Below are positions 1-64,000 of a stretch of 64,000 nt of DNA, piece after piece. The position numbers were made by a program, and so were the translations under genes. How positions within the stretch are numbered: position 1 is the first letter of the stretch; each line of letters begins with the position of its first letter. The notes beneath the pieces are model-generated. The model saw only the letters and a list, made by a program, of their open reading frames with translations, was not told where the DNA came from and ran no database searches. The DNA comes from Opitutaceae bacterium TAV5 (GTDB taxonomy: Bacteria; Verrucomicrobiota; Verrucomicrobiia; Opitutales; Opitutaceae). The stretch covers positions 3,953,001-4,017,000 of the forward strand of contig CP007053.1 in assembly GCA_000242935.3 (NCBI GenBank). Direction: 5' to 3'.

Positions 1-330
1 GGGTTTCCGGTGATCCTGTATGCGAAGGGCACGGCGCCGCACGTGGCGGCCCAGGCCGGGACAGGCATCCGGGTGCTCAGCATCGACTGGACCAATGACC
101 TGGCGGCGGTCCGGCGTTCGCTGGCGCCGGCGGGCGTGGCCGTGCAGGGGAATCTCGATCCGGTGCTCATGCAAACGACCCCGGAAATCGTGAGGTGTGA
201 GGCCACGAGGTTGCTCGACTCCATGCGCGGGCTGCACGGGCACATTTTCAACCTCGGGCACGGGATCACGCCGCAGGCAAAAATCGAGGCGATGGAGGCG
301 CTGGTCGATACGGTGACGGGGTGGCGGTGA
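1..330 (+). CDS. hemE: Uroporphyrinogen decarboxylase, C-terminal part
   Basis: This is the last 109 codons of a gene that begins before the window. HemE removes the four acetate carboxyls of uroporphyrinogen III to give coproporphyrinogen III in the cytoplasm. The visible part carries the family's closing motifs: a GNLDP segment, then GHIFNLGHGI, which helps form the active-site cleft, and a final helix ending LVDTVTGWR. The frame is open from base 1. hemY follows 171 bp downstream on the same strand, so the two genes supply consecutive late steps of haem synthesis. Identification is secure from these motifs; the N-terminal half cannot be checked. Confidence 0.95.
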   Translation, partial: GFPVILYAKGTAPHVAAQAGTGIRVLSIDWTNDLAAVRRSLAPAGVAVQGNLDPVLMQTTPEIVRCEATRLLDSMRGLHGHIFNLGHGITPQAKIEAMEALVDTVTGWR

Positions 331-348
331 ATCTCCCCGAAAAACGGG

Positions 349-455
349 TTTTAACCACTAATGGACACTAATGGACACTAATGGAAAACAGGTTGATTTG
401 CCGTTGGTTACATTGGTTCGGATTAGTGGCCATTAGTGTCCATTAGTGGTTAAAA
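349..455. repeat. Long hairpin with 10-bp-periodic arms
   Basis: Two 33-bp arms (349-381 and 423-455) are inverted complements with one mismatch, separated by a 41-bp loop. Each arm is itself a short tandem array with a 10-bp unit, TAATGGACAC. It fills most of the hemE-hemY gap. It could act as a transcript-end structure or be a remnant of a mobile repeat. Hairpins of similar build but different unit sequence occur at 24878-24959 and 58157-58291. Confidence 0.85.
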
Positions 456-501
456 ATCTGTTTCAGAACCTCCCGTAATTGATTCAGGTAACAAATCTGC
501 C

Positions 502-1974
502 ATGTCTGCCTCCCTCCCTCCCCCCCCGCCACCACCACACACACACACGCAGGCGCGGTTGCCTGTCGCCGTCATCGGCGGCGGCATCACCGGGCTCACC
601 GCAGCCTGGCGGCTCGCGCGCGAGGGTCATCCGGTGCGGCTTTTCGAAGCGTCCCCGCGGCCTGGCGGGCTGATTCGCAGCGAACGCGATGGCGAGTGGC
701 TGAGCGAGGCCGGGCCCAACTCGCTGCTCGACAACAAACCGGAACTCGCAGCGCTGCTCGCCGAGCTCGGACTGGAGGAGGCCCGCCAGTATGCGCAGCC
801 AGCGGCGAAAAAGCGGTTTATCGTGCGTCGCGGCCGTCCGCTGGCGGCGCCGTCGTCGCCGGTGTCGGCGGTGACCACGCCGCTGCTTTCGTTGCGCGGG
901 AAGCTGCGGATTTTCGGCGACCTGTTTTGGCGGCCCCGCCCGCGGGCGGAGGATCTGCCGCTGGGCGAATTTGCCGCGGCGCATTTCGGGCGTGAACTGG
1001 CCGATTATGCGGTCGATCCATTTGTCTCCGGCATCTACGCGGGGGATCCGCAGAGACTTTCGGCCCGGTATGCGTTTCCGTTGCTGTGGGAACTGGAACA
1101 AAAACACGGCTCCCTTATCCGGGGCGGGATCGCCGCGGCGAAGGCGCGCCGCGCCACCCGGCCGGCAGGACCGGCAGAAAAACCGCGCCCGCCGCGGGCG
1201 AGGATTTTTTCGTTTGCAGAGGGGCTGGAGACGATCCCCGCCGCGCTCGCGGAGCGGTTGCCGGCCGGTTGCGTGGAGACGGGAGCGCGTGTCGTGCGGC
1301 TGGTGCCGCCGGTGGCCCGCGGAGGCGCCTGGGAGGTGGTGTGGGAACGAAAGGACGAAAAGGGCGCAAGCGGTGTCGAGGGGCGGCTGACGGAGCGGGT
1401 GGCGGCGGTGATCCTGGCGTTGCCGGGCGAGGCGCTGGCGCGGCTGGAAATCGGAGCGAACGGAGAACACCCGCTGGCGGCGCTGGCGGAGGTGGAGTAT
1501 CCGCCGGTGGCGTCACTGTTTCTCGGATACAGGCGTGAACAGGTGCGGCATCCGCTCGACGGTTTCGGGATGCTGGCGCCGTCGAAAGAAAACCGGAATC
1601 TGCTCGGCGTGCTCTTTTCCTCGACGCTGTTTCCCGGCCGGGCACCGGCGGGGCATATCGCGCTCACGGTGCTGGCGGGCGGGGTGCAGCGGCCGGAGCT
1701 GGCGCGGATGGAGCTGCCTTCGCTCATGGGCATCGTGCGCGCCGAGTTGCTGGAGTTGCTCGGCGTATCGGGCGATCCGGTGTACGTGAAGCACCGCGTC
1801 ACGCCGCACGCGATCCCCCAGTACAATCTCGGTTACGGGAGATTTCACACGGTGATCGAGGCTGCCGAAACCGCGCATCCGGGGCTTCTGGTCGGCGGAC
1901 CGGTCCGCGACGGCATCGCGGTGAGCGCCTGCGTGGCCGCAGGAGAAAAACTGGCCCGGCGCGTGGTTGCGTAA
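502..1974 (+). CDS. hemY: Protoporphyrinogen oxidase (FAD-dependent)
   Basis: The 490-residue protein oxidises protoporphyrinogen IX (or coproporphyrinogen III in the coproporphyrin-dependent branch) in the haem pathway. The FAD-binding Rossmann motif GGGITG is at residues 26-31, followed by an ARxGGLI-like segment (PRPGGLIRSE) typical of the amine-oxidase/PPO family, and a C-terminal FAD-contact stretch HPGLLVGGPVRDGIAVSAC. The first 20 residues are low complexity, seven prolines then HTHT, encoded by runs of C and an ACACAC tract. They precede the conserved start of the fold and may be a replication-slippage product. Residues around 213-233 are rich in Arg and Pro and look like an extra loop. 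The partner gene hemE lies upstream. Family assignment is strong; which tetrapyrrole is the true substrate is not visible. Confidence 0.92.
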   Translation: MSASLPPPPPPPHTHTQARLPVAVIGGGITGLTAAWRLAREGHPVRLFEASPRPGGLIRSERDGEWLSEAGPNSLLDNKPELAALLAELGLEEARQYAQPAAKKRFIVRRGRPLAAPSSPVSAVTTPLLSLRGKLRIFGDLFWRPRPRAEDLPLGEFAAAHFGRELADYAVDPFVSGIYAGDPQRLSARYAFPLLWELEQKHGSLIRGGIAAAKARRATRPAGPAEKPRPPRARIFSFAEGLETIPAALAERLPAGCVETGARVVRLVPPVARGGAWEVVWERKDEKGASGVEGRLTERVAAVILALPGEALARLEIGANGEHPLAALAEVEYPPVASLFLGYRREQVRHPLDGFGMLAPSKENRNLLGVLFSSTLFPGRAPAGHIALTVLAGGVQRPELARMELPSLMGIVRAELLELLGVSGDPVYVKHRVTPHAIPQYNLGYGRFHTVIEAAETAHPGLLVGGPVRDGIAVSACVAAGEKLARRVVA

Positions 1975-2039
1975 TCCGCGGGGGCCTGTTTTCCTGCATT
2001 TTTCCTGCTTTTTTTCTGACGATCCCGCCTTTCTTTTCC

Positions 2040-2378
2040 ATGAAAACGCTGTTCCAACGTATCATCGACCGGGAAATTCCCGCCAAAATCGAGCACGAGG
2101 ACGACCGGTGCATCGTCATCCACGACATCGAGCCGCAGGCGCCCGTGCATCTGCTCATCATCCCGAAAACCGTGATCCCGCGCGTGGGCGAGGCGACGGT
2201 GGCGGACGAGGGCACACTCGGGCACCTGCTGCTCGTGGCCGGAGTGGTGGCGAAAAAGCTCGGCCTCGAACGCGGTTTCCGCCTCGTCATCAACCACGGT
2301 CCGGATGCCTGCGAGAGCGTGCCGCACCTGCACGTGCACCTGCTCGCGAAGCGCCAGATGGGCTGGCCTCCGGGATAG
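2040..2378 (+). CDS. HIT family nucleotide hydrolase (HinT-like)
   Basis: A 112-residue histidine-triad protein. The catalytic motif HLHVHLLA places His at 96, 98 and 100 and is followed by the MGWPPG C-terminus characteristic of HinT-type purine-nucleoside phosphoramidases. HinT enzymes hydrolyse AMP-lysine and similar adenylates in the cytoplasm; the physiological substrate here is not known. It starts 65 bp after hemY and ends 26 bp before surE, so a shared transcript is likely. Length matches the family (about 110-120). Confidence 0.93.
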   Translation: MKTLFQRIIDREIPAKIEHEDDRCIVIHDIEPQAPVHLLIIPKTVIPRVGEATVADEGTLGHLLLVAGVVAKKLGLERGFRLVINHGPDACESVPHLHVHLLAKRQMGWPPG

Positions 2379-2404
2379 GCAGAATTGCGGATTTCACATT
2401 TTCC

Positions 2405-3211
2405 ATGCGACTTCTTGTTTCCAACGACGACGGCATCGACAGTCTGTTTTTCCACGAACTGATCCATGCGCTGCGGGATGCGGGGCATACGCTCTACGTC
2501 GTGGCTCCGAAACATGAGCAAAGCTGGACAGGCGCGGGAAAGTCGCGGCATCGCACGGTGACGTCGGAAGCGGTCGAGCGCGGGTTCGGATGTCCGTCCT
2601 GGACGGTGGACGGGACGCCCGCCGATTGCGTCAATATCGCGCTGGCCCATCTGCTGCCCCGTATTGAAGGAAAAACTACGCCGGATGTCGGGGCGGTGGT
2701 CAGCGGCATCAATCTGGGGCGCAACACCGCGCTCGGTTTCATCATGGCGAGCGGCACCATCGCCGCGGCGTGGGAGGGGGCGATTCACGGACTGCCAGCG
2801 ATCGCGTTTTCGCAAGAACTGGACACAGCCGCTTTCGGGCGGCTGAAAAAGGGCGAGCCGATGGACGCCGTTCTCCGGGAGACGCTGGCGGCGTCGGTCG
2901 CGCATGCGGTGCGGTTGACGGAGGCGCTGCTGGCTCCCCAAACGAAAACGCCGGCGCCGTTTGTGGTGCACAATGTCAATTTCCCGCATCCTTGCGGTGC
3001 GGAGACGCCGGTGCGGCGGACGATCCCGGCGCAGGTGCGCACGCCGGGGCTTTTCAGCCCGGCGGCGGATGACGGCACGCATCGCTTCGTGTATGCGGAT
3101 GCGGTGGATGTTTCTCCTCCCGGCCAGCTTACGGACAAGGCGGCGCTGGCAGCCGGAGTGATCAGTCACAGTGTGCTGGATTATACGCGGCTGGGCGTGG
3201 CGGAGGGGTGA
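2405..3211 (+). CDS. surE: 5'-nucleotidase SurE
   Basis: SurE is a metal-dependent survival protein that removes phosphate from nucleoside monophosphates. The start chosen (ATG, 268 codons) gives the canonical opening MRLLVSNDDGID, with metal-binding Asp 8 and Asp 9. The VSGINLGRN segment supplies the conserved Asn ligand, and FSQEL, HNVNFP and a Tyr-rich tail follow as in the family. The reading frame stays open upstream into the HIT gene, but that part is not SurE-like. It is the last gene of the hemE-hemY-HIT-surE run; a repeat cluster follows. Confidence 0.95.
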   Translation: MRLLVSNDDGIDSLFFHELIHALRDAGHTLYVVAPKHEQSWTGAGKSRHRTVTSEAVERGFGCPSWTVDGTPADCVNIALAHLLPRIEGKTTPDVGAVVSGINLGRNTALGFIMASGTIAAAWEGAIHGLPAIAFSQELDTAAFGRLKKGEPMDAVLRETLAASVAHAVRLTEALLAPQTKTPAPFVVHNVNFPHPCGAETPVRRTIPAQVRTPGLFSPAADDGTHRFVYADAVDVSPPGQLTDKAALAAGVISHSVLDYTRLGVAEG

Positions 3212-3219
3212 GGCCTGTG

Positions 3220-3404
3220 GCAACGACGTAGCGGCATGCGTCCCGGCATGCCGTCCGGAGCGGGCGGGACGCCCGCGGCACCGGGAGCGCCGGCATCCTT
3301 GCCGGCACCGTGCTGATGGCGCCGGGAGGCAACGATAGCCGGCAGGATGCCGGCGCTCCCGGTCGGAGAGGCAACGGATGCGGGCGGGACGCCCGCGCCA
3401 CAGA
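3220..3404. repeat. Cluster of GC-rich palindromic repeats
   Basis: The 199 bp between surE and the convergent methyltransferase is almost entirely short palindromes. These are a GGCATGC/GCATGCC pair at about 3232-3252, GGGCGGGACGCCCGC-type units near 3260 and 3382, and a pair of GCCGGCATCC / GGATGCCGGC units facing each other around 3308-3355. Units of the same kind recur throughout the window. It could serve as a bidirectional terminator for the two convergent genes. No gene is evident here. Confidence 0.8.
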
Positions 3405-3410
3405 GCGCGC

Positions 3411-4547
3411 TCAGCGGCGTTTCCAGGCGGCGATGAACATGCCGTTGGCGTTGTGCTCGTGAGGCCAGAGGGTGAGACGGGCATCGGAGGCGCCGGGGAT
3501 CGGGAGTGGTTCGAAATCCGTGGTGTGCGCGGCGGTGAAGGCGTCGGCGATGGCGGTGGTCTCGCTGCGGGTGAGCGTGCAGACGGCGTAGACGAGGCGT
3601 CCGCCGGGCTTGAGCGCCGGGGCGGCGTGGGCGAGGAGTTGCTGCTGGATGGCGGCGAGTTCGCGGACGTCGTCGGGCGAGGTGGTCCAGCGGGCATGCG
3701 GGTTGCGCTGCCAGGTGCCGGTTCCGCTGCACGGGGCGTCGAGGAGGATGCCGTCGAACTTTGTTTTGGTGGGGAGGACGGGGCCGCCGTTCCAGGGGAC
3801 GGCGCGGTAGTTCCAGGCGTGGGCGCGGGAAGCGCGCTTGCGCAGGGTGGCGAGGCGGCCGGTGTGGCGGTCGGTCGCCCAGATGAGGCCGCGGTTGTCC
3901 ATCAGGTCGGAGAGGTGGAGCGTCTTGCCGCCTTCGCCGCAGCAGGCGTCCCACCAGGTTTCCCCGGGCTGCGGAGTGCAGGCGTGGCCGACGAGTTGCG
4001 AGGCGAGATCCTGGATTTCGAAGAGACCCTGTTTGAATTCGTCGGTGCGGAAGAGATCCTTGGGGCCGGTATAACGGAAGGCGGTGGGCGCCGTGAGGAG
4101 GGAGGAGGCGGGCGCCGGTTCGCAGTGGCCGAGGGCGCGGGGGAGTTTTTCGGCAAATTCCCGCTGCGCGCGAATCCAGAGCGGAGCAGGCCTCTGGAGC
4201 GCGCGGAGCCAGGCGGTGCGGGCGTCGGGCGAGGGGAAGTCGATTTCGTCGAGCACCCAGGCGGGAACGGCGCGGACGGCGAGGGTTTCTTTTTTGATGG
4301 CGGCGGGATCGGCGTCGAAGCGGCGCTGGAGGTCGAGCGCGGCGGCGATCCGGGCGGGGCGGGCGCCGGCATCGTCGAGCCAGGAGAGCCAGCGAAAGTA
4401 ACTGAAAACAGCGTGCGCGATGTCGCGGCGCTCGGCGGGCGAGAGGTGGCGGAGCTGGCCGAGTTCGCGGCGGAGAGCATGGTCCGCCGGGTTGTCGGGC
4501 GAAATCTTGTCGATGATGAGCGCGGCGCGCTGGGAGAGAGCGGACAT
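3411..4547 (-). CDS. RsmB/NOL1-NOP2-sun type RNA cytosine-C5 methyltransferase
   Basis: A 378-residue S-adenosylmethionine-dependent RNA m5C methyltransferase. The start MSALSQRAAL was chosen because the upstream in-frame extension is translated palindromic repeat (VARASRPP and similar). The SAM-binding motif is DACCGEGGKT, the motif IV Cys is in DAPCSGTGTW, and the catalytic motif VI Cys is in YAVCTLTRSE. The N-terminal region is a short helical domain, not a clear NusB domain. A second, clearer RsmB with a NusB-like N-terminus lies at 54114-55472, so this copy may modify another rRNA or tRNA site. It is convergent with surE. Confidence 0.9.
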   Translation of the reverse strand: MSALSQRAALIIDKISPDNPADHALRRELGQLRHLSPAERRDIAHAVFSYFRWLSWLDDAGARPARIAAALDLQRRFDADPAAIKKETLAVRAVPAWVLDEIDFPSPDARTAWLRALQRPAPLWIRAQREFAEKLPRALGHCEPAPASSLLTAPTAFRYTGPKDLFRTDEFKQGLFEIQDLASQLVGHACTPQPGETWWDACCGEGGKTLHLSDLMDNRGLIWATDRHTGRLATLRKRASRAHAWNYRAVPWNGGPVLPTKTKFDGILLDAPCSGTGTWQRNPHARWTTSPDDVRELAAIQQQLLAHAAPALKPGGRLVYAVCTLTRSETTAIADAFTAAHTTDFEPLPIPGASDARLTLWPHEHNANGMFIAAWKRR

Positions 4548-4675
4548 GAAGGCAGGCGGTGAAGGACGGTGAATGGAGATGACCGGGACCGGAGGGCGGC
4601 ACGGAGTCACCCGGGACAGAAGCCGGAGCGGGCAGCGGGAACAACAGCGAATTGCGGAGAGAGGCGGGGACGTGG

Positions 4676-4812
4676 CGGCATGCATCCCTGCATGCCGGAC
4701 ACGGGCTGGAAGCCCGTGTCCACGTCGATCCGGCGGCTTCGCCGTCGGCGGGCGAGACGCCCGCGCCACGCGGAGAGGCAACGCTCACGGGCAAGGATGC
4801 CCGTGCCACAGC
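4676..4812. repeat. GC-rich palindromic repeat cluster
   Basis: Between the Uma2 gene and the methyltransferase start. It holds a CATGC palindrome (4680-4695), then a composite of about 70 bp at 4699-4769 made of GGGCTGGAAGCCC, GGCGGCTTCGCCG and GGCGGGCGAGACGCCCGC units, then GGGCAAGGATGCCC. The composite recurs almost unchanged at 27531-27600. No coding capacity is credible here. Confidence 0.85.
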
Positions 4813-4819
4813 GGGGGGA

Positions 4820-5374
4820 TCAGCTTGCGAAGACTTCCTTCAGGGAAATCGTCAGGCCGGGGAGGAGCGTGCTGCTGAAGGTATCCGCCGCCTTGTACGT
4901 GGCGGCAGGGGTTTCGGAGTCGGTGGCAAGCCGGTAGAGCGCGAGGATACGGCGGTCGGGATCGACGATCCACAGTTCCTCGACGCCCGTGCGGGTGTAG
5001 ATAGCGCGCTTGGGGCCGAGGTCGTATTTGGCGCTGGTTTTCGAGAGGACTTCGATGACGAGATCCGGCGCGCCCTCGATACCATGCTTTTTGATGATGC
5101 TGCGGTTTTCTTTCCGGATGAAGAGCACGTCGGGCTGGTAGACGTTGAGATCGGAGAGATAGACGTCGATCGGCGCCATGAAGGCCTTCCCGTCGGGATT
5201 GGAGTGCAAGTAATTGCGAAGCAGGAGGTAGAGGTTGCCTGCTATATCTTGATGGAATGAGGAGGGTGAGGGAGCCATGACAAAATCGCCTTCGATGAGC
5301 TGATAGTTGGGCGAACCAACCGGGATGAGCGCATAGTCGTGGCGCGTGAGCGGTGGTGCTTGTGTGGCGGGCAT
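4820..5374 (-). CDS. Uma2 family protein (PD-(D/E)xK nuclease-like, DUF820)
   Basis: A 184-residue protein of the Uma2/DUF820 family, whose fold resembles restriction endonucleases. Visible family motifs are YQLIEGDFVMAPSP near the N-terminus, the acidic pair in YQPDVLFI, the core GAPDLVIEVLS with candidate catalytic Asp and Glu, and VEELWIVDPDRR toward the end. These genes are abundant in cyanobacteria, Chloroflexi and Verrucomicrobia, often next to repeats. Their biological role is not established. It is bordered by a repeat cluster downstream and lies 31 bp from the end of the liv operon. Confidence 0.88.
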   Translation of the reverse strand: MPATQAPPLTRHDYALIPVGSPNYQLIEGDFVMAPSPSSFHQDIAGNLYLLLRNYLHSNPDGKAFMAPIDVYLSDLNVYQPDVLFIRKENRSIIKKHGIEGAPDLVIEVLSKTSAKYDLGPKRAIYTRTGVEELWIVDPDRRILALYRLATDSETPAATYKAADTFSSTLLPGLTISLKEVFAS

Positions 5375-5405
5375 GGGTGAAACAATGGCCGGTTTGCCGT
5401 CGGGG

Positions 5406-7040
5406 TCAACCGCCCAGGTAGGCGGCCTGCAGGCGGGGGTCTTCGCGCAGGCGCGCGCTCGGGCCGTCGAGCACGATCCGGCCGGTTTCGAGCACCCAGG
5501 CGTGGGTGGAAATCTCCAGGGCGAGCGAGGCGTTTTGCTCCACCAGCAGGATCGTGATGCCCCGCTCGCGGTTGATCTCCGCGATCTTCTCGAAAATCGT
5601 CCGGATCAGGCGCGGGGCGATGCCGAGCGAGGGCTCGTCGAGCATCAGGAATTTCGGGTCGCCCATCAGCGCGCGTCCGATCGCCAGCATCTGCTGCTCG
5701 CCGCCGGAAAGCGTGCCGGCCACCTGCGCGAGGCGTTCCTTGAGGCGGGGAAAGATGTCGAAAACGTACTCGCGGTTGTAGTCCACGCGGTCGGCATCCG
5801 TCTGGAGCCAGGCGCCCATGGCGAGGTTTTCGGCGACGGTGAGGTTGGCAAAAATCATCCGGCCTTCGGGGACGTGACAGAGCCCGCGATCAACGATCCG
5901 GTGCGGCGGGAGGCGGGTGATATCGGTATCGGAAAAAATGATACTTCCGGCGCGGGCGCGGAGGAGGCCGGAGATCGTGCGCAGCGTCGTGGTCTTGCCG
6001 GCGCCGTTGCCGCCGACGAGCGTGACGATCGCGCCGTGCGGGATTGTGAGCGACACGTCGTGCAGGGCGGCGATCGCTCCATAGGAAACGGAAAGGCCGG
6101 AGACGGTCAGCATGGTTTTCATGCGGCCCGCCGGAACGGCGGCGTTTCCGTCGCCGGACGCGTGTCCGCGCGTCACTTCGAAAACCGGCGGGACGGTCGC
6201 CCCGTCCGGCAACGGGAACGTCGCCGTTTCCCGGGCGGATTCGTGGCCGAGGTAGGCTTCGATGACGGCCGGGTCCTGCCGGATCTGTTCGGGGGCGCCT
6301 TCGGCAATTTTCACGCCGTGGTCGAGGACGGCGATGCGCTCGCAGACATCCATGACCACGCGCATCGAGTGCTCCACGAGCAGGATCGTCAGGTTGAACC
6401 GGTCCTTGATTTCCCGGATGAGACGGATGAGCTCGATTTTCTCCGACGGGTTCATGCCGGCGGCGGGCTCATCGAGCAGCAGCAGGCGGGGGCGGGTGGC
6501 GAGGCAGCGGACGATTTCGAGGCGGCGCTGTTCGCCGTACGGGAGGCTGCCGGCGGGAGCGTCGCGGAGGCGGAGCAGGTGGAAGATGTCGAGGAGCGTC
6601 TCGACTTGCCGGGTGATGGCCGTTTCATCTGCGCGGAAGGCGCGGAGGCGGAGCAGGGTGTGGAACGGGCCGGTGGCGCGGTGCAGGTTGCAGGCGACGC
6701 GCACGTTGTCGAAAACGCTGAGGCTGCCGAAAAGCCGGATGTTCTGGAAGGTGCGGGCGATGCCGAGCGCGACGATCTCGTGCATGCGACGGCCGGCCAG
6801 AGAACGACCGGCAAACCGCACCGCGCCTGCGCTGGCGGGGTACACGCCGGAGATGAGGTTGAAGAGCGTGGTCTTGCCAGCGCCGTTGGGGCCGATGACG
6901 CCGCACAACTCGCCTTCGCGCAGGGCGAGGTCCACGGCATTGACGGCGACAAGGCCGCCGAAACGGACCGTGGCCTTGTCCAGCTCCAGCAACGGGGGCG
7001 GCGAGGGTGGTGGCGGAGGACTCGGGTGTGCGGTATCCAC
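5406..7040 (-). CDS. livGF: Fused LivG-LivF type ATPase of a branched-chain amino-acid ABC transporter
   Basis: One 544-residue protein holds two complete ABC ATPase domains that are normally separate LivG and LivF subunits. Domain 1 (about 17-265) has Walker A GPNGAGKT at 50-57 and Walker B LLLLDEPAAG, and ends with the LivG-type HAV-like tail. Domain 2 (about 308-544) has Walker A GGNGAGKT, signature LSGGEQQ and Walker B FLMLDEPSLG. A low-similarity linker of about 40 residues joins them. The start codon is GTG, and the first 16 residues are mostly Pro and Ser. It is the last gene of livK-livH-livM-livGF. Each domain matches its subunit family clearly; a base-level sequencing join seems unlikely because the linker is long and in frame. 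Confidence 0.93.
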   Translation of the reverse strand: MDTAHPSPPPPPSPPPLLELDKATVRFGGLVAVNAVDLALREGELCGVIGPNGAGKTTLFNLISGVYPASAGAVRFAGRSLAGRRMHEIVALGIARTFQNIRLFGSLSVFDNVRVACNLHRATGPFHTLLRLRAFRADETAITRQVETLLDIFHLLRLRDAPAGSLPYGEQRRLEIVRCLATRPRLLLLDEPAAGMNPSEKIELIRLIREIKDRFNLTILLVEHSMRVVMDVCERIAVLDHGVKIAEGAPEQIRQDPAVIEAYLGHESARETATFPLPDGATVPPVFEVTRGHASGDGNAAVPAGRMKTMLTVSGLSVSYGAIAALHDVSLTIPHGAIVTLVGGNGAGKTTTLRTISGLLRARAGSIIFSDTDITRLPPHRIVDRGLCHVPEGRMIFANLTVAENLAMGAWLQTDADRVDYNREYVFDIFPRLKERLAQVAGTLSGGEQQMLAIGRALMGDPKFLMLDEPSLGIAPRLIRTIFEKIAEINRERGITILLVEQNASLALEISTHAWVLETGRIVLDGPSARLREDPRLQAAYLGG

Positions 7041-7049
7041 GGCGGCAGG

Positions 7050-8024
7050 TCAGGCCCGGTGTCGTCCGAAGCGGAGGTTGAACAGGCCCTGCGGGCGGAC
7101 GATCATGAGGACGATGAGGAGGAACGAGTAGATGATCATGCGATACTCGGCGACAGGCCGGAGAAACTCGGGCAGGAGCGTGAGCAGGATGGCGGCGAGG
7201 ATGACGCCGAGGGTGTTGCCCATGCCGCCGAGGATGACCATGACGACGATCTCGATGCTGCGCGCGAAATCGAAACCGGTCGGGACGATGGTCATCTTGA
7301 AGTGGGCATAGAGGCCGCCGGCGATGCCGGCGAAAAACGCGCCGACGACGAAGGCGATGATTTTGTAGCGGGTGGTGTCGATGCCGACGGCGGCGGCTGC
7401 GATCTCGTCGTCGCGGGTGGCGCGGAATCCGGCGCCCCAGGTCGAGCGGGTGAGGCAGACGACGACAAAAATCGTGAGAGCGGCGAAAGCGATCACCCAG
7501 AAGATGTTGGTGTAGTCGGGAATGCCGTTGAGGCCGAGCGCGCCGCCGAAGGTTTCGGTGTTCTGGAAAATCACGCGGATGATCTCGCCAAAGCCGATGG
7601 TGACCAGCGCGAGGTAGTCGCCGCGCAGCCGCAGCGAGGGTCCGCCGACGATCAGGCCGGCCACGGCGGCGCAGAGGCCGCCGGCGAGCAGGGCGGTGAG
7701 GAAGAGGAGGTTTTGCCCGGCCGCGGTGGCGGCGAAAGCGGAGAGGCCGGTGTCGCCGCCGGCGAGGAGGCGGTCGCCGATGAAGAGAGTGATAGCGGCC
7801 GAAAGGTAGGCGCCGACCGACATGAAGCCGGCGTGGCCGAGCGAGAACTGGCCGGTGTAGCCGTTCACGAGATTGAGCGAGACAGCGAGGATGATGTTGA
7901 TGCCGACGCCGGTGAGCACATCCAGGAAGTACGGGTCGAGGCCGCCGGCGAAGCGCGCCGCGACCAGGGCGACGACGAGCGCGGCGAGGAGGGCGTTGAA
8001 CGGATGGCGGAGGGCGGGCGGCAT
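7050..8024 (-). CDS. livM: Branched-chain amino-acid ABC transporter permease LivM
   Basis: A 324-residue inner-membrane permease with about ten hydrophobic segments. The LivM hallmarks are NLVNGYTGQFSLGHAGFM near residue 50-70 and the cytoplasmic coupling region RDDEIAAAAVGIDTTRYK. It pairs with LivH to form the channel and docks on the fused ATPase, whose gene starts 9 bp downstream. Substrates of this transporter class include Leu/Ile/Val, urea and short amides; nothing in the permease decides which. Confidence 0.94.
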   Translation of the reverse strand: MPPALRHPFNALLAALVVALVAARFAGGLDPYFLDVLTGVGINIILAVSLNLVNGYTGQFSLGHAGFMSVGAYLSAAITLFIGDRLLAGGDTGLSAFAATAAGQNLLFLTALLAGGLCAAVAGLIVGGPSLRLRGDYLALVTIGFGEIIRVIFQNTETFGGALGLNGIPDYTNIFWVIAFAALTIFVVVCLTRSTWGAGFRATRDDEIAAAAVGIDTTRYKIIAFVVGAFFAGIAGGLYAHFKMTIVPTGFDFARSIEIVVMVILGGMGNTLGVILAAILLTLLPEFLRPVAEYRMIIYSFLLIVLMIVRPQGLFNLRFGRHRA

Positions 8025-8038
8025 GGCGGCGGGGCGGA

Positions 8039-8929
8039 TCAGACTTTTTCGGGCAGCGGTTTGCCGAGCAGGCCGGAGGGACGAAAGAGGAGGAGCGCGA
8101 TGAGGACGGCGAACGCGATGGCGTCTTTCCAGGTGGAAAATTCGCTGCCGCCGACGAACGTCTCGACCGAACCGAGGACGATGCCTCCGAGGGCGGCGCC
8201 GGGGATGTTGCCGATGCCGCCGAGGATGGCGCAGACGAAGGCCTTCATGCCGGGCATCAGGCCCATGAGGGGGTCGATCGAGGGATAGTTGACCGCGTAG
8301 AGGACGCCGCCGGCGCCGGCGAGAGCGGAGCCGAGCGCGAAGGTGAAGGAGATGACGGCGTTGACGTTGACGCCGGCGAGCTGCGCGGCGCGGGGATTGA
8401 GGGAGACGGCGCGCATCGCCATGCCGATTTTCGTTTTGAAGATGACGAGCTGGAGCGCGATGACGAGCGCGCCGGCGACGGCGATGACGAGGAGCTGGTT
8501 GCTCGATACGACGAGCGGGCCGAAGCGGAAACCGGTGGCGGGGAACACCGGCGGGAAGGTGCGCGGCGAGGCGCCGAAGACGACCTGGCCGGTGTATTCG
8601 AGAAACAGTGACACGCCGATGGCGGTGATGAGGACGTTGAGCGTGGGGGCGTTGCGGAGCGGCCGGTAGGCGAGGCGCTCGATGAGCATGCCGAGCACGG
8701 CGCAGCCGGCCATTGCGGCGAGGAGGACGAGGGCGCCGCCGTGAAGCGTGCCCGCAGGGAGGAATCCGCCGAAGTTGTACCCGATGAAGGCTCCCACCAT
8801 GAACACGTCGGCGTGAGCGAAGTTGATGAAGCGGAGCACGCCGTAGACCATCGTGTAGCCGAGCGCGATGAGAGCGTAGATCGCGCCGAGCGAGAGACCG
8901 TTGAGCAGTTGCTGGAGGAATTCGGTCAA
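8039..8929 (-). CDS. livH: Branched-chain amino-acid ABC transporter permease LivH
   Basis: A 296-residue permease with eight or so membrane helices. The LivH signature is GLSLGAIYALIALGYTMVYGVLRFINFAH at the N-terminus (residues about 10-38), followed by the loop TKIGMAMRAVSLN and the GGIGNIPGAALGG motif. The start codon is TTG, and it overlaps the livK stop codon (TTGA), which indicates translational coupling. livM follows after 14 bp. Confidence 0.94.
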   Translation of the reverse strand: MTEFLQQLLNGLSLGAIYALIALGYTMVYGVLRFINFAHADVFMVGAFIGYNFGGFLPAGTLHGGALVLLAAMAGCAVLGMLIERLAYRPLRNAPTLNVLITAIGVSLFLEYTGQVVFGASPRTFPPVFPATGFRFGPLVVSSNQLLVIAVAGALVIALQLVIFKTKIGMAMRAVSLNPRAAQLAGVNVNAVISFTFALGSALAGAGGVLYAVNYPSIDPLMGLMPGMKAFVCAILGGIGNIPGAALGGIVLGSVETFVGGSEFSTWKDAIAFAVLIALLLFRPSGLLGKPLPEKV

Positions 8930-10098
8930 GGGGCGATGGTCCGGTCGAAGCGGAATTTGCCGTCCGCGATGGTGATGATGGAGGCGGCCTTGGTCGGGTT
9001 GCGTTGCGCGTCGAACGTGGTGGCGCCGGTCACGCCTTCGAGATCTTGCGTGGCGGCGAGCGCATCGCGGAGCGCGGGACCGTCGGTCGTGCCGGCGCGC
9101 CTGATGGCGTCGGCGAGGAGATGGATCGCGTCGTAGCCGAGGGCGGCGAAGGCATCGGGGACGAGGCCGCCCCAGCGGGCCTGGTAGTTTTTGACGAACG
9201 CCTGGACGAGGGGGGCGGCGTTTTGCGGGGAAAAATGGGCGGAGTAGTAGCAGCCATTCAACGCATCGCCTCCGATTTCGAGCAGTTGCGGGGCTTCCCA
9301 GCCGTCGCCGCCGATGAAGGGGATGGCGAGGCCGAGATCGCGGGCCTGGCGGACGGCGAGGGCGACTTCCGTGTAGTAGCCGGGAACGAAGACCGCGTCG
9401 GCGCCCGAGGCCTTGATGGCGGTGAGCTGGGAGCGGAAATCCTTGTCGCCTTCGGAGTATTTCTGTTCGGCGGCGATGGTGCCGCCGTCGGCGGTGAAAC
9501 GTTCGTGGAAAAATCTGGACAGGCCCACGCTGTAGGCGGAGGAGACGCTGGTGAGGAGCGCGACGCGTTTGAAGCCGAGGGTGTCGCGGGCGAACCGCGC
9601 CATGATGGTGCCCTGGAAGGGGTCGATGAAGCAGGTCCGGAAAATGTAGTTGCCCGTTTCGGTGACTCTCGGGTTGGTGGCGGCGGTGGCGATCATGGGG
9701 ATGCGCGCCCGCTGGGCGAGCGGGGCGGCCTCGAGCGAGCGGCCCGAGGTGGCCTCGCCGATCACGGCCACGACCTTGTCGCGCGAGATGAGCTTGCGGA
9801 CGGCGGTGGCGGATTCGCCGGCCTTGGACTGGTTGTCTTCGGTGACGAGCTGGAGGGGGCGACCGAGGACGCCGCCGGCGGCGTTGATCTCCTCGACGGC
9901 GAGGACGATGGCGCGATGGGTGGACTGGCCGAAACTGGCTTCCTTGCCGGTGAGGGAATTGTATTCGCCGACCTTGATCGGCTCGGCGGCCCGGGCGGCG
10001 GCCGGCAGGAAGGGCGCGGTGAAAAGGACGACGGCGAGGGCGAGCGGCAGGCCGGATAACAGGCCGGTCGGGAAGGGAATCGGTCGGAGGGGAAGCAT
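8926..10098 (-). CDS. livK: Periplasmic amino-acid binding protein of the liv-type ABC transporter
   Basis: A type I periplasmic solute-binding protein of 390 residues. The start at MLPLRPIPFP gives a typical export signal (hydrophobic LALAVVLFTAPFLPAA, cleavage near ARA-AEP); an in-frame start 25 codons earlier is possible but adds a non-signal tail. The mature protein opens PIKVGEYNSLTGKEASFGQ, the standard Leu/Ile/Val-BP start, and contains EEINAAGGVLGRPL and GEATSGRSLEAAP, which shape the ligand pocket. It is the first gene of the operon and overlaps livH by 4 bp. The ligand cannot be fixed from sequence alone. Confidence 0.93.
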   Translation of the reverse strand: MLPLRPIPFPTGLLSGLPLALAVVLFTAPFLPAAARAAEPIKVGEYNSLTGKEASFGQSTHRAIVLAVEEINAAGGVLGRPLQLVTEDNQSKAGESATAVRKLISRDKVVAVIGEATSGRSLEAAPLAQRARIPMIATAATNPRVTETGNYIFRTCFIDPFQGTIMARFARDTLGFKRVALLTSVSSAYSVGLSRFFHERFTADGGTIAAEQKYSEGDKDFRSQLTAIKASGADAVFVPGYYTEVALAVRQARDLGLAIPFIGGDGWEAPQLLEIGGDALNGCYYSAHFSPQNAAPLVQAFVKNYQARWGGLVPDAFAALGYDAIHLLADAIRRAGTTDGPALRDALAATQDLEGVTGATTFDAQRNPTKAASIITIADGKFRFDRTIAP

Positions 10099-10410
10099 CG
10101 TGGCAGGATGAGTCGGATGGTTGCGGGTGCGGGCGAGGCCGGAACCGGCAGGCGTGGCAGCAAGCCGGATCATGATCGTGACCGGCAGGCGAATTATCAG
10201 GAGGGAGCCGGCGGTTCTGTCAAACGGTTCATAACTGCCGCAGGATGTAGCAAGGTCCGGACCAGGGCGAGGGGGAGTTTCCGGGGGCGGGGCGGTGGTA
10301 GCGTTACCTTGCTACCGTTCAATTGACGAAAAGCAGAAAGAGTCGGAAGACGCTGACGCTGAACGCTCAACCGTGAGCGTTCGATGAATCGGCCATCCTG
10401 GCCGGTGCGC
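10099..10410. promoter_or_regulatory. Upstream region of the liv operon; inverted repeats
   Basis: No gene is visible in these 312 bp. They carry the liv promoter region and the 3' end of the amaP-like gene. A perfect 9-bp stem with a 4-base loop (10361-10369 / 10374-10382, GAACGCTCA arms) sits just after the amaP stop and may end that transcript, though no U-run follows. A 10-bp inverted repeat, GTAGCAAGGT at 10247-10256 and its complement at 10306-10315, is a candidate regulator site. Confidence 0.45.
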
Positions 10411-10824
10411 TCAGAAATCCTTTTTCGGAGCGACGACGCCAACGACCTTGATCTCGACGCGACCGATTTCGGTGATGCCGAGGTTTTGCCGATAGATTTC
10501 GCCGATCTCCTGTTCGAGATAGCCCTGGATGGCGTCGAGCTTGGCGTTGGGGCGGATTTTCAGGCGGAGGGCGGTGTCGAACTTGTCGCCTTTGCGGGAG
10601 ACTTCCGCGCGGGCGCCGGCCACGCCGTTGAGTTGCAGGCAGCAGGCTTCGAGCAGGCGGTGCAGGGCATGCTTCGAGATTTCGAGCTTGCCGGTCTCCT
10701 TGTCCGAAAGGACGAGCGTGCGCTGGCGGAGCAGCAGCGCGAGGAGGAGCAGCAACACGCTGGCCGACAGAAGGAGGAAGGAGAGCGGGATGCCGAGGGC
10801 GAAGCTTTCGAGAGAGGAAAACAT
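10411..10824 (-). CDS. AmaP-like membrane protein of the alkaline-shock (Asp23) group
   Basis: A 137-residue protein. One strongly hydrophobic segment with a long Leu run (about residues 12-33) is followed by a cytoplasmic domain that reads like an Asp23/AmaP domain (LEISKHALHRLLEACC, FDTALRLKIRPNAKL, QEIGEIYRQNLG, VEIKVVGVV). In Firmicutes AmaP anchors Asp23 to the membrane; that role is inferred here. It lies 17 bp after the Asp23 gene on the same strand, supporting the pairing. Confidence 0.75.
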   Translation of the reverse strand: MFSSLESFALGIPLSFLLLSASVLLLLLALLLRQRTLVLSDKETGKLEISKHALHRLLEACCLQLNGVAGARAEVSRKGDKFDTALRLKIRPNAKLDAIQGYLEQEIGEIYRQNLGITEIGRVEIKVVGVVAPKKDF

Positions 10825-10841
10825 GGCAGAGGGATGGGGGA

Positions 10842-11291
10842 TCAGGCGTCGGTGGAAAGATCGGGCCAGGCTTCGTCGGCCTTGCCGGCGGCTGACGGGG
10901 CGTTGTCGCCGGGGAGACGGACACCTTCGATGATGACATCGACCTTGGCCACGTCCTGGCCGGTCATGGCGATGATCTGTTTGCGGACGGCGAGTTGCAC
11001 GTCGTAGGCGGTCTTGCCGATTTCGGAGCCGTAGGCGATGATGAGGCGCACCTCGATCACGTAGGCGCCTTCGCTGTTTTCAGCGACACGCACACCGCGG
11101 TGGTCGGCCTCGCGTTTGGCGAAGATTTCGGTGATGCCGTCCACAATGCCTCCGCCGACACCGGCCACGCCGGGGACCTGCAGGGAGGCAAGACGCACGA
11201 TGCTGGCGATCACGGTGTGGTTGATCTTGATGTCGCCGAGCTCGGGCTGGTCATCGACACTGGTGGGTGGTGTGAAGTCGGTGGGCTGCAT
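10842..11291 (-). CDS. Asp23/Gls24 family envelope stress protein
   Basis: A 149-residue Asp23 (alkaline shock protein 23) family protein. Motifs are GDIKINHTVIASIVRLASLQ near the start, VPGVAGVGGG, the beta strand YVIEVRLIIAYG, and AYDVQLAVRKQIIAMTGQDV with VDVIIEGVRLP at the end of the domain; a short variable tail follows. Members are best known as envelope-linked stress proteins of Gram-positive bacteria. It is followed by the AmaP-like gene, so the two probably form a membrane complex. Confidence 0.9.
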   Translation of the reverse strand: MQPTDFTPPTSVDDQPELGDIKINHTVIASIVRLASLQVPGVAGVGGGIVDGITEIFAKREADHRGVRVAENSEGAYVIEVRLIIAYGSEIGKTAYDVQLAVRKQIIAMTGQDVAKVDVIIEGVRLPGDNAPSAAGKADEAWPDLSTDA

Positions 11292-11405
11292 GATAGAGGC
11301 GCCGTCTGGTCGACGGTTGGCGCAATCAAGGGGGTTGGCCCGGAGGTGGCAAGTCCCGAGGTGGAGATCTGCCGCGGCGGGACGACGGATGACGAAGGAG
11401 ACCGG

Positions 11406-14400
11406 TCACGCCGGGCGCAGGCGGAGGGTCTTGATCTCGAAGGGACGGAAATCGAGGCCGAGGCCGGCGGCGTCGGGCAGGGGCAGGGCGCGGCCGGAGA
11501 GCGGGTTTTCGAGCATGTCGGTCTCGCAGGCGCTATGGAAGGAGGTGGCGGCGAGGTCGATGCGCAGGCGGCAGCGTGTGGCGGCGCGGGCGGATTCGTA
11601 GAGGCGCAGGACAAGGTCGCCGCTGTCATCCTCGGCGAGTTTTACGGTCTCGAGAATGATGTTGGGGGCATCGCAGGAGAAGAGTGAAACGCCTGAACAT
11701 CCGGCATCCGGCGTCGAATGTCGAACATCCGGTGGCCGGATGTCCGGCGCGAAGCGCAGCGGGGCGTTGAGTTCGAGGGCGGCCTGCGTGACCCCGCTGC
11801 CGACGAAGGGCCCGTCCCAAGCGTAGAGAGCGTAGGTGAATTCGTGGTCGCCGAGATCGGCGTGCATGTCGGGCGCCTGCGGGGCGCGCAGGAGCGTGAG
11901 GGCGAGCGTGTTTTGCTCGGCGCTGATGCCGTGTTTGCCGTCGTTGAGCAGGGCAACGCCACGATTTTCCTCGGCGAGGGCGCTCCATTTTTGCTGGCAG
12001 ACCTCGAAGCGGTCCCGGTCGGCCTTGCGGGAGCGATGCGTGGGACGTCGAAGGTGGCCAAACTGGATTTCGTGGAGAGCCTCGTGGGCAGTGAGGGCGA
12101 GCGGGAAGGCGACTTTGAGGAGCTTGTGTTTTTCGTGCCAGCGGATGCGGGTGCGGAATTCGATGCGGCGCGAGTTGCGGGCCAGCCGGATTTCCTGATC
12201 GAGGTCGGAATCGTGCAGGCGGCGGCGAATGCGGAGGACGGTGGCGAGCGGGCCGTCGGAGAGGAGTTCGACGGTGGCGGGCGTAGCGGCGGGGGGAGTG
12301 AGATCGACGGGTTGCCGGGCGTAGTGGGACTCGATCTCCCAGGCATCGCAGACGCGCGGGGTGTCGCGGTACATGCGGAAATCGTTGAGCGGGGCGGCAG
12401 CGAGTTCGCGGCCCATAGCCTTGTCATGCCAGCTCGTGATGCGGCCGAGTTGATCGAGAACGAGGCGGTAGAGGGTGTTTTCGAGGATCAGGGAGGAGGT
12501 GGACGGAGATCGGTCGGATCGGACCGACGGATCGGCGAGTGGGGTGACCGCGGTGGCAAGGTCGGTCCAGCCGCAGGCGGGAACGGTGGCGCTGACCCAG
12601 GTGGTGCCGTCCAGCCGGAGTGTGGGTGTGGCGGGCGGGAGCGCATCGGCAGGGAATGCGGGCGGCAGTGCAACGAGTTCGGTGCGGGGCCAGGCAAGTG
12701 AATTGAAGAGGAGGGCGGATTGTCGTGGCACAGGCGTCGCGTCCACAGTCTGTGGACCAGACGGGCTGGAAGCCTGTGAGACCGAACGGGCCGGAAGCCC
12801 GTGCCACTCACTCAGCACAGCCATGGCGGTATTGGCGACCGCCGTGGCCTCGGCGAGGGATTTGTCGTAGAACTCGCGGGCTTCCTGCGCGGCGCGTTCG
12901 ATGCAAGAGCCGGGGAGAATGTCGTGAAACTGGTTGAAGAGCGTTTTTTTCCAGGCGGTTTCGAGAGCGGCGCGGGGCCAGGCATGAGGAGAGGAGGCCC
13001 GGCGGGTGAAGATATACGCGACGGCTGACCAGAGTTCGGCTTCGCGGAGCATCATTTCGCAGCGACGGTTGCCGCGCTTGAGGGCGGCCTGTGTGGTGTA
13101 GCAGCCACGATGGGCGGGCAGATAGATTTCGCCTGTCCAGGCGGGGAGAGGGTCGGGCTGTTTTTCCTGATATTCGAAGAATTCGGCGGGCGTGGCATGG
13201 CGGCAGCGCGGGGCGCCTTCGAGGTCGGCCAGGCGGCGGAGATACTCGAGATGGGCGCGTTCGCAGCCGCCGCCGCCGTCGCTGTGTCCATAGACCGCCA
13301 TGCGGGCGCGAATGCCGTCCTTTTGCGGGTTCTGTTTCCATTGGGTATCGATCGACCGCGGGTTGGTCATGATGCCGTAGCTGGGCACGAAATGCGAGAA
13401 AACGCGGGTGCCGTCGATGCCTTCCCACCAGAAGGTCGTGTAAGGGAAGGGATCGCCTTCTTCGGCGAAGACGGTGAAGAGCTTGGAGGAGCCGAAATGC
13501 TCGATGCCGCAACCGGCCATGATCTGCGGCAGCGAACCGGTGAAGCCGAAGGTGTCGGGGAGCCAGGCAAAGGTGCTCTCGACGCCGAACTCGTCGCGGA
13601 AGAAACGGCGTCCGTAGAGGAACTGGCGGATGAGGGATTCACCGCCGGGGAGGTTGGTGTCGGCTTCGGTCCACATCGCGCCTTCGGGAATCCACTGCCC
13701 GCGGCGCACGGCGTCCTTCACGCGGGCGTAGAGGCGCGGGTGCAGGCGCTTCGCGATCTCGTAGAGCACGGGCATGCTCTGGAGGTAACGATATTCCGGA
13801 TACTGCTCCATGAGGCCGAGCTGGTTGGCGAAGGTGCGGGCGACCTTGCGCTCGGCTTCCTTGAGCGGCCACTGGTAAACAATGTCGAGGTGACTGTGGC
13901 CGATGCAGAAGAGGGTGGGGGCGGTGGTGCCATTGTGGCAGGCCAGGAGCGGAGCGAGGCGTTCGCGGGCGCGCAGGAGAGTGGAGCGCATTTCCGGCCA
14001 GGGAAGCTCGGGGTCGGCGATGAGGGTGAAGTCGCGGAGGCCGGCGTCGATTTCGGCGACGCGGAGCGAATCGGGGTCGAGCTGGTCGCGGAGATCGAGG
14101 AGCGTGCGGGCATCCATCGCGAGCTGAAAAATGTCCTCGCGCCAGAAGCCGGCGGTAACGTCGGGGAGGATACGCTGTTGCGGCGGCGGTTCGGGGAGCG
14201 TGGGTACGCCGTGAAGCGCCGGACCGCCGCCGGCGCCGGCGCGGGTGGGGCCACCGAAAGCCTCGGCGAGGAATTGAAGTGGCGCGGGCGTCCCGCCCGC
14301 CGGGGTTGAAGAATGCGGGCGATTGGCGGAAAAAGCCCGCGCCACAGGCAGGTAAACGTGCGCCCAGTCGCGGGAGCCGATTTCGGCGCCGTCGATAAAG

Positions 14401-14717
14401 ACGCGCCACTCGCCGAACATGTCGCCGCCGAATTGCGGGGTGGGATGGCCGGCGTGGAGGACGGGGTGTTCGTTGGTTTCCGGGGAGGGGGGGAGGGGGG
14501 GGATTTGCCCGCGAAACCAGGCGTATTGCCACTTTGCTCCCCAGCGCGTGCCGGGAGCGATGGGCGAGAAGGCGCGGCACATGGCCTCGTCGGCCGTGAG
14601 CTGGTCGTAAGTGAAAAATGCCTCCAGGGCCAAGGGAGCGACGGGAGCGTAGACGAGCTGGTCGAGGGCCTTGATCCAGGCCTCGATTCGGGGGCGCCAT
14701 TCGGTGTTGAGGGACAT
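11406..14717 (-). CDS. GH38 family alpha-mannosidase
   Basis: A 1103-residue retaining alpha-mannosidase of glycoside hydrolase family 38. The zinc-binding motif GHSHLDI is near residue 272, the nucleophile Asp lies in WLPDTFGF near 386, and the family stretch NQFHDILPGSCIERA precedes the beta-sandwich half. No signal peptide is present, so a cytoplasmic enzyme acting on imported manno-oligosaccharides is likely. Two in-frame segments look foreign: residues about 124-146 and 636-664 are encoded by palindromic repeats found between genes elsewhere. It is the last gene of carbohydrate locus 1, 63 bp after the alginate-lyase-domain gene. Confidence 0.95.
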   Translation of the reverse strand: MSLNTEWRPRIEAWIKALDQLVYAPVAPLALEAFFTYDQLTADEAMCRAFSPIAPGTRWGAKWQYAWFRGQIPPLPPSPETNEHPVLHAGHPTPQFGGDMFGEWRVFIDGAEIGSRDWAHVYLPVARAFSANRPHSSTPAGGTPAPLQFLAEAFGGPTRAGAGGGPALHGVPTLPEPPPQQRILPDVTAGFWREDIFQLAMDARTLLDLRDQLDPDSLRVAEIDAGLRDFTLIADPELPWPEMRSTLLRARERLAPLLACHNGTTAPTLFCIGHSHLDIVYQWPLKEAERKVARTFANQLGLMEQYPEYRYLQSMPVLYEIAKRLHPRLYARVKDAVRRGQWIPEGAMWTEADTNLPGGESLIRQFLYGRRFFRDEFGVESTFAWLPDTFGFTGSLPQIMAGCGIEHFGSSKLFTVFAEEGDPFPYTTFWWEGIDGTRVFSHFVPSYGIMTNPRSIDTQWKQNPQKDGIRARMAVYGHSDGGGGCERAHLEYLRRLADLEGAPRCRHATPAEFFEYQEKQPDPLPAWTGEIYLPAHRGCYTTQAALKRGNRRCEMMLREAELWSAVAYIFTRRASSPHAWPRAALETAWKKTLFNQFHDILPGSCIERAAQEAREFYDKSLAEATAVANTAMAVLSEWHGLPARSVSQASSPSGPQTVDATPVPRQSALLFNSLAWPRTELVALPPAFPADALPPATPTLRLDGTTWVSATVPACGWTDLATAVTPLADPSVRSDRSPSTSSLILENTLYRLVLDQLGRITSWHDKAMGRELAAAPLNDFRMYRDTPRVCDAWEIESHYARQPVDLTPPAATPATVELLSDGPLATVLRIRRRLHDSDLDQEIRLARNSRRIEFRTRIRWHEKHKLLKVAFPLALTAHEALHEIQFGHLRRPTHRSRKADRDRFEVCQQKWSALAEENRGVALLNDGKHGISAEQNTLALTLLRAPQAPDMHADLGDHEFTYALYAWDGPFVGSGVTQAALELNAPLRFAPDIRPPDVRHSTPDAGCSGVSLFSCDAPNIILETVKLAEDDSGDLVLRLYESARAATRCRLRIDLAATSFHSACETDMLENPLSGRALPLPDAAGLGLDFRPFEIKTLRLRPA
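12724..12810. repeat. Palindromic repeat lying in frame inside the alpha-mannosidase
   Basis: Contains GGGCTGGAAGCCTG and GGGCCGGAAGCCCG type palindromes plus CACAGTCTGTGG, the same units that fill intergenic gaps. It encodes about 29 residues (WHGLPARSV... to VPRQ) between the end of the helical domain and the VxFNxLxW strand that normally follows closely in GH38 enzymes. The insertion keeps the frame. Confidence 0.75.
14279..14345. repeat. Palindromic repeat with GTGGCGCGGGC ends, in frame inside the alpha-mannosidase
   Basis: A 67-bp segment opens GTGGCGCGGGCGTCCC and closes GCCCGCGCCAC, so its ends are inverted complements. It encodes a Pro/Ala/Ser-rich loop near residues 124-146. The same ends bound the 86-bp intergenic repeat at 62614-62699. 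Confidence 0.7.
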
Positions 14718-14780
14718 TTCGGACGATTGCTGTGACTACTTGTATTGGAGATGCCGTGCCCAAGGAGTTTGGTCTCCAGG

Positions 14781-16049
14781 CTACCAGGAGGGATTCTTGC
14801 CGAGGAGCCAAAGCATGCGGTTTGCGGGATCAGGGAGGCTGCCATCCAGCGGCTTGTTTTGCCCTGCGACAGGATCGATCATGCGGATCGCGCCGAGAAG
14901 GGCAGGGGTCCGGTAAACTTTGGCTGGCCAGCGCAGGATTTCGGTGGAGGTCGGGTAATCGGGTTTGTCTCCCATTCGGGGCCATGTCCATTCCTTGGCT
15001 CCGGAGAGATAGGGTGCAGCGAAATTAAAGGCACTTTCCACTCCACGACCTTCGGGCGTTTTGTAGTGCCAGATGTCGTGGCCGGTGAGTTCTCCGCAGC
15101 GGGCGAGAGCGATAAAGGCCTGCAGGGTGTACCGTGTATACATGAGCGAACGTGTCCGCTTGAGTTCAGCCGGGAGGGATCCGTCGGAAGCAATCTGTTT
15201 GGCGATGTGGCGGCGCGCCCGTTCATAGACAGGTGCAAGGTCGGAGGTTTCGCCAATGTAGATGGAGCAGGTTGCGACCTGGGTAGCATACCAGATACCG
15301 TGGTTATTGCCCATCTCCCGCTCCCGTTTGCCGAAGGGACTTTCTAACAGCCAGATCCTGAATTCCCTAAACCAGGACTGGAGAGAGGTGTTGTCGGCGG
15401 AGGTCCAGGATTCGGAGAGGGTGAGGAGCTGGACGTAGTCGATGAGCTTGCTGAGGGCGACGCCTTCAATGATACCGATGTAGTGTCCGTCGTGAACGCC
15501 GGGTTGCGAGGCGGCGTAGTTAAGATTCGGATTCATCCGGGTGGACGGATCGGTGAACCAGGTGCGCAGGAGGGTGGTGGCTTTGGCGGCATATTTTTCG
15601 TTGCCACTGTAGAACCAGGCGAGACAAAGGGTGGTAATGTCGCGGGCGTTGGCGTCCCAGGCGCCCTTATCGTATTTGGGGCCGCGGGCTTCGGGATTAC
15701 GCTGTCCGTCACGGCGAATGTAGGGCAGGCCGTCGGATGTCTCGGGATTGGGCCAGGAGTAGTTACCAATGGCGAAGAAGTCGTGTTTGTCCCCGGAAGG
15801 GGCAACAAGTTGTTTATCAAGGACGCTGGGTGCTTTTTTCGGGAGAACGGCGTCGGCTTCTGCAAGGAGTCTGGCGCAAGCATGGCGCGCGGGACTGGTG
15901 TCGGGATGGGAACGGAGATCCTCGCGGATCGCAATGAGGTCGTCGTAGTCGAGATTGATGAGCACGGGCCCGGGGGAGGGCTTGGCGGCCTGCAAAGGCA
16001 GGAACGCCGTCAGGGCGGCAATGAAGAGAAGGGCGTGGCGAAGAGTCAT
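14781..16049 (-). CDS. Secreted alginate-lyase-domain protein (PF05426-like polysaccharide lyase)
   Basis: A 422-residue protein with an export signal (hydrophobic LLFIAALTAFLPLQ, cleavage near LQA-AKP). It carries the hallmarks of the alginate lyase (alpha/alpha) barrel family: NYSWPNPETSDGLPYIRRDG, then NNHGIWY with the catalytic-type Asn-His pair, and YTRYTLQAF. Families PL5 and PL38 share this fold and cleave alginate or glucuronan by beta-elimination. Which uronate polymer is cut here is not decidable. The start codon overlaps the upstream glycosidase gene by 4 bp. Confidence 0.85.
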   Translation of the reverse strand: MTLRHALLFIAALTAFLPLQAAKPSPGPVLINLDYDDLIAIREDLRSHPDTSPARHACARLLAEADAVLPKKAPSVLDKQLVAPSGDKHDFFAIGNYSWPNPETSDGLPYIRRDGQRNPEARGPKYDKGAWDANARDITTLCLAWFYSGNEKYAAKATTLLRTWFTDPSTRMNPNLNYAASQPGVHDGHYIGIIEGVALSKLIDYVQLLTLSESWTSADNTSLQSWFREFRIWLLESPFGKREREMGNNHGIWYATQVATCSIYIGETSDLAPVYERARRHIAKQIASDGSLPAELKRTRSLMYTRYTLQAFIALARCGELTGHDIWHYKTPEGRGVESAFNFAAPYLSGAKEWTWPRMGDKPDYPTSTEILRWPAKVYRTPALLGAIRMIDPVAGQNKPLDGSLPDPANRMLWLLGKNPSW

Positions 16050-17545
16050 TTGTCTGGATTCACGGATACGGGGATGGAAAGGCAGATGGGCGAGTCGTGG
16101 ATGCTCACGAGCTTTATCATCGAACGGCCTTTTTTCGTCTCAACCGGATACGTTTCTGTTTTATCCTCAAAAATATTGTAGAAAGACGCGGTGAAACCTT
16201 CGGGAAGGGCCGGAGTGATTTCGATGTCGCACAGTCGGGGCTTCGTGTCGCCATCGGCTCGCTCGGCGGACCAGAGGAAAATTTTCGTGGCGCCGTCGCG
16301 GGTGGTGAACGGGTAGGATTTTATCGAGCCGGGCGTGGCGAGCCGGGCACCATCCCACGTGAAGGGATGGACGTCGTTGCGTCCACGCACGGGGAAGAAT
16401 TCAACCTCGATCTTTTTGCTGAAATCCGGTGTGGCGTTGTCGAGTGAACGGGCGAGACGCTGGACCGCGTACCAGGAGGGTTTGGGAGTGTAGTCGCGAC
16501 GGAGGAGTCCCCAGTTGTGCTCGGCGTTGTAGGGGTCGTCTCCGTCGTCGCGGAAGTCGTATTGGAAGCTGCGCGCGCAACCAAGGCCGATGCTTTCGAC
16601 GTAGCGGCGGAGAATGTATTTGGCCTGGGCGCTCTCGGTGAAACCGGCGTTCATGTCGCTCGCCTTGGCTTCCTGGTGTGTGGCCCAGCCCCATTCGGTG
16701 AGCCAGATTTCCTTGGGTCCGTTGTACTTTCGGGACTGTTCACGATACATGCGGATTTGCGAGGCGAAGGTGCCTTTCTCGTCGGCGGTGGCGATACCGT
16801 CGCGTTTGAGAATGGTGGGCTGCGCGGCCCAAGGGACGAGTTCAGGGACGAGGCGGTAGCTGTAGGGATGGTCGGCAATGCCATCCACCTCGGGGACGAT
16901 GCCCATTGCGATCTGGCGGAAGTTGACGGGAGCAACGCTGCCGAGGCCGGTGACTTTGATGTCGGGATTGGCGGCCTTGATCGCTGGAGCAGCAGTGTTG
17001 ATGAGTTTCACGTATTTGCCTACCCATGATGAAACTGAACCGTCTTTCTCGATACCGTTCCAGGTGCCTTTGTAGTATCCGGCGTAGGATTTCTGGTAGG
17101 GTTCGTTGAGGATTTCCATCGCATGGATTTTGCCTTGCAGGGTTTTGGCGACCCAGGCGGCGGCCTTGGCGTAGGCGTCGGGGTCGAAGTGGTCGGCGTA
17201 GAGTTTGTTGCCGCCATTGAATGTAATGGAAATCTTGAGGCCGGCGGCATTGGCACGCTCGATCCAGCGGAGGCTGGCTTGGGGGATGGAATAAACGCCC
17301 CTGTTTTTTTCCACTTGGCCCCAGTAGATGGCATTGCGCAGCCAGGCGATGCCGGAGTCGGCGAGGAGGGGCATTATTTTGTCGAGGTCGTAGTCGCGCC
17401 AGTTGGGGTTGTCGCCTTGCTGGAAATGGACGCCGGTGCCCATGCGGTCGTCGCGTATTGTTTTATTGGATGCGCCCGGGGTTTGGGCGTGGGCGACGGT
17501 CAGCGTGAGTGCCAGCGCGAGGAGAGGGGTGGCGAGGTTTCTCAT
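16046..17545 (-). CDS. Secreted clan GH-A glycoside hydrolase-like protein
   Basis: A 499-residue protein. A signal peptide (LATPLLALALTLTVAHA, cleavage before QTP) is followed by a TIM-barrel glycosidase. GVHFQQGDNPNWRDYDLDKI opens the barrel, MEILNEP supplies the likely acid/base Glu, and IWLTEWGW the likely nucleophile Glu, the arrangement of clan A (GH5/GH39-like) retaining enzymes. The last 100 residues look like a beta-sandwich accessory domain. It is translationally coupled (4 bp overlap) to the alginate-lyase-domain gene, so both probably act on one extracellular glycan. Confidence 0.82.
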   Translation of the reverse strand: MRNLATPLLALALTLTVAHAQTPGASNKTIRDDRMGTGVHFQQGDNPNWRDYDLDKIMPLLADSGIAWLRNAIYWGQVEKNRGVYSIPQASLRWIERANAAGLKISITFNGGNKLYADHFDPDAYAKAAAWVAKTLQGKIHAMEILNEPYQKSYAGYYKGTWNGIEKDGSVSSWVGKYVKLINTAAPAIKAANPDIKVTGLGSVAPVNFRQIAMGIVPEVDGIADHPYSYRLVPELVPWAAQPTILKRDGIATADEKGTFASQIRMYREQSRKYNGPKEIWLTEWGWATHQEAKASDMNAGFTESAQAKYILRRYVESIGLGCARSFQYDFRDDGDDPYNAEHNWGLLRRDYTPKPSWYAVQRLARSLDNATPDFSKKIEVEFFPVRGRNDVHPFTWDGARLATPGSIKSYPFTTRDGATKIFLWSAERADGDTKPRLCDIEITPALPEGFTASFYNIFEDKTETYPVETKKGRSMIKLVSIHDSPICLSIPVSVNPDK

Positions 17546-17566
17546 GTGGAGTGACGGGGGAGAGGA

Positions 17567-18157
17567 TCAGAGGAGTGTGAATTTGGTGAAGGTGAGGGAG
17601 CCGGCTGGCGTAGCTCGTCCTCCTTTGTGAACGAGGAGGGCGAGTTTTTTTATGGGGAAATGGATATTGCCGTCATTTTTGCCTCCAAAGTGGTTTTTGA
17701 TTTTCCCGGTCAGGGGAAAGCGGAGGGTCTGCCATTCACCTTCCTGCGTATAGGCGGTCTGGAGGGTGAGAGTCTGACCGGTAGCATCCGTGATGCGGAT
17801 GGAGACGGGACCGGCGGCGGCGGAAGTGACGCGGACGCGGATCTCTTCAGTGCCATCGGGAATATCGGTGGGGGTGTGAGCGGCCACATAGCGTCCGCCA
17901 TTGGTGAAGTCGTAGGAGAGGGTGGCGAGGGTTTGGACGAGAGGATCGTCGGCGAGCGCGGGGTCGGTGTTAGCGGCGAGGGTGACTTTGCCTTTCGCGC
18001 CAGGATATTCCGGGCCATTGTGGAAGTTCCACTTGCCTTCGGCAGGCAGGCCGAGCGAGGGGAGGGGGGAGGTTGGTGTTGCGGCGGCGAGTCGCGCTGG
18101 ACCGGAGGCGGCGAGAGTGGCGAGGAACGTGAATGCGATGAGGAGGGGGATGCGCAT
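17567..18157 (-). CDS. Small secreted beta-sandwich protein, possible carbohydrate-binding module
   Basis: A 196-residue exported protein. The start at MRIPLLIAFTF gives a clean signal peptide ending near RLAAA; the in-frame extension before it is not signal-like. The mature part is predicted all-beta by its alternating pattern. It has EEIRVRVTSAAAGPVSIRITDATG and GEWQTLRFPL, patterns seen in CBM-like jelly-roll domains attached to glycosidases. No catalytic motif is visible. It lies 21 bp before the clan-A glycosidase gene. Function is unproven. Confidence 0.6.
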   Translation of the reverse strand: MRIPLLIAFTFLATLAASGPARLAAATPTSPLPSLGLPAEGKWNFHNGPEYPGAKGKVTLAANTDPALADDPLVQTLATLSYDFTNGGRYVAAHTPTDIPDGTEEIRVRVTSAAAGPVSIRITDATGQTLTLQTAYTQEGEWQTLRFPLTGKIKNHFGGKNDGNIHFPIKKLALLVHKGGRATPAGSLTFTKFTLL

Positions 18158-18176
18158 GGCGGAAAAAGAAAGAGGG

Positions 18177-18956
18177 TCAGGGTCTGGTGGGGTCTTTGCC
18201 GGAAGAGCGCATGGCAATGACTTGCTCGTTGCTCAGAAACTTCACGTGACCGTCAAAAAACACGAAGTTCTTGCCGTAATTTTTGTGAAAGCTGCGCATG
18301 GCGACGCTGCCGTTCGCCGGCTGCACAATGTCGCTCCCGACACCGTTGAAGAGCCTTTCCCGGTCGAAGGCGCTGCTTGTTACATCGGTGATGTGCATCT
18401 CCGTGAACATGATGGTTCTGCTGGGCACGGTAATGCTGGAGAACAGGCGCGCGGCGCCGCCGTCGTAAGTCGTGGTGCCATCTTCGTTGGTGGTACCGAC
18501 TTTCCAGATAAACGTGATCGGGTGGTAGCTGCGGGGTTTTATGGTGTCGGCAAAAGCGGCGACATTTTTCGCGTGGCTGGGACAAAGCAGGCTGAAGCGG
18601 TCTTTGGAAAAATAACCTTGGTCGATGAGATATTTGGACCAGCAGGCTTGGCCGGAGGGGCTGAACGGAATGAGCGTCCCTTTGTGGTCGTCGATCCAGA
18701 GAAGGTTGGCTTGGCCGAGAGATCGGAGGGTAGCCGCGCATTTTGCGGTGTTGGCCGATTCGCGGACCTGGCCGATGGCAACAAGCGAGAGGGCGGCGAG
18801 GATACCGATGATGGCGATTACCGTGAGCAATTCGATGAGAGTAAAGGCGGCGGCGGACGCGGTCAGGGTAATGGACTCTCCTGGAGAAGTTTTTACCGGA
18901 TACGCCGCCTTGCTGTGGCTCCGGGAAAGAAGAACAGGTCGTGGCCTGATGATCAT
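18177..18956 (-). CDS. Type II secretion-like pseudopilin with H-x(n)-DG C-terminus
   Basis: A 259-residue single-gene pseudopilin. A 37-residue leader precedes the class III prepilin motif AFTLIELLTVIAIIGILAAL; the residue before Phe is Ala, where Gly is usual. The large C-terminal domain ends with YGKNFVFFDGHVKFLS, the FxDGHV box of Planctomycetes-Verrucomicrobia pseudopilins. These are thought to assemble in a type II secretion/type IV pilus apparatus and to lie at the surface beside glycan-degrading enzymes, which is inference. No assembly ATPase or secretin gene is present in the window. Confidence 0.88.
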   Translation of the reverse strand: MIIRPRPVLLSRSHSKAAYPVKTSPGESITLTASAAAFTLIELLTVIAIIGILAALSLVAIGQVRESANTAKCAATLRSLGQANLLWIDDHKGTLIPFSPSGQACWSKYLIDQGYFSKDRFSLLCPSHAKNVAAFADTIKPRSYHPITFIWKVGTTNEDGTTTYDGGAARLFSSITVPSRTIMFTEMHITDVTSSAFDRERLFNGVGSDIVQPANGSVAMRSFHKNYGKNFVFFDGHVKFLSNEQVIAMRSSGKDPTRP

Positions 18957-19027
18957 GATAGTGGGGTTTGGAGTTCAGGGTTTGGGTGGTGAGCGAAACG
19001 CGCCGGATAAGCGCGAGACGATGGCGG

Positions 19028-20728
19028 TCAATTGATGTGGAGATCGCGCAAGTGCTTGCGGAGTCCGACGGTGATCAGAAGGGAAAAAGCACCCGTAATC
19101 CAAACCCAAGTCGAGGGCTCGGGAATCGCGGAGGTGACCGTGAAGGTGAGGGCGTTGGCGGTGAGCGCAAAGGTGCCTTCGAGGCCGTTGGCGTTGAGGG
19201 TAAGGCGCTCGGCGAGGTTTTGTTCGTCGAGGTTCACAAAGCCTCCGGTGACGCTGAGCAGCGTATAGGTTGTGCCGGAGGCCAGGGCGGCGCCGTCGAG
19301 CGCGTTCAGGTTGATGATGACGGGGGCGAGTCCGGTGGTATCGGAAAAGGTGATGACGCTGGCATCGCCGGTCAGGATGATGCCGTCCGATGCGGACGGA
19401 TCGGCGGTGAGATCGAAGTTGAGGGTTGCGCCGCCATCGAGCGTGAGGGAGCCGACCCAGGTGAGCGCGGCGGCGGCGGCGATGCGTTGTCCGGCGGAGA
19501 AGCCGTTTTCCTGATCGGTCCAGTAATCGCTCACGTGGAGGGTGGCGGAGCTTTCCAGCAAAAGGGTGCCGGCGGCGCCGGTGCTGTCGGTGGTCAGGGA
19601 GCGAGTGGCGAGACCGGTTTCGCCCGCGACGGCGAGCGTGGCGCCGGAGTTGATTTGCAGGTCGCTGGTGGCATAGTCGGTCGAGTAAAATTTGCCGCCG
19701 ACCCGCTGTGTACCGGTTTCGATGGTGACGGTGCCGTGTCCGATATAGAGGTCTCTGGCAATGGCGGTTGCGCCGTCGGTTTTTTGGAGGACGAGATTGA
19801 CATTCTGACCCCACAACAGGGTCTGGCCGGTGTAGGTGTTGGAGGCTGCGCCGCCGAAACGCACCGTGCCCGTGCTGCTGAATTTGAGGCCGTTGTTGCC
19901 GCCATCGTCGCCAATTGCGCCGTTGAGAATGAGCAGGTCGGTCGCCTTGTTTTGGGCAATGAGGTTGATGCCTCGCAGGGCGTCCGTGCCGGTGAGGGTG
20001 ACGGCCTTGGTGAAGGTGAAGCCGCGTTGGGTACCGTTGTACCCAAGCGTGAAGTTGCCGGAGATGTTGAGGGCTTGATTGAGCTCGGTCATCGCGACGC
20101 CAGAGCTGGTGCTGTTGCGAAGCGTGCCGCCTTCCATCGTAATCGCGCCCGTGCCGGCGGCGGCGGCAGTCGTCAGGGTGACGGTCCCGCGTTTGACGGT
20201 GAGACCGCCTTGGAAGGTGTTGGTTTTCGTGAGGGCGAGAACACCCGCCGCATCCACCACAATGCCTTGGGTGCCTTGCACCACGCCGTTGAGGGTCATC
20301 TGCCCTGTGCCCGTTCCCGTGAAGTGGAGGGTACGGTTGAGCGTGAGCTGGTTGCTCCAACTGGAGGTGTTGGTGTTGTTCAACTGGAGTTCGGCAAAGC
20401 CGTCGGCGGTGGGGGCGTTGGTTGAAAAGGAGTTGGTCCCGGCAATCGTAACAACGCCACTTTCGGAGGAGATAACGAGCCGGTTGAAGCTCATCCCGGC
20501 GCCGCTGTTTTGCGTGACGGTATAGCTGCCGGATTTCGCGAGGATGATCCCGGTTTCCGTGCCGGATTGGGCAACGCCGTTGGCGTCCCAGTTTTCCACG
20601 TTATTCCAACGGGTATCGTCTCCCTCTCCAGTCCATGTGTAGGTTGTAGCGTGGAGGAACAGGCTGGAGGCGAGGGTGAATGAGAATCCGGCGCACAACC
20701 GGAGGAGCAGGGCGGGGGGTGGTTTCAT
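19028..20728 (-). CDS. Autotransporter-associated beta-strand repeat protein with PEP-CTERM tail
   Basis: A 566-residue exported protein. The signal peptide is followed by YTWTGEGDDTRWNNVENWDANG, the usual opening of these autotransporter-associated repeat proteins. A Gly/Thr/Asn-rich parallel beta-helix region follows, with repeats such as GGLTVKRGTVTL. The C-terminus is a PEP-CTERM signal: IPEPST, a hydrophobic helix and a basic end RKHLRDLHIN. PEP-CTERM proteins are processed by an exosortase and displayed with exopolysaccharide. It is the first gene of the locus 1 minus arm and is divergent from the AraC regulator. Confidence 0.88.
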   Translation of the reverse strand: MKPPPALLLRLCAGFSFTLASSLFLHATTYTWTGEGDDTRWNNVENWDANGVAQSGTETGIILAKSGSYTVTQNSGAGMSFNRLVISSESGVVTIAGTNSFSTNAPTADGFAELQLNNTNTSSWSNQLTLNRTLHFTGTGTGQMTLNGVVQGTQGIVVDAAGVLALTKTNTFQGGLTVKRGTVTLTTAAAAGTGAITMEGGTLRNSTSSGVAMTELNQALNISGNFTLGYNGTQRGFTFTKAVTLTGTDALRGINLIAQNKATDLLILNGAIGDDGGNNGLKFSSTGTVRFGGAASNTYTGQTLLWGQNVNLVLQKTDGATAIARDLYIGHGTVTIETGTQRVGGKFYSTDYATSDLQINSGATLAVAGETGLATRSLTTDSTGAAGTLLLESSATLHVSDYWTDQENGFSAGQRIAAAAALTWVGSLTLDGGATLNFDLTADPSASDGIILTGDASVITFSDTTGLAPVIINLNALDGAALASGTTYTLLSVTGGFVNLDEQNLAERLTLNANGLEGTFALTANALTFTVTSAIPEPSTWVWITGAFSLLITVGLRKHLRDLHIN

Positions 20729-20836
20729 GGAAACAGATTACGCGGTTCGGAGATTTTTATCTTCCGATTAACCGGCTTTTTTTTACGCTATATTGATGCC
20801 GGACTTTCTTGCCTCGGCAGGTGATTTTTAGCTCTC
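20729..20836. promoter_or_regulatory. Divergent promoter region of carbohydrate locus 1
   Basis: A 108-bp AT-richer gap between the PEP-CTERM gene (-) and the AraC regulator gene (+). A TATATT hexamer at 20789-20794 could be a -10 element for the regulator gene, and a T8 tract lies at 20777-20784. The position is where an AraC-family protein would be expected to bind. Confidence 0.4.
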
Positions 20837-21763
20837 ATGCCTCGTATCGACTACTCTTTCCGTTTCCCCTCCGATGTGTGCCGGTTCGCATGGTGGCAGT
20901 ATCCGTTGATTGATGTGCGCACGTCGCTGCACACACATGTTTTTCACGAGGTATTCTGGGTCGAAGAGGGGGAGGGGGTGCATGTCATCAACGGGGAACA
21001 GCGGCGGTTGTTTCCGGGACTGCTGGTGTTGATCCGGCGTGAGGACTCGCACGGGTTTTCGGCGGCACGCAAGGGGCCGGGAGAGTTTGTGCGGTTCGCC
21101 AATTTTGCCTTCGCCTGCGAGTTGTGGGAACGGTTGCGGAGGAGGCATTTTCCGGAGGTCAGGATGCGGGGCCGTGGAAGGAGGACTGCTGGCGGCGGGG
21201 GCAATAGTAGTGGCAACAGTGAAGGCGAACGGTGGTTTGCCGAACCGGATCACCGCAAGCGCGAGTTCGAGCTCGATGCCGCCCAGGTGGAGCGGTTGCG
21301 CGCGATGGCGCATGACCTCGACGCAGGCGCACGCGATGCGTTGAGCGCGGAAGCATTCCTGAGCGGGGTCATGGCGTTGCTGGTGAACGCGCGGCATTCC
21401 CGGCAGGCGCTGCCGGAATGGCTGGCTGTCGCTTGCAAGCGGATTCAGGAGCCGGAGCATTTTCGCGGCGGCACGGCAGAACTGGCGCGGCTGGCGGGAC
21501 GCAGCCCGGAACATGTGGCGCGGGAGGTGCAGCGGTTGCTGAAAAAGACGCCGACGGATGTGCTCAACGAGGCGCGGATGACTTACGCGGCCCACGAACT
21601 GAATACGACCTCACGCGAGATCATCGACATCGCGGCGGACTGCGGCCTGGAGAACCTCGGGCATTTCTACAAAATCTTCCGGCGGCGGTTCGGTGTCACT
21701 CCGCACCGGTATCGGAAACATGCCTACGCGACGCCGGAGTTACGGCTGGCGGGAGGGCGATGA
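20837..21763 (+). CDS. AraC family transcriptional regulator
   Basis: A 308-residue regulator. The N-terminal cupin-like sensor domain has the HTHVFHEVFWVEEGEGVHVI pattern typical of sugar-sensing AraC proteins. The C-terminal double helix-turn-helix runs from about residue 200 to 295 and ends IIDIAADCGLENLGHFYKIF then FGVTPHRYRKH, the diagnostic AraC signature. A Gly/Arg/Ser-rich loop (about residues 115-130) in the linker looks like an insertion. Divergent placement suggests it controls the glycan locus that runs from 20728 down to 11406. Its last 68 bp overlap the convergent DTW gene. Confidence 0.92.
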   Translation: MPRIDYSFRFPSDVCRFAWWQYPLIDVRTSLHTHVFHEVFWVEEGEGVHVINGEQRRLFPGLLVLIRREDSHGFSAARKGPGEFVRFANFAFACELWERLRRRHFPEVRMRGRGRRTAGGGGNSSGNSEGERWFAEPDHRKREFELDAAQVERLRAMAHDLDAGARDALSAEAFLSGVMALLVNARHSRQALPEWLAVACKRIQEPEHFRGGTAELARLAGRSPEHVAREVQRLLKKTPTDVLNEARMTYAAHELNTTSREIIDIAADCGLENLGHFYKIFRRRFGVTPHRYRKHAYATPELRLAGGR

Positions 21764-22529
21764 GGGAAGCGGGCACCGGAGCCGGGGCGGTGGCAGGTGC
21801 GGTGGCCGGAGAAGGCCTGATCCACTTGCGACGGTTGGCGCCCCGGCCTTCGGGGCGTTTGCGTTCGCCGGGGGCCGTGTAGGGGCGGCGCCGATACCCG
21901 CCGCGCGCCGGATCCTCGGCACAGGTGATCTGGTAATCCTGCATGCGCTGGAAAATCGAAAGGAGCTGGTCCGGCTCCGCGTAGGTGTCGAGCCCGGCGC
22001 GTTCGAGGACGAGGAGGAGTTCGTGTGTCGCTTCCAGCGTGGAGAGGCAGCCCTCCTGCGGTTGCTGTTTGATGACAAAACGGCTCGGCGCGGTCGGTGT
22101 GAACATGATGCGCGGCAGGCGCTGGAGGGTCGGACTGAGGCGGAGCATCTTGCGAGCACAGGCCCAGGTGGCGTCGAGCAGCAACACCACGAGGCGGCGG
22201 CCGGCGCAGGCGAGTGTGTCGGCGGTGAGCGCGGTCTGGGGAAGCGAAAGGTTGAGCGCATCGGGACCGGGATAGAGCAGGACGGCGTGGTTGCACGGAT
22301 CGCTGATGAGCGCCTGCACCTCCTCGTGCTCGTCGAACGCGATGCCCATATGGATGACGCTGTCGGGCAGGCAAAGGTGCGTGAGACGCCCGGTGCCGGC
22401 TTTTTCGTGCTTCCATTCCTTGGGGTGCATGAGGAACACAAACCGGGTGCGCGTCGGCATCGGCCGGATCGAGGGACACCAGCAAAGCGGCTTCGGCCAG
22501 AAACAACGATAACAGGTTTCCCGACTCAT
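21696..22529 (-). CDS. DTW domain protein, probable tRNA-uridine aminocarboxypropyltransferase
   Basis: A 277-residue DTW/TapT family protein. The zinc-type Cys cluster CYRCFWPKPLCWC opens the protein, FLMHPKEWKHEKAGTG and LLLDATWACARKM (the DTW motif) are the family signatures, and FVIKQQP follows. Family members add an aminocarboxypropyl group from S-adenosylmethionine to uridine in tRNA. The last 75 residues are rich in Arg, Pro and Ala, lie beyond the domain, and are partly encoded antisense to the 3' end of the AraC gene, suggesting stop-codon drift. Confidence 0.88.
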   Translation of the reverse strand: MSRETCYRCFWPKPLCWCPSIRPMPTRTRFVFLMHPKEWKHEKAGTGRLTHLCLPDSVIHMGIAFDEHEEVQALISDPCNHAVLLYPGPDALNLSLPQTALTADTLACAGRRLVVLLLDATWACARKMLRLSPTLQRLPRIMFTPTAPSRFVIKQQPQEGCLSTLEATHELLLVLERAGLDTYAEPDQLLSIFQRMQDYQITCAEDPARGGYRRRPYTAPGERKRPEGRGANRRKWIRPSPATAPATAPAPVPASLIALPPAVTPASRRHVSDTGAE

Positions 22530-22704
22530 GAGGGGCGGAGGTTGCAGGGCCGGGGCCGGGGTCGCAAAGGCAAACCCGCGTGCAGACGTGAAAACAGCTT
22601 TTGTCTGGCGCGTTTGCGTTTCCGCCGTCCTTTGCGTATCAGTCAGGAAGACTCACCTGCCCGGGAATCTCCCCTGAATCCGAAAAGGAAACGAAAGGAC
22701 TACC

Positions 22705-22878
22705 ATGCTACGCTGGACTCTCATCTTTTTTATCATCGCCCTGATCGCAGGTATTCTGGGCTTCACCGGAATCGCCGGTGCGGCGGCGGAAGTGGCGAAG
22801 ATCCTCTTTTTCATCTTCCTCGTGTTGCTCATTGTCTCGGCGATTGCCGGGGCTGTTCGCGGCAAGCCGCCGGTCTAG
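22705..22878 (+). CDS. DUF1328 small membrane protein
   Basis: A 57-residue protein beginning [20 protein letters not shown]. It consists of two hydrophobic helices with a [15 protein letters not shown] turn, the complete DUF1328 (YtjA) family pattern, and ends RGKPPV. It is an inner-membrane protein of unknown function, often stress-induced. A purine-rich AACGAAAGGAC stretch just before the ATG could be the ribosome site. The next gene, a lipoprotein, starts 118 bp later. Confidence 0.9.
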
Positions 22879-22996
22879 CGGCCGCTCGGCAAAGCCGCTT
22901 TTTCATTCTGCCACGCGCCGCAACGGCGCGTGTGTTCCCGCCATACGCAGCGCGGGCCGGTCCTGCGCTGTCCGTTCACCAACCCTGACACAGAAA

Positions 22997-23587
22997 ATGA
23001 AAAAACATACCGTTACACGACTGTTGCCCGGCGTGCTCTTCCTGGGCGCCGCGCTGCTCGCTTCCGCCTGCAATCGTAACTCCGATCCGGCGCCTCCGCC
23101 GACCGCTCCCTCGGACAAACCGACCTTGTCGGAAAAAACCCGGGACGTGGTCGATGCCACCAAGGAGACCGCACAGGACGCGTGGAGCGCTACGAAAGAC
23201 AAAAGCAAGGAACTCTATAACGACGCCAAGGATGCCCTGAAAGGGGGTATCAATGACCTCGATGCTGCTACCTGGGACGAGCGTGCCGCGCTGAAGGCGA
23301 AGCTCGACAAGGTGGCGGACGAGGCCGATACCACGATCGCCGGACTCAAGTCGAAGGCATCCGATGGCACATCCGCCGTTGGCGAGGGGCTGGACAAGGC
23401 GGCGGACAATTTCCGCGCCAGCGTCGCCGATCTCGGCGATGCGTCCGCGGAGACATGGGATGCCGCCAAGGCGAAAGTGCGCCAGTCCTGGGATGATCTT
23501 CAGAAAGCGTTTCGGGATGCCAGGACTGCTGACGATGATGCGCCCCCAGCGCCAGTCACTCCGGGCGGGGGAGATGGCATGATGTGA
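22997..23587 (+). CDS. Lipoprotein with LEA-like amphipathic helices
   Basis: A 196-residue protein. The signal peptide ends in a lipobox, LLASAC, with Cys at residue 25, so it should be lipid-anchored. The mature part is almost wholly Ala/Lys/Asp-rich heptad and 11-mer-like helix (TKETAQDAWSATKDKSKELY, YNDAKDALKGG, WDAAKAKVRQSWDDLQKAF), resembling late-embryogenesis-abundant group proteins or apolipoprotein-like stress proteins. No enzymatic motif is seen. Its neighbour DUF1328 is also commonly stress-linked. Function is inferred only. Confidence 0.8.
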   Translation: MKKHTVTRLLPGVLFLGAALLASACNRNSDPAPPPTAPSDKPTLSEKTRDVVDATKETAQDAWSATKDKSKELYNDAKDALKGGINDLDAATWDERAALKAKLDKVADEADTTIAGLKSKASDGTSAVGEGLDKAADNFRASVADLGDASAETWDAAKAKVRQSWDDLQKAFRDARTADDDAPPAPVTPGGGDGMM

Positions 23588-23644
23588 CAGGCCGCCGGTA
23601 TCCCGAAATGGCCGGGATTGCAGGGACGCGCGTGCCGTATCCGT

Positions 23645-23770
23645 TTGGCGATGGAGCGGCGGCGTCCCCGCCGCTCCGCCAGACAGGTGCCGCATGAACG
23701 CGCCTCTGTCCTGCAGGGGCTTTATCCGGCTGGCGCGGGCGTCGCAAGCGACGCCCCTGCATCGGCAGAA
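23645..23770. repeat. GC-rich palindromic repeats downstream of purC
   Basis: Two palindromes fill the gap between the lipoprotein gene and the convergent purC. GGAGCGGCGGCG/CGCCGCTCC at about 23652-23676 resembles the one at 63773-63802. A unit at about 23726-23765 has the GGGCGTCGC-AA-GCGACGCCC core flanked by CCGGCTGGCGC and CTGCATCGG. The second unit matches, apart from two compensating bases, the repeat interrupted by the insertion sequence at 28313-30016. Confidence 0.85.
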
Positions 23771-24688
23771 TCAGCCGAGCAGGTTTTTCAGCGCGGTGAG
23801 GTATTTTTGCTGCGTGTTGCGGATGACTTCGGCGGGAAGCGCGGGCGCGGGGGGCTTCTGGTCCCACTTGATGGCGAGGAGGTGGTCGCGGACGTACTGC
23901 TTGTCGTAGCTCGGCGGCGACTGGTCGGGGGCGTATTCGTCGGCAGGCCAGTAGCGCGAGGAGTCGGGCGTGAGGATTTCGTCGATGAGGACGAGGTTGC
24001 CGGCGGCGTCGGTGCCAAATTCGAATTTCGTGTCGGCGAGGATCATGCCGGCCTTGGCCGCCTTGTCGTGCCCGAGCTGGTACAGGGCGAGGCTGGCGGT
24101 CTTGACCTTTTCGTAGAGTCCGGGTCCGACGATGGCGGCGCCTTGTTCGTCGTTGATGTGCTCGTCGTGTTCGCCCTTGGGGGCTTTCGTCGTGGGGGTG
24201 AAGAGCGGCGAGGGGAGTCGTTCGGCCTGGCGAAGGCCGGCGGGCAGTTGGTGGCCGCAGACTTCGCCGGTCTTTTTGTAGGAGGACCAGCCGCTGCCGG
24301 CGAGGTAGCCGCGGACGATGCATTCGATGGCGAGGGGCTTCAGCTTGCGGACGATCATCGAGCGGAGCTGGATGTCGCGGCTGGTGATGCCGCGGCGGGC
24401 GAACTCGGCTGCCTGGTCGGGGAGCAGGTGGTTTTCGATGATGCCGGCCTGCGCGGCCTGGGCGAACCACCAGTTGCTGATCTGGGTGAGGATGATGCCC
24501 TTGCCCGGGATGCCGTCCGGGAGGATGACGTCGAACGCGGAGAGGCGGTCGCTCGCGGCGATGAGGAGGGCGTCGCCGAGATCGAAGTTCTCACGAACTT
24601 TGCCGGTGGCGATTTTCGGAAACGGAAGTCCGTCGATAGAGGTGACGGCCTGGGCGGGAAGGGCGTTGGCGATTTCGGCAGAGGTCAT
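23771..24688 (-). CDS. purC: SAICAR synthetase
   Basis: A 305-residue phosphoribosylaminoimidazole-succinocarboxamide synthase, the ATP-dependent step joining aspartate to CAIR in purine synthesis. Motifs seen are GKVRENFDLG at the phosphate-binding start, ASDRLSAFDVILPDGIPGKG, ECIVRGYLAGSGWSSY, TPTTKAPKGEHDEH, and the metal-binding region LVLIDEILTPDSSRYW. Length fits the longer, eukaryote-like SAICAR synthetase branch (about 300 residues). Confidence 0.97.
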   Translation of the reverse strand: MTSAEIANALPAQAVTSIDGLPFPKIATGKVRENFDLGDALLIAASDRLSAFDVILPDGIPGKGIILTQISNWWFAQAAQAGIIENHLLPDQAAEFARRGITSRDIQLRSMIVRKLKPLAIECIVRGYLAGSGWSSYKKTGEVCGHQLPAGLRQAERLPSPLFTPTTKAPKGEHDEHINDEQGAAIVGPGLYEKVKTASLALYQLGHDKAAKAGMILADTKFEFGTDAAGNLVLIDEILTPDSSRYWPADEYAPDQSPPSYDKQYVRDHLLAIKWDQKPPAPALPAEVIRNTQQKYLTALKNLLG

Positions 24689-25055
24689 TGGATGATGGAA
24701 AACGGATAGAAAAAAGGAGTGCGCGGGTTTTGCCAGTGTTTTGGGTGGATTTCCTGACCACGGATTACACGGATGAAAGCTTCTTCTTTGAAGTACTTAT
24801 CTTGTCTCTGAAACTATGCTGAAAAATCGTGCGCCAAAGCGTATGATCTCCCTATGGAACAGGATCATTTTGAATAAACCGCTGAAAGACGCTAACGGAC
24901 GCTAAACCGGATTTTTCCGATTGTCCGGTTTTTAGCGACCGTTAGCGACCTTTAGCGGTCTCCCTCTCTTCGGTTGCCGCTCTGCCGCCCCGTGAAAATC
25001 CGTGATTCAAAAAATGGAGTTCAGGCTTCGCGTTACCGGGGACGACGAAGCGAGA
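24689..25055. other. Intergenic region purC-argD
   Basis: No gene is seen in 367 bp. The middle holds a periodic hairpin (separate entry). Around it is a degenerate outer pair, CCACGGATTACACGGATG at about 24758-24776 facing AATCCGTGATTC at about 24997-25009. The remainder, about 24780-24870, is AT-richer than the genes and presumably contains the purC promoter. Confidence 0.5.
24878..24959. repeat. Hairpin with 10-bp-periodic arms
   Basis: The left arm (24878-24910) reads as a degenerate array of GACGCTAACG units. The right arm (24925-24959) is its near complement with AGCGACCGTT units, and the loop is about 14 bp. It lies 3' of argD. The design, tandem units within inverted arms, matches 349-455 and 58157-58291 although the units differ. 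Confidence 0.8.
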
Positions 25056-26270
25056 TCAGCCTTGGAGCACGCTGCGGATGATCCCGATGCTGCGGGCGAG
25101 CTCGGCGGGCGTGGCGGTGAGCGGCGGGAGGAGGCGGAAGACATTGTTGCCGGAGAGCGGCACGAGCAGGCCGGCCTCGCGCAGGGCGGCGGCGAAGGGC
25201 GCGGGATCGGATGTGAGCTGGATGCCGACGAGGTAACCCTGGCCGCGGATCGCCGCGACCTTTTGCGGGAAATCGGTGACGAGCTGGCGGAGAGCGGCGT
25301 GCCACGCCGGGCTGTGGCGGGTGACGGCGTCGAGGAGGTTTTCTTTCTCGATCACGTCGAGGACGGCGAGGGCGGCGGCGCACGCGAGCGGGGTGCCGCC
25401 AAAGGTGGTGCCGTGCATGCCGGGCTGGAAGAGATCGGCGGATTTTTCGCCGATCCAGACCGCCCCGATGGGCATGCCGCCGCCGAGCCCCTTGGCCATG
25501 CCGATGGCATCGGGCCGGATGCCGGCATGCTCGAAGGCGTAGAACTTGCCCGTGCGGCCGATGCCGCATTGCACCTCGTCGAGGAGGAGCAGGAGGTTGT
25601 GGCGGTTGCAGAGGTCGCGCAGGCCGTGGAGGAATTCTGTCGTGGCAGGATTGATACCGCTCTCGCCCTGGATCGTCTCGATGAAGATGGCGGCGGTCTG
25701 GTCGTCGACGAGCGCTTCGAAGGACGCGAGGTTGTTGAGTTCGCCGAAGGCGAAGCCGGGGACGAGCGGGCGGAAACCGTGCTGGATTTTTTCCTGCGGG
25801 GTGGCGCTCATGCCGCCGTAGGTGCGGCCGTGGAAGGCGTTTTTGGCGCAGATGATCTTGAAAATCCTGCCTTCCTCGCCGCCGGCGCGCTTCACGCCGT
25901 GAAGGCGCGCGAGTTTGATCAGGCCCTCGTTGGCTTCGGCGCCGCTGTTGCAGAAAAAGACGCGGCCGGGGCCGGCGTAACCGACGAGGCGGCGGGCGAG
26001 TTCGCCCTGGTTGGGATTGCGGAAGAGGTTGCTGACGTGGATGAGTTCGGCGGCCTGGCGCTGGACGGCGGCGACCCAGTGCGGGTGGCAATGCCCGAGC
26101 GCGCTGACGGCGATGCCTGAGGTGAAGTCGAGGTAGTCGCGTCCGGTGTCGTCCCACACGTGCGCGCCGCGTCCGCGCGTGAGCGTGAGGGCGGGGCGAC
26201 CGTAGTTCCTGAGGACATACGCATCGTAGAGCTCGGCGGTGGTGGTGCGGACTTGCGTGATGGTGGACAT
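25056..26270 (-). CDS. argD: Acetylornithine aminotransferase
   Basis: A 404-residue class III PLP aminotransferase of arginine synthesis, converting N-acetylglutamate semialdehyde to N-acetylornithine. Motifs are YLDFTSGIAVSALGHCHP at the N-terminus, FFCNSGAEANEGLIKLAR for the PLP-phosphate loop, LLLLDEVQCGIGRTGKFYA carrying the PLP-pyridine Asp, and AKGLGGGMPIGAVW with the Schiff-base Lys. It follows argB by 73 bp on the same strand. Close relatives also act on succinylornithine or N-acetyl-lysine, but the argB partner favours arginine synthesis. Confidence 0.95.
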   Translation of the reverse strand: MSTITQVRTTTAELYDAYVLRNYGRPALTLTRGRGAHVWDDTGRDYLDFTSGIAVSALGHCHPHWVAAVQRQAAELIHVSNLFRNPNQGELARRLVGYAGPGRVFFCNSGAEANEGLIKLARLHGVKRAGGEEGRIFKIICAKNAFHGRTYGGMSATPQEKIQHGFRPLVPGFAFGELNNLASFEALVDDQTAAIFIETIQGESGINPATTEFLHGLRDLCNRHNLLLLLDEVQCGIGRTGKFYAFEHAGIRPDAIGMAKGLGGGMPIGAVWIGEKSADLFQPGMHGTTFGGTPLACAAALAVLDVIEKENLLDAVTRHSPAWHAALRQLVTDFPQKVAAIRGQGYLVGIQLTSDPAPFAAALREAGLLVPLSGNNVFRLLPPLTATPAELARSIGIIRSVLQG

Positions 26271-26343
26271 GGGAAGTGCAGAATGCGGGGAATCCGGTTT
26301 CCGGAATTTCTGATCTGAAACTGACGGAACCGAAGGCGGAGGC

Positions 26344-27228
26344 CTAGGTGTGGACGATTTCGGTGCCGATGCCGCGGTCGGTGAAAATTTCGAGAAGGAG
26401 AGAGTGGGGGAGGCGGCCGTCGATGAAGTGGACGCGGTGGACGCCTTCGTTGAGGGCGCGGACGGCGCTCATGACTTTCGGTCGCATGCCCTTGTCGATG
26501 ACGCCGGTGCGCTTGAGCTCGTCGACGTCGCCGATGCGCAGAGTGGAGATGAGAGAATCGGGATTGGACGGGTCGGCAAGGAGGCCGGGGACGTCGCTCA
26601 TGAAAACGAGGCGGCGGGCGCGCATGGCGGCGGCGACACGGCTGGCGACGAGGTCGGCATTGACGTTGTAGGGTTTGCCGTCGAGGCCTTCGGCGACGGG
26701 CGAGATGACGGGGATGTTGCCGTCGGCGATTTCTTTTTTGATGAGCTTCACCTTTACCTCGGTGACTTCGCCGACGTAACCGAGATCGACGGGGTTGCCA
26801 TCGTCGTCGATGGTGAGTTTTTCGCAGACGAGGACCGTGTCGCCGGGGAGGCCCTTGGGGCGGGCGCGGGCGAGAGCGATGGCATCGCAGACATCCTTGT
26901 TGACGACATCGTTGAGGGTGCGCTTGACGATGCCGACGGTGGCTTCGTCGGTGATGCGCATGCCGTTGCGGGCGAATTGCGCCTGGATGCCGGACTCCTT
27001 CATGGCGCGTGTGATGGCCTTGCCGCCGCCGTGGACGACGACGACATTGATGCCGCAGGCGGCGAGAAAGGCGATGTCGTAGGCCACGCGGTTGCGCACG
27101 GCGGGATCGGGATCGTCCATGAAGCTGCCGCCGTATTTGACTACGAAGGTGGAGCCGCGGAAGCCCTGGATATAGGGGAGGGCCTCGAGGAGGACCTTCG
27201 CCTTGGAAGTGATTTCGGCAACGTTCAT
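26344..27228 (-). CDS. argB: Acetylglutamate kinase
   Basis: A 294-residue kinase phosphorylating N-acetylglutamate. The start [20 protein letters not shown] was chosen as the family start; a longer in-frame reading to 27300 adds a non-conserved tail. Motifs are [12 protein letters not shown] for the ATP-phosphate loop, [11 protein letters not shown], the arginine-site helix [19 protein letters not shown], and [14 protein letters not shown]. It is the first gene of an argB-argD pair. Confidence 0.96.
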
Positions 27229-27647
27229 CAGGTCGGGTTTCTGGATAGGAAAAAAGGCTTGGCGCGCGAGCGGGAGGGGAGGGGGATGCGCGTCGGTCAC
27301 GAGGACACGCCGGTGGCTGCAAAGCGGTGCTTTGTGGCGGATTGATATGCGGCGGAAGTGGAAACGCTCACGTTCTGGAAAACAGGGTCCATGCGTAAAG
27401 CGGGTGCGGCCGGTTTTTCCACACTAATCTCACCGGGGACAGCGAGATTCCGGAGAGGGCGGGGCCGACAGGGGCGCGCAGGCGCGTCCGACACGGACGT
27501 GGCGACAACCTCTCCTCGACGCTCAACGAAACACGGGCTGGAAGCCCGTGCCACGGCGATCCGGCGGCTTCGCCGTCGGCGGGCGGGACGCCCGCGCCAC
27601 ACAGGCTGGCCCGGAAATTGCTCTCCGGCTGGTGTCTATCCGTTCCC
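27229..27647. other. Intergenic region argB-hupE
   Basis: 419 bp between divergent genes with no credible ORF. It contains the argB and hupE promoter regions and, at 27531-27600, a palindromic composite repeat (separate entry). Short ORFs here translate the repeats and are not genes. Confidence 0.5.
27531..27600. repeat. 70-bp composite palindromic repeat
   Basis: Opens ACACGGGCTGGAAGCCCGTG, continues through GGCGGCTTCGCCGTCGG, and closes GGCGGGACGCCCGCGCCAC. Apart from about three substitutions and a one-base indel it equals 4699-4769, 22.8 kb away, so the three palindromes travel as one unit. Confidence 0.85.
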
Positions 27648-28247
27648 ATGAAAATCACCCGCTTCCCGCTTCGTTCCGTATTTCTGCTTGTTGGTCTCGT
27701 CGTTCTGCCTGCGCTGGCGCAGGCCCATCCCGGTCATGACGGCGGGCATGAACTGACCTGGGACTTCGGCGGCGGGTTCGCACATCCGTTCACCGGCTGG
27801 GATCATTTGCTGGCGATGACGGCCGTGGGGCTCTGGACCGCGATTCTCGGGGGTCGCGCGCGCTGGCTGGTGCCGTCGGCGTTTGTCGGTCTGATGGTGA
27901 CGGGGGCGGTGGTGGCGATTTCCGGGTTTGTCATTCCGGGCGTCGAGCAGGGCATCGCGGCCTCGTTGCTCGCGCTCGGATTGCTGATCGCATTCGCCGT
28001 GCGGCTGCCGGTTGCGGCCGGGATGGCGGTGACGGGGTTGTTTGCGATTTTCCACGGCATGGCGCACGGCGCGGAGATGCCGGCGTCGGCGAGCGCATTT
28101 TCGTATGCGTCGGGGTTTGTAGTGGCTACCGTGATACTCCATGCGGCCGGTCTGGCGCTTGGCATGGCTCTGCAAAAACGGACGGTGATCGCCCGCGTGG
28201 CCGGGGGTCTCGTGGCGGCGGGCGGGTTGCTGGCGTTTGCGCTGTGA
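27648..28247 (+). CDS. hupE: HupE/UreJ family metal transporter
   Basis: A 199-residue membrane protein with a signal-like first helix (VFLLVGLVVLPALAQA). A His-rich mature start, HPGHDGGHE, comes next, then the family motif HPFTGWDHLLAM and five further helices, one holding HGMAHGAE. HupE/UreJ proteins are thought to import nickel for hydrogenase or urease. No such enzyme gene is nearby, so its metalloenzyme partner is elsewhere or the metal is different (cobalt is another option). The start at 27648 was chosen over an upstream in-frame ATG inside repeat-derived sequence. Confidence 0.9.
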   Translation: MKITRFPLRSVFLLVGLVVLPALAQAHPGHDGGHELTWDFGGGFAHPFTGWDHLLAMTAVGLWTAILGGRARWLVPSAFVGLMVTGAVVAISGFVIPGVEQGIAASLLALGLLIAFAVRLPVAAGMAVTGLFAIFHGMAHGAEMPASASAFSYASGFVVATVILHAAGLALGMALQKRTVIARVAGGLVAAGGLLAFAL

Positions 28248-28290
28248 AGAGGCGACAGGCGGGCCGGACCGGCGACGCCGTGCCGATGCA

Positions 28291-28312
28291 GGGGCGCCGC
28301 TTGCGGCGCCCG
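28291..28312. repeat. Left copy of 22-bp palindrome flanking the insertion sequence
   Basis: A GGGCGCCGC / GCGGCGCCC stem with a TT loop and one extra base at each end (G before, G after). It is identical base for base with 30017-30038, on the other side of the element, and is preceded by TGCCGATGCAG as in the uninterrupted repeat near 23760. Confidence 0.9.
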
Positions 28313-28335
28313 CTGGAGTTTGGCGGACCGGAGAG

Positions 28336-29826
28336 TCAGTTATGGGAGTAGAACAGGGCGGAGGCGAGGTCGGTGGAGGGTTTATGCGACTTGGTGTTCG
28401 AGGAGGAGCGGGAGCAGAAGTGGGATAAACTCTCGCGGCGGAGGTGGCGGGCCCAGAGTTCGACGCGCAGTTGGTTGATGAGCAAGCCGGTGGTGGCGCG
28501 GCGCGGGGGCTCGCGGCGGCGCCATTTGGCCAAGGGCACCGACGGGGGCAGTTTGTCCGCGCCATAGGTGTGATGCGCGGCAAGCAGCAAAAGGGCATAC
28601 GCGGCCACCGCGCAGGCAGGCTGGCGGCGCACCGCCTCCGGCTCCCTGACCTGTGCCTCGCTTACGCCCAGCAGACACTTTTCATCCCGGAAGTTCACCT
28701 CGATGTCCCAGCGCCAGAGGTATTCCTGCAGGATGTCTTCGAGCGGCACGTCCGGGTTGGTGCAAATCAGGCAGGCAGGCTGGCGGTAGAGCAGCTTGCC
28801 TGCTTTTTTCAACCGGTAGCCCAGGGGGGCGATCACCATCACCCGGACCAAGGTATCGACTCCGGTGATACGGGCCAGCACCGGCCCCAGTGTTTTGATC
28901 TTGAAATCGTGGCGCTTTTCCGCCGCGAAGGCCGGCACCCGGCTCCACCCGACGGTCTGGTCGGTGCGCAACTGTTCCGGCGTGGGCAGGGTGTCGCCAT
29001 ACTTGCGGGGGCGTCCCTTTTTGCCGGGCCGCGCCTGGCAGGGCGCGTAGAGCACGGTGTCTTTGCGCACCCGGCCGATCAGGACGGTGTTCTCCGGCAG
29101 CTGGCGCAACACCGTGCGGTTGGTGAAGCGTCCGTCGCTTACCCAGTGGATAGGGCGCGCGGTCGCGGTGCGCAGGTGCGCCATCCGCCCGGCGGCGACT
29201 TCGTTGATGTTGGCCTGTTTGCGGGCCTCGACGTAGGCCTTCTGCGTTCGGGTATCGGCGTGGCGCGAAGGTTTTTTGGGCAGCGGGGCCTCCTGCCAGT
29301 CCACCGGCACCAGCCGGGCCGAACCGTCGGCGGCGGGGAGGGCCGCGCAGAACTGCAGCACACGCTGGCCCCAGACAAAGTTGAGGTTGAACGGCGGGCC
29401 GAGCGGATCCTTGCGCCAGCCGCAGCCGGGGATGCAGCGGCCGGTTTTGCGGGTGATGGAGTCATCCAGCGCGACCACCCAGGGCCGGGCGGCATCGGTG
29501 GCCGCCAGCGCCTCGTGTTGCACGTGCGCGAAGACCGGATCGACCGGCAGGCGTTGCAGCAGGCGATACTGCGCCGACCAGTCCCGGTGTTGCGCCCCGG
29601 CCGTGCTCAGGGCTCCGGTCACCGTGTGGCGACCCAGATTAAGCAGACCGGCCAGCCACTGGGTGCGCGCCCGGGTAAAATCCCCGGGCGAGCCGAAGGC
29701 GGGGGCCAGCCCGTCGAGCAGGGAATCGAAGGCTTCGCTCAACGACGCTTTTTTTTTACCGGGACCGGATCGGGCGGAACCTCGCGCCGGGAAACGATCA
29801 GGTGGCCCTTGTCGTGGATCGTCCAC
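28336..29826 (-). CDS. IS4-like DDE transposase
   Basis: A 496-residue reading frame from a GTG codon. An RNase H-like transposase core is visible: first Asp in VVALDDSITRKTG, second Asp in HWVSDGRFTN, and Glu in YLWRWDIEVNFRDEK, followed by a helical tail with Arg/Lys-rich end. The first 27 residues overlap, in another frame, the end of an AbrB-like ORF. A run of nine A's on the coding strand (29749-29757) is positioned for -1 slippage from that ORF into this frame. The GTG may therefore not be the natural start. The frame is otherwise uninterrupted. Confidence 0.88.
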   Translation of the reverse strand: MDDPRQGPPDRFPARGSARSGPGKKKASLSEAFDSLLDGLAPAFGSPGDFTRARTQWLAGLLNLGRHTVTGALSTAGAQHRDWSAQYRLLQRLPVDPVFAHVQHEALAATDAARPWVVALDDSITRKTGRCIPGCGWRKDPLGPPFNLNFVWGQRVLQFCAALPAADGSARLVPVDWQEAPLPKKPSRHADTRTQKAYVEARKQANINEVAAGRMAHLRTATARPIHWVSDGRFTNRTVLRQLPENTVLIGRVRKDTVLYAPCQARPGKKGRPRKYGDTLPTPEQLRTDQTVGWSRVPAFAAEKRHDFKIKTLGPVLARITGVDTLVRVMVIAPLGYRLKKAGKLLYRQPACLICTNPDVPLEDILQEYLWRWDIEVNFRDEKCLLGVSEAQVREPEAVRRQPACAVAAYALLLLAAHHTYGADKLPPSVPLAKWRRREPPRRATTGLLINQLRVELWARHLRRESLSHFCSRSSSNTKSHKPSTDLASALFYSHN

Positions 29827-29941
29827 TCGACCGTCTCGCCCTTGGCGAAGTCCATCGCCTGCGCGATGGGGCGGGGAAGTTGATGTAATACTGCGCGGTT
29901 TCCTTGCGCTGGATGCATTGAACTTTGGTTGGATAGCCCAT
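29739..29941 (-). pseudogene. AbrB/SpoVT-like first ORF of the insertion sequence, frameshifted
   Basis: From ATG at 29941 the frame reads MGYPTKVQCIQRKETAQYYI. After a C-rich stretch (29868-29876) the recognisable continuation, AQAMDFAKGETVEWTIHDKG then HLIVSRREVPPDPVPVKKKRR, is in a frame one base away. One added C restores a 67-residue AbrB-type DNA-binding ORF ending TGA at 29739. In this copy the ORF is therefore broken by a single missing base. Similar small ORFs precede transposases of this kind in other elements (from memory of the family). Confidence 0.75.
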
Positions 29942-30016
29942 GAAGGAAACTAGTATTATAACTAGATATTTAATCAAGCCTTTCCTGCTGCAAAACTAGT
30001 CAGCGCCAAACTCCAG

Positions 30017-30098
30017 GGGGCGCCGCTTGCGGCGCCCGCGCCAGCCGGACGAAGCCTCCCATCCCGTTCGCGGGCTTCGCAAGCGAAGCCCCTACAGC
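30017..30098. repeat. Right copy of the 22-bp palindrome and a neighbouring palindrome
   Basis: 30017-30038 repeats 28291-28312 exactly and continues into CGCCAGCCGG, the right flank of the intact repeat near 23730. A second palindrome of the same class, GGGCTTCGC-AA-GCGAAGCCC, follows at about 30075-30094. Confidence 0.85.
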
Positions 30099-30143
30099 GC
30101 AAGCGGTCCCGTTTCCGGAAACAAAACGTGTGAAATATGCGGG

Positions 30144-30725
30144 CTACGGGACGGCGTGCCGGAGCGGTTCGTACAGGAACAGAGCGCAGAGTGTCAGGCT
30201 GTGGGTGATACCGCCGGTGCGGGCGAGCGTGTAGACGTCGTCGGCCGGGAGCAGCGCCATCTGGAGTTCCTCGTCGGCATCCCAGGCCTGCGCGTGCAGC
30301 GGCTCGACGCCGTCGGCGAGCACGAAGTGGCAATGGTTGTTCATGATCGCCGGATTCGGGCGGATGCTGCCGAGCAGCCGCGCCTTGCCGCCGCCATAGC
30401 CGGTTTCTTCCTGCAACTCGCGCAGGCCGGCGACGACGGGATCCTCGCCGCGCTCGATGATGCCTCCGGGGATCTCCCACGAGAATCCGTCCGAACCGTA
30501 GCGGAACTGGTTGACGAGGACGATGCGGTTGTCGGTCGTGCGGGCGACGATGTTGACCCAGTCGGGTGCGTCGATGACAACGAAATCACGCTCCACGGCG
30601 CGACGCGGGTGGCGAAAGCGCACACTCTGCAAATCGAAGACGCGGGTGCTCGCCAGCGTGCGCTGGTCGAGGCGTTCCCAGCGGGGCGGAAGCGGTGTGG
30701 TGGCGAGTTCTTCGGGCGGTTGCAT
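30144..30725 (-). CDS. Nudix hydrolase (ADP-ribose pyrophosphatase-like)
   Basis: A 193-residue Nudix enzyme. The Nudix box runs GIIERGEDPVVAGLRELQEE then TGYGG, with the catalytic Glu cluster REL-x-EE. Upstream strands VVIDAPDWVNIVARTTDNRI and QFRYGSDGFSWEIPGG match the NudF/ADP-ribose pyrophosphatase group. Start: ATG at 30725, two codons after a GTG. The gene begins just below a terminator for the LysM gene. Confidence 0.9.
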   Translation of the reverse strand: MQPPEELATTPLPPRWERLDQRTLASTRVFDLQSVRFRHPRRAVERDFVVIDAPDWVNIVARTTDNRIVLVNQFRYGSDGFSWEIPGGIIERGEDPVVAGLRELQEETGYGGGKARLLGSIRPNPAIMNNHCHFVLADGVEPLHAQAWDADEELQMALLPADDVYTLARTGGITHSLTLCALFLYEPLRHAVP

Positions 30726-30733
30726 CGGCACAC

Positions 30734-30765
30734 AAAAAAGCCTCCCCTCGACGAAGAGGGGAGGC
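30734..30765 (-). terminator. Rho-independent terminator of the LysM gene
   Basis: Read on the minus strand: a perfect 10-bp stem GCCTCCCCTC / GAGGGGAGGC (30756-30765 with 30740-30749), 6-base loop, then six U's (30739-30734). It lies 45 bp past the LysM stop. Confidence 0.9.
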
Positions 30766-30809
30766 GAAAATGGTTTCGACGCGAATCTTGTGGCTAAAAG
30801 GGCGGGAGA

Positions 30810-31364
30810 TCAGCGCTGGGGAAGCTTCAGTTTCTGGCCGACGTGGAGGCGGTTCCAGTTGACCTCGGGGTTGACGGCCATGAGGTCGGCGAGTTTCACG
30901 CCGTTGGCGGTGGCGATTTTGGTGCCGGTATCACCGCTCTTGACGATGTACTCGTCGGCGCCGGCGACGGCGGGTGTGCGGGCGGCGGAGCCGGTCTGCT
31001 GGTTACCGGCGGTGGGCGCGGCTGCGGCGGGGGCGGGGCGGCGGGAGACGGCTTCCTGAAGTTTCACGATCTCGCCACGGATGTCCTGGATGGCGGCGCC
31101 GGCATTCTGGAAGGCGGTGGCCGTGTCGCGCTGGACTCCGTCGACACGCTTGTCCACCTGGCTGGCAAGGGCGGTAGCATTCTGCGCCTGGTCCTCCGCG
31201 GCGGAGGCGCGGGAGGCGATATCACCATGGCTGACAAGCTGCTTGTTGATGGTGGATACTTTGGCAAGAGCAACGCCACCAAGCACAAGGCCGATGACGC
31301 CAAGGATGACGCCGGCCACCGGAAGGTAGCTGGAGCCGTTACTGTCGCGAGAAATAGTGTCCAT
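30810..31364 (-). CDS. Membrane-anchored LysM domain protein
   Basis: A 184-residue protein. The start MDTISRDSNG was chosen; the upstream extension is not conserved-looking. One membrane segment (LPVAGVILGVIGLVLGGVAL, about 14-33) follows, then a coiled-coil stretch (residues 40-100, Ala/Gln/Asp-rich heptads), a Pro/Ala linker, and a C-terminal LysM domain EYIVKSGDTGTKIATANGVK...VNWNRLHVGQKLKLPQR that should bind peptidoglycan. The topology suggests an inner-membrane tether to the wall. prmC lies 67 bp upstream and a strong terminator follows. Confidence 0.88.
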   Translation of the reverse strand: MDTISRDSNGSSYLPVAGVILGVIGLVLGGVALAKVSTINKQLVSHGDIASRASAAEDQAQNATALASQVDKRVDGVQRDTATAFQNAGAAIQDIRGEIVKLQEAVSRRPAPAAAAPTAGNQQTGSAARTPAVAGADEYIVKSGDTGTKIATANGVKLADLMAVNPEVNWNRLHVGQKLKLPQR

Positions 31365-31431
31365 GAAGGTGTAAGAGTTGGGAGTGAATCGGTAGGCGCA
31401 GGAGGCGGGTAATTCAAGCAGAGAAGTAACT

Positions 31432-32394
31432 TTATGGATTTGGAGCCCTCGCAAAGAAGAACCGGGGCCGTCCGGCGAGGTCGCGGACGGACTCGATGGC
31501 GGTGTAACCGCGCTCGTCGGCGAGGGCGAGCAAGGCGTCATGATGGGCGATGCCGGTTTCGAGCGCGAGGAGTCCGCCGGGGGCGAGACGGGGGCGGGCC
31601 TGGTCGATGATGACGCGCAGGTCGGCGAGGCCGGCTTCGGGCGCCACGAGCGCGGCGCGCGGATCGTGATCGCGGACTTCCGGCTCGGCGGCGGCGACCT
31701 CGTCGTCGGTAAGGTAGGGCGGATTGGAAACGATGAGGTCGAACGCGGTGGCGGGTGACGGGGGCGGGAGCGCAGCGAACCAGTCGGAGCGGAGAAACGT
31801 CACCTGGCCGGCAAGGGAAAGCGCGGCGGCGTTTTCGCGGGCGAGGGCGAGGGCGTCGTCGCTGGTATCGGTCGCGATGATCGAGGCGTCAGGATAGCGG
31901 CGGGCCAGAGCGAGGGCGATGGCGCCGGTGCCGGTGCCGAGATCGAGGATGCGGAGGGGGGAGGCGGATGCGGACGGCGCGGAGGGCGGGGCGTCGGAGG
32001 GAGCGACGGCATCGGCAGCCGGGATGTCGGAAGAAGCCGCGGGAGGAGGGGGAGGCGTCGGTGGCGAGAGGCGTTCGATGACGAGTTCGACGAGGTACTC
32101 GGTTTCCGGTCGCGGGATGAGGGCGCGGGGATCGGTTTTGAGCGTGAGACCGGAAAATTCGACGGCGCCGAGGATATGCTGGAGCGGCTCGCGCCGGGCG
32201 CGGCGGCGGACGAGGGCGCGGATGGTTTCGAGCTCCGGTTCTTTCAGCGGACGCTCGAATTGCAGGTAGAGCTGCATGCGTTTCAGGCCGAGCGCGTGGC
32301 CGACCAGGCACTCGGCGTCATGCCGGGGCGAGGGCACGCCCTTGTCGGTGAAAAACGCGGTGGTTTTCTGGAGGATGTCGAGGAGGGTCAGCAT
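31432..32394 (-). CDS. prmC: Release-factor glutamine methyltransferase
   Basis: A 320-residue enzyme that methylates the GGQ glutamine of release factors. SAM motif I is LDLGTGTGAIALALA and the catalytic NPPY is in DLIVSNPPYLTDDEV, with RHDAECLVGHAL and GAVEFSGLTLKTDPRALIPRPETE in the N-terminal helical and hairpin regions. An insert rich in Pro, Ala and Ser (about residues 112-150) lies between the N-terminal domain and the SAM fold and is low complexity. It lies 16 bp after prfA, its substrate's gene. Confidence 0.95.
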   Translation of the reverse strand: MLTLLDILQKTTAFFTDKGVPSPRHDAECLVGHALGLKRMQLYLQFERPLKEPELETIRALVRRRARREPLQHILGAVEFSGLTLKTDPRALIPRPETEYLVELVIERLSPPTPPPPPAASSDIPAADAVAPSDAPPSAPSASASPLRILDLGTGTGAIALALARRYPDASIIATDTSDDALALARENAAALSLAGQVTFLRSDWFAALPPPSPATAFDLIVSNPPYLTDDEVAAAEPEVRDHDPRAALVAPEAGLADLRVIIDQARPRLAPGGLLALETGIAHHDALLALADERGYTAIESVRDLAGRPRFFFARAPNP

Positions 32395-32410
32395 GGGCGC
32401 GGGAGACTGT

Positions 32411-33532
32411 TCAGTCGTCGTCCGCGGTGGCGGAGCGGCGGCGGTCGTACGGTTGGCCGGTGAGGGCGGCGAGTTTTTCCTCGAACTCGGCCTTGCGCAG
32501 GGCTTCGACCACGTCGTCGAGTGCGCCTTCCATGACCTGGGGCAGGCTGTAGAGGGTGAGGCCGATGCGGTGGTCGGTGAGGCGGCTTTGCGGGAAATTG
32601 TAGGTGCGGATGCGTTCGCTGCGGTCGCCGGTGCCGATCTGGCCGCGGCGCTGGGCGGCGTATTTGGCCGCTTCCTCGTCCTGCTTTTTCTGGAGCAGGC
32701 GGGCGCGGAGCACGGCCATGGCGCTGGCCTTGTTTTTTTGCTGGGAGCGTCCGTCGGCGCAATAGACGATCATGCCGGTAGGTTTGTGGAGGATACGCAC
32801 GGCGGAGTCGGTGGTGTTGACACCCTGGCCGCCGGGACCGCTGGCGCGTTGCACGGTGATCTCGAGTTCCTGCGGGTCGATGCGCAGGTCGACTTCCTCC
32901 GCTTCGGGCAACACGGCGACGGTGACGGTGGAGGTGTGGATGCGGCCGTTGGCTTCGGTGAGCGGCACGCGCTGTACCCGGTGGACGCCGCTCTCGAACT
33001 TGAGCTGCTTGTAGACGTCCTGGCCGCGGATGAGGAAACTCGCTTCGCGGAAGCCGCCGCGTTCGCTGGGGCTGGTGCCGGTGGGCTCCACGGTCCAGCC
33101 GCGCTCTTCGGCGTAACGCTGGTACATGCGGGCGAGTTCGGCGGCGAAAAGCGCGGCTTCCTCGCCGCCGGTGCCGGCGCGGATTTCGAAGACGGTGTTG
33201 CGGGAATCGGTCGGCTCGGGAGGGATCATCGCGGCGAGGACCTCGCGGAAAAGGGTCTCCTTGCGCGCCTCCAGCTCGGGCAGTTCGGCCTCGGCCAGCT
33301 CGCGGAGGTCGGCGTCGGCGGCGGGGTCCTTGAGGAGAGCCCGGGCTTCGGTGATTTCGGCGTCGGTTTTTTGCCAGGCGCGGTGGTCGGCCAGGAGCTG
33401 CGACAGACGCTGGTGCTCGCGGGTGACCTCGGCGGCGGCGCGGGCGTCGGTGTAAAAGGCGGGATCGCGCATCCGCGCGTCGAGTTCGTCGGCACGGCGG
33501 CGGAAAAGGGAAATGTCGGGAAGAGACGGCAT
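32411..33532 (-). CDS. prfA: Peptide chain release factor 1
   Basis: A 373-residue RF1. The peptidyl-tRNA hydrolysis motif is in [19 protein letters not shown], the UAA/UAG-reading region PxT lies in the codon-recognition domain ([16 protein letters not shown]), and [16 protein letters not shown] precedes it. The start [20 protein letters not shown] fits RF1; the frame's upstream extension is not RF1-like. It forms an operon with prmC. Confidence 0.96.
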
Positions 33533-33648
33533 GAAATGCGGATTGCGGAATGCGGAATAACGGGCCAGCAAATGCAACCGGTTATGACGCACGACGCGGC
33601 CTTTTTTCAGCCCGCGCTCCGCATTCCGCAATCCGCATTTCTCCGCCA

Positions 33649-34680
33649 ATGGCCACGACGCTTTTCACTCAAAACATCATCGCGTGCATCTGGGATTTCG
33701 ACAAGACGCTCATCCCGGAATACATGCAGGCGCCGCTCTTCCGGCGCTACGGCGTCAACGAAACCACGTTCTGGGCCGAGACCAACAGCCTCGTGGAGCA
33801 CTACAAGCGGCGCGGCTACCACCTTTCGGGCGAGATCGCCTACCTCAACCACCTGCTCACCTGCGTGCTGGCCGGCGAGATGCCCGGGCTCAACAACCGC
33901 GTGCTCCGCGAGTGCGGCGGCGACATCCGTTTTTATCCCGGCATCCCGGAGTTTTTCGCCCGCTCGCGCGACTGGGTGCGGGAGCGTCCCGAGTACGGGA
34001 AACACGAGATCCAGCTCGAACACTACGTGGTGAGCACAGGGCTGGCGGAGATGATCCGCGGCAGCGCCATCGCCGGCCACATCGACGGCGTGTGGGGATG
34101 CGAGTTTATCGAAAATCCGCTCCGGCCCGGTTTCCTGCGGCAGGGCGAGTTCGACGACTTCAACGCGACCGAGGCGCTCATCGCGCAGATCGGCATGGTG
34201 ATCGACAACACCACCAAAACCCGCGCGCTTTTCGAGATCAACAAGGGCACCAACAAAAACCCGGCGATCGACGTGAACGCCAACATCAGCCCCGAGGACC
34301 GGCGCATCCCGTTCCAGAACATGATCTACATCGCCGACGGGCCGAGTGATATCCCGAGCTTTTCCGTGGTCAAGAAAGGCGGCGGTCGCGGCTACGCGGT
34401 TTACAATCCGAAGCGCCCCGACGAGTTCGCGCAGAACGACCGGCTGCGCTCCGACGGCCGTATCGATCACTACGGCCCGGCCGATTACACCGAAGGCTCC
34501 AGCACCGACCAGTGGCTGCGGCTGCACGTCCAGGCGATATGCAACCGGATCGTGGCCGACCGCGAGGCGGCCGTGGCGCGGCGCGTGTCGAAACCGCCCC
34601 GCCACCTGAATCCGACGCCCGAGGACGTCGCGCGGGCAGCCGCAGCCAAGGGCGGACCGCATCAGGAGACGTTTTTGTAG
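33649..34680 (+). CDS. HAD superfamily hydrolase
   Basis: A 343-residue protein with the haloacid-dehalogenase nucleophile motif [10 protein letters not shown] at residues 13-22 and a late motif [13 protein letters not shown] supplying the Mg-binding acidic pair. The central portion (residues 30-200) is a large cap-like insertion. Substrate is unknown; phosphoserine phosphatase-like enzymes share these motifs, but the cap here is longer. It is divergent from prfA with only 116 bp between. Start ATG at 33649 follows a region echoing the prfA leader (inverted GCGGAATGCGGAAT stretches). Confidence 0.85.
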
Positions 34681-34713
34681 GAGCAGGAGCGGCGGAATTT
34701 TTCTGCCAATCCC

Positions 34714-34806
34714 GCTGCTGACGACGCGAAGCGTCGCCGGTCCGGACGGTGAGGCACCGGGCGAGGCGCTGACGCGCCTCGTCGCAGCGGCAGGAATGCC
34801 GCCGCT
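34714..34806. repeat. GC-rich palindromic repeats
   Basis: Three hairpins fill the gap between the HAD gene and the convergent small gene: GACGCGAAGCGTC at about 34715, GAGGCGCTGACGCGCCTC at about 34763, and the GGAGCGGCGGC-type half near 34790. They could end both transcripts. Confidence 0.7.
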
Positions 34807-34809
34807 CCG

Positions 34810-35262
34810 TTACGTCCGGTAGCGGAATTCCATTTCCACCGCCGGCGCCGGGTGGGCGCGATCGTAGTGGAAACGCTCCATCACTTCCTGGCAGTACGTC
34901 TCGAGGTCTTCACCGGAGAGTTCCAGCGGCAGGAGTTCCAGCACACGGCCGTTTTCGTCGCCGTCGCTGCCTGCGCTGCCGGAGCCGGAGGCATCCGCAT
35001 TGCGGGCCACGATTTCGATATTCTGTTCGAGCCAGGTGCGCAGTTTTTCCAGCCAGGCCGGCTGCGGGGCGGCCGCCGCGGCGAGCTGGAAAAAGCACCG
35101 CACGCACGAGCCCGGATGACGCCGGGCGCGGGCCGCTTCGCGGATGTCGAGAATCAGGTCGGCTTGCGAAGGCAGCGCCCGGGCGACAGGACCGAGCACT
35201 TCGTCGATCTCGCTGTCGGTGATGGTAAAGGTGGTCGCGCTTTTCGGTGCCTCGTGTTTCAT
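34810..35262 (-). CDS. Hypothetical protein
   Basis: A 150-residue protein I do not recognise. The N-terminal part is helical (DSEIDEVLGPVARALPSQAD and DIREAARARRHPG) and includes two Cys in SCVRCFFQL. A second helix-rich part (WLEKLRTWLEQNIEIVARN) is followed by a Gly/Ser/Asp spacer and a C-terminal segment with YCQEVMERFHYDRAHPAP. No signal or membrane segment is seen. A perfect inverted repeat resembling an iron-regulator box lies 17-37 bp upstream of the start, so iron or redox control is possible. Confidence 0.6.
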   Translation of the reverse strand: MKHEAPKSATTFTITDSEIDEVLGPVARALPSQADLILDIREAARARRHPGSCVRCFFQLAAAAAPQPAWLEKLRTWLEQNIEIVARNADASGSGSAGSDGDENGRVLELLPLELSGEDLETYCQEVMERFHYDRAHPAPAVEMEFRYRT

Positions 35263-35278
35263 GACTGCAAAACATAAA

Positions 35279-35299
35279 GACTGAGACCTGTTCTCAGTC
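35279..35299. promoter_or_regulatory. Candidate Fur-type operator
   Basis: GACTGAGA, 5-base spacer CCTGT, TCTCAGTC: a perfect 8-bp inverted repeat 17 bp upstream of the small gene that starts at 35262. The TGAGA-n5-TCTCA core resembles Fur boxes. A weaker look-alike, TTGAGACTGCGACGCAA on the minus strand, sits at about 35673-35689, upstream of the neighbouring Cys-rich gene. Confidence 0.5.
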
Positions 35300-35311
35300 G
35301 CAGGTCAAAAG

Positions 35312-35349
35312 AAAAACAGGGCCCGGATTTTTCCGGAAACCCTGTTTTT
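35312..35349 (-). terminator. Rho-independent terminator of the Cys-rich small gene
   Basis: On the minus strand, AAAAACAGGG (35349-35340) pairs with CCCTGTTTTT (35321-35312), with an inner TCCGG/CCGGA stem. The run of U's is part of the stem base. It lies 51 bp past the stop of the gene at 35400-35588, and the symmetric A-tract makes it potentially bidirectional. Confidence 0.85.
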
Positions 35350-35399
35350 CGCAGAATGTGGCGTTTTCCCGACGGTTTCCCGCCAAGGAAAGAACCGGC

Positions 35400-35588
35400 T
35401 TACTTGCCGGTATAATCGCCGCACCAGTCTTCGGCCTTGGTCACGGGGAACTTGGCGTCGTACTGCACACCCGGTTCGACCTTGAAGATGATCGATTGGG
35501 GGGCATGACGACGGCATTCGCCCTTGGCGCCGGCAGATTTCCAGTGAGCGCACGAGGCGCAGGATTTGGTAACGGTTGTAGTGCTCAT
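35400..35588 (-). CDS. Small four-Cys protein, putative metal or Fe-S binding
   Basis: A 62-residue protein: CASCAHW, then GECRRHAPQ, then TKAEDWCGDYTGK. Four Cys (CxxC, then single Cys in ECRRH and WCGDY) are arranged as in a widespread small-protein family with the pattern CxxCxxW...GxCRRxxP...W.....WCG. It probably binds zinc or an Fe-S cluster. Start MSTTTVTKSC was preferred to an upstream in-frame ATG. It has its own terminator. Function is unknown. Confidence 0.75.
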   Translation of the reverse strand: MSTTTVTKSCASCAHWKSAGAKGECRRHAPQSIIFKVEPGVQYDAKFPVTKAEDWCGDYTGK

Positions 35589-35955
35589 GGTGTGAATTCT
35601 CCTTACAGTCTCAACAGGTAGGGAATGCCTTCTGCCTGTCAACATAAGTTGTTAATTTTTAATTGTTTGTGATTGCGTCGCAGTCTCAATAAGACAATGA
35701 GATACCGCTCCGGTCTGCCGGCGCGGTGCGTTTTGCTGTCGGGAGAGGCCAGGGATGGGCGTGAACGAATTCTGAACGGGCCTGTAAGAGATCATTATAT
35801 ATTGGATGCCATCGGGTTATGATTTGATATGGAGTCTCATGTTCATAAGCCTCGGCTTTCGAAAAGCCTGTTGGTCCAGTCGGCCGGTTTGTTGGTCCCT
35901 ATGTTCAAGCCAGTGCGAATGCGGCGGGTTTTTCTCCCTCAACCTGTAAAAACCA
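35589..35955. promoter_or_regulatory. Divergent intergenic region: Cys-rich gene and porin
   Basis: 367 bp without a gene. An AT-rich stretch at about 35645-35672 (TTGTTAATTTTTAATTG) and a second at about 35791-35805 (TCATTATATATTGG) are the best promoter candidates, the latter pointing to the porin. AGCCTCGGCTTTCGAAAAGCCTG near 35850 forms a short hairpin in the porin leader. Confidence 0.45.
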
Positions 35956-37209
35956 ATGAAGAAACCAGCACTCGTCTCCTTGCTCGCTGCAGGAGTTCTG
36001 GCCGCACCGGCCATCGCCCAGGAAGAAGCCGTTTCGGACGCCCCTCTCGCCAAATGGGGTCCGCGCATCTGGCTCGAAGAGCAGGGCATCACGCCCTGGC
36101 TCACCGTGACCGGAGAAGCCTGGAACATCCCGACCGGGGGTAATCAGCACGGCAACCTCTGGAACGTGTTTTTCGACTTCGGCTTCGAGGTCGATCTCGG
36201 CGCTTTCGGCGGCCCGGCAACGGCCAGAATCGTCGTCCAGGGTCATGCCCGCGAATCGCGCGACAGCCGCGGCGAACTCGCCGACACCGGCTCCGCCAAC
36301 CCGGCCAGCGGCAACTTCGCCGGCGATGGCTGGCGCATGTTCAACGTCTTTTACCAGCAGAGTTTCAAGGACGGCATCTATGACCTGAAGATCGGCCAGA
36401 TCGCGGCCGACGACGATTTTATGGGCTCCGAATATTCCGGGCTGTTCATGAATTCCTCCTTCGGGGCGATGCCGTCCATCGTCGGCCCGTCGCCGGCCTT
36501 CAAGGGTGGCGCCTACGCGGCGTATCCGGTGGCCTCGCCGGGCATCTGGTTCAACTGGACGCCCAACGAAAGCTACTCCTGGCAGACCGGCATCTACCTC
36601 GGCGGCCCCGGTGACGACGAGCACGGCAACCACGGTTTCGACTGGAAGAGCCTGTCGAGCAGCGGCATCCTCGTCTTCACCGAGGGCGCGGTGAATTTCG
36701 ACATCGCGGGCAAACCCTCGACCTTCAGGCTCGGCGGCTCGCTGCACACGAAGGATTTCGAAGACTTCAAGAGTCTCAACAACGGCGGCGAGGGCACCGA
36801 GTCCACCGTCTACAACGTGTACGTGGTGCACGACCTCGCCCTCGCCATGGCCGATGCGGAGACCGTCAAGCTCGGCGCGTTCTGGCGCGCGGGCGTGACC
36901 CCGCAGCAGGATGTGGCCACGGTTTTCATCTACGCTGACGCCGGCATCAACTGGTTCGCGCCCTTCGCCAGCCGTCCGGACGACGTGGCCGGCGCCGCTC
37001 TTTCGTGGACAAAACTCGGCCGCGACTATGCCGCCGCCGAAGACGCGCAGAACAAGAACGAGTTCACGATCGAGCTCACCTACCGCGCGCAGATCACCAG
37101 CTACTGGTCCGTCCAGGGGGACATCCAGTACGTGATCAACCCGGCCTTCGCCGATGACCGTGATCGCGACGCTCTCGTGCTCGGCCTGCGCACCGAACTG
37201 TCGTTCTGA
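35956..37209 (+). CDS. Outer-membrane porin, OprB-like carbohydrate-selective family
   Basis: A 417-residue outer-membrane beta barrel. The signal peptide is KKPALVSLLAAGVLAAPAIA, cleaved before QEE. The mature chain alternates hydrophobic and polar residues throughout and ends in the OMP-type TELSF with C-terminal Phe. Segments such as VDLGAFGGPATARIVVQGHA, YQQSFKDGIYDLKIGQI and the central SPGIWFNWTPNESYSWQTG match the OprB family that passes glucose and other sugars. A clear terminator follows 59 bp after the stop, so it is a single-gene unit. Confidence 0.88.
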   Translation: MKKPALVSLLAAGVLAAPAIAQEEAVSDAPLAKWGPRIWLEEQGITPWLTVTGEAWNIPTGGNQHGNLWNVFFDFGFEVDLGAFGGPATARIVVQGHARESRDSRGELADTGSANPASGNFAGDGWRMFNVFYQQSFKDGIYDLKIGQIAADDDFMGSEYSGLFMNSSFGAMPSIVGPSPAFKGGAYAAYPVASPGIWFNWTPNESYSWQTGIYLGGPGDDEHGNHGFDWKSLSSSGILVFTEGAVNFDIAGKPSTFRLGGSLHTKDFEDFKSLNNGGEGTESTVYNVYVVHDLALAMADAETVKLGAFWRAGVTPQQDVATVFIYADAGINWFAPFASRPDDVAGAALSWTKLGRDYAAAEDAQNKNEFTIELTYRAQITSYWSVQGDIQYVINPAFADDRDRDALVLGLRTELSF

Positions 37210-37268
37210 TTACGCCGGGTTTCCGGTTGTGCCAGACACCGCCGCTTCCCTCATCCCTGAAAACCCGT

Positions 37269-37302
37269 CGCCGGCCAGTCCCTCTGGCCGGCGATTTTTT
37301 TT
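37269..37302 (+). terminator. Rho-independent terminator of the porin gene
   Basis: A perfect 10-bp stem, CGCCGGCCAG (37269-37278) with CTGGCCGGCG (37284-37293), loop TCCCT, followed by A and eight T's. Confidence 0.95.
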
Positions 37303-37391
37303 GGGGCCGGCGGAGCCGGGGAGGTTTGTAGTTGGAAATTGGCAGTTTGTAGTTGGGGATCGGTGACGGACCGACAGGAGCGGGGCGCGTG

Positions 37392-38003
37392 TCATTCGCG
37401 CCAGGTGTAGGCGTGGCAGAGCGCCACGCCGGCGGCGTCGGCTTCGTCGCTTGCCAGCGGGCGGCCGTGGCCGAGCAGCGCCATGACGGTGCGGGCCATT
37501 TGTTCCTTGCTGGCCCGGCCGGCGCCGACCACGGCCTGTTTTACGCGGAGCGGCGCGTATTCGAAAATGTCTTTTCCCATCACCGCCGCGGCTGCGATGG
37601 CCGCTCCGCGCGCCGCGCCGAGGATTTGCGCCGTCTGGAAGTTCTGCACATAGATCGTCTGCTCCAGCGCCACGTGGCGCACGGAAAAATCGGCGATGAA
37701 CGATGTCACCGTCCGGTGAATTTCCGCCAGCGCGCCGGACATCGGCACCCGCGCCGGGACCCGCAGCGTCTGGCAGCGCAGGAGCACGGGCGAACGGCCG
37801 GGGGCAAATTCCACCAGGGCGAGCCCGGTGCCGCGCAGCGAGGGATCGATGCCGAGCACCTGGCCGCTGAACGGCACGCGGTGCGCGGTGAAGGCAGCCT
37901 GCGCCGCGGTGGCGGCTCCGTTGGACGGCACCGCGGACGGAGCCGGCAGCGGTTTGCCCGCCAGTTTTGCCGCCCACATCTGTCTGACCGAAAGCCGTGC
38001 CAT
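37392..38003 (-). CDS. ruvC: Holliday junction resolvase RuvC
   Basis: A 203-residue RuvC endonuclease that cuts Holliday junctions with RuvAB. Catalytic acidic residues are in GIDPSLRGTG (Asp 53), VALEQTIYVQN, and DEADAAGVALCHA near the C-terminus, with YAPLRVKQAVVGAGRASKEQM between. About 45 residues precede the usual N-terminus; no internal ATG allows a shorter start, so the extension may be real. The upstream hslO gene is on the same strand, 106 bp away. Confidence 0.93.
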   Translation of the reverse strand: MARLSVRQMWAAKLAGKPLPAPSAVPSNGAATAAQAAFTAHRVPFSGQVLGIDPSLRGTGLALVEFAPGRSPVLLRCQTLRVPARVPMSGALAEIHRTVTSFIADFSVRHVALEQTIYVQNFQTAQILGAARGAAIAAAAVMGKDIFEYAPLRVKQAVVGAGRASKEQMARTVMALLGHGRPLASDEADAAGVALCHAYTWRE

Positions 38004-38109
38004 GAGGCGGGCAGTTCAAGCACGGATGGCAGGCGGCAAGGAAGCTTGAAGTTTGCGGGAGAGCCGCGGGAAGGGGAGGGAAGGGCAGGCCGGGCGGGCG
38101 GCGCGGGGT

Positions 38110-38922
38110 CTACTCCGCCCGGTGATCGCCCGCGACGAAGGCCTCCATCGCCTCGCGGGTGATCGTGTGGCGCGCGGCGCAGCGGGGGCATTGCATCTGG
38201 ATCGTCTCGGCATCGCCGAAAAGGCTGTCGGGGTCGCTGCGCATGACCGGGTCGAGCACCTCCATCATGCGCCGCTGGTTGCAGCCGCAATGCCAGCGGT
38301 AGATGCGTCGTTCCAGCGGAGCGACGGTTTCGGTCTGCGCGAGGTCGCGCACGCGTTCGGGCGTGAGGTCTGCAAACCACGCCGCATCGCAATCCGGGTG
38401 TTCGCCGACCAGGGCGAATTCTTCCTCGTCGAGCTGGAAAAACCGGGCGGGGCGCTGCTCGCTTTGCGCATAAAACGCCTCCGCGGCCACCAGCGGGTCC
38501 TCGCCCCGGAAGCTCACCGTGCTGCGCCGGCGCGGCTGGCGACCGCGTACGACGTCGGCGTAAAACAGGTTTTCGGGCAGCACCTTCACGTCCTCGGTGA
38601 AGGCGCGGCCCGTCACGGCGCCGGTTTCGTTGTCGCCGGTGAGAAACAGGTTCACGAGCGGCGACTGGAAGTTGATCGTCCATGCCGTCATCTCGTTCCA
38701 CGGACGCGAGGCGCAGTGCAGGACGAAGCCGGCGAGGGCGCGTTTGAACATCGCGTCGATCTTTTCGGCGGGGTGCAGGTTCCACTTTCCAAGGTGCAGG
38801 TAATAATCGACATACAGCTCGGTAAACACTGCGCGGGCGACGAGCGCGTTGCGGCCGCGCACAAAATCGGTGCGCAGCTCGATGCCGGATTCGGACGGGT
38901 CGACGGGAGTGGATGCGGACAT
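38110..38922 (-). CDS. hslO: Redox-regulated chaperone Hsp33
   Basis: A 270-residue Hsp33-family chaperone. The C-terminal redox switch has CGC (WHCGCNQRRM) and CPRC (QCPRCAARH) about 30 residues apart, four Cys that bind zinc when reduced. The N-terminal core includes ARAVFTELYVDYYLHLGKWNL and GAVTGRAFTEDVKV. Start MSASTPVDPS was chosen; the frame's upstream part has no resemblance to the family. Under oxidative stress such proteins hold unfolding clients. Confidence 0.9.
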   Translation of the reverse strand: MSASTPVDPSESGIELRTDFVRGRNALVARAVFTELYVDYYLHLGKWNLHPAEKIDAMFKRALAGFVLHCASRPWNEMTAWTINFQSPLVNLFLTGDNETGAVTGRAFTEDVKVLPENLFYADVVRGRQPRRRSTVSFRGEDPLVAAEAFYAQSEQRPARFFQLDEEEFALVGEHPDCDAAWFADLTPERVRDLAQTETVAPLERRIYRWHCGCNQRRMMEVLDPVMRSDPDSLFGDAETIQMQCPRCAARHTITREAMEAFVAGDHRAE

Positions 38923-39153
38923 GAATGAAACGGGTGCGGAGCAAGGATTGCCCCGTACCGTCTGACGATAGCGTTTCCCGTGCCCCGGACAAGGAGCAGA
39001 GGCCTTTTCGAGGAGGAGGCATGCTGCCCCGCCTTGTTGCATTTGCGCTGCCCCTGCCACTGATTATCCGGCGGAATTTCTGGCCCGTGGAGTGGAGAAA
39101 GCGTCCTTTTGGCGTCTGCGGGGACGTGCTGCGGGATTCGGCGCGCCTGGGCG

Positions 39154-40242
39154 CTAACGTGCATTATCGAGCGTGATCACCCGGCCGGTGCGGGCCGATT
39201 CCTCGGCCGCCAGTACCACCTGCAGGCTGTAAAGCGCGGCTTCGAGGTGCTCACCGGGATCAAGATCCTCACGGATTGCTTTCGCAAAAAACGCCTGCTC
39301 CCGCGCGCAGAGTTCATCGTGGTCCGGCTCGTCATCGGTCGGGATGACTTCGTCCATACGCGCGAAATGGCCATCCGGGCCCAGGCTGGCATGATGAATC
39401 CGCAAAGCCCCGGTTCTGGTGTGCGCGTTGACCTCGTCCGACGACTCGTGCCGCTCCGCCGCGATGCTCACGCTGCCGCGGGGGCCGATGACATCTTTTA
39501 CAAAAAAGGCGGTCCGGCTCATCATCGGTCCCCATCCGGCCTCGTACCAGCCGACAGAGCCGTCAGCGAAAACCACCTGCAACTGACCGTAGTTGCATTG
39601 GCCGTCCGGCAACCCGAACCCGTCGTCAAGGCGCGCCTGGATGGCGTGGACACGCACCGGGCGGCTCCGGGTCATGCGGCACATCACGTCGATGTAGTGA
39701 ACGCCGCAATCCACCATCGGCGGCATCGACTGCATGATTTGCAGATGGGTTTTCCATTCGCCGCCCGAACTCTGCTGGTTCAGATTCATGCGCATCACCA
39801 GCGGCCGCCCCAGGTTCCTGGCCTCGGTCACGAAGCGCATCCAGGACGGATGGTGCTGGAGAATGTAGCCAAGCATGAGCTTGCGTCCATGTTTGCGGGC
39901 AAGAGCGATCACCCGTTCGGCATCGGCCAGAGTGGCCGCCAGCGGTTTTTCCAGAAAAACGTGGCAGCCTCGCTCCAGCGCCAGCGTCGCATAGGCCGCA
40001 TGCGTATCCGGCCAGGTACTGATGCAAACCGCGTCCGGCTGTGTCCGGCGCAGCGCGTCTTCATAGTCGCCAAACGTCGGATACATATCTCCGAATTCGG
40101 AGGAAAGCCGTCCCCGGCTTTCCTCTCCCCGGCTGACCAGGCCCGCGATCGAGAACGCGGAAGACGCATGATAGGCGCGGGCATGCGACGTACCCATGTG
40201 GCCGCAACCGGCCACCAGAACACGAAGAGGATGTGTATTCAT
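39154..40242 (-). CDS. Gfo/Idh/MocA family oxidoreductase
   Basis: A 362-residue NAD(P)-dependent sugar or cyclitol dehydrogenase-like protein. The Rossmann motif GCGHMGTSHARAY is near the N-terminus, CHVFLEKPLAATLADAER carries the catalytic-type EKP Lys, and VDCGVHYIDVMCRMT the family's Asp/His pair. It ends the locus 2 minus-strand operon, 77 bp after the second oxidoreductase. The substrate is unknown; operon partners suggest a modified hexose or uronate. Confidence 0.9.
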   Translation of the reverse strand: MNTHPLRVLVAGCGHMGTSHARAYHASSAFSIAGLVSRGEESRGRLSSEFGDMYPTFGDYEDALRRTQPDAVCISTWPDTHAAYATLALERGCHVFLEKPLAATLADAERVIALARKHGRKLMLGYILQHHPSWMRFVTEARNLGRPLVMRMNLNQQSSGGEWKTHLQIMQSMPPMVDCGVHYIDVMCRMTRSRPVRVHAIQARLDDGFGLPDGQCNYGQLQVVFADGSVGWYEAGWGPMMSRTAFFVKDVIGPRGSVSIAAERHESSDEVNAHTRTGALRIHHASLGPDGHFARMDEVIPTDDEPDHDELCAREQAFFAKAIREDLDPGEHLEAALYSLQVVLAAEESARTGRVITLDNAR

Positions 40243-40319
40243 AATAAAGCTACAAAAGGGAGAAGCATGCGGGCTGCGTTTTCTGCTTTCTCCTTACGGA
40301 GGAAGGCGTCCGGCGTCGT

Positions 40320-41180
40320 TCACCGTGAAGGCACCGGTATCCACTGGTCCAGATGCGCCAGGGCCTGGTTGCCGACCTCGATCAGTGCGGCGATTTCCAG
40401 TGTCTCTTCCTTTGGGACCAGACTTTCTCCCGTATCGAAAAACGTCAGCATGCCATCGATGAAGCGGGGGAAAAAATCATCCATCTGCGAAATCACGGCA
40501 GACTTGTCCTGACCGTAGCGCAACGACATCTGGAAGGGATGCCCGTCCATCAGGTTGACGACGCCACGGCGTCCGTCGGCATAGTCGATCAGCATGAGAT
40601 CGGACCGGAGATTGCCGCAATGCATCACGCGACGCGCGCCCACGCCCAGCGCCATGACGAGCATTTCGAGCTGATGGATCGCGTAGACCGGAAAAATGCC
40701 GCCGCCCCGTGTCGCTGCGAAATGGACCGTCGCATCCCCGACCTCTTGCGCCAGCGTCTGCTCCAGAGCGGACCCGAAACGCAGCGCCGAGCAGGACATC
40801 ACGGGTGTGCCGTGGGCTTCGGCTTTTGAGAAAAGCCGGGCGGCTGCCTCCAGGGAGGGCGCGAACGGCTTGTCGATATAGACCGGCTTGCCACTGCGGA
40901 GAGGCAAATCCGCGAGTGCCTCGTGCTGCTCGGGGTTGTCGGGCGAAAGCACGATCAGGCAATCGCACGTTTCCACGACCTGCTCCACGTTTTTCGCAGG
41001 GCGCACTCCCTGCTCCCGGCACCAGTCTGCCAACGGCTTTTTGCCAAGGGGCGAGATTGCTTCCCAGGCAAAAGCGACCTCGTACCGGTCACTGAAACGG
41101 GAATCACGGATGAACGCCGGGTAGTTGTTGGCGTGCCACTCGTCGATGTAGTAGTCGATAAAACCGATTTTTTTCTTCAC
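40320..41180 (-). CDS. Divergent Gfo/Idh/MocA family oxidoreductase
   Basis: A 286-residue protein. It keeps the YIDKPFAPSLEAA segment (the EKP position is DKP) and an Ala/His-containing active-site helix, but its start, KKKIGFIDYYIDEWHANNYP, lacks the GxGxxG nucleotide-binding motif. It may bind cofactor differently or act non-catalytically. The gap to the upstream oxidoreductase gene is 5 bp, so they are co-translated. Members of this subgroup occur in glycan operons; function is inferred only. Confidence 0.8.
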   Translation of the reverse strand: MKKKIGFIDYYIDEWHANNYPAFIRDSRFSDRYEVAFAWEAISPLGKKPLADWCREQGVRPAKNVEQVVETCDCLIVLSPDNPEQHEALADLPLRSGKPVYIDKPFAPSLEAAARLFSKAEAHGTPVMSCSALRFGSALEQTLAQEVGDATVHFAATRGGGIFPVYAIHQLEMLVMALGVGARRVMHCGNLRSDLMLIDYADGRRGVVNLMDGHPFQMSLRYGQDKSAVISQMDDFFPRFIDGMLTFFDTGESLVPKEETLEIAALIEVGNQALAHLDQWIPVPSR

Positions 41181-41185
41181 GGGAT

Positions 41186-42139
41186 TCAGGCGGTGTAAAC
41201 GTTCTGTATGATTTCCAGGGCGCGCAGGCCGTCGCGGGCGGTACAGCCGAGCGGCTCTTCTCCGCGAATCGCACGGAAAAAGTGAGCCATCTCCTCGACG
41301 AAACCCAAGCTGGATTTGACGGCAATAATCTGCGGCTCTCCTCCTTCGGCCGGCAGCACGCGAATCTCCGTGTCGCGGTCGTAGTCGAAAAAGATCCGGC
41401 CCTTCGTGCCCATGATGTCAATGACCGCCGATCCCGTGCCGGCGATCCACGACGCGGTGAACGCACCGACGGCACCCTGTTCCGATTTGACGATCAGGAT
41501 ACCGGTATCCTCGACATCGATACCCGGCAGGGAGGTATGCGTGAACCCGCGCTGTCCGCCGATCTCGCCGCAGAGGAAGCGGAAAAGGTCCACCGAGTGG
41601 CTGGTGGTATCCATCAGCGCCCCTCCGCCGGCAATGGCGCGTTTGCCAAACCAGCGGTCTTTCAGGAAGGAGGCCGGACCGGCAAAGACATTGTTCAGGT
41701 AAACGATTTCGCCGATGGCCCCCGCCACGACCAGTTCCCGGATGCGGCGGATGGCGGGCAGAAAGCGATGCCGGAAACCGGGCATGAGCAGGGCGGACGA
41801 ACGCTCCGCCGCCTCCAGCACGCGCCGACCGGATTCCAGGGTGTGCGCGAGCGGCTTCTCGCAGATGACATGGATGCCGCGGGCGAGTGCCGCGACCGCG
41901 ATATGCTCGTGATCCGCCGGTGGCGTGCAGATGCAGACGACGTCGGCCAGGCCGGATTCGATCAGTTCATCTGCAGTGTCGAAGACCCGGGGATTTCTTG
42001 GCAGGCCGGAGGCCATCTTTTCGGCGGCCGGCCGATGAAGATCGGCCAAGGCGGTCACCGTCGCTCCGTTTGCGCGACAGGCGTTTGCGTGATGTGCGGC
42101 GATCCCGCCGCAACCAATAATACCGATGCGTGGTTGCAT
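41186..42139 (-). CDS. Gfo/Idh/MocA family oxidoreductase
   Basis: A 317-residue oxidoreductase with a full Rossmann motif (IGIIGCGGIAAHHANAC), HVICEKPLAHTLESGR with the conserved EKP, and GGALMDTTSHSVDLFRFL in the active-site region. The three members are diverged paralogues, so each may perform a separate oxidation or reduction of one sugar. It lies 33 bp after the AGE epimerase gene. Confidence 0.92.
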   Translation of the reverse strand: MQPRIGIIGCGGIAAHHANACRANGATVTALADLHRPAAEKMASGLPRNPRVFDTADELIESGLADVVCICTPPADHEHIAVAALARGIHVICEKPLAHTLESGRRVLEAAERSSALLMPGFRHRFLPAIRRIRELVVAGAIGEIVYLNNVFAGPASFLKDRWFGKRAIAGGGALMDTTSHSVDLFRFLCGEIGGQRGFTHTSLPGIDVEDTGILIVKSEQGAVGAFTASWIAGTGSAVIDIMGTKGRIFFDYDRDTEIRVLPAEGGEPQIIAVKSSLGFVEEMAHFFRAIRGEEPLGCTARDGLRALEIIQNVYTA

Positions 42140-42172
42140 AGAAAAAGTGTCGGGGAGTTGCGTCGTCGCCTT

Positions 42173-43486
42173 TCAGGGGGCCCGCGCAGCCATAATGCGG
42201 TCGAGCGAGCGGAGGCAGAGACGGAGCGCCCGGACGACATGAAAATCCACCTTCCAGTTGGTGCCTCCGCGGTAGTTTTCGCCGGTCAGGCGGTGTCCGT
42301 CCATATCGACGACGGAAAACCAGCAGCCGGTGCCGTCGCGGGCCATGTTGTCGAAGCTCCAGCGGGTGATCCGCTCGAAATGGCGCAGATAGTTCTCTTC
42401 ACCGGTCACCTCGTAGAGGCGCATCAGCGTGATCATGGCCTCGTTCTGGCTCCACCAGAGGATGCGGGTATCCCGGGTGGGGCCATCGGGCGGGCCGATG
42501 TAGTTCACGCCGACGCCGTCGCGAAGTCCGTATTCAAAAAATCCTGACATGAGATTTTCCCACCAAGGTCGAAGGCTGGCGGGCTCTCCTCCGAAGGTCT
42601 GCACGGCGTCGAGCACATACCAGAGCATCTCCATGTTGTGCCCGTAGCAGGTGATGGTGTTGAATTGCCCGTTCTCCCAAGGCCGGGCGTCTTCGATCGG
42701 CCGGAAATCCCGGGTCAGTGCATAATAGCCGTTGCCGTTGGGCGCGTGAAAGCGCGTGCACATGATGTCGATGAGCTGCTGCGCGCGGCGGCGGTAGATA
42801 TCCCGCGGGCTGGACCGGTAAAGGCGGGCCAGGGCCAGAATCATGTGCAGGTGCGTGGCGCTCTGTTTGCGGAGATTCAGCCGATGGGCGGGCGGCAGGT
42901 CGCGGCGGTCGAAATAACCTCCGTGAAGCGGATCCGCGGAGCGAGCCTCGATCAGCTCGAAGGTTTTCCGGGCATACTCCCGGGCCTCCGGATCGCCGAT
43001 CATGCGAAAAAGCTCGGCGAGGATATAGATCGCGTAGATCTCGCCGACGCCGACTTTCGACGGGTCCGCGACGCTGCCGTCGCGATTCAGCTCCCAGTGC
43101 CATCCGCCGTCCTTTTTGTCGTGGAATTTTACGACCAGAAAACGGAACTGGCGCTCATACTCCGCCTGAAGCTCCCGCCTGCGCGCCGGCTCGCGACAGC
43201 GATGGAGGGCGAGCGCGTAGTTGTAGAGCATGCGCAGGTGGACGATCAGGTTTTTCTCCGTCCGTCCGGTCGGTCGCAACTCCTCGTCGAGAAACACGAG
43301 GAAGCCGCCATGGCGCTCGTCGCGGAGCCGGGGAGACGTCCAGAAGGCCAGCGTGCGGTCGAGCTGGTTTCCCAGTTCGACCTTCCAGTCCGCCAGCGTC
43401 CTGCTCCCGACGCCGGCGACGCCATCGTCCGTTGCGAAACACAAGGAGACGCCTGAGGCAAACCGGACTGGAGAGAAGGATGGCAC
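42173..43486 (-). CDS. AGE family epimerase (N-acylglucosamine / cellobiose 2-epimerase-like)
   Basis: A 437-residue (alpha/alpha)6-barrel sugar epimerase. Family features are KNLIVHLRMLYNYALALHRC, HDKKDGGWHWELNRDG, EIYAIYILAELFRM, HGGYFDRRDLPP, QSATHLHMILALARLYR, CYGHNMEMLWYVLDAV and ILWWSQNEAMITLMRLYEVT, with the barrel-lining His residues expected of cellobiose 2-epimerase and N-acyl-D-glucosamine 2-epimerase. The N-terminal 25 residues are not conserved-looking. It lies 12 bp after the secreted protein gene. Substrate is undetermined. Confidence 0.9.
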   Translation of the reverse strand: MPSFSPVRFASGVSLCFATDDGVAGVGSRTLADWKVELGNQLDRTLAFWTSPRLRDERHGGFLVFLDEELRPTGRTEKNLIVHLRMLYNYALALHRCREPARRRELQAEYERQFRFLVVKFHDKKDGGWHWELNRDGSVADPSKVGVGEIYAIYILAELFRMIGDPEAREYARKTFELIEARSADPLHGGYFDRRDLPPAHRLNLRKQSATHLHMILALARLYRSSPRDIYRRRAQQLIDIMCTRFHAPNGNGYYALTRDFRPIEDARPWENGQFNTITCYGHNMEMLWYVLDAVQTFGGEPASLRPWWENLMSGFFEYGLRDGVGVNYIGPPDGPTRDTRILWWSQNEAMITLMRLYEVTGEENYLRHFERITRWSFDNMARDGTGCWFSVVDMDGHRLTGENYRGGTNWKVDFHVVRALRLCLRSLDRIMAARAP

Positions 43487-43498
43487 GACGGGGAGCGT

Positions 43499-45088
43499 TT
43501 ACTTGTGAAGCCTGATTCCGGAAAAGGTGACTTTGCCTTTCACCTGTTTGTCGGTGGACGAGACCTGCAGACGCAGCCCGGCAATGCGATCGAGATCGGC
43601 GATGCCATTGGCCGTGGGGAAACACCATTTGTTGCGGACGACCTGGCCGAGCAGGATTTCCTGGCGGCCTTTTTTCGGCGTCACCGGCAGATCCCAGACG
43701 TCACCGTCCTGGTCGACCAGTGACACGCCAACGACGGCGCCGTGAGTCTCCATCACGAGGTTCAGCACAAAAGAGATACTCCTGACGTCGGAAAAGTCGG
43801 CGAGCGTCCGGAACGGGAGCGCGTACTGCACGTAGCAACCGGTGTCTTCGATATCGAAAGTCAGGTCGGCACGGGCACCGTCCCAGGCGATGTCGCCCTT
43901 CGACTTGTAAACGGACCAGGCGGGGATGCTGGTCGCCGGCAACTCCGCCACCGGGCCTTTCCAGGCCGGCGCCACGGGGACCGGCGGAGGAGGCGCGGGC
44001 CGGGTCCAGTCGATCCGGATCTGCGGCCACATGGCATCTCCGCCAAGCAGGGCCATGATGTTGTTGCCCGCGTCGCAGACATTGCCGACGCCGGGTTTCA
44101 TGGCTTCCGGCACGTTCCGGATCAGGAGCCGCTCGTAATGCTTGATTTCATACGGAGAGCCAAGACGGCGCACGACGGTGAGCCAGTACGCGCCGCCCGA
44201 GGCAGGCCCGTGGGACTCCCTGAGCATGGGGTAAAATTTCTCGTCCGGCGGCGTGATGTAGGATGCGGCGAAGACATTGGCCAGGCCGTCGGGGTAGTGT
44301 TTTTCAAGTTCGAAAACAAAGCCGTCAAAGGGATCGCCGAACCAGCCATAGTATCCATGTTTGGGTGACCAGAACTTACGAAGCCCTTCCCGCGTGTTTT
44401 TCTCGATCTCGCGTGCGCGGGCCGCCGATGCCAGATCACCGAGCGCCTCGAAGAAGCGCGCGCCTTCATCCACGCCGACGCAGACCTCGATGTTGTCCAT
44501 GAGGTATTTCACACCGTGCGAGGGCTTGGCATAGGTGAGCCCGTCGCGGGGATCCAGCGTCAGCCCGATCGCGTCGAGGCATTTCCGGGCCGCCGGCAGC
44601 AATTCCCTGGCGACAGCCTCGTTTTTTGTGGCCTTCCAGTAGCGCCACAGGGTTTGCAGGTAAGTCGACGCGTAGGAGTCGGTCGAATCGAAATCGCCGG
44701 TGGAAGCGTACTGCGACAGCGTGCCTTTATAGTCGTTGACGGTGCCATCCGGATTCTGGTGCGCGGCGTACCAGCGGAGCCACTTCTCGACGAGGACAAG
44801 ATCCTCTTTTACCGGGCGGACTTCCCAGGCCGCCAGCACGCCCATGACGGCAATGTTGGAAAAATAAGGAACCGCCCAGAGCTTGTCGCCCTCGTTCTGC
44901 AGACGGATCAGGCCATCGGGCACCTGCGCGTCACGGATCACCGTGAGGCACGCATCGATGGCGGCGAGTTTTTCGGGCGAGACATTCCCGGCGGCAGCGG
45001 CGGCAGATGTCGGTGACGCAGTGGCGAACAGGCAGGCAAGCAGCAAGCCGCCGGGAAACGGGCGGGAGGCAGGGATGTTTGTTGGCAT
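43499..45088 (-). CDS. Secreted helical-barrel protein with C-terminal beta-sandwich; putative glycan-active enzyme
   Basis: A 529-residue exported protein (signal GGLLLACLFATASPTSAAAA). Residues 35-360 read as repeated helical hairpins of a six-hairpin (alpha/alpha) toroid: LWAVPYFSNIAVMGVLAAWE, WYAAHQNPDGTVNDYKG, DSTDSYASTYLQTLWRYWKA, YYGWFGDPFDGFVFELEKHY. The last 170 residues (from about 360) form a separate beta-rich, carbohydrate-binding-like domain. No GH family was identified with certainty. Between a pseudopilin and an AGE epimerase, it most likely attacks an extracellular glycan. Confidence 0.65.
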   Translation of the reverse strand: MPTNIPASRPFPGGLLLACLFATASPTSAAAAAGNVSPEKLAAIDACLTVIRDAQVPDGLIRLQNEGDKLWAVPYFSNIAVMGVLAAWEVRPVKEDLVLVEKWLRWYAAHQNPDGTVNDYKGTLSQYASTGDFDSTDSYASTYLQTLWRYWKATKNEAVARELLPAARKCLDAIGLTLDPRDGLTYAKPSHGVKYLMDNIEVCVGVDEGARFFEALGDLASAARAREIEKNTREGLRKFWSPKHGYYGWFGDPFDGFVFELEKHYPDGLANVFAASYITPPDEKFYPMLRESHGPASGGAYWLTVVRRLGSPYEIKHYERLLIRNVPEAMKPGVGNVCDAGNNIMALLGGDAMWPQIRIDWTRPAPPPPVPVAPAWKGPVAELPATSIPAWSVYKSKGDIAWDGARADLTFDIEDTGCYVQYALPFRTLADFSDVRSISFVLNLVMETHGAVVGVSLVDQDGDVWDLPVTPKKGRQEILLGQVVRNKWCFPTANGIADLDRIAGLRLQVSSTDKQVKGKVTFSGIRLHK

Positions 45089-45163
45089 AGGAGAAAGTGC
45101 GGAACCGGCGGGGGCGGGAAATCAGCGGAACACGGTTTTGGCAGTCATCATGGAAAGGGAAAA

Positions 45164-45940
45164 TCAGCGGTAGGGAGATTTCTGGCTGGTCGGACGGAAA
45201 ACAGGCATGCCGGTAGCGACATGCCCGTCCGCGAACAGCATGTTGCCCTGGTGGTTCCCGTGCGGGCCGATTCCTTCGGCGTCTCCGTTGGGGACGTCGG
45301 GATTTGTCCTCTCCGCCATAAGCCAGACCCGGGAGGGATTCTGCTCCTGGGAGGCATCCGCCAGGCCGCTGGCGACCGCATCCGGATCGAGTGGATCAGC
45401 GAGCGTCGTGCGCCGTCCGTACACGCTGGCGCCCATGTACCATATGTAGCATGCCTTGGCCCTGACGGCCCCGAAATATGAACTCTCTCCCGTCGTCTTC
45501 AGGGCAGGGCACACCCCCACATTCCGGTTATCGAGGTAGGTGCTCAGGTAAGAGTAGACGCTGTCCGGTCTGGTCCAGACGAGTTCTTCGTCGCCCAAAT
45601 AATCATAGGCGGGAAAATCCCGCAGGGTATAGCCTCCCGCATCCCACAACTTCCCGGAGCCGTTGGGCAACTGCTTGTGATCCGCCTCGTACAAGGCCAG
45701 GGCGACGCCAAACTGGCGGAGATTGCCGAGGCAGACGGCCTTGGCCGCCTTGCTGCGCACCATGCCGAGCCCCGAGATGATAATGGCTGCCAGAATACCG
45801 ATGATGGCGATGACGGCGAGCAGTTCGATCAGGGTGAACGCCCCTGATGCTTTTCTTCCGAAACGGGAAATTCCCGGATAAACTCCGGACAATTCTGTCC
45901 GGATAAAATGAATACGTGTGCTATGGTGTTTCTTGTCCAT
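45164..45940 (-). CDS. Pseudopilin with H-x(n)-DG C-terminus
   Basis: A 258-residue pseudopilin. Prepilin motif AFTLIELLAVIAIIGILAAI follows a 33-residue leader, again with Ala rather than Gly before Phe. The C-terminal box is HQGNMLFADGHVATGM. Its domain differs from the locus 1 pseudopilin (259 residues) except in the helix and the DGHV box. The start lies inside the regulator gene (20-bp overlap), so the two are probably translationally coupled. Confidence 0.88.
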   Translation of the reverse strand: MDKKHHSTRIHFIRTELSGVYPGISRFGRKASGAFTLIELLAVIAIIGILAAIIISGLGMVRSKAAKAVCLGNLRQFGVALALYEADHKQLPNGSGKLWDAGGYTLRDFPAYDYLGDEELVWTRPDSVYSYLSTYLDNRNVGVCPALKTTGESSYFGAVRAKACYIWYMGASVYGRRTTLADPLDPDAVASGLADASQEQNPSRVWLMAERTNPDVPNGDAEGIGPHGNHQGNMLFADGHVATGMPVFRPTSQKSPYR

Positions 45941-47057
45941 TGGTTGCGGGCGCTGCCGGCAGCGTGCCCTTCAGCCGGACCGGCAGCGGCGGTTCCGGCT
46001 GGCCCAGCGTCCGCCGCATCAGGAGCGACAACAGCCGGGAGGCGATTTCCTTTATATCTACATCGTAGCGAAGAACCGGCACACCGTAGTGAAGGTTTAT
46101 GCCCTTGTTGGCCAGGGTGAGCACCACGATATCGTCGGGAACGGATATCTGGCGCTTCACCAGAGCAAGAGCCACGCCACGCGCGGCGATGTCGTCGGAT
46201 ACGATCAACGCATCCGGCCGATCGGCCCGGCCGCTCCAGGACGGAGCCGCCTGCAACACGCGCTGGTAACCCTCCCGCTCGAACGACGCTCCGCCGCGAT
46301 CGACCTGCAACTGGAGAATTTCCGGCTCGGGCAAACCGAGTTCCCGCACCGCGGCGGATAACCCCTCGAGGTCGTCGAGACGGTCGTTTTCCGCCTCGGC
46401 AAAACTCCTGACATAGGCGATGCGCCTCCGCCCGAGGGAAGCGAGATGCCTCACGCTCTGCCAGGCAAAATCCCGGTAGTCGAGCAACACATCGGGCGTC
46501 TCGCTCTCCACTCCCCAGTGCACGACCGGCAGCTTGTGGTCCTCCACCGGCAGGTTGCCCCCCTGCAACACCGAATTCAGGTCGATGATGCCGGTGAAGG
46601 AATAATTGGAGAGATCCGTCATCAACTGGTTGAAAACCGGATCCACCCGCTCCCCCTCCTGCCGGCGAAAGCTCCACGCACCATCGTACATGCGGCAGAT
46701 CCAGCCCAGCCGGCTGCCCTCCAGACGCAGGTGGTTCATCAGCGTGCGGGCAAACCAGGCCGGCTCGTCCGAAAGGCTGGATTCCATCACGACCGCCACA
46801 TTCATCAGCTTCTGCCCCTGGGCCACGAAACAGCCCCGGCGCTGACGGCGATCCACCAGACCCGAAGCGGCCAGGCGCGAGAGCGCGCGGTTCAATGACA
46901 CCGTGGATACCCGTAACTCCCGCGCCATGTCGGCAACCGAAGGCAGGCGCTGGCCCGGCTTCAGGGTACCTTCCTCGATCAGCCTGCGAAGCTGGCGCTC
47001 CAGCTGAATGTCCGTCGAGTCAGCGGTTTGTATGTCGATTTTCAGATCAAGACGCAT
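45921..47057 (-). CDS. GntR-type wHTH regulator with LacI-like ligand-binding domain
   Basis: A 378-residue regulator. Residues about 10-80 form a GntR winged helix (LERQLRRLIEEGTLKPGQRL then PSVADMARELRVSTVSLNRA). From residue 85 a periplasmic-binding-protein-like effector domain follows (MNVAVVMESSLSDEPAWFAR, YVRSFAEAENDRLDDLEGL, DALIVSDDIAARGVALALVK). This domain order is typical of sugar-responsive regulators such as AraR. It is the first gene of the locus 2 minus arm and overlaps the pseudopilin gene by 20 bp. Confidence 0.9.
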   Translation of the reverse strand: MRLDLKIDIQTADSTDIQLERQLRRLIEEGTLKPGQRLPSVADMARELRVSTVSLNRALSRLAASGLVDRRQRRGCFVAQGQKLMNVAVVMESSLSDEPAWFARTLMNHLRLEGSRLGWICRMYDGAWSFRRQEGERVDPVFNQLMTDLSNYSFTGIIDLNSVLQGGNLPVEDHKLPVVHWGVESETPDVLLDYRDFAWQSVRHLASLGRRRIAYVRSFAEAENDRLDDLEGLSAAVRELGLPEPEILQLQVDRGGASFEREGYQRVLQAAPSWSGRADRPDALIVSDDIAARGVALALVKRQISVPDDIVVLTLANKGINLHYGVPVLRYDVDIKEIASRLLSLLMRRTLGQPEPPLPVRLKGTLPAAPATNGQETP

Positions 47058-47213
47058 GCGGCATGATGTCGTTGCACCGGAAAAGACGAGAGATAATCCG
47101 GTTCGTCAATTTAAATTTTCATTTATTTCTATCTAAAAAATATATGATAATATTATTTGACGAGAGAAAATTCCCCGACCACGGTTCGCCTCCGCACAGC
47201 CCTTGCTGAAATC
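47058..47213. promoter_or_regulatory. Divergent AT-rich promoter region of carbohydrate locus 2
   Basis: 156 bp separate the regulator (-) from the PEP-CTERM gene (+); the centre is markedly AT-rich (47109-47158). A 7-bp inverted repeat, TCGTCAA at 47103-47109 and TTGACGA at 47157-47163, brackets it. A regulator of the GntR/LacI hybrid type would be expected to bind here. Confidence 0.5.
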
Positions 47214-48095
47214 ATGAAAACGTCTCTCATCACATCCGGAGTCCTGGCAGGACTCGTTCTCGCGTCGCTGACGCTGCCGTGCCGCACCGAGGCCGCACTG
47301 ATTGCTTACGAAGGTTTCGACTACACGTCCGGTGACGCCCTGTCCGGCCAGGCGGGCGGCGATGGCTGGCTCGCTGGCGGATTCGCCTGGGGCGCCGCTC
47401 CGGTTTCCGGGGGAGAGGCCAACGCCACGGTCGGCGCGGGGAATCTCGATCATGCCGGCCTTTCCGCCACGGGGAATCATGCCGTTGTCTCGGCCGCGGG
47501 CGCTTACCCCAACCGGTATATCGCCGTTGCTCCTTATGGCGGACTTCCGTTCGGCAACGCCGGCAATCCGGTGACCGAACTCTGGATCGGATTTCTCTTT
47601 CAGCCGGATACAAGCAGCTTCGCACAGTTGCGCCTGAGCACGTTCGGTGCCGAAGGCGGGGGCAGTATCATGAGTTTCGGCTCATCGCTCGGCCACGCGG
47701 AACTGGGCAACGTCGTCAGCGAGGCCGACGACGTATTCGTTTCCGGGCAGACTTACTTCATCGCCGTCCAGATCCTGTTCAATACCGACTCCGGTGCCGC
47801 CGACACCGTGCACATGTACGTCAATCCGACGCCCGGCCCGGTCGCCCCGTCGGTCAGCGCCGCCCTTCTCACCAACACCGGCGCCGACATCAGTTTCGAG
47901 CGTATCGGTCTGGTCGCCGGCACATCGGCGGCGTTCGACGAAATCCGCATCGGCACCACCTTTGCCGATATAGCCCCGGCGGTGATTCCCGAACCCGCCG
48001 CCGCCGGCCTGATGCTCTGCGCAGTCGCACTTTCGGGAGCGTGGTTCCTCCGCAGACGCGCGGGTCGCGTTTCCGCCTCCGGTCACCTGCGGTAA
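47214..48095 (+). CDS. PEP-CTERM secreted protein
   Basis: A 293-residue exported protein: signal peptide MKTSLITSGVLAGLVLASLT, then a beta-rich domain opening ALIAYEGFDYTSGDALSGQA, a start shared by many Verrucomicrobia PEP-CTERM proteins (LamG/concanavalin-like). It ends VIPEPAAAGLMLCAVALSGA and a basic RRRAGR tail, the exosortase sorting signal. It is divergent from the regulator and first in the plus arm, with DUF4434 following 37 bp later. Confidence 0.85.
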   Translation: MKTSLITSGVLAGLVLASLTLPCRTEAALIAYEGFDYTSGDALSGQAGGDGWLAGGFAWGAAPVSGGEANATVGAGNLDHAGLSATGNHAVVSAAGAYPNRYIAVAPYGGLPFGNAGNPVTELWIGFLFQPDTSSFAQLRLSTFGAEGGGSIMSFGSSLGHAELGNVVSEADDVFVSGQTYFIAVQILFNTDSGAADTVHMYVNPTPGPVAPSVSAALLTNTGADISFERIGLVAGTSAAFDEIRIGTTFADIAPAVIPEPAAAGLMLCAVALSGAWFLRRRAGRVSASGHLR

Positions 48096-48132
48096 CACCG
48101 GCACCGCGCAAAACCCTTCCCGTATCCGTTCC

Positions 48133-49149
48133 ATGACGAGCGCAAAAATTACCGGCACGTTTGTCGATTTCTCCTTCCGTACCCACCAGGACGAGCGTCT
48201 GCTGGACTGGGACATCAACCGATGGAAGGAGGAGTTTGGCGACATGCGCGCGGCCGGTATCGACACCGTGATACCGGCGCGCGCCATGCTCTGGGGGCAG
48301 CCCTATTACCACTCCCGCATCTATCCCTGTTTCCAGGAACGCGACGTGCTCACGCCCTTCATGCAGGCCGCGGGGGAAACGGGCATGAAGGTTTTCCTCG
48401 CCGGCTATCTGAACAAACACTTTTTCACGGCAAGCGACGCCGACTTCGTCCGCATGATGAAGCGGGACAGGAACATCTATCGCACGCTCTATGCCGAGCA
48501 GTTCGAGCTCTATGCCGGCATGGCGGAGCTCGCCGGCTTCTACATCTCCAACGAACCGGACTACGACGCCAGCTCCGTGCCGCCGCGGACAGACGCTCTC
48601 GTCGAGTTCATGTCCGGCGTCTACGAGGACGCCAGGCAGATCGCCGACCTGCCGGTGATGACGTCCCCGTTTTTCTCGCTCGCCCGGCCGCCGGCCGTCG
48701 TGGCCGCCTGGTGGGATGCGCTGCTCGAAACCCGCATCTGCGATATCGTCGCGATGCAGGACGGCGTCGGCTGCGAACGCGGTATCACCGCCGCCGCTTC
48801 CCAGGGTTATTTCGCCGCGCTGGCTCCCGTTTACCGGAAACATGGCGTGGAATTCTGGCACAACCTCGAGACGTTCGTGATCGACCCGCGCTTCGGCCCG
48901 CTCGGTGAATCGTCCGACCCGTCCTTCCTCGTCCTGACGCCGGCGCCCGTCGAACGCATGGAGGAGCAATACCGGCGAAATGCGCGCTACGTGACCCGCA
49001 CCATCACCTGGGAATACGGCCATTTTCTCGGGCGCATCCAGGCCGGACGCGACTGGTACGCGGCCTTCTCGCGCTGGAATACCGGAAGCGGCGAACAGTC
49101 CGCCCCGGCCGTTCCCGACGAGGAGATGGCCGAAGAAGTGCTGACCTGA
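48133..49149 (+). CDS. DUF4434 domain protein, putative TIM-barrel glycosidase
   Basis: A 338-residue protein. The pattern GTFVDFSFRTHQDERLLDWD, WKEEFGDMRAAGIDTVIPAR and LAGFYISNEPDYD matches DUF4434, a TIM-barrel family predicted to be glycoside hydrolases; the NEP Glu is a plausible acid/base. No signal peptide is seen, so it should be cytoplasmic and act on imported oligosaccharides. It sits before an AGE epimerase and a sugar symporter on the same strand. Catalysis is not demonstrated for most of the family. Confidence 0.8.
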   Translation: MTSAKITGTFVDFSFRTHQDERLLDWDINRWKEEFGDMRAAGIDTVIPARAMLWGQPYYHSRIYPCFQERDVLTPFMQAAGETGMKVFLAGYLNKHFFTASDADFVRMMKRDRNIYRTLYAEQFELYAGMAELAGFYISNEPDYDASSVPPRTDALVEFMSGVYEDARQIADLPVMTSPFFSLARPPAVVAAWWDALLETRICDIVAMQDGVGCERGITAAASQGYFAALAPVYRKHGVEFWHNLETFVIDPRFGPLGESSDPSFLVLTPAPVERMEEQYRRNARYVTRTITWEYGHFLGRIQAGRDWYAAFSRWNTGSGEQSAPAVPDEEMAEEVLT

Positions 49150-49245
49150 AACAGAATCCGCCCGGCTCGCCGGCCGGGGAAACCGCAAGCAACCAGTATC
49201 CACACAATAGTTACACCGGCCGCCGACCGGGCGGCCAGACGCGAC

Positions 49246-50466
49246 ATGGACGCCACACTTTCACGCATTCGGGACCAAAACCGGCGGGCTCTTCTGGAGG
49301 ACACTCTTCCCTTCTGGCTCCGCCACGGCATCGACCGCGAGCACGGCGGCTACCGGTTTTATCTGGACCGGGATGGCTCGGCCTACGGCGATGACAAGCC
49401 GGTGTGGCTGCACGGACGCTTCGTCTGGCTGCTCGCCACGCTTTACGCGGACATCGAAGCCCGGCCCGAATGGCTGGAACTCGCCCGGCACGGGGCCGAT
49501 TTCCTGCGGCGCCACGCCTTCGACACCGACGGCCGGATGTTTTTCCTGCTCGACCGGACCGGACGCCCGCTGCGCAAACGCCGCTACTTTTTCAGCGAAG
49601 TGTTTGCCGCCATGGCGTTTTCTGCCCTCGCGCGCGTCACCGGCGCCCCGCGGGATCTCGACGACGCCGCGCGCCTTGTCGCCACCCTGGAAACCTGTCT
49701 TGTTGATCCCGATACATCATCCCCGAAATTTCCTCCCAAATGGGAACCCGGCACACGGCCTTCCCAGGGTCTCGCCGGTCCCATGGCCGTGCTGCGGGCC
49801 GCCCAGGAATTCCGCAAGGTCGACACCACCGGCCTGGCCGACCGCCTCGCCACAGGATGCGTGAACCGCATCCGCGACCACTTTGTGAAGGAGGAGTTCG
49901 AGGCCGTGCTCGAAACCGTCGGCCCGGATGGCGAATTTATCGACACACCCGAAGGACGCCTCCTCTGTCCCGGCCACGCCATCGAGGCCGGCTGGTTCAT
50001 CCTCGAAGAAGCCGTCCGCCGCCGGCCGCACGATGCCGGTCTCGTCCGCCTCGGCAGCAAGATTATCGACTGGAGCTGGCGCCGCGGGTGGGACAACGAG
50101 TATGGCGGGCTCCTCTACTTTCGCGACGTCCTCGGCAAACCCTGCACCGAATACTGGCACGACATGAAATTCTGGTGGCCGCACAACGAGGCTGCCATTG
50201 CCACCCTGATGGCCTGGCGCCTCACCGGCGAGGCGCATCACCTGGAGCGGTTTCATCAGGTTTACGGGTGGGCCATGGCTCATTTCCCCGATCCCGAATA
50301 CGGCGAGTGGTTCGGTTACCTGCATCGCGACGGCCGCCTCTCCTCCCCGGTCAAGGGCGGTTGCTGGAAAGGGGCGTTTCACCTGCCCCGCATGCAGCTT
50401 TATCTGGGCTGGTTTATCGACCGCCTCGTCACTCCGGACGCGGCACAGCAGGAGGCCGCCTCATGA
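49246..50466 (+). CDS. AGE family epimerase (second copy)
   Basis: A 406-residue (alpha/alpha)6-barrel epimerase. Motifs are WLRHGIDREHGGYRFYLDRD, DDKPVWLHGRFVWLLATLYA, KRRYFFSEVFAAMAFSALAR, LCPGHAIEAGWFILEEAV, WGLLYF-like region YGGLLYFRDVLGKPCTEYWH, FWWPHNEAAIATLMAWRLTG and GWFGYLHRDG-like EWFGYLHRDGRL, the N-acylglucosamine 2-epimerase pattern (RenBP-like). It differs clearly from the copy at 42173. Its stop overlaps the symporter start (ATGA), so sugar uptake and epimerisation are coupled in expression. Confidence 0.92.
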   Translation: MDATLSRIRDQNRRALLEDTLPFWLRHGIDREHGGYRFYLDRDGSAYGDDKPVWLHGRFVWLLATLYADIEARPEWLELARHGADFLRRHAFDTDGRMFFLLDRTGRPLRKRRYFFSEVFAAMAFSALARVTGAPRDLDDAARLVATLETCLVDPDTSSPKFPPKWEPGTRPSQGLAGPMAVLRAAQEFRKVDTTGLADRLATGCVNRIRDHFVKEEFEAVLETVGPDGEFIDTPEGRLLCPGHAIEAGWFILEEAVRRRPHDAGLVRLGSKIIDWSWRRGWDNEYGGLLYFRDVLGKPCTEYWHDMKFWWPHNEAAIATLMAWRLTGEAHHLERFHQVYGWAMAHFPDPEYGEWFGYLHRDGRLSSPVKGGCWKGAFHLPRMQLYLGWFIDRLVTPDAAQQEAAS

Positions 50467-52382
50467 ACGACCTCCATGTTTCGTGGATAGATTCCCTTAT
50501 CGTCATCGTCTATGTGGTGGCAACGCTCATGGTCGGGCTGGTCGCCGTGCGCTATTTCCGGAAGGGAAAGACCAGCGAGGATGAGTATTATCTCGGCGGA
50601 CGCCGCGTGCCTGCCTGGGTCAATGGCATGTCGTCCGCCGTCACCGCGATCAACTCGGACGTGGCGCCGGCCTACTGCGGCATGGCCGCGGTAGTCGGGC
50701 TGAGCGTGAGCTGGTTTTACCTGTCGCGTTTCGGGATGACGATGATGATCGGCGCGCTCCTGTTTGCGGCCAGATGGAGGGCGCTGGGCATCACCACCGG
50801 CCCGCAGTTCGCCTCGATCCGTTTCGGCGGCCGGAGTGCGTCGATGGTGCGCATCGTCAATTCGTTTCTCAGCGTCACCATCGCGATGGTGCCCTGGATC
50901 GGCGCGGGCATTCTCGGCGCGCACATGATTTTCAGACCCCTTTTCGGTTTCCAGTCGGAGTGGCTCACCATCGCCCTGGTCGTCATCCCGGTCCTGATCT
51001 ACGTGTGGGTGGCCGGATACCTCGGCGTCGTATTCACGGATGTGTTACAGACAGCCGTGATCATTCTCGCCAGCCTCTTCATGATCGGCGCCGTCCTCTG
51101 GCACTTCGGCGGCCCCTCCGGCCTGGCCGGGGCGATCAGCGCGGCCGATCCGGCCCGGGCCGGGCAGATCCTCTCCGCCACGCCTGCCGGCGACCACCGC
51201 GTGCTGACGCCCCTGCTGGTGTTTCTCTGGCTGATCGTGCCCGCCATCGGCAGCAACGGCGGCGTGGCGCTCGACGGCCAGCGGCTGTTCTCCTGCAAGA
51301 ACAGCAAGGAAGCTGCCAAATCCATGATCTGGGGCTACGGTTGCCTGACCCTCGTGCTGCTGGCGCTGACGCTTCCCGCGATGGGCGTCATCGCGTTGCG
51401 GCCGGAAATTTTCGACGCGGCTCCCGGCGAACGGGAGCAGGCTTACGGCATCATGCTCGGCTCCTTCCTGCCGACCGGTGCCCTGGGTCTGACGCTGGCT
51501 GCCGTGCTGGCCAGCGTGATGTCCACCCTCAGCGGGCATCTCAACTACGCCTCGCAGACCATCATCAACGACATCTACCGTCCCCTTGGGGGAGATCCCG
51601 GCCCGCGACTCTCGCTGTGGCTGGGCCGCGCGTTCACGCTGGTCATCGTCGGCCTCTCTATCGTTGTCGTGTTCAACAGCCGCTCCCTGATCGGCATCGC
51701 CATCACGGTCGCGGGCCTGGCCGGAGCCGCCGCCTCGTTCGGCTGGGGGCAATGGTGGTGGTGGCGCGCCAACGTGTGGGGATGGGTGACAGCCACCTTC
51801 GGCGGTCCGGTCATCTACGTCATTATCGGAGTGGTCCTCGGTCGCTGGACATGGTGGCAGGAACGTTGGGCGCTGCCGAGTCCGGATACGGCGGGCATGC
51901 TTCACGCCGCCGCCGGCATCGCCGTGACCACGGTCGCCTGGATCGTCGTCTCGTTGCTGACCCCGGCGACGAAACGGGAACAGCTCGTCGAGTTTTACCG
52001 TCGCGCGCGTCCGTCCGGGCTCTGGGGCCCCGTCCGCGCGGAAGTAGCCCGGATCGAGGGACCCGGCGCCGTGCCGCCCCGATATGGCATCCTGTGCGGA
52101 TTGATGATCGGACTGATCGGGGTCGCCATGATGACGTCGATGATCGTGGCCCTCAGCGAGCTGTTCATCGGCCGTTACACGGCTGCATCGGGAGCCGGAT
52201 GCGCGGGAATTATTACGGGATTTGTATTCAAAAAAGCATTCAACTGGCATATCGACCGTCTTGATCCGGAGCGAATGCAGCGACACGGAAGTTTCGCCTG
52301 CACAAACGAAAAACACTCAGCCGGGCTCGACGCCCTGAAAATCCCGCCGCAGCCCGCTGCTTCCGAATCCGGCAGTCCGTGA
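50463..52382 (+). CDS. Sodium:solute symporter (SSS family)
   Basis: A 639-residue Na+-coupled sugar-type transporter with about 13-15 membrane helices. The N-terminus has SEDEYYLGGRRVPAWVNGMS, the usual SSS opening (Y-LGGR), followed by AITxxN-like AINSDVAPAYCGMAAVVG and GPQFASIRFGG. The large C-terminal cytoplasmic tail (from about 520) is longer than minimal family members. The substrate is most likely the sugar handled by the co-transcribed AGE epimerase. It overlaps that gene by 4 bp and ends the plus arm. Confidence 0.9.
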   Translation: MNDLHVSWIDSLIVIVYVVATLMVGLVAVRYFRKGKTSEDEYYLGGRRVPAWVNGMSSAVTAINSDVAPAYCGMAAVVGLSVSWFYLSRFGMTMMIGALLFAARWRALGITTGPQFASIRFGGRSASMVRIVNSFLSVTIAMVPWIGAGILGAHMIFRPLFGFQSEWLTIALVVIPVLIYVWVAGYLGVVFTDVLQTAVIILASLFMIGAVLWHFGGPSGLAGAISAADPARAGQILSATPAGDHRVLTPLLVFLWLIVPAIGSNGGVALDGQRLFSCKNSKEAAKSMIWGYGCLTLVLLALTLPAMGVIALRPEIFDAAPGEREQAYGIMLGSFLPTGALGLTLAAVLASVMSTLSGHLNYASQTIINDIYRPLGGDPGPRLSLWLGRAFTLVIVGLSIVVVFNSRSLIGIAITVAGLAGAAASFGWGQWWWWRANVWGWVTATFGGPVIYVIIGVVLGRWTWWQERWALPSPDTAGMLHAAAGIAVTTVAWIVVSLLTPATKREQLVEFYRRARPSGLWGPVRAEVARIEGPGAVPPRYGILCGLMIGLIGVAMMTSMIVALSELFIGRYTAASGAGCAGIITGFVFKKAFNWHIDRLDPERMQRHGSFACTNEKHSAGLDALKIPPQPAASESGSP

Positions 52383-52722
52383 GGGGGGGCGCCCTCCGGC
52401 AGCTTGCGGCCACCGGAATCTCTTTACGCTTTCGGCCTCCCGGCGCTGTGTCCCCGATCTGCCGGAGCAAACCGCTTGTCGAGGTCTCTCCCGTTTTCAT
52501 CAGAGGGCCGGTCTGCGATTCGTTTTGCCTTTGCCGGACAACAAAAACGATGTTTTCCGCCTCTCGTCCCTGTAATTTTCTGTTTCATTTATATTTCATA
52601 AAAATTTAAATATAAATAAATTATGTAAAAAAAGATGACCTGGTTGCAGGCCGGATCCAGGCACTCCGGCCGCGGCTCCTCCTTGCGCCGGGCCGAATCC
52701 TCGCTAACTGGTTTCGGCTCCC
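52383..52722. other. AT-rich intergenic region
   Basis: 340 bp with no gene seen. The last third is strongly AT-rich and holds a perfect 10-bp inverted repeat, ATTTATATTT (52587-52596) and AAATATAAAT (52608-52617). It could be a transcript end, or the promoter and operator of the MFS gene. Confidence 0.5.
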
Positions 52723-54063
52723 GTGCTCACGAACGCCAACCTGCCACCGCCGCCACGCCGTCCACTTTCCCTCGGGGTCATTTTCCTGACGCTCTACATC
52801 GACCTGATCGGGTTCTCGATCATCTTCCCGCTCGCACCGGACCTGCTCGGCCATTACCTGGCGGTCGATGGCAAGGCGGGGCTCCTCGGCTGGCTGCTCG
52901 ACCGGCTCGAAGTCCTCGCCGGCCTGCTCGGCAATACCAACAACCTGACGGTGGTGCTGTTCGGCGGCGTGATCAGTTCGCTGTTCTCGCTCCTGCAATT
53001 TGTTTTCGCGCCGTTCTGGGGCGGCCTTTCCGACCGGCGCGGCCGGCGCGGCGTGCTCCTGCTCACGGTCGCCGGCACCACGGCCAGTTATCTGCTCTGG
53101 GCGCTCAGTGGCTCGTTCTGGATTTTCCTCCTCGCCCGCCTCCTCGGCGGCGCTTTCGGCGGCAACCTCTCCGTGGCGACCGCCGCCGTCGCCGACGTGA
53201 CGACCCGCGCCGAACGGGCCAAGGCCATGGGCATCGTGGGCGCGGCGTTCGGCCTCGGGCTGATCACCGGTCCGCTCGTCGGCGCCGGCGCCGCGCAGAT
53301 CAACCTGCTCGCGCATTTCCCCTCGCTGGCGGCCTGGGGCGTCAACCCGTTTTCGATGCCGGCGCTCGTCGCCTTCCTGCTGAGCACGGCCAACCTGTTC
53401 TGGATTCGCGCGCGTTTTCGCGAGACCCTTTCGGCCGACGCCCGCGGCCGGGCCGCCGAGCCGCGCCTGCGCAATCCCGTGCGCGCCATCCTCGGGCTCG
53501 AAAATCCGTCCGTGCGCGGCGTCAATCTGGTGGCCTTCATCTATGCGCTCGCGTTCGTCGCGATGGAGGCCTCGCTGGTGTTTGTCGGCGCGGAGCGGTT
53601 TGGCTACACGGCCCGGCAAAACGGCATGGTGATGGGTTTTCTCGGCCTTTGCTCGATCATCACGCAGGGCTACATCGTCCGCAAGCTGCTCAACCGCGTG
53701 CCGGAAACGGGCATCCTCGGCAGCGGCCTGCTGCTGACGACGGCCGGGCTGGTCAGCGTCGGTTTTGCCGGGCATCCGGCTTTCCTGTATCTGGGCGCCG
53801 CGTTGCTGGCGACGGGCGCCGGCCTGGTCAACCCGGCCACAACCGGGCTGATCTCGTTGTACTCGGGCGCGGAGGAACAGGGACGCGTGCTCGGCATCTA
53901 CCGCGGGCTCGGATCGCTGGCGCGAGCGGTGACGCCGTTGCTTGCGGGCATCATCTACTACGCGGTGCCCGGCCACAGCCGCACGCTCTACGTGCTGGCG
54001 GCCGCGTTGGCGGTTTTTGCCTGGGCGCTCGGGCGGCGGTTGCCGCAGCCGGAAACCGGATGA
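52723..54063 (+). CDS. MFS transporter, TetA-like drug/sugar exporter
   Basis: A 446-residue major facilitator with 12 predicted helices. Helix 1 reads VIFLTLYIDLIGFSIIFPLA, the TetA/DHA1 opening; the helix 2-3 loop carries motif A, GGLSDRRGRRGVLLL; and RLLGGAFGGNLSVATAAVAD and the GIVGAAFGLGLITGPLVGA motif C (antiporter signature) follow. The start codon is GTG. About 20 extra residues between helices 1 and 2 (YLAVDGKAGLLGWLLDRLEV) are unusual. A drug or small-molecule/H+ antiporter is likely; the substrate is unknown. Confidence 0.88.
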   Translation: MLTNANLPPPPRRPLSLGVIFLTLYIDLIGFSIIFPLAPDLLGHYLAVDGKAGLLGWLLDRLEVLAGLLGNTNNLTVVLFGGVISSLFSLLQFVFAPFWGGLSDRRGRRGVLLLTVAGTTASYLLWALSGSFWIFLLARLLGGAFGGNLSVATAAVADVTTRAERAKAMGIVGAAFGLGLITGPLVGAGAAQINLLAHFPSLAAWGVNPFSMPALVAFLLSTANLFWIRARFRETLSADARGRAAEPRLRNPVRAILGLENPSVRGVNLVAFIYALAFVAMEASLVFVGAERFGYTARQNGMVMGFLGLCSIITQGYIVRKLLNRVPETGILGSGLLLTTAGLVSVGFAGHPAFLYLGAALLATGAGLVNPATTGLISLYSGAEEQGRVLGIYRGLGSLARAVTPLLAGIIYYAVPGHSRTLYVLAAALAVFAWALGRRLPQPETG

Positions 54064-54064
54064 C

Positions 54065-54167
54065 AGAGGCCAGGTGACCAGAGACCAGAGGCCAGAGCCC
54101 GGAGGACAAGGGGTCAGATTTGAAGAGCTTCCGGCCTCCGGCCTCTGTCATCTGGCCTCTGGCCTCC
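54065..54167. repeat. Imperfect inverted repeat with GGCCAGAGG units
   Basis: The left arm (54065-54098) carries repeated CCAGAG/GGCCAG units. The right arm (54140-54167) carries their complements (GGCCTCTG, TCTGGCC). It lies between convergent genes and reaches past the rsmB stop, so it encodes the last residues of RsmB. Confidence 0.7.
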
Positions 54168-55472
54168 GCTCCGGCGGAAACGGAAGACGCCCGCGCCGTC
54201 GTGGCCGTCGATCCAGGGGCGGAGGAGGCGCGTTTCCTCGAGGCGGAATTGTCCGCCGCATTTCTGGAGGAATGTTTCCACGACGGCCTCGTTTTCCTCC
54301 TGCTCCAGGCTGCAGGTGCTGTACACCAGCCGGCCGCCGGGGGTGACGTGGCGCGAGACGGCTTCGAGCAACTCGTATTGCTGCCGCGCGTGCTTCGCGA
54401 AATCGGTCTGCTGCAACCGCCACTTCACGTCCACCCGGTGGCGCATCACGCCGGTGTTGGAGCAGGGCACGTCAACGAGCACGGCGGCGAAGCCGCCCGG
54501 CGCGAGTTTGCCGAGAGCGGCGCCGGCCTGGCCTTGCAGCAGGTTGAGCGGCACGCGCTCCATCTGCACGCCGGCGGGGGCGCGGGAAAGATTTTCTTCC
54601 AGGCGCGTCTGGCGCGGACCCGGCAGATCGACCGAGATGATCCGGCCGCTGCGCATCCGGTCGGCGATCTTGAGGGATTTGCCGCCGGGCGCGGCGCAGG
54701 CATCGAGGATCGTCTCGCCGGGGAGGGGCGCGAGGAGATCCACGGCGTGGCGCGTGGACGGGTCCTGCAAAAACAGGTCGCCCGTCCGGAGCATCGCCTC
54801 GATGCGCGGCCATTCGCTGGTGCGCACTTCGTAGAACTGCGGCCACGAGGTCGGCACGAGCGCGGTCCCGGCATCGGCGGGGAGGTTTTTTTCGGGATGC
54901 CGCCAGCGCGCGTAAACGGGCGCGGGCCGCAGGTTCCACTCGAGCAAGGCGCGCGTGGCCTCGGCGCCGAACCGGGCGAGCCAGCGCTCCACCATCCAGG
55001 CGGGGTGCGAATAAAATTCGCCGAGCGCCGGTGCGGAAGCGAGCCGGCCGGGAGCGGTCGCGGCGGCGAACGTGGCGGCGAGCTTGCGGACCACGGCATT
55101 GACCATCCGCGCCTCGGCCGGGCTGGCGAGCTGACGGGTTTTCTCGACGGCATGATGGACGACTTTGGCCACAAACCCTTCGTCGTCGCTGCGGCTGCCG
55201 TCGATCAGCTCGAAGCCGCTGAGCAGGAACACCGCCTGGACTTCCGGGCGGGGCATGCGTTCGACGAGCGGTGTCACGGCGGCTTCGATACGGCCGAGGT
55301 GGCGGAGCGCGCCGAGCAGGAGATGCTGGCAGCGCGCGCGACCGGCACGGCCGAGCGAGGGCGGGAGTTCGGCGAGCAGGAGATCGATGCGCGCGTTTTC
55401 ATCGAGCCAGCGGGTGAGGAGGCGGGCGGCGGTCAGCCAGGAATCGGTGCGGGTAACAGGAGCAGTTTCCAT
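54114..55472 (-). CDS. rsmB: 16S rRNA (cytosine-C5) methyltransferase RsmB
   Basis: A 452-residue enzyme: an N-terminal NusB-like helical domain (residues 10-145, e.g. RCQHLLLGALRHLGRIEAAV), then the SAM domain with DACAAPGGKSLKIADRM, DVPCSNTGVMRHRVDVKWRL (motif IV Cys) and YSTCSLEQEENE (motif VI Cys). The start METAPVTRTD was chosen because the longer frame is repeat-derived. The final residues (about SGGQRPDDRGRRPEALQI) are encoded by an intergenic repeat, so the original stop was probably further upstream. Confidence 0.92.
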   Translation of the reverse strand: METAPVTRTDSWLTAARLLTRWLDENARIDLLLAELPPSLGRAGRARCQHLLLGALRHLGRIEAAVTPLVERMPRPEVQAVFLLSGFELIDGSRSDDEGFVAKVVHHAVEKTRQLASPAEARMVNAVVRKLAATFAAATAPGRLASAPALGEFYSHPAWMVERWLARFGAEATRALLEWNLRPAPVYARWRHPEKNLPADAGTALVPTSWPQFYEVRTSEWPRIEAMLRTGDLFLQDPSTRHAVDLLAPLPGETILDACAAPGGKSLKIADRMRSGRIISVDLPGPRQTRLEENLSRAPAGVQMERVPLNLLQGQAGAALGKLAPGGFAAVLVDVPCSNTGVMRHRVDVKWRLQQTDFAKHARQQYELLEAVSRHVTPGGRLVYSTCSLEQEENEAVVETFLQKCGGQFRLEETRLLRPWIDGHDGAGVFRFRRSGGQRPDDRGRRPEALQI

Positions 55473-55587
55473 GTGCGCTCCACGCTTCGCGGTCCGGGGC
55501 GGCTGGCAAGCGCAGAGGTTGGAGGAATGGGAGATAGGGGAGAGATGGGAAGTATGGGAGATAGGGGATGGAACCAGCGGGGCGGGA

Positions 55588-57678
55588 CTACCTTGCCGGG
55601 CTTTCGACGCTTGCGCCCTGCAGGTGGCGCCAGCGGGCGACCACGCGGCGGAAGATGCTCTCCGGATCCAGGCCGTGCCCGGCGCGCAGGGTGGCGACAT
55701 CGTTGCCGTGGCCGATGAAACAGTCGGGCCAGCCGATGCGTTCCACGGCAGCGACGGCTGACGCCGCCGGTTTGGAGTTTGGAGTTTCGGGTTCAGCGTT
55801 GTCGGCGAAGGAGCGGCGCTCGCCTGAACCCGAAACCCTGAACCCTGAACCCTGAACTGCCGCCGCGTCAGCGGCGGCGAGCGTCTCCAGCACCGCGCTG
55901 CCGAAGCCGCCGGCGAGGACGTGGTCCTCCATCGTCACGAGGAGCGGCACGCTCGCGGCGTGTTCGAGCAGCAGGTCGCGATCGAGCGGCTTGACGAAGC
56001 GCGCGTTGACCACGCCGGCGGAGATGCCTTCTTCGGCGGCGAGCCGGTCGGCGAGTTCCTGCGCGTCGGCCACCATGTTGCCGAGCGCCCAGATCATGAT
56101 GTCGTCGCCGTCGCGCACCCCTTCGGCCTTGCCGACGGGGAGGGCGGCGGGCGTTTCCTTGATCGCCACGCCGGCGGCAGCGCCGCGCGGATAACGGATG
56201 AAGCCGGGGCCTTCCAGATGAAGGCTGGTGTGGAGCATGTCCACGAGTTCATCCTCGTCCTTCGGCTGCATGACGACGGCGTTGGGCACGCAGCGCAGCC
56301 AGGCGATGTCGAAGAGGCCGTGATGCGTGGGGCCGTCGTTGGGCGAGAGGCCGGCGCGATCCATGCAGAAGGTCACCGGCAGGTTTTGCAGCGCGATGTC
56401 GTGGATGATCGGGTCGTAGCCGCGTTGCAGGAAGGTGGAGTAGATCGCGACGACGGGACGGATGCCTTTGGTGGCGAGGCCGCCGGCAAAGATCACGGCG
56501 TGTTCCTCGGCGATGCCGACATCGAAAAACTGCTGCGGCAGCTCCGATGCGAGGAGCGAGAGGCCGGTGCCGCTCGGCATCGCGCCGGTGATGCCGACGA
56601 TGCGGCGATCCTCGCGTGCGAAACGGACGAGGGTGCGGCCAAAGACTTCCTGCCACGCGGGGGGGGGAGGAGGGAGGGAGGGAGCCTCCGGGCAGCGGGC
56701 GGGTTTGCGGCTCTCGCCGGTGACGGGATCGTAGGGGCTGGCGCCGTGGAATTTTTCGGGCGAGTTGATCGCCGCCGCCAGCCCGCGGCCTTTTTTGGTG
56801 AGCACGTGCACGAGCACGGGCCCGTCGCAGTTTTTGGCGAATTCGAGGTTTTTGACGAGTTCGTCGAGATTGTGCCCGTCGATCGGGCCGAGGTAGCGGA
56901 GGCCGAATTTCTCAAAAAGGCTCGACTCGACAAAAAAGTCTTTCGTCTCGCGTTTCCACTTCATCCAGAGGCGGTGCATGTCGGGGCCGCCGGGCAGGCT
57001 GGTGAAGAATTTTTCCAGATCCCCGTGAATCTTGTTGTAGGTGGGGTGGGTGCTGAGGCGGTTGAGGTAGCGGGCCATCGCGCCGACGTTGCGGGCGATG
57101 GACCATTCGTTGTCGTTGAGGATGACGACGAGGCGCCGGGTGGAGCTGACGACGTTGTTGAGCGCCTCGAGGGTGACGCCGCAGGTGAAGGCGGCGTCGC
57201 CGCAGAGGGCGACGACGTGCTCGCCGGTGCCGCGCAGGTCGCGGGCGGTGGCCATGCCGAGAGCGGCGCTCAGGGCGGTGCCGGCGTGGCCCGCGCCGAA
57301 GGCGTCATGTTCGCTCTCGTGCCGGGCGAGGAAACCGCTGGCGCCGCCGGTCTGGCGGAGGTTGCGGAAAAACTCGCCTCCGCGTCCGGTGAGCAGCTTG
57401 TGGACGTAGCCCTGGTGGGCGACGTCGAAGACGAACTGGTCGCGCGGGGTGTCGAACACGCGATGCAGGGCGACGGTGAGCTCGACGACGCCGAGATTGG
57501 GCCCGACGTGGCCGCCGTTGCGTGAGGTCACGGCGATGATCTCGTCGCGGATTTCCTGCGCCAGTTGCGGGAGCTGGCCGGGCGCGAGCGCCTTGACATC
57601 GGCCGGCGAACGGATGCCGGGGAGAAGGGCGGGAGCGGGAGAATCGGATGTGGCCGGGTTTCCGGCGGGAGCTTGCAT
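55588..57678 (-). CDS. dxs: 1-deoxy-D-xylulose-5-phosphate synthase
   Basis: A 696-residue thiamine-diphosphate enzyme starting the MEP isoprenoid pathway. His in FDVAHQGYVHKLLTGR (His 88), TPP-motif CGDAAFTCGVTLEALNN (GDAA where GDGA is usual), LNDNEWSIARNVGAM, and MDRAGLSPNDGPTHHGLFD are all present. Residues about 602-641 are encoded by a 116-bp element with inverted ends, between the conserved strand VLETLAA and ERIGWPDCFI of the C-terminal domain. A Pro-rich loop near 330 is encoded by a G-rich tract. The gene lies 99 bp after xseB. Confidence 0.95.
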   Translation of the reverse strand: MQAPAGNPATSDSPAPALLPGIRSPADVKALAPGQLPQLAQEIRDEIIAVTSRNGGHVGPNLGVVELTVALHRVFDTPRDQFVFDVAHQGYVHKLLTGRGGEFFRNLRQTGGASGFLARHESEHDAFGAGHAGTALSAALGMATARDLRGTGEHVVALCGDAAFTCGVTLEALNNVVSSTRRLVVILNDNEWSIARNVGAMARYLNRLSTHPTYNKIHGDLEKFFTSLPGGPDMHRLWMKWKRETKDFFVESSLFEKFGLRYLGPIDGHNLDELVKNLEFAKNCDGPVLVHVLTKKGRGLAAAINSPEKFHGASPYDPVTGESRKPARCPEAPSLPPPPPAWQEVFGRTLVRFAREDRRIVGITGAMPSGTGLSLLASELPQQFFDVGIAEEHAVIFAGGLATKGIRPVVAIYSTFLQRGYDPIIHDIALQNLPVTFCMDRAGLSPNDGPTHHGLFDIAWLRCVPNAVVMQPKDEDELVDMLHTSLHLEGPGFIRYPRGAAAGVAIKETPAALPVGKAEGVRDGDDIMIWALGNMVADAQELADRLAAEEGISAGVVNARFVKPLDRDLLLEHAASVPLLVTMEDHVLAGGFGSAVLETLAAADAAAVQGSGFRVSGSGERRSFADNAEPETPNSKPAASAVAAVERIGWPDCFIGHGNDVATLRAGHGLDPESIFRRVVARWRHLQGASVESPAR
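55757..55872. repeat. 116-bp element with inverted ends inside dxs
   Basis: Ends GCTGACGCCGCCGG (55757-55770) and GCCGCCGCGTCAGC (55859-55872) are near-perfect inverted complements; inside are repeats of TTTGGAGTTT and CCTGAACCC-type units. On the coding strand it reads AVQGSGFRV ... [12 protein letters not shown]. The same length and nearly the same sequence occur at 61911-62026 in another gene. Confidence 0.88.
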
Positions 57679-57777
57679 TGGCGGGAATGCGGAAAAGGTG
57701 TGGCTGGATGGAAAGTGCGGGAGGCGAAGAGGGCCGCGAGGCCGGAGGAGCGGAAGAGAGTGGCGCGCGGTCCTCTG

Positions 57778-58026
57778 TCAAGAGTCCTGGTCGAGCGGAA
57801 ACGCGTCGAGGGCGACGGAGCCGTCTTTCTGCTTCTTGAGTTGTTCGATCCTGAGTTCGGCCTCTTTCAGGCGGGCTTCGCAAACCTTGAGCAGTTTGCT
57901 GCCTTCTTCGAAACGCACGAGCAGGTCGGCCAGCGGCACATCGCCGGTTTCCATCGATTCGACGATGGATTCCAGGCGCATCATGGCTTGCTCGAATGAA
58001 GGCGTTTCAGCGGGTTTTTTGTCCAC
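57778..58026 (-). CDS. xseB: Exonuclease VII small subunit
   Basis: An 82-residue XseB. The helical pattern FEQAMMRLESIVESMETGDV, PLADLLVRFEEGSKLLKVCE and ARLKEAELRIEQLKK is diagnostic. It binds the large XseA subunit (not in this window) to degrade single-stranded DNA. The xseB-dxs adjacency is common in bacteria. Confidence 0.95.
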   Translation of the reverse strand: MDKKPAETPSFEQAMMRLESIVESMETGDVPLADLLVRFEEGSKLLKVCEARLKEAELRIEQLKKQKDGSVALDAFPLDQDS

Positions 58027-58156
58027 AAGGGCGGAAGTTGGCGGGCGGGGGAGCGGTTTTCAACCTGTCTTTGCCGGAACGCAAGGAACTCGGGGCGCGT
58101 CGGGCCGGGAATGCTGCGGCCTCCTCTTGTGGGAACCTCTAAAAAAACAGATTTTC

Positions 58157-58291
58157 AACCACAGAGACACAAAGACACAGAGTTTCAGAAAAAGAGAATA
58201 AGCAACGAAATCTGTTTTATGCCTGCAAGATACGAAAAAAATAAAAAATCTCCCTTTGTGTATTTCTCTGTGTCTTTGTGTCTCTGTGGTT
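58157..58291. repeat. Hairpin with 9-bp-periodic arms
   Basis: The arms 58157-58182 and 58266-58291 are perfect 26-bp inverted complements around an 83-bp AT-rich loop. Each arm has a 9-bp period (AGACACA recurring). It lies between xseB and the MBL gene. Confidence 0.9.
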
Positions 58292-58308
58292 AATTTTCAG
58301 ACTCCCCT

Positions 58309-59130
58309 TTATTTTGCGAAAAACGGGTTGTGCTTCTTTTCCTGGGCGAGCGTGGTCAGGGGGCCGTGGCCGGGGGCGAGCACGGTGTCGCGGGGGAGAG
58401 GGAGGATTTTCGCGATATTGTTGCGGAGCTGGTCGGCGTAGTGGGTGGGGCTGCCGCCCATCGAGGAGGCGAAAATCGAGTCGCCGCACACGGCGAGCGG
58501 CCAGCTCGCACCGGTGATATAAAAGGTGGTCAGGCCCGGCGAGTGACCGGAAGTGAGCAGCGTCTTGATGGCGAGGTCGCCGACGTGGAACCAGGCGCCT
58601 TCGCTGAAGTTCCGGGCGCCGGGGTGGTCGATCGTCTCGCGTTCGTGGGACCAGACTTCGGCGCCGGTGGCGGCGGCGAGGCGGGCGAGGTCGGCGATGT
58701 GATCCTCGTGCGTGTGCGTGAGAAACAGGTGCCCCACGCGGAGTTTTTCGGCGGCGATGGTGTCAAGCATGGCCGAGCAGTCGGCGCCGGTGTCAAAGGC
58801 CGCCGCCTCGCGCGAACGCGGGTCCCAGACGAGGTAGCTGTTGACCGTCATGTCGCCGAACGCGGTGTTGAACATGGCGAAGCCGCGCGGGAAGGCGGGC
58901 TGTTGCGGGTACCACTTCCTGAGGGCAAGGTCCTCGAGCGCGTCGGGCGAGAGTTTCAGGTGGCGGGCGATGCGGCGGATGACGGCCACGATGGGATCGC
59001 CGCCTTTCACGGCCTGGAGGTCATGCGCGGCGATGCCCGCGCGGGCGGCGAGGTTTTCGTCGGTGATGCCCAGGCCGCGCTGCGCCTTGGCGATGACGTC
59101 GGTAAAATTGTCTTCGAGCGAAATCCTCAT
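58309..59130 (-). CDS. MBL-fold hydrolase with N-terminal helix-turn-helix-like domain
   Basis: A 273-residue protein. Residues about 1-70 (EDNFTDVIAKAQRGLGITDE, NLAARAGIAAHDLQAV) look like an XRE-type helix-turn-helix. The rest is a metallo-beta-lactamase fold with the metal motif THTHEDHIADL, GHSPGLTTFYI, CGDSIFA and APGHGP, as in glyoxalase II-like hydrolases. The start at 59130 was preferred; MPSDFTS seven codons earlier is possible. The fusion is unusual, and the substrate is not known. Confidence 0.85.
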   Translation of the reverse strand: MRISLEDNFTDVIAKAQRGLGITDENLAARAGIAAHDLQAVKGGDPIVAVIRRIARHLKLSPDALEDLALRKWYPQQPAFPRGFAMFNTAFGDMTVNSYLVWDPRSREAAAFDTGADCSAMLDTIAAEKLRVGHLFLTHTHEDHIADLARLAAATGAEVWSHERETIDHPGARNFSEGAWFHVGDLAIKTLLTSGHSPGLTTFYITGASWPLAVCGDSIFASSMGGSPTHYADQLRNNIAKILPLPRDTVLAPGHGPLTTLAQEKKHNPFFAK

Positions 59131-59259
59131 GGAGGTGAAGTCAGACGGCATCGGCGGGTGGCCGGAAGCCAAAAGTCGGAGCCCGTCCGCCTGGCCCGCC
59201 GTTGCCACGGCGCAGATTTGAGGTTTACCGCCGCGGGCCGGCCCGCACGATGGCGCGCT

Positions 59260-60300
59260 ATGCCGAAAAAGCCCGCCTCGGCCGACGACGAGGCTCCGAA
59301 GAAAATTTCCAGCTACACCATCAAGCTCGACGATGCGCAGATGGAGATCCTGCACGACATCTGCAAGGCGCGTCACTGGATGCCGTTCGAGGTCGCGTAC
59401 ACGCGCTTCGCCTACAAGGCCGACCACCTCAAGCTCAACCTCTCCGCCTACACCAGCGGCAAGGTCGTCATCGCGGGCAAGGGCACGGAGGATTTCGTGC
59501 GCGACGTGCTCGAACCCGAGGTCACCGGGGCGCCGAAACTCGGCTACGACGAGGTGCTCCATCCCGACTGGTTCGAGGCCCACGCCGGGCTCGACGAAAG
59601 CGGCAAGGGCGACTTTTTCGGCCCGGTCGTCGCCGCCACCGTGATCGCGGAAAGATCCGCCATCGAGGCCTGGCGCAAGGCCGGCGTGCAGGACTCCAAA
59701 AAAATCACCGGCAACCGCATCCTCGAACTCGACCGCCTCATCCGCGAGACGCCCGGCGTCGTGGCCCGCGCCGTTTATTGCGGCATGCCGAAATACAACG
59801 AACTGATGGCGCGCCCTCGCGCCAGCCTCAACAAGCTGCTCGCCTGGCAGCACGCCAAGGCCCTCCTCCAGGCGCTCGGCGAGAAACCCGTGCCGTGGGG
59901 TCTGCTCGACCAGTTCAGCGAACAACCCCTCGTGCAACGCGAACTCACCCGCCTCGGCGGCGCGCCCGCCGGCTTCGACCTGCGCATGCGCACCAAGGCC
60001 GAAGAAGACCCCGTAGTCGCCGCCGCGTCCATCGTCGCCCGTGCCGAATACGTGCGGATCATGAATATGCTCTCGCAACGCTTCGGCGAACCCCTGCAAA
60101 AAGGCGCCAGCGCCCTCGTGAAAAAGCAGGGCCTCGCCATCATGGAAAAATTCGGCGCCCGCGCGCTCGGCGACTTCGCCAAGCTGCATTTCCGCACCGC
60201 CTGGGAGATCGTGAAGGAAGCCGGCAAGCTCGACGAACTCCCGCTCCCCGAACCGAAGGAGCGCGTCGAGTTCAGGTCGATCGGCCGCAAACCGGCCTGA
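59260..60300 (+). CDS. rnhC: Ribonuclease HIII
   Basis: A 346-residue RNase HIII that cuts RNA in RNA/DNA hybrids. Residues 1-100 form the N-terminal TBP-like domain (YTIKLDDAQMEILHDICKAR). The catalytic centre starts at GLDESGKGDFFGP (Asp 112, Glu 113), followed by VQDSKKITGNRI and the later Asp in DPVVAAASIVARAEY. It is divergent from the MBL gene and 49 bp before rnhB. Confidence 0.94.
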   Translation: MPKKPASADDEAPKKISSYTIKLDDAQMEILHDICKARHWMPFEVAYTRFAYKADHLKLNLSAYTSGKVVIAGKGTEDFVRDVLEPEVTGAPKLGYDEVLHPDWFEAHAGLDESGKGDFFGPVVAATVIAERSAIEAWRKAGVQDSKKITGNRILELDRLIRETPGVVARAVYCGMPKYNELMARPRASLNKLLAWQHAKALLQALGEKPVPWGLLDQFSEQPLVQRELTRLGGAPAGFDLRMRTKAEEDPVVAAASIVARAEYVRIMNMLSQRFGEPLQKGASALVKKQGLAIMEKFGARALGDFAKLHFRTAWEIVKEAGKLDELPLPEPKERVEFRSIGRKPA

Positions 60301-60349
60301 CCCGCATCGCCGGCCGCATCACCGCCCAACCGAAAGGACAACGCACGCC

Positions 60350-61108
60350 ATGCCCAAACGTCCCCAGCTCCGCGGCTTCGATCTCCGGCAACTCGCCGGC
60401 CACACCGGGCTGATCGGCGTGGACGAAGCCGGTCGCGGAGCGCTTGCCGGCCCGGTCGTGGCGGCGGCGGTGCTCGTAACGCGCGAGTTTCTCGAAAGCC
60501 GCTGGGCCGCGCATAACGCCACCCGCATCAACGACTCCAAACAACTTTCCGCGCCCGAACGCGAAGCGCTCGCCTTCGAGTTCGAGACGCTCGTCGCCGA
60601 AAACGCCATCCGGGTCTCCCCCGGTGTCGCGGACGTTTCCGAGATCGAGCAGTTCAACATCCTCGGCGCCACCAAACTCGCCATGCGCCGCGCGCTCGAA
60701 GGCATCTATCCGCCCGATGCGTTTACACGCATGGAGGAGCCCGACCTCTTCTCCACGCCCGAGCAGCTTGCCGCCTGGAGCCGGCAGGCCTCCTGCCGCA
60801 TCATCATCGACGGCCTGCCCCTCAAGAGCTTCCCCTATCCGCATACCGGTGTCGTCAAGGGGGACGCCCGCTCGCTCGGCATCGCCATGGCCTCGATCGT
60901 CGCCAAGGTCACCCGCGACCGGCTCATGACCGAACTCGATGCCACGCATCCCGGCTACGGCTTCGCGCAGCACAAGGGCTACGGTACGGAAGAGCACCGC
61001 GAGGCCGTCCTCCGCCTCGGCCGCAGCCCGCAACACCGCGAGCTGTTTCTGCGCAAACTCCTCGCCGGCCGCGTGGACCCCGCGCAAATGGATTTTCTCG
61101 AAGCCTGA
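60350..61108 (+). CDS. rnhB: Ribonuclease HII
   Basis: A 252-residue RNase HII, which excises misincorporated ribonucleotides. GVDEAGRGALAGPVVAAAV gives Asp 25 and Glu 26; INDSKQLSAPEREAL, IIIDGLPLK and SIVAKVTRDRLM complete the DEDD site; YGFAQHKGYGTEEHREA is the RNase HII tail. It is adjacent to its HIII paralogue. The stop codon is part of a perfect 18-bp palindrome (61106-61123). Confidence 0.95.
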   Translation: MPKRPQLRGFDLRQLAGHTGLIGVDEAGRGALAGPVVAAAVLVTREFLESRWAAHNATRINDSKQLSAPEREALAFEFETLVAENAIRVSPGVADVSEIEQFNILGATKLAMRRALEGIYPPDAFTRMEEPDLFSTPEQLAAWSRQASCRIIIDGLPLKSFPYPHTGVVKGDARSLGIAMASIVAKVTRDRLMTELDATHPGYGFAQHKGYGTEEHREAVLRLGRSPQHRELFLRKLLAGRVDPAQMDFLEA

Positions 61109-61128
61109 CGCCGGCCGGCGTCAGGGGA

Positions 61129-61267
61129 AGTTTGCAGTTGGAAATTTGCAGTTTGTCATTGGCAGTTTGCAACGGGCAAGGGACTGCTGCTCCCGGCGGT
61201 AGTCGATGCACCGGAACATCAGCCGCCACCACCCATTACCAATTACCAACTGCCAATTACCAACTCC
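61129..61267. repeat. Intergenic inverted repeat with GCAGTTTG/CCAATTAC units
   Basis: The left arm (61129-61171) has repeated TTTGCAGTT/GGCAGTTTG words; the right arm (61231-61267) has their approximate complements (AATTACCAACTGCC). It fills the rnhB-kinase gap. A half copy of the left arm is at about 37323-37360. Confidence 0.65.
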
Positions 61268-61304
61268 CGTCCACAGCTTCCCGTCACCGCAAGAGACTGA
61301 ACCC

Positions 61305-62600
61305 ATGTCCGCCGCCAAAAAACACTCCCCCCTCGACCGCGTTCTCGGGCAGATCAACAAGCTCGATACCGCCAGCCTCGCGACCCTCGCGCAGCGGCTG
61401 GCCCGCGAACGCGAGCTGTTCGAGAGCATCTTCAACATCCTCCAGGAAGGCGTTCTCGTCATCCATGCCGATGGTCATATCGAGTACGCCAATGCCGCCG
61501 CCCACCGCCTCGTCGGCGTCTCCGGCAACGCCTTGCAGGGTGATCTCCTCTGGCGCTTCGTCCCCGGCCTGCGTCCTTCGCTCGAACCCTCGCTCGACGG
61601 CACCGCCCCGGTCGTCACCCGCGAATTCGAGCTGACCTATCCCGAATCCCGCACGGTGCGCCTCTATATGGTGCCCTTTCACCCCGACGGTGTCGATTCC
61701 GGGCAGGACCCGGCGCCCCGCTTCGCCGTCATCCTTTCCGACATCACCCGCGACAAGCAGACCACCGAAGAACGCATCGAGAGCGAACGGACCTCCTCGA
61801 TCCTGCTCCTCGCCGCCAGCGTGGCCCACGAACTCGGCAACCCGCTCAATTCGCTCACGATCCACCTCCAGCTCATCGAGCGAAAACTCCGGAAGGCCGC
61901 CGCCACCGCCGCTGACACGGCGGCTGTTCAGGGTTCAGGGTTTCGGGTTCAGAGTTCACGCAAACGTCGCGCCTCTGCCGACAACTCCAAACCCGAAACA
62001 CCAAACTCCAAACCGGCGGCGTCAGCCGCCGCCGCCGGCGTCGCCGAATCGATCCGCATCTGTCAGGAAGAAGTCGCCCGGCTCGACGGCATCATCACCC
62101 ACTTCCTCGAAGCCATCCGCCCGCGCCCGCCCGATCTCGCCGAGACGGACCTGATGGAAGTCCTCGGCGAAGTCCTCCACTTCCAGCAGCGCGAACTCGA
62201 GGACCGCGACATCGTCATCGACGCCGAAATGGCTCCCGGCGTCCCCTGCGTGATGGCCGACCGCGACCAGCTCAAGCAGGTATTTTTCAACGTCATCAAA
62301 AACGCCGTGCAGGCCATGAAGCCCGGCGGCCGCCTGCGCATCAAGTCGCGCGCCGACGACGACTACGTCTATCTGCTCTTTGGCGACAGCGGCAGCGGTA
62401 TCCGCCAGAAAGACCTCGCGCAGCTCTTCCAGCCCTACCACACGACCAAGGCCGACGGCACCGGCCTCGGTCTCATGATCGCGCAGCGCATCATGCGCGA
62501 GCATGGCGGCCAGATCGGCATCGAAAGCCGCGAGCACGTCGGCACCGTCGTCACCCTGCAATTCCCCCGGAAGGAACGCCGCGTCCGCCTGCTGGAATGA
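61305..62600 (+). CDS. Sensor histidine kinase, PAS-HisKA-HATPase
   Basis: A 431-residue cytoplasmic kinase without membrane segments. A PAS domain (about 40-135, [20 protein letters not shown]) is followed by the phosphoacceptor helix [18 protein letters not shown] (His about 175) and an HATPase domain (N box [15 protein letters not shown]1 SGSGIR, G2 [10 protein letters not shown]). Between the two dimerisation helices, about residues 203-241 are encoded by a 116-bp mobile-like element also found in dxs. No response regulator gene is adjacent. NtrB-like, but the signal is unknown. Confidence 0.92.
61911..62026. repeat. 116-bp element with inverted ends inside the histidine kinase
   Basis: Begins GCTGACACGGCGGC and ends CCGGCGGCGTCAGC; the core reads on the coding strand AVQGSGFRV ... 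[17 protein letters not shown]. It has the same length, frame and nearly the same protein sequence as the copy in dxs. Confidence 0.88.
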
Positions 62601-62936
62601 CGGACGGATCGTCGTGGCGCGGGCGTCTCGCCCGCTTCTGCGGGAGGTGCCTCCCGGGGCGGCGCTCCGCGCCGTCTGCGGGCGGGACGCCCGCGCCACT
62701 TCCCAGGCATGCGTAACATCAGATCTATAATTCATCGTCCGTCATTCGTAATTTGTCGGTTTTTTATGCTTGTTTTTCGACTTGCCCGAAGCACGCTGCG
62801 CGCCGAATTCAACCTGCTTTTCACCCTTTGATCCGCGTCTTTCCCTCAAATTTGAAGAAACCTGCTTTCGTGATTTGACTCGCGTCGCGCGAGGCATTTT
62901 GGCTCCCCCGGGAACCACGCTAAAAAAACACAATTT
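62601..62936. other. Intergenic region before the acidic protein
   Basis: 336 bp with no gene. It has a palindromic repeat at 62614-62699 (separate entry), then an AT-richer stretch at 62720-62775 and the leader of the next gene (62780-62936). Confidence 0.5.
62614..62699. repeat. 86-bp palindromic repeat with GTGGCGCGGGCGTC ends
   Basis: The first 14 bases GTGGCGCGGGCGTC are the exact complement of the last 14, and inner palindromes GGGAGGTGCCTCCC and GGCGCTCCGCGCC fill the middle. The same terminal sequence bounds the repeat inside the alpha-mannosidase. Confidence 0.85.
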
Positions 62937-63734
62937 ATGGCAAAATCATCCAACGCTCTCGACTGGTGCATCGTTCGTCTTGGCGAAGATCACAACTGGT
63001 GGGTCGACGAAGTCAGCGACCCGGTGCGCTGGGATGTTGACGGGCTGAGCATCATTGACCCCCGCCAGGTGGCGCATGTTCTCGAACTCGTCGAACCCCT
63101 CCGCGATTACGGCTTCGATGAAGATCTGCTCGAGGCGGCCTTCATCGCCTTCCGCATCGAGCGCGATGCCGGCGAAGGCCGCGTCCGCCTCAAGCGGGTG
63201 AAGGATTCGCTGGTCGAATCCGACGACAAGCTTTTCGCCCTGGCCGATGTTCTCGACGAGGAAAACGGCCCCTACGCCGACCTCCTCGACCACCTCACCC
63301 GGTGCCGCGTCAAGCTGCTCAACGACATCTTCGAATTCGAGTCCAAGCTCACGGTCGATGAGGTCGAGGACGAGATCCGCGAGGACCAGAACGCCAGCTT
63401 CATCGAAGGCAAGGCGATCCACTGTTTCGAGGAGCTCTGTGCCATCCTCGAGTACACGCCCGCCGGCTGGGATGCCGACGAGGACAGCGACGAGCGCGCC
63501 ACCGGCGAGGAAGACATCGACGACGAGGATCTCCCGGAAATCGACGACGCCGACGAGGAAGCTCTCAAGGGCGACGAATCCCTCAAGTGGGATGAGGACG
63601 AGGAGGAGGAAGACGACGAGGAAAAGTCCGAAGACAAGGATGAGGACGAGGAGGACGAAGAAGAAGAGTCCGGGGATGGTGACGACGATGAAGACGAAAA
63701 ACCTTCACGCAGTCGCAGCAGCCGCCGGAAATAA
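62937..63734 (+). CDS. Hypothetical protein with highly acidic C-terminal tail
   Basis: A 265-residue protein. Residues 1-170 look folded and mostly helical (DPRQVAHVLELVEPLRDYGF, DEDLLEAAFIAFRIERDAGE, YADLLDHLTRCRVKLLNDIF). Residues about 180-255 are almost only Asp and Glu, followed by a basic Ser/Arg end RSRSSRRK. I do not recognise the family. Such acidic tails can mimic nucleic acid or bind basic proteins. No signal or membrane segment is seen. Confidence 0.7.
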   Translation: MAKSSNALDWCIVRLGEDHNWWVDEVSDPVRWDVDGLSIIDPRQVAHVLELVEPLRDYGFDEDLLEAAFIAFRIERDAGEGRVRLKRVKDSLVESDDKLFALADVLDEENGPYADLLDHLTRCRVKLLNDIFEFESKLTVDEVEDEIREDQNASFIEGKAIHCFEELCAILEYTPAGWDADEDSDERATGEEDIDDEDLPEIDDADEEALKGDESLKWDEDEEEEDDEEKSEDKDEDEEDEEEESGDGDDDEDEKPSRSRSSRRK

Positions 63735-63772
63735 TCGTTTGTTCCCCCCGATCGATCACCCATGATTGCCAT

Positions 63773-63802
63773 CGGAGCGGCGGCGTCCCCGCCGCCGCTC
63801 CG
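63773..63802. terminator. Strong GC palindrome between convergent genes
   Basis: A perfect 13-bp stem, CGGAGCGGCGGCG (63773-63785) and its complement (63790-63802), with a TCCC loop, between two convergent genes. No T-run follows, so intrinsic termination is uncertain; the core resembles the repeat at about 23652-23676. Confidence 0.5.
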
Positions 63803-63811
63803 TAATGCAGG

Positions 63812-64000
63812 CTAGTGCCCGCCGAAGATCCGGCGGAGGTTGCGGATCACGCCGCCCGGCGAATTGCGGAGGTTGTCGATCGCCACGGCCACGATGATGA
63901 CCGCGCCCATGACGATCTCCTGCGTGTACTGGGGCCAGCCCATCTTCACGCCGCCGTTGCGCAGGATCGTGATGATGAGGGCGCCGATCATCGTGCCGAG
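63812..64000 (-). CDS. Sugar ABC transporter permease (RbsC-like), C-terminal part
   Basis: The last 62 codons of a gene that continues beyond the window. The segment reads LGTMIGALIITILRNGGVKM, then WPQYTQEIVMGAVIIVAVAI and DNLRNSPGGVIRNLRRIFGGH. The GTxIGALIIxxLxNG motif and the following helix match ribose/xylose-type BPD_transp_2 permeases of the inner membrane. Confidence 0.85.
   Translation of the reverse strand, partial: LGTMIGALIITILRNGGVKMGWPQYTQEIVMGAVIIVAVAIDNLRNSPGGVIRNLRRIFGGH

Follow-up and report, generated by a model that had tools for sequence, protein, structure and literature searches.

Hairpins with internally periodic arms were found in the window, the 64,000-nt stretch of DNA analysed here, at every position for which an initial annotation, made from the letters alone, had reported one. 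Three additional hairpins of the same kind were located. The features are listed below; no strand is assigned to any of them.

349-455: solo hairpin, 10-bp unit CACTAATGGA; arms 349-382/422-455 (34 nt, 97%)
349..455: foot of this hairpin, TTTTAACCAC/GTGGTTAAAA
456..474: outer terminal repeat, right-hand remnant (ATCTGTTTCAGAACCTCCC), similar around other hairpins
24878-24959: solo hairpin, 10-bp unit CGCTAACGGA; arms 24878-24906/24931-24959 (29 nt, 86%)
33533-33641: additional heptamer hairpin, unit AATGCGG; arms 24/24
54062-54171: looser heptamer hairpin, units CAGAGGC/CAGAGAC; inverted repeat at 54076-54171
55769-55857: additional heptamer hairpin, units GGTTTGG/GGTTCAG; within ORF 55588-57678 (minus strand)
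58131..58307: longer element enclosing the next hairpin, outer terminal repeat GGGAACCTCTAAAA...TTTTCAGACTCCCC
58157-58291: solo hairpin, units CACAAAGA/CACAGAGA, foot AACCAC
61126-61268: looser heptamer hairpin, units AGTTTGC/AGTTGGn; inverted repeat at 61150-61265
61917-62022: additional heptamer hairpin, in-frame insertion in a kinase gene (ORF 61206-62600)

The hairpins at 349, 24878 and 58157 had been described as sharing architecture but not sequence. Their units do differ, but each one is a member of a dispersed family, and foot and unit type are partly common: units of the CRC-x-R-A type occur in all three, and the foot AACCAC occurs at both 349 and 58157, with ACCGC at 24878. The arms of the 58157 hairpin (58157-58197/58251-58291) span 41 nt at 83%, the outer 26 nt at 100%. 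Compared with dinucleotide shuffles, the predicted RNA folds of these hairpins were strong (z = -9.9 at 349, -8.2 at 24878, and -10.0 at 58157), and those of the looser hairpins reached z = -4.5 (54062-54171) and -2.4 (61126-61268). The five hairpins reported initially are intergenic, as had been stated; the additional one at 61917-62022 interrupts a coding sequence.

An 864 kb stretch of the chromosome including the window was scanned for inverted repeats with both arms internally periodic (z≥3.5). This revealed 67 pairs with a loop below 250 nt, compared to 0, 0, and 0 in three shuffled sequences, and 16 further pairs at wider spacing (shuffles 0–2), which bears out the view that the build is non-random and reflects a process. 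At a slightly looser cut, 55 non-overlapping periodic hairpins were obtained, most of which group into unit families: AACCAC-TAATGGACAC, AACCGC-TAAAGGACGC, AACCACAGAGACAC, TTGAACAGAAGG-AACGAAG, CCACAAAAAACAC, and CCCACGAAACACACG, as well as heptamer families including AGTTTGG, CAGAGGC, GGTTCAG, and AATGCGG. The family of the 54062-54171 hairpin recurs at genome positions 3846490, 4330090, and 4330750. Predicted coding sequence was overlapped by 6% of 47 short-loop hairpins versus 77% of random 105-mers. Arrays of the AGTTTGG type occupy three successive spacers of an ABC-transporter gene cluster (genome C1 4371161-4374381), and concentric hairpins, with CACGAAA-unit arms inside CACGGAT-unit arms, were seen twice in identical layout (genome C1 3799080 and 4332422). 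Intergenic, palindromic, high-copy sequences recall the REP/RAYT type of palindrome. This identity is very improbable here, given that GTAG/GGAG/CGTC foot tags were present in 4 of the 47 hairpins where 7 were expected, and that the arms enclose other genes.

Repeats of such a kind flank GxxExxY genes, a lead that prompted a test of these loci. Every one of the seven distinct GxxExxY loci in the same genome is flanked by inverted repeats, mostly built of 8–10 bp units. The 349-455 arms match those of two of these cassettes (L002 and L008), the latter holding a broken GxxExxY gene between perfect 31-nt arms, and the 58157 arm is identical to one arm of a third (L001) over 26/26 bases. The cassette gene is a full member of TIGR04256, the NCBIfam entry named GxxExxY, and of PF13366 (PDDEXK_3). 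At another locus (L003, genome C1 5003433-5004191), two GxxExxY domains are fused in one ORF, with unusual arms and several CACCACAGAGGAGGGGAGTGGGCGCAGAG repeats around.

Across the phylum, an inverted repeat of any kind was present at 21 of 29 GxxExxY loci and a strictly periodic spanning repeat at 12 of 29; many of the loci lacking strict periodicity visibly consist of CAC-nnAG units at mixed spacing. A wider sample, assigned by record title to Verrucomicrobiota, Planctomycetota, Desulfobacterota, Calditrichota, Omnitrophota, Acidobacteriota, and others, gave a repeat at 63 of 73 loci, periodic in 58 (shuffles 2/73). Since 20 of these loci represent one orthologous site, GxxExxY genes were also counted by site, and 36 of 40 independent testable sites carried a repeat. 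The 20 loci (L159-L213, one flank cluster) hold the cassette at a single site across Opitutaceae, with arms that vary by species. A plasmid survey added GxxExxY genes of Sphingomonas and Bernardetia with CGCGA- and CACAGAG-type arms, the Sphingomonas copy being situated between fabD and fabG. A fixed target duplication was sought around GxxExxY cassettes and was absent.

A parallel arrangement was found for genes of the S23/four-helix-bundle family (TIGR02436 in NCBIfam). Both four-helix-bundle (PF05635) genes of the same genome lie between arms of 7-bp units; the hairpin at 61126-61268 is of the same type as the arms of one such cassette (L011), and the hairpin at 55769-55857 resembles in type the arms of cassette L010. 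Periodic spanning repeats enclosed 18 of 30 S23 loci in the phylum, and repeats were present at 18 of 26 S23 genes from 21 genomes of other groups (Fisher 4e-10 versus control). On cyanobacterial plasmids, 5 of 6 S23 genes had 7-bp arms. Two four-helix-bundle cassettes (L420 and L419) occupy the cas6/cas4 interval of a Pseudanabaena plasmid and the nrdB/nrdA interval of a Nostoc plasmid, respectively. No rRNA was detected near S23 at the 20 loci scanned.

Control loci encoding ParE toxins showed a periodic spanning repeat in 0 of 30 cases, and shuffled flanks in the phylum comparison yielded none. DUF559, intended as a second control, was dropped because its matches were few and partial. The association of gene and arms across phyla extends to their details. 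The unit period tracks the gene, being 7 with S23 and 8–10 with GxxExxY (p about 1e-20), and elements with similar proteins tend to have similar arms (Mantel rho 0.63, reached in 0 of 500 permutations). Left and right arms are more alike within elements (0.85) than between them (0.39).

Comparison of orthologous sites revealed presence and absence of these elements. The kinase insertion at 61917-62022 is absent from 19 of 19 homologues, one of them from the same genus. In another genus, one orthologous intergenic site is empty in several species, which have just a hairpin-containing spacer of about 78 bp. Elsewhere the site is occupied: an S23 element with AGTTAAT arms is present in two species, an S23 element of a different kind, with ATACTAA arms, in two more, a solo hairpin of the GxxExxY type in one, and a solo heptamer hairpin in one. 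Genomes G063 and G111 contain different elements there between flanks 95–97% identical. No further empty sites were found in 120 kb compared across three close genomes. Some cassette copies are vertically inherited, as the 20 orthologous Opitutaceae loci keep the cassette in place.

Solo hairpins are short and non-coding and carry terminal inverted repeats, as MITEs do. Several of them match gene-bearing elements. The GCCCACGAAACACACGAAAAGACACGAAA hairpins of the genome under study are identical (29/29) to the arm of a GxxExxY cassette of another species, and genome G051 contains three copies of one element, one at full length and two internally deleted. For the 24878 family, 39 exact arm matches were counted in its own genome (reversed control pattern 0), five in a congener, four in a single other genus, and none across 38 more genomes; a gene-bearing copy of this family was not found. 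The independent origin of each hairpin favoured in the initial annotation thus gives way to membership in dispersed families, and the finding it had named as a refutation, copies of a few conserved families, holds in part.

Copies of the TTGAACAGAAGG hairpin have a longer outer repeat in common, GGGAACTTCTGAAAA. Exact 4-bp duplications (TTAA, TGAT, TCAT, TTCA, TGAA, TTTT, ATAA, and TGAA) flank 8 of about 16 elements with this GGGAAC-frame outer repeat, compared to about 0.06 expected at equal base use. The three window hairpins (349, 24878, and 58157) and the 58131..58307 element showed no clear target duplication. The same outer repeat also encloses other inner arms, including those of window 58131-58307 and, partly, 349-474; the arms are therefore layered, one outer repeat surrounding hairpins with differing inner arms. 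Empty sites, close species with differing elements at the same site, 4-bp duplications in one family of solo hairpins, and internal deletions show that this is mobile DNA.

The layered arms bear on whether the hairpins might be ordinary MITEs. In that case, all movement would be due to a conventional IS transposase using the outer repeats, the GxxExxY and S23 genes would be passengers, and the periodic arms would be incidental. An outer repeat with 4-bp duplications around differing inner arms is what such a mechanism would leave behind, and the explanation retains a footing because clear target duplications are confined to the outer repeat. However, this repeat was unseen at most gene-bearing cassettes, where arms and gene type are nevertheless linked across phyla, and the 864 kb contained no evident gene-length GGGAACTTCTGAAAA pair accompanied by a probable IS. 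We consider the transposase explanation unlikely, though the strongest of the alternatives to a cassette origin. The window hairpins are, with high probability, solo, MITE-like members of widespread small mobile cassettes in which tandem-unit arms enclose one of two unrelated genes, GxxExxY or S23.

A further explanation is selection for structured RNAs (mRNA stabilizers, terminators, or RNase III sites), an option that the initial annotation had offered in general form. The strong predicted folds, arms that remain complementary as units change, a position between tandem genes, and the known RNase III cleavage of the stems of rRNA intervening sequences (IVS) (PMC4990558) would agree with this. 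Paired arm positions vary on both sides across elements, but the percentage paired is biased, as the elements were picked for having an inverted repeat. G-U and A-C mismatches numbered 35 versus 58, 30 versus 37, and 30 versus 26, and the lack of a G-U excess argues against selection on folded RNA. Neither the hairpins nor the scanned loci gave an Rfam match at the gathering score, and hairpin presence differs among close species. RNA selection is accordingly an improbable explanation, and DNA-level copying or conversion fits the arm likeness better than selection for RNA pairing.

Replication slippage combined with fold-back (template-switch) synthesis could, in principle, have produced each hairpin separately. 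High arm identity within elements would be expected, as would the difference between G063 and G207, whose heptamer number differs in both arms at the orthologous site described above. Dispersed hairpin copies with identical arms and loop were found, however, most unit families consist of copies, and neither the cassette genes nor the 4-bp duplications follow from such a process. A separate origin is hence about as improbable as RNA selection, although slippage and fold-back may be a source of arm diversification. As the process that makes the arrays, movement of the cassettes and of their derivatives resembling MITEs has the best support, and fold-back synthesis or conversion may keep the arms alike while the units vary.

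The GxxExxY protein has the appearance of a nuclease. Among 112 proteins, there is almost no variation at the acidic residues, the lysine, the Q, or the N of a PD-(D/E)XK site, with E23, D63, E/D73, K75, and Q87 kept in 111–112. The AlphaFold model (pLDDT 92) has SSO0001 as its nearest fold (Z 9.8, rmsd 3.6, 96 residues); lower in the fold list, restriction enzymes, Hjc, and RecB-type nucleases are tied. By active site and modelled fold, GxxExxY is a putative PD-(D/E)XK nuclease. A specific assignment as Holliday-junction resolvase was rejected, as the Hjc rows are tied with many other folds and not singled out, and so was a relationship to phage endonuclease I, for which the sequence match was not significant. 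For S23, a solved structural relative is available (2gsc). No nuclease motif is known in S23, so that a mechanism common to the two classes is not apparent.

We infer that the product of the enclosed gene mobilizes its own element. This protein would bind the repeat units, probably when they are extruded as a cruciform or present as a single-stranded hairpin, and in the GxxExxY class it would cut at the arms and so start movement. Solo hairpins would be moved in trans, and the arms would stay alike if one arm served as the source of new copies or as the model to which they were converted. Tentatively, and with somewhat more doubt than confidence, we propose a new kind of transposon: a cassette of about 450 bp whose sole gene encodes a minimal predicted PD-(D/E)XK nuclease reading iterated units, and which moves itself along with hundreds of solo hairpins. 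The S23 four-helix-bundle cassettes would form a parallel class, and rRNA IVS, cyanobacterial STRRs, and the Xanthomonas heptamers would have arisen by the same process.

Among the closest known systems is the 23S rRNA IVS with an S23p ORF, found in Coxiella and Leptospira, which likewise has an S23 gene between terminal inverted repeats that form a long stem. In Coxiella, tandem heptamers (GACAGAT) adjoin the ORF, and the IVS has been termed a selfish element (PMC4990558). As the S23 cassettes also hold an S23 ORF inside terminal inverted repeats, this class is an extension of the known rRNA intervening sequences. In contrast to these, the elements described here lie outside rRNA, in intergenic and even coding DNA, use many heptamers, and are mostly solo. 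STRR heptanucleotide repeats of filamentous cyanobacteria (Calothrix, Nostoc) are 7-bp arrays of unexplained origin, and the Nostoc plasmid S23 cassettes of this study carry 7-bp arms. GGGAATC heptamers in Xanthomonas and Nostoc are intergenic, often in inverted pairs, with 70–75 cases per genome, and were studied as quadruplex-forming sequences in a paper that also mentions the Calothrix heptanucleotides (PMC4692102). The accessible part of that paper states no link to S23 genes, whereas the same unit flanks the S23 gene of locus L081 here. BrickBuilt, a minisatellite-bearing MITE of Porphyromonas gingivalis, similarly has tandem repeats inside an intergenic MITE. It differs in its 23-bp unit, in having the repeats between small inverted ends, and in its restriction to one species; a gene-bearing partner is unmentioned in the abstract (PMC4596501).

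In the literature searched, from which preprints and most subscription journals were excluded, there were neither papers on GxxExxY function or flanking repeats nor accounts of S23 cassettes with inverted repeats. A common origin is suggested for repeats that earlier work treated one by one and without explanation (23S rRNA IVS, STRR, and GGGAATC heptamers), and two abundant protein families of no known function, GxxExxY and S23, gain a setting. With named cassettes at hand, arm binding, cutting, and movement become open to test.

Other inverted sequences were noted in the same chromosome. A family of period 6/12, CTCGTTCTC/GAGAACGAG, is located at genome C1 4172855, 4393372, and 4127674, and a recurrent family of non-periodic palindromes, GTGGCGCGGGCGTCTCGCCCGC, is represented at window 62614-62699 and at genome 4102458-4102597.

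Follow-up and report, generated by a model that had tools for sequence, protein, structure and literature searches.

Candidate sugar-regulated polysaccharide-acquisition modules combining PEP-CTERM proteins with type IV pilin-like proteins in Opitutaceae bacterium TAV5

Two loci in a 64 kb stretch of DNA from Opitutaceae bacterium TAV5 (contig CP007053.1, 3953001–4017000; hereafter the window) are read here, with a probability of roughly one in two, as sugar-regulated modules for polysaccharide acquisition that resemble polysaccharide utilization loci (PULs), each contributing its own pilin to a common filament machinery. Both loci contain a type IV pilin-like protein, a PEP-CTERM protein, a regulator divergent from the PEP-CTERM gene and secreted glycan-related genes, as an earlier note on this DNA had described; profile matches and coordinates confirmed that these genes are real and correctly placed (Table 1). 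TAV5 carries dozens of copies of such modules, and the two loci of the window are ordinary examples of the theme.

The TAV5 genome comprises 7,417,673 bp on two replicons; the organism is a verrucomicrobium of the termite hindgut with a chromosome of 7,317,842 bp and a plasmid of 99,831 bp (PMC4358385). Gene linkage was assessed in a contiguous 2.0 Mb of TAV5 around the window, using home-made gene calls and home-made profiles for pilins, PEP-CTERM proteins and regulators. This sample held 1523 genes, including 83 pilins, 98 PEP-CTERM proteins and 64 LacI, 30 AraC and 13 GntR regulators. Observed counts were compared with 1000 gene-label shuffles, a null model in which the general clustering of secreted-protein genes is not preserved. 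Secretion of the genes following pilins was scored by a crude signal-peptide rule, and relatives of the locus 1 hydrolase were searched for in 388 genomes of the phylum.

Table 1. Genes of the two loci, with positions in the window
Locus	Feature	Position	Strand	Remarks
1	AraC-family regulator	20837–21763	+	Pfam HTH_18 72 bits, AraC-binding cupin; divergent from PEP-CTERM gene
1	PEP-CTERM surface protein	19028–20728	-	autotransporter-type (PATR-like) repeats; C-terminus IPEPSTWVWITGAFSLLITVGLRKHLRDLHIN
1	type IV pilin-like protein (H-X9-DG/DUF1559 group)	18177–18956	-	TIGR02532 24.1 bits
1	secreted CBM-like protein, 196 aa	17567–18157	-	homologous to C-terminal domain of hydrolase fusions elsewhere
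1	secreted glycoside hydrolase, clan GH-A-like	16046–17545	-	weak GH5/GH53 matches; homologues adjoin pilins
1	secreted alginate-lyase-family protein	14781–16049	-	PF05426 254.7 bits
1	GH38 alpha-mannosidase	11406–14717	-	same strand, next after alginate-lyase-family gene
2	sodium:solute symporter	50463–52382	+	PEP-CTERM arm, further along
2	DUF4434 protein	48133–49149	+	PEP-CTERM arm
2	PEP-CTERM protein	47214–48095 (start may be 47157)	+	C-terminus IPEPAAAGLMLCAVALSGAWFLRRRAGR
2	GntR DNA-binding + LacI-type sugar-binding regulator	45921–47057	-	GntR 62.9 bits, Peripla_BP_3 67.2 bits; divergent from PEP-CTERM gene
2	type IV pilin-like protein (DUF1559)	45164–45940	-	TIGR02532 25.1 bits; PF07596 25.1 bits (cut-off 23.3)
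2	secreted glycan-related protein	43499–45088	-	no Pfam match; homologue adjoins pilin in another family of the phylum
2	GlcNAc 2-epimerase-family protein	42173–43486	-	
2	Gfo/Idh/MocA sugar oxidoreductase	41186–42139	-	

Locus 1 reads, in order, AraC regulator, divergent PEP-CTERM gene, pilin, CBM-like protein, hydrolase, alginate-lyase-family protein and GH38 enzyme, with the pilin directly 3′ of the PEP-CTERM gene at a gap of 71 bp. In locus 2 the pilin instead shares 20 bp with the 3′ end of the regulator gene and is followed by the secreted protein, the GlcNAc-2-epimerase-family gene and sugar oxidoreductases, and the PEP-CTERM gene heads the opposite arm. The proposal that both loci repeat one module thus holds for the components but not for the layout, the pilin standing after the PEP-CTERM gene in one and after the regulator in the other. 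Because PEP-CTERM-to-pilin adjacency is frequent in TAV5, locus 1 is the standard case; the layout of locus 2 is the rarer one, found for only 2 of the 83 pilins in the 2.0-Mb sample. No SusC/SusD pair appeared in the annotation of either locus.

Both PEP-CTERM proteins score below the curated Pfam cut-off and were recovered with a profile built from the stronger TAV5 matches. The PEP motif, helix and basic tail are visible in each; PF07589 gave no match for the locus 1 protein and 14.9 bits for the locus 2 protein (cut-off 20.7), for which an AlphaFold model from the single sequence (pLDDT 33) was set aside. PEP-CTERM proteins of the 2.0-Mb sample are mostly dissimilar to one another: autotransporter-repeat proteins account for 9 of 67, and CBM96, CBM4/9, F5/8 and sialidase-like CBM domains occur in one or two proteins each.

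Both pilins exceed the cut-offs of the general pilin-signal profiles TIGR02532 (16.3 bits; scores in Table 1) and PF07963 (21.6 and 27.0 bits for loci 1 and 2, respectively, cut-off 21.2). They fall far under the GspG and GspH cut-offs (TIGR01710, 21.7 and 31.0 vs 88.85; TIGR01708, 24.9 and 21.5 vs 80). For the H-X9-DG profile TIGR04294 they stay below the cut-off of 19 bits (16.4 and 13.3), with the motif still recognisable. The DUF1559 profile PF07596, also named SBP_bac_10, is exceeded by the locus 2 pilin and not by that of locus 1 (13.5 bits); it matched 19 of 23 aligned pilins at E ≤ 0.1. When the N-terminal helix was left out, 76 of the 83 pilins fell in one similarity cluster. An AlphaFold model of the locus 1 pilin was pilin-like (pLDDT 78, pTM 0.71; helix 40–90) and weakly resembled type IV pilins in VIA-align (best Z 5.6, to PilA4, 6xxd; the other rows were also type IV pilins). 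Foldseek gave a best E of 2.2, and neither search returned a lectin-like fold for this model.

Two pilin features singled out in the earlier note turned out to be common. Alanine in place of glycine at position −1 of the cleavage site is the majority state, carried by 47 of 76 scorable TAV5 pilins against 29 with Gly, and the terminal DGHV box, recognisable as described, is the known C-terminal motif of H-X9-DG/DUF1559 proteins, DGH[VAIS] being present in 38 of the 83 pilins. Invariant in all 76 scorable pilins is E5, the residue required for filament assembly in known type IV pilins, which makes incorporation into a shared filament likelier than use of the signal as a bare anchor.

Two pilins in 64 kb are to be expected (approximately 2.7), since pilins are abundant (83 per 2 Mb). 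The linkage to PEP-CTERM genes is what departs from expectation. A PEP-CTERM gene directly followed by a pilin on the same strand was observed 27 times in the 2.0 Mb (shuffled mean 3.8, maximum 10), the reverse order 9 times, and divergent or convergent pairs never; 17 further pairs were separated by one intervening gene, usually of secreted-enzyme type. In a genome of the same genus (G001), a pilin lay within 450 bp after 16 of 118 PEP-CTERM matches, taken from the best 150 matches, with 1.0 expected and a maximum of 6. Chance co-occurrence of the two families was therefore rejected by the shuffles and by the second genome, and the survey, which the earlier note had named as the way to refute its proposal, instead upheld the adjacency beyond chance as a genome-wide recurrence.

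Regulators were counted in the same way. One was divergent from a PEP-CTERM gene in 26 cases (mean 1.9, maximum 7), 23 of them LacI, and divergent from a pilin in 11 (mean 1.8, maximum 7). LacI genes lay within two genes of a PEP-CTERM or pilin gene in 50 of 64 cases (expected 25, maximum 38) and GntR genes in 13 of 13 (expected 5, maximum 11); AraC regulators, as in locus 1, were not enriched there (14 of 30, 12 expected). A search with a simple centre-CG palindrome found no enrichment of LacI-type operators between regulator and PEP-CTERM gene. Of 55 genes immediately following a pilin, 36 appeared to be Sec-secreted (expected 16, maximum 29); lyases, hydrolases, esterases and CBM proteins of many kinds occupy this position.

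First-look counts for the whole genome gave 287 pilin-signal and 386 PEP-CTERM candidates in TAV5 and 186 and 280 in its genus mate. Twenty-one other Opitutales genomes held 7–29 pilin-signal candidates, further genomes listed from the phylum sample up to 54, and PEP-CTERM candidates numbered 8–105 in other genomes. When loci were compared across species, a PEP-CTERM gene adjoined most of those in Geminisphaera TAV2 and scattered others, and was absent from most. Given the expansion of both families in this genus, the module theme is mainly a genus property that is diluted elsewhere, and the strong pattern appears to be centred on the genus of TAV5.

Within the modules, some parts are constant and others are exchanged. 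Two pilins related to that of locus 1 adjoin hydrolases with 49% and 41% identity to the locus 1 hydrolase; each of these hydrolases comes with the same CBM-like domain, in one case fused to it. The PEP-CTERM proteins near these genes are unalike, and the module with the fusion has a LacI regulator where locus 1 has AraC. The separate CBM-like protein of locus 1 shares 36% identity with the C-terminal domain of a 681-aa hydrolase (TAV5 chromosome, G000:C1, 3239090–3241135), and among the 388 genomes hydrolases of this type are often fused to a CBM-like domain. They also lie beside pilins, in scrambled gene order, at a number of loci in TAV5 and in two further genomes, one of the same taxonomic order (G060) and one sharing only the phylum (G352), and beside a PEP-CTERM gene in another (G145). 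As to locus 2, the secreted protein has a homologue that adjoins a pilin in genome G084, and a Spartobacteria contig encodes a homologue of the PEP-CTERM protein 76 bp downstream of a pilin. The co-inherited core thus consists of pilin, hydrolase and CBM-like domain; the PEP-CTERM protein, the class of regulator and the order of the genes vary, so that the suggested interchangeability of modules applies to these variable parts and not to the core.

Homologous neighbour genes were shared by 35% of the closest pilin pairs and by 1.4% of distant pairs. Some whole modules are recent duplicates, which would share their neighbours with or without a joint function. Similarities of partner PEP-CTERM proteins and pilins were uncorrelated (r = 0.005). 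The pilin tree is poorly resolved, and the layout (P>L) is scattered over it with 23 changes (shuffled mean 21.2), at least 6 of them forced by supported branches; one duplicated ancestor is therefore an insufficient explanation, and a single ancestral PEP-CTERM/pilin operon copied many times is unsupported as the sole cause, given this scatter and the uncorrelated partners. Content that is kept while order changes usually points to functional linkage, and simple duplication accounts for only part of the pattern.

Against about 290 pilin candidates, TAV5 has one prepilin peptidase and twelve T2SSF domain matches in six genes, so the pilins cannot each have a machine of their own. Three exosortase-like genes are present, all below the TIGR02602 (EpsH) cut-off (best E 9.9e-22, 79.1 vs 105.55 bits). 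In the working proposed here, a sugar-binding regulator, LacI or GntR-LacI as a rule and AraC in locus 1, would respond to its inducer and control a divergent operon encoding a PEP-CTERM protein, a type IV pilin-like protein and secreted lyases or hydrolases. An exosortase would sort the PEP-CTERM protein to the cell surface, the single prepilin peptidase would cut the pilin, and the pilin would be built into filaments of the few shared T2SS/T4P machines. As a module-specific subunit it would most likely hold the cognate glycan at the cell, where the enzyme would act on it; alternatively, it might recruit the enzyme of its module. A more far-reaching version, in which about 100 or more modules feed their own pilins to one shared filament machine, subunits are exchanged to match the polysaccharide and the pilin takes the role of a SusD-type binder, is put forward only tentatively.

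Several other readings were weighed. The pilin could be a secretion adaptor: each module would supply a minor pseudopilin that brings the module's Sec-exported enzyme or PEP-CTERM protein to a common type II secretion machine and recognises the enzyme, not the glycan. Pilins do track their enzymes and CBM-like proteins, the gene after the pilin usually encodes a Sec-type signal, weak GspG/GspH similarity was found in 23 of 23 aligned pilins, and many pilins would have to share few assembly platforms. However, glycan capture explains the tracking of enzymes equally well, no dedicated secretion genes were seen in the two loci, and the other Opitutales genomes sampled have only 7–54 pilin-signal candidates; we regard this reading as rather unlikely. 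Less probable again is a protein that uses the pilin signal solely as a membrane anchor and remains a periplasmic, inner-membrane-tethered solute-binding or enzyme-holding protein that never enters a filament. The Pfam name of the C-terminal family, SBP_bac_10, the 74 DUF1559 genes of R. baltica, described as a solute-binding family (PMC2754498), and the great excess of pilins over assembly machines would fit such a role, for which the invariant E5 (76/76) would not be needed.

The explanation already disfavoured, and considered highly improbable, is hitch-hiking: secreted-protein genes cluster, the clusters duplicate, and PEP-CTERM proteins and pilins end up together without a joint function. 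The huge size of both families (287 and 386 candidates), the recent duplication of some whole modules and the lack of correlation between partners (r = 0.005) would be expected from it. The strict direction and order of the pairs (27 vs 9 vs 0) argue against this reading, and against clustering of secreted genes as the whole cause. Also contrary to hitch-hiking are the scattered layout with its at least 6 forced changes, the recurrence of the pattern in a second genome and the presence of the same gene set in scrambled order in other lineages. Polysaccharide acquisition with a module-specific pilin is retained as the preferred reading.

Each part of the modules is of a known kind; the literature searched held no account of their combination as a sugar-regulated module recurring throughout a genome. 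A search for work joining PEP-CTERM proteins with pseudopilins or prepilins in Verrucomicrobia or Opitutaceae found none, and a description elsewhere is possible. Sus-type PULs of Bacteroidota likewise combine a regulator that responds to sugars with neighbouring genes for surface proteins and secreted CAZymes and occur in many substrate-specific copies per genome with conserved content and variable order, but in the TAV5 modules the recurring non-enzymatic parts are the PEP-CTERM protein and the pilin. Akkermansia takes up glycans through pilin-containing mucin-utilisation loci, the Sus-like locus and pilin/PilM locus MUL1/MUL2 (PMC13174399); MUL2 differs by PilM and an archaeal-type pilin, and the summary given there mentions neither a PEP-CTERM protein nor a divergent LacI/GntR regulator. 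H-X9-DG/DUF1559 prepilin-like proteins (TIGR04294, PF07596) share the N-terminal prepilin signal and the C-terminal DGH motif, although the locus 1 pilin scores under both curated cut-offs and the locus 2 pilin exceeds that of PF07596 only. Verru_Chthon cassette proteins (TIGR02596, TIGR02599) are also verrucomicrobial pilin-signal proteins in gene cassettes, but the window pilins reach 24.5 and 17.2 bits against the cut-off of 70 for TIGR02596 (cassette D). The PEP-CTERM/exosortase system is alike in the large and varied sets of PEP-CTERM proteins that single genomes encode (65 in V. spinosum) and in the presence of exosortase relatives; as far as the consulted parts of its description go, it was reported with exopolysaccharide genes and without a pilin operon (Haft 2006, PMC1569441).

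Glycan capture by the pilin would have a precedent in Planctomycetes of the same superphylum, where dextran binds pili-like fibres (Boedeker 2017, PMC5394234) and pilin-like ‘fishing rods’ have been reviewed (PMC12078418), pilin-like proteins being proposed there as catchers of polysaccharides. That work is cell-biological, and the parts of both sources consulted describe no module of PEP-CTERM protein, regulator and enzyme.

The question addressed by these modules is how Verrucomicrobia without obvious Sus systems capture large polysaccharides. Several bacteria of the PVC superphylum have large sets of pilin-signal and PEP-CTERM genes, and the linkage suggests a use for both. Where the enzyme activity of a module is known, it predicts the inducing glycan and, with it, the glycan that its pilin should help to acquire. 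The set of modules may be how TAV5-like bacteria capture plant or gut polysaccharides.

A sister module of locus 1 was located on the TAV5 chromosome, in which a LacI gene is divergent from the PEP-CTERM gene, followed by a hydrolase-CBM fusion and then the pilin. Compared with locus 1, the core is common to both, and the regulator and the PEP-CTERM protein were exchanged. Within the chromosomal 2 Mb gene list (G000:C1), the enzyme, PEP-CTERM protein and LacI regulator are all shared by gene pair 990/1293, and the enzyme and PEP-CTERM protein by pair 511/959; both pairs are recent duplicates, copied as a unit. Branched-chain amino acid-type ABC transporter genes lie immediately past locus 1.

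Coordinates of the sister module and of the transporter genes
Feature	Position	Strand	Content
Sister module of locus 1	G000:C1:3237287-3243332 (L012-L013)		
Branched-chain amino acid-type ABC transporter genes	window 5406-10173	-	ATPases, permease, Peripla_BP_6 binding protein

Relatives of the pilin were also found in contigs labelled as other taxa. At L172 (4296-8717), on a contig labelled as an Akkermansia muciniphila MAG, a pilin of this family adjoins a secreted polysaccharide-lyase-like gene, Gfo/Idh and sugar-transporter genes; this contig may be a wrongly assigned Opitutaceae fragment. Near relatives also turn up at L120, L145 and L155, whose MAGs bear the labels Alphaproteobacteria, Paceibacterota and Adlerbacteria; the probable reason is either contamination or a similarity confined to the common N-terminal helix.

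The AraC gene of locus 1 (window 20837-21763) was overlooked by codon-usage gene calling, the antisense frame being chosen instead, as were 10 further AraC genes of the 30 in the 2 Mb sample (L001-L100). Codon use of these regulators is therefore atypical, perhaps owing to horizontal transfer.

Follow-up and report, generated by a model that had tools for sequence, protein, structure and literature searches.

How an insertion sequence comes to be bounded by two identical copies of one complete palindrome is the question raised by a locus of Opitutaceae bacterium TAV5, which lies in a stretch of 64,000 nucleotides that was analysed as a whole and is referred to here as the window. The length of a target duplication is usually taken as a fixed signature of the transposase and is used for family classification, and DDE transposases produce their duplications by attaching two 3′ ends to the opposite strands of the target at a constant spacing. 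The insertion sequence of the window, related to the IS701 and IS4 families (Table 1), ends in perfect 13-bp inverted repeats, CTGGAGTTTGGCG, a sequence with no further matches in the window when up to one mismatch is allowed. As the original prediction had it, these ends directly adjoin identical copies of a palindrome: the same 22-mer, GGGGCGCCGCTTGCGGCGCCCG, is found on both flanks, and consists of a 20-bp palindrome (9-bp arms around a TT centre) plus one base per side. The outer flanks, TGCCGATGCA and CGCCAGCCGG, together surround an unoccupied repeat, which bears out the claim that they join into a repeat left intact near 23726-23765, and this paralogous empty site carries just one palindrome and not two in tandem. 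With up to two mismatches allowed, the repeat pattern GGGGCGNCGCTTGCGNCGCCCG occurs four times in the window versus none in 100 shuffles.

Table 1. Features of the insertion sequence and of its target site (window coordinates)
Feature	Position	Strand	Basis
Outer left flank TGCCGATGCA, belonging to the repeat that was interrupted	28281..28290	+	Same 10-mer beside the repeat at 23736-23757
Left copy of the 22-bp target duplication (9-bp-arm hairpin plus one unpaired base per side)	28291..28312	+	Sequence, folding
Insertion sequence, 1704 bp, IS701/IS4-related	28313..30016	-	Ends common to six genome copies
Terminal inverted repeat CTGGAGTTTGGCG	28313..28325	+	Motif match
DDE transposase frame, 496 codons from the listed GTG	28336..29826	-	Conserved D121/D122, D231 and E376 of P0001
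A9 run GTAAAAAAAAAGC, where the accessory frame probably slips by -1 into the transposase frame	29749..29757	-	A6-A9 at the corresponding position of relatives that have the AbrB-like frame
Accessory AbrB/MazE-like frame, which precedes the transposase and overlaps it	29739..29941	-	Broken in the window copy; intact in L002-L004
Terminal inverted repeat, other end	30004..30016	-	Motif match
Right copy of the 22-bp target duplication	30017..30038	+	Identical 22-mer
Outer right flank CGCCAGCCGG, remaining half of the repeat that was interrupted	30039..30048	+	Same sequence beside 23736-23757
Unoccupied repeat of the same palindromic kind, one palindrome	23736..23757	-	Paralogous empty site

The element sits between two convergent genes, a HupE/UreJ-type (hupE-like) gene ending at 28247 and a NUDIX gene ending at 30144. 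Two families of short palindromic repeats are seen in the window, one at 30071-30095, 23736-23757 and 28291-28312 and the other at 3379, 27532 and 62677; one repeat copy starts with GTAG on the minus strand, near 30095, and resembles the GTAG-tagged REPs that are highly enriched in the verrucomicrobium O. terrae (PMC3733652). When the flanks of the window copy and of loci L045, L003 and L004 were searched in relatives and sister genomes, the neighbour genes were present but the palindrome-rich intergenic stretches could not be aligned across the site in any case, and therefore the empty-site test is based only on paralogous unoccupied repeats.

Six copies of the element are found in this genome, four of them near-identical (the window copy included) and two at 88%, and all six lie on palindromes, which fall into two broad repeat types. 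The near-identical copies have exact duplications of 22, 21, 21 and 21 bp, and the two 88% copies imperfect 21-bp duplications in which 20/21 and 18/21 positions match; short, unrelated duplications, which reading these flanks could have revealed, are absent. The duplication measures 22 bp where the palindrome has an even centre and 21 bp where the centre is odd, and is therefore centred on the dyad in each case.

Relatives of the transposase were sought in sets of genomes which overlap and include the source genome. In the family set, matches were obtained in 10 of 200 genomes at E ≤ 0.001, some of them short fragments or distant, and at E ≤ 1e-30 the search reached 15/387 genomes in the phylum, 6/372 in the order and 4/384 in the class. 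Further relatives came from Geminisphaera colitermitum TAV2 (76%) and from a Planctomycetota MAG, and none from the viral contigs searched. Ends reading CTGGAGTTTGGC, or close variants of it, mark a group of DDE insertion sequences in Verrucomicrobiota and Planctomycetota. Both ends were located in 41 elements, a count that leaves out L040, L041, L055, L063, L073 and L074, as well as one end of some others, where the ends fall off the contig or are unrecognisable, and also L014 and L023, which share their flanks with L038 and are apparently the same locus. An exact duplication was present in 27 of the 41, always of 17-44 bp, and these correspond to 25 distinct targets after collapsing two identical targets of genome G276; two of the remaining 14 elements have near-duplications.

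The most telling cases are those in which a single element shows several lengths. One element of genome G063, with 85% protein identity to that of the window, made duplications of 20, 21, 27 and 35 bp, and one of G163, at 47%, made duplications of 17, 17, 22 and 37 bp. In G276, at approximately 35% identity, all 14 copies found have hairpins at both ends and 12 of them have exact duplications of 18, 21, 23, 38, 40 or 44 bp, every duplication of these near-identical copies being a complete hairpin. The suspicion of hairpin-directed targeting, raised originally from one locus, is in this way strongly supported, with duplications tracking palindrome length from 17 to 44 bp within single genomes and elements.

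Two earlier hairpin finders were discarded, as in flanks rich in palindromes they settled on other hairpins or made the stems too long, and the relationship was evaluated instead by a profile of mirrored pairing with permutations, by a test of single ends and by a palindrome span grown from the centre. Across the 25 targets, pairing between mirrored positions is 12-28% at positions -2 to 0 and 96-100% at positions +1 to +6. The observed 98% compares with 27% for random placement and 29% for permuted lengths, and 0/5000 trials reached the observed value in either test. Taken by genome, the observed value was reached by 0/5000 length permutations in G276, 436/5000 in G163, 221/5000 in G063 and 1251/5000 in G000, where all lengths are 21-22. 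The centre-grown span, blind to duplication length, correlates with the duplication at r = 0.97 (n = 25), a sample in which hairpins of 17-24 bp dominate and long targets are few (27, 35, 37, 38, 40 and 44). The duplication exceeds the span by 2 in 16 targets and equals it in six, with -2, +4 and +8 in one target each. Expressed per side, the overhang is thus 1/1 in 16 targets and 0/0 in six, together with 2/2 (L002), 4/4 (L082) and -1/-1 (L042) once each; that of L082 becomes 1/1 when a G.T pair is allowed, and in L042 an outer C-G pair lies outside the duplication.

Single ends tell the same story: a stem of 6 bp or more directly adjoins 84 of 91 ends, compared with 207 of 3600 positions picked at random in these flanks (5.75%), although some of the positives (L005_R, L061_R, L082_L, L085_L) were counted through a partner or offset other than that of their own hairpin; two ends with less than 30 bases of flank were omitted. 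The seven ends below the threshold are both ends of L042, which has a bulged hairpin, L044_R, L082_R (with the G.T pair), L038_R, L061_L and L068_R. Moreover, eight of the targets were selected for folding, and every one gives a stable DNA hairpin that runs from one foot to the other, bulged and internally looped ones included; L042, L084 and L088 have hairpins with a bulge or an internal loop and are likewise duplicated foot to foot. It could be thought that the element accumulates in intergenic palindromic repeats merely because insertion there does little harm, as the position of the window copy between convergent genes and the frequency of palindromes in the flanks would allow. Such accumulation cannot, however, fix the cut sites one base outside the stem; mirrored pairing is 27% at random places of those very flanks as opposed to the observed 98%, and this explanation, to which we give practically no weight, is refuted by the register of the cut sites.

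The targets themselves have little sequence in common. In G063 and G163 the longest words common to the targets are of 3-6 bases, and in G276, where several targets come from one repeat family, many pairs have just 3-5 bases in common; only a weak purine preference is found at the first duplicated base (39/50 edges). Judging from these comparisons, the targets are alike in structure and not in sequence, and hairpin-forming DNA appears to be recognised by its shape, with unrelated palindromes being used. The earlier proposal that the target was a member of a repeat family consequently holds for the window copy, but not as a requirement. A transposase could also read the dyad symmetry of a B-form duplex, one arm per subunit, and cut outside it with no extrusion at all, which would account for the symmetry of 25/25 targets about the cut sites as well as for the weak base preferences at the edges. 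The cut spacing of a single element, though, varies from 18 to 44 bp in G276, and most helical phases are represented among the lengths of all elements taken together, a spread out of reach for a fixed strand-transfer geometry on duplex DNA; added to this, the targets of G063 and G163 lack longer common words and hairpins with a bulge or an internal loop are also used, so that we regard duplex recognition as improbable.

Not every element conforms to this pattern. The copies of G255 do not fit, since L061 has neither duplication nor a convincing hairpin and the one readable end of L068 has no hairpin. Some elements without exact duplication, such as L079, L086, L039 and L057, carry different hairpins on each side, and are read as recombinants or decayed copies. 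A single duplication is split between the two copies L044 and L046 of G063, which looks like the product of recombination, and the 60 bases outward of L051 on the left are identical to those of L052b on the right; both cases provide direct evidence for exchange. L044 and L046 lie on opposite strands with exchanged flanks, which suggests a chromosomal inversion through these elements. One may go further and ask if the paired palindromes arose at all by insertion, and not by recombination between copies or from ends that carry the palindrome along, as the copies with unlike hairpins and the split duplication might hint. The exact duplications of 27/41 elements, which hardly ever recur and agree in each case with the element's own flank, refute such an origin for these cases, and its overall probability is negligible. 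Finally, L052 of G163 (1726-5626) holds two copies in tandem with a single 17-bp hairpin between them and a third end nearby, an arrangement in which flanking hairpins have apparently served again as targets; with two hairpins left by each insertion, an insertion may create new landing sites.

Turning to the enzyme, D121/D122, D231 and E376 are conserved in at least 20 of the 21 transposases aligned, as expected for a DDE triad, and the Y-(2)-R-(3)-E-(6)-K spacing of the IS4 signature is present in P0001 as YLWRWDIEVNFRDEK. Among the curated NCBIfam models, the closest is NF049999 (transpos_IS701_3), passed with 178.8 bits for a cut-off of 170; the same scan gave 53.8 bits against a cut-off of 150 for the other IS701 model, NF033540, and 21.6 against 100 for the IS1634 model NF033559, left the transposase below the cut-offs of the IS4 models and returned no IS1182-family model among its matches. 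The initial label of IS4-like was thus fair as regards the signature, but it needs refinement in favour of IS701_3. No relative of the transposase was found among the solved structures searched, and its predicted structure, of low confidence (mean pLDDT 45.0 for four sequences), was set aside.

Upstream of the transposase, the branch to which this genome belongs encodes an accessory frame with the consensus MGYPTKVQxIxRK...INFP...KGExVEW, which ends in an A run, mostly of A8-A9 (A6 in L038). In the copies of the source genome the transposase frame continues at -1 from this run, and the A9 run of the window fits a -1 frameshift (A AAA AAG). The functional start of the transposase is probably reached through a frameshift from the accessory frame, which in the window copy is broken by a 1-nt deletion in a G run near 29868-29871. 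The identity of the accessory product as AbrB is weak: it scores 18.0 bits against a cut-off of 24.7 for Pfam MazE_antitoxin, and a profile of 11 sequences matched 7xi6 'C56' (E 0.005) and, with E 0.58, an AbrB/MazE/SpoVT chain. On the other hand, elements of the G276 type have a separate HARE-HTH frame instead (L077, 1631-1978), which narrowly passes its threshold (26.6 vs 25.9). The hairpin-inserting group would then comprise two branches with different DNA-binding partners, AbrB-like and HARE-HTH, and it is a guess that the accessory protein has a role in reading hairpins.

A contrast is offered by plasmid-borne transposases with 25-28% identity, whose elements have ends reading CTCGRCTTTG, to be compared with CTGGAGTTTG in the hairpin-duplicating element, and 5-bp flanks CTNAG or CTGAT, with a mismatch at the middle base in two of five. 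None of the five elements with located ends has an abutting hairpin (stems of at most 4), a sixth, L093, has no recognisable ends, and no accessory frame was seen upstream of these transposases. In L091 and L095 the 5-bp flanks are CTTAG and CTAAG, which differ at the middle base and are reverse complements of each other. The plasmid relatives form a separate clade with support of 100/100, where long branches call for caution. Their 5-bp, hairpin-free flanks indicate, therefore, that duplication of a hairpin and short duplication of fixed length both occur in related transposases with related ends.

In ISfinder, duplications in the IS1182 family range from 0 to 60 bp, and some of its members may behave in a similar way. 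Within this family, IS1272 and TnSha1 of Staphylococcus target inverted repeats by structure with no sequence preference, over spans of 21-85 bp, according to PMC5678879 and PMC4923244, and the element described here likewise inserts into hairpins irrespective of sequence. For IS1272, Wan et al. (PMC5678879) propose a cruciform model with joining at the 3′ feet and loss of the stem-loop, and Furi et al. (PMC4923244) describe hairpin targeting with deletion for TnSha1/IS1272; unlike this replacement of the stem-loop with no duplication, here the hairpin is kept, and duplicated exactly in 27/41 elements. PMC2266710 gives IS701 members a highly conserved duplication of almost always exactly 4 bp, in contrast with 17-44 bp in 27/27 exact duplications of our element, which moreover has an accessory DNA-binding frame; the terminal consensus given there for IS701, ---YACT-Y--YR, does not match CTGGAGTTTGGCG, which has GAGT in place of YACT. 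Shared with IS701 are the passing score for NF049999 and the relation of the ends to the CTCGRCTTTG of the plasmid relatives. With IS4 it shares the signature motif (as given in PMC2266710), but IS4 has a duplication of about one helix turn and a single-frame transposase, as opposed to 17-44 bp and an accessory frame with an A run. The element is thus related to IS701 and IS4 and yet breaks the fixed-length rule of these families.

Long duplications of variable length, of 8-514 bp, are also described for IS1549 and IS1634 of the IS1634 family, with no mechanistic model proposed (PMC2266710); against the IS1634 model, our transposase scores only the 21.6 bits given above. As to REP-targeting elements, PMC1525189 reports that ISPsy8, ISPa11, ISPpu9, ISPpu10 and ISRm22 insert at fixed positions in specific palindromic REPs with duplications of 0-6 bp. 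The insertion at palindromic repeats is common to both, but theirs takes place at a fixed site inside the repeat, and ours at the feet of hairpins unrelated in sequence.

The best explanation, which we hold to be very probable, is that the transposase acts at a cruciform, recognising its target by shape and leading to duplication of the whole hairpin. The palindrome would extrude as a cruciform, and both ends of the element would be joined by the transposase at the two 5′ feet, where the target phosphates would be opposed across the four-way junction at any arm length. Joining at the 5′ feet would leave each arm single-stranded on one side, and gap repair would then copy the complete hairpin to both sides, giving a duplication equal to the hairpin, usually with one base more per side. 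We infer extrusion, 5′-foot strand transfer and gap repair, as well as any structure-reading role of the accessory DNA-binding protein, and the range of 18-44 bp spanned by one element speaks against a constant spacing on a duplex. Single-stranded DNA also folds readily into hairpins, for instance on the lagging-strand template at the replication fork, and the 8/8 targets that folded from foot to foot would be compatible with such a substrate in place of a double cruciform. A complete duplication requires, nevertheless, both strands to be joined at their 5′ feet, and with one single-stranded hairpin, joining at both feet would lead to its replacement, as PMC5678879 and PMC4923244 describe for IS1272; insertion into single strands could still hold if both arms were exposed in turn, and we consider it unlikely, with a standing hardly better than that of duplex recognition.

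The cruciform model, joining at the 5′ feet included, coincides in its outcome with the 'pathway b' that Wan et al. drew in 2017 as hypothetical for IS1272 (PMC5678879), and the insertions described here would be a natural example of it. Insertion targeted to hairpins was already known; what would be new is the duplication of the whole hairpin with a length set by it, of which no reported example was found in the open-access literature, the main insertion sequence reviews being outside this search. On balance, we lean towards a mode of DDE transposition that would be new, the geometry of the target being set by the four-way junction and not by a fixed duplex spacing. The ends would be joined across the cruciform where a junction resolvase would cut, allowing one enzyme to produce many lengths, and the shift from an ancestor duplicating 5 bp would have been accompanied by an accessory DNA-binding protein able to read structure, one that is AbrB-like and fused through a frameshift in one branch and HARE-HTH in another. 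Here, the length of the duplication is set by the secondary structure of the target. This provides a concrete and testable mechanism for duplications of variable length, an open point for IS1549 and IS1634 in PMC2266710, and natural insertions of this kind could record which palindromes take cruciform or hairpin form in living cells.
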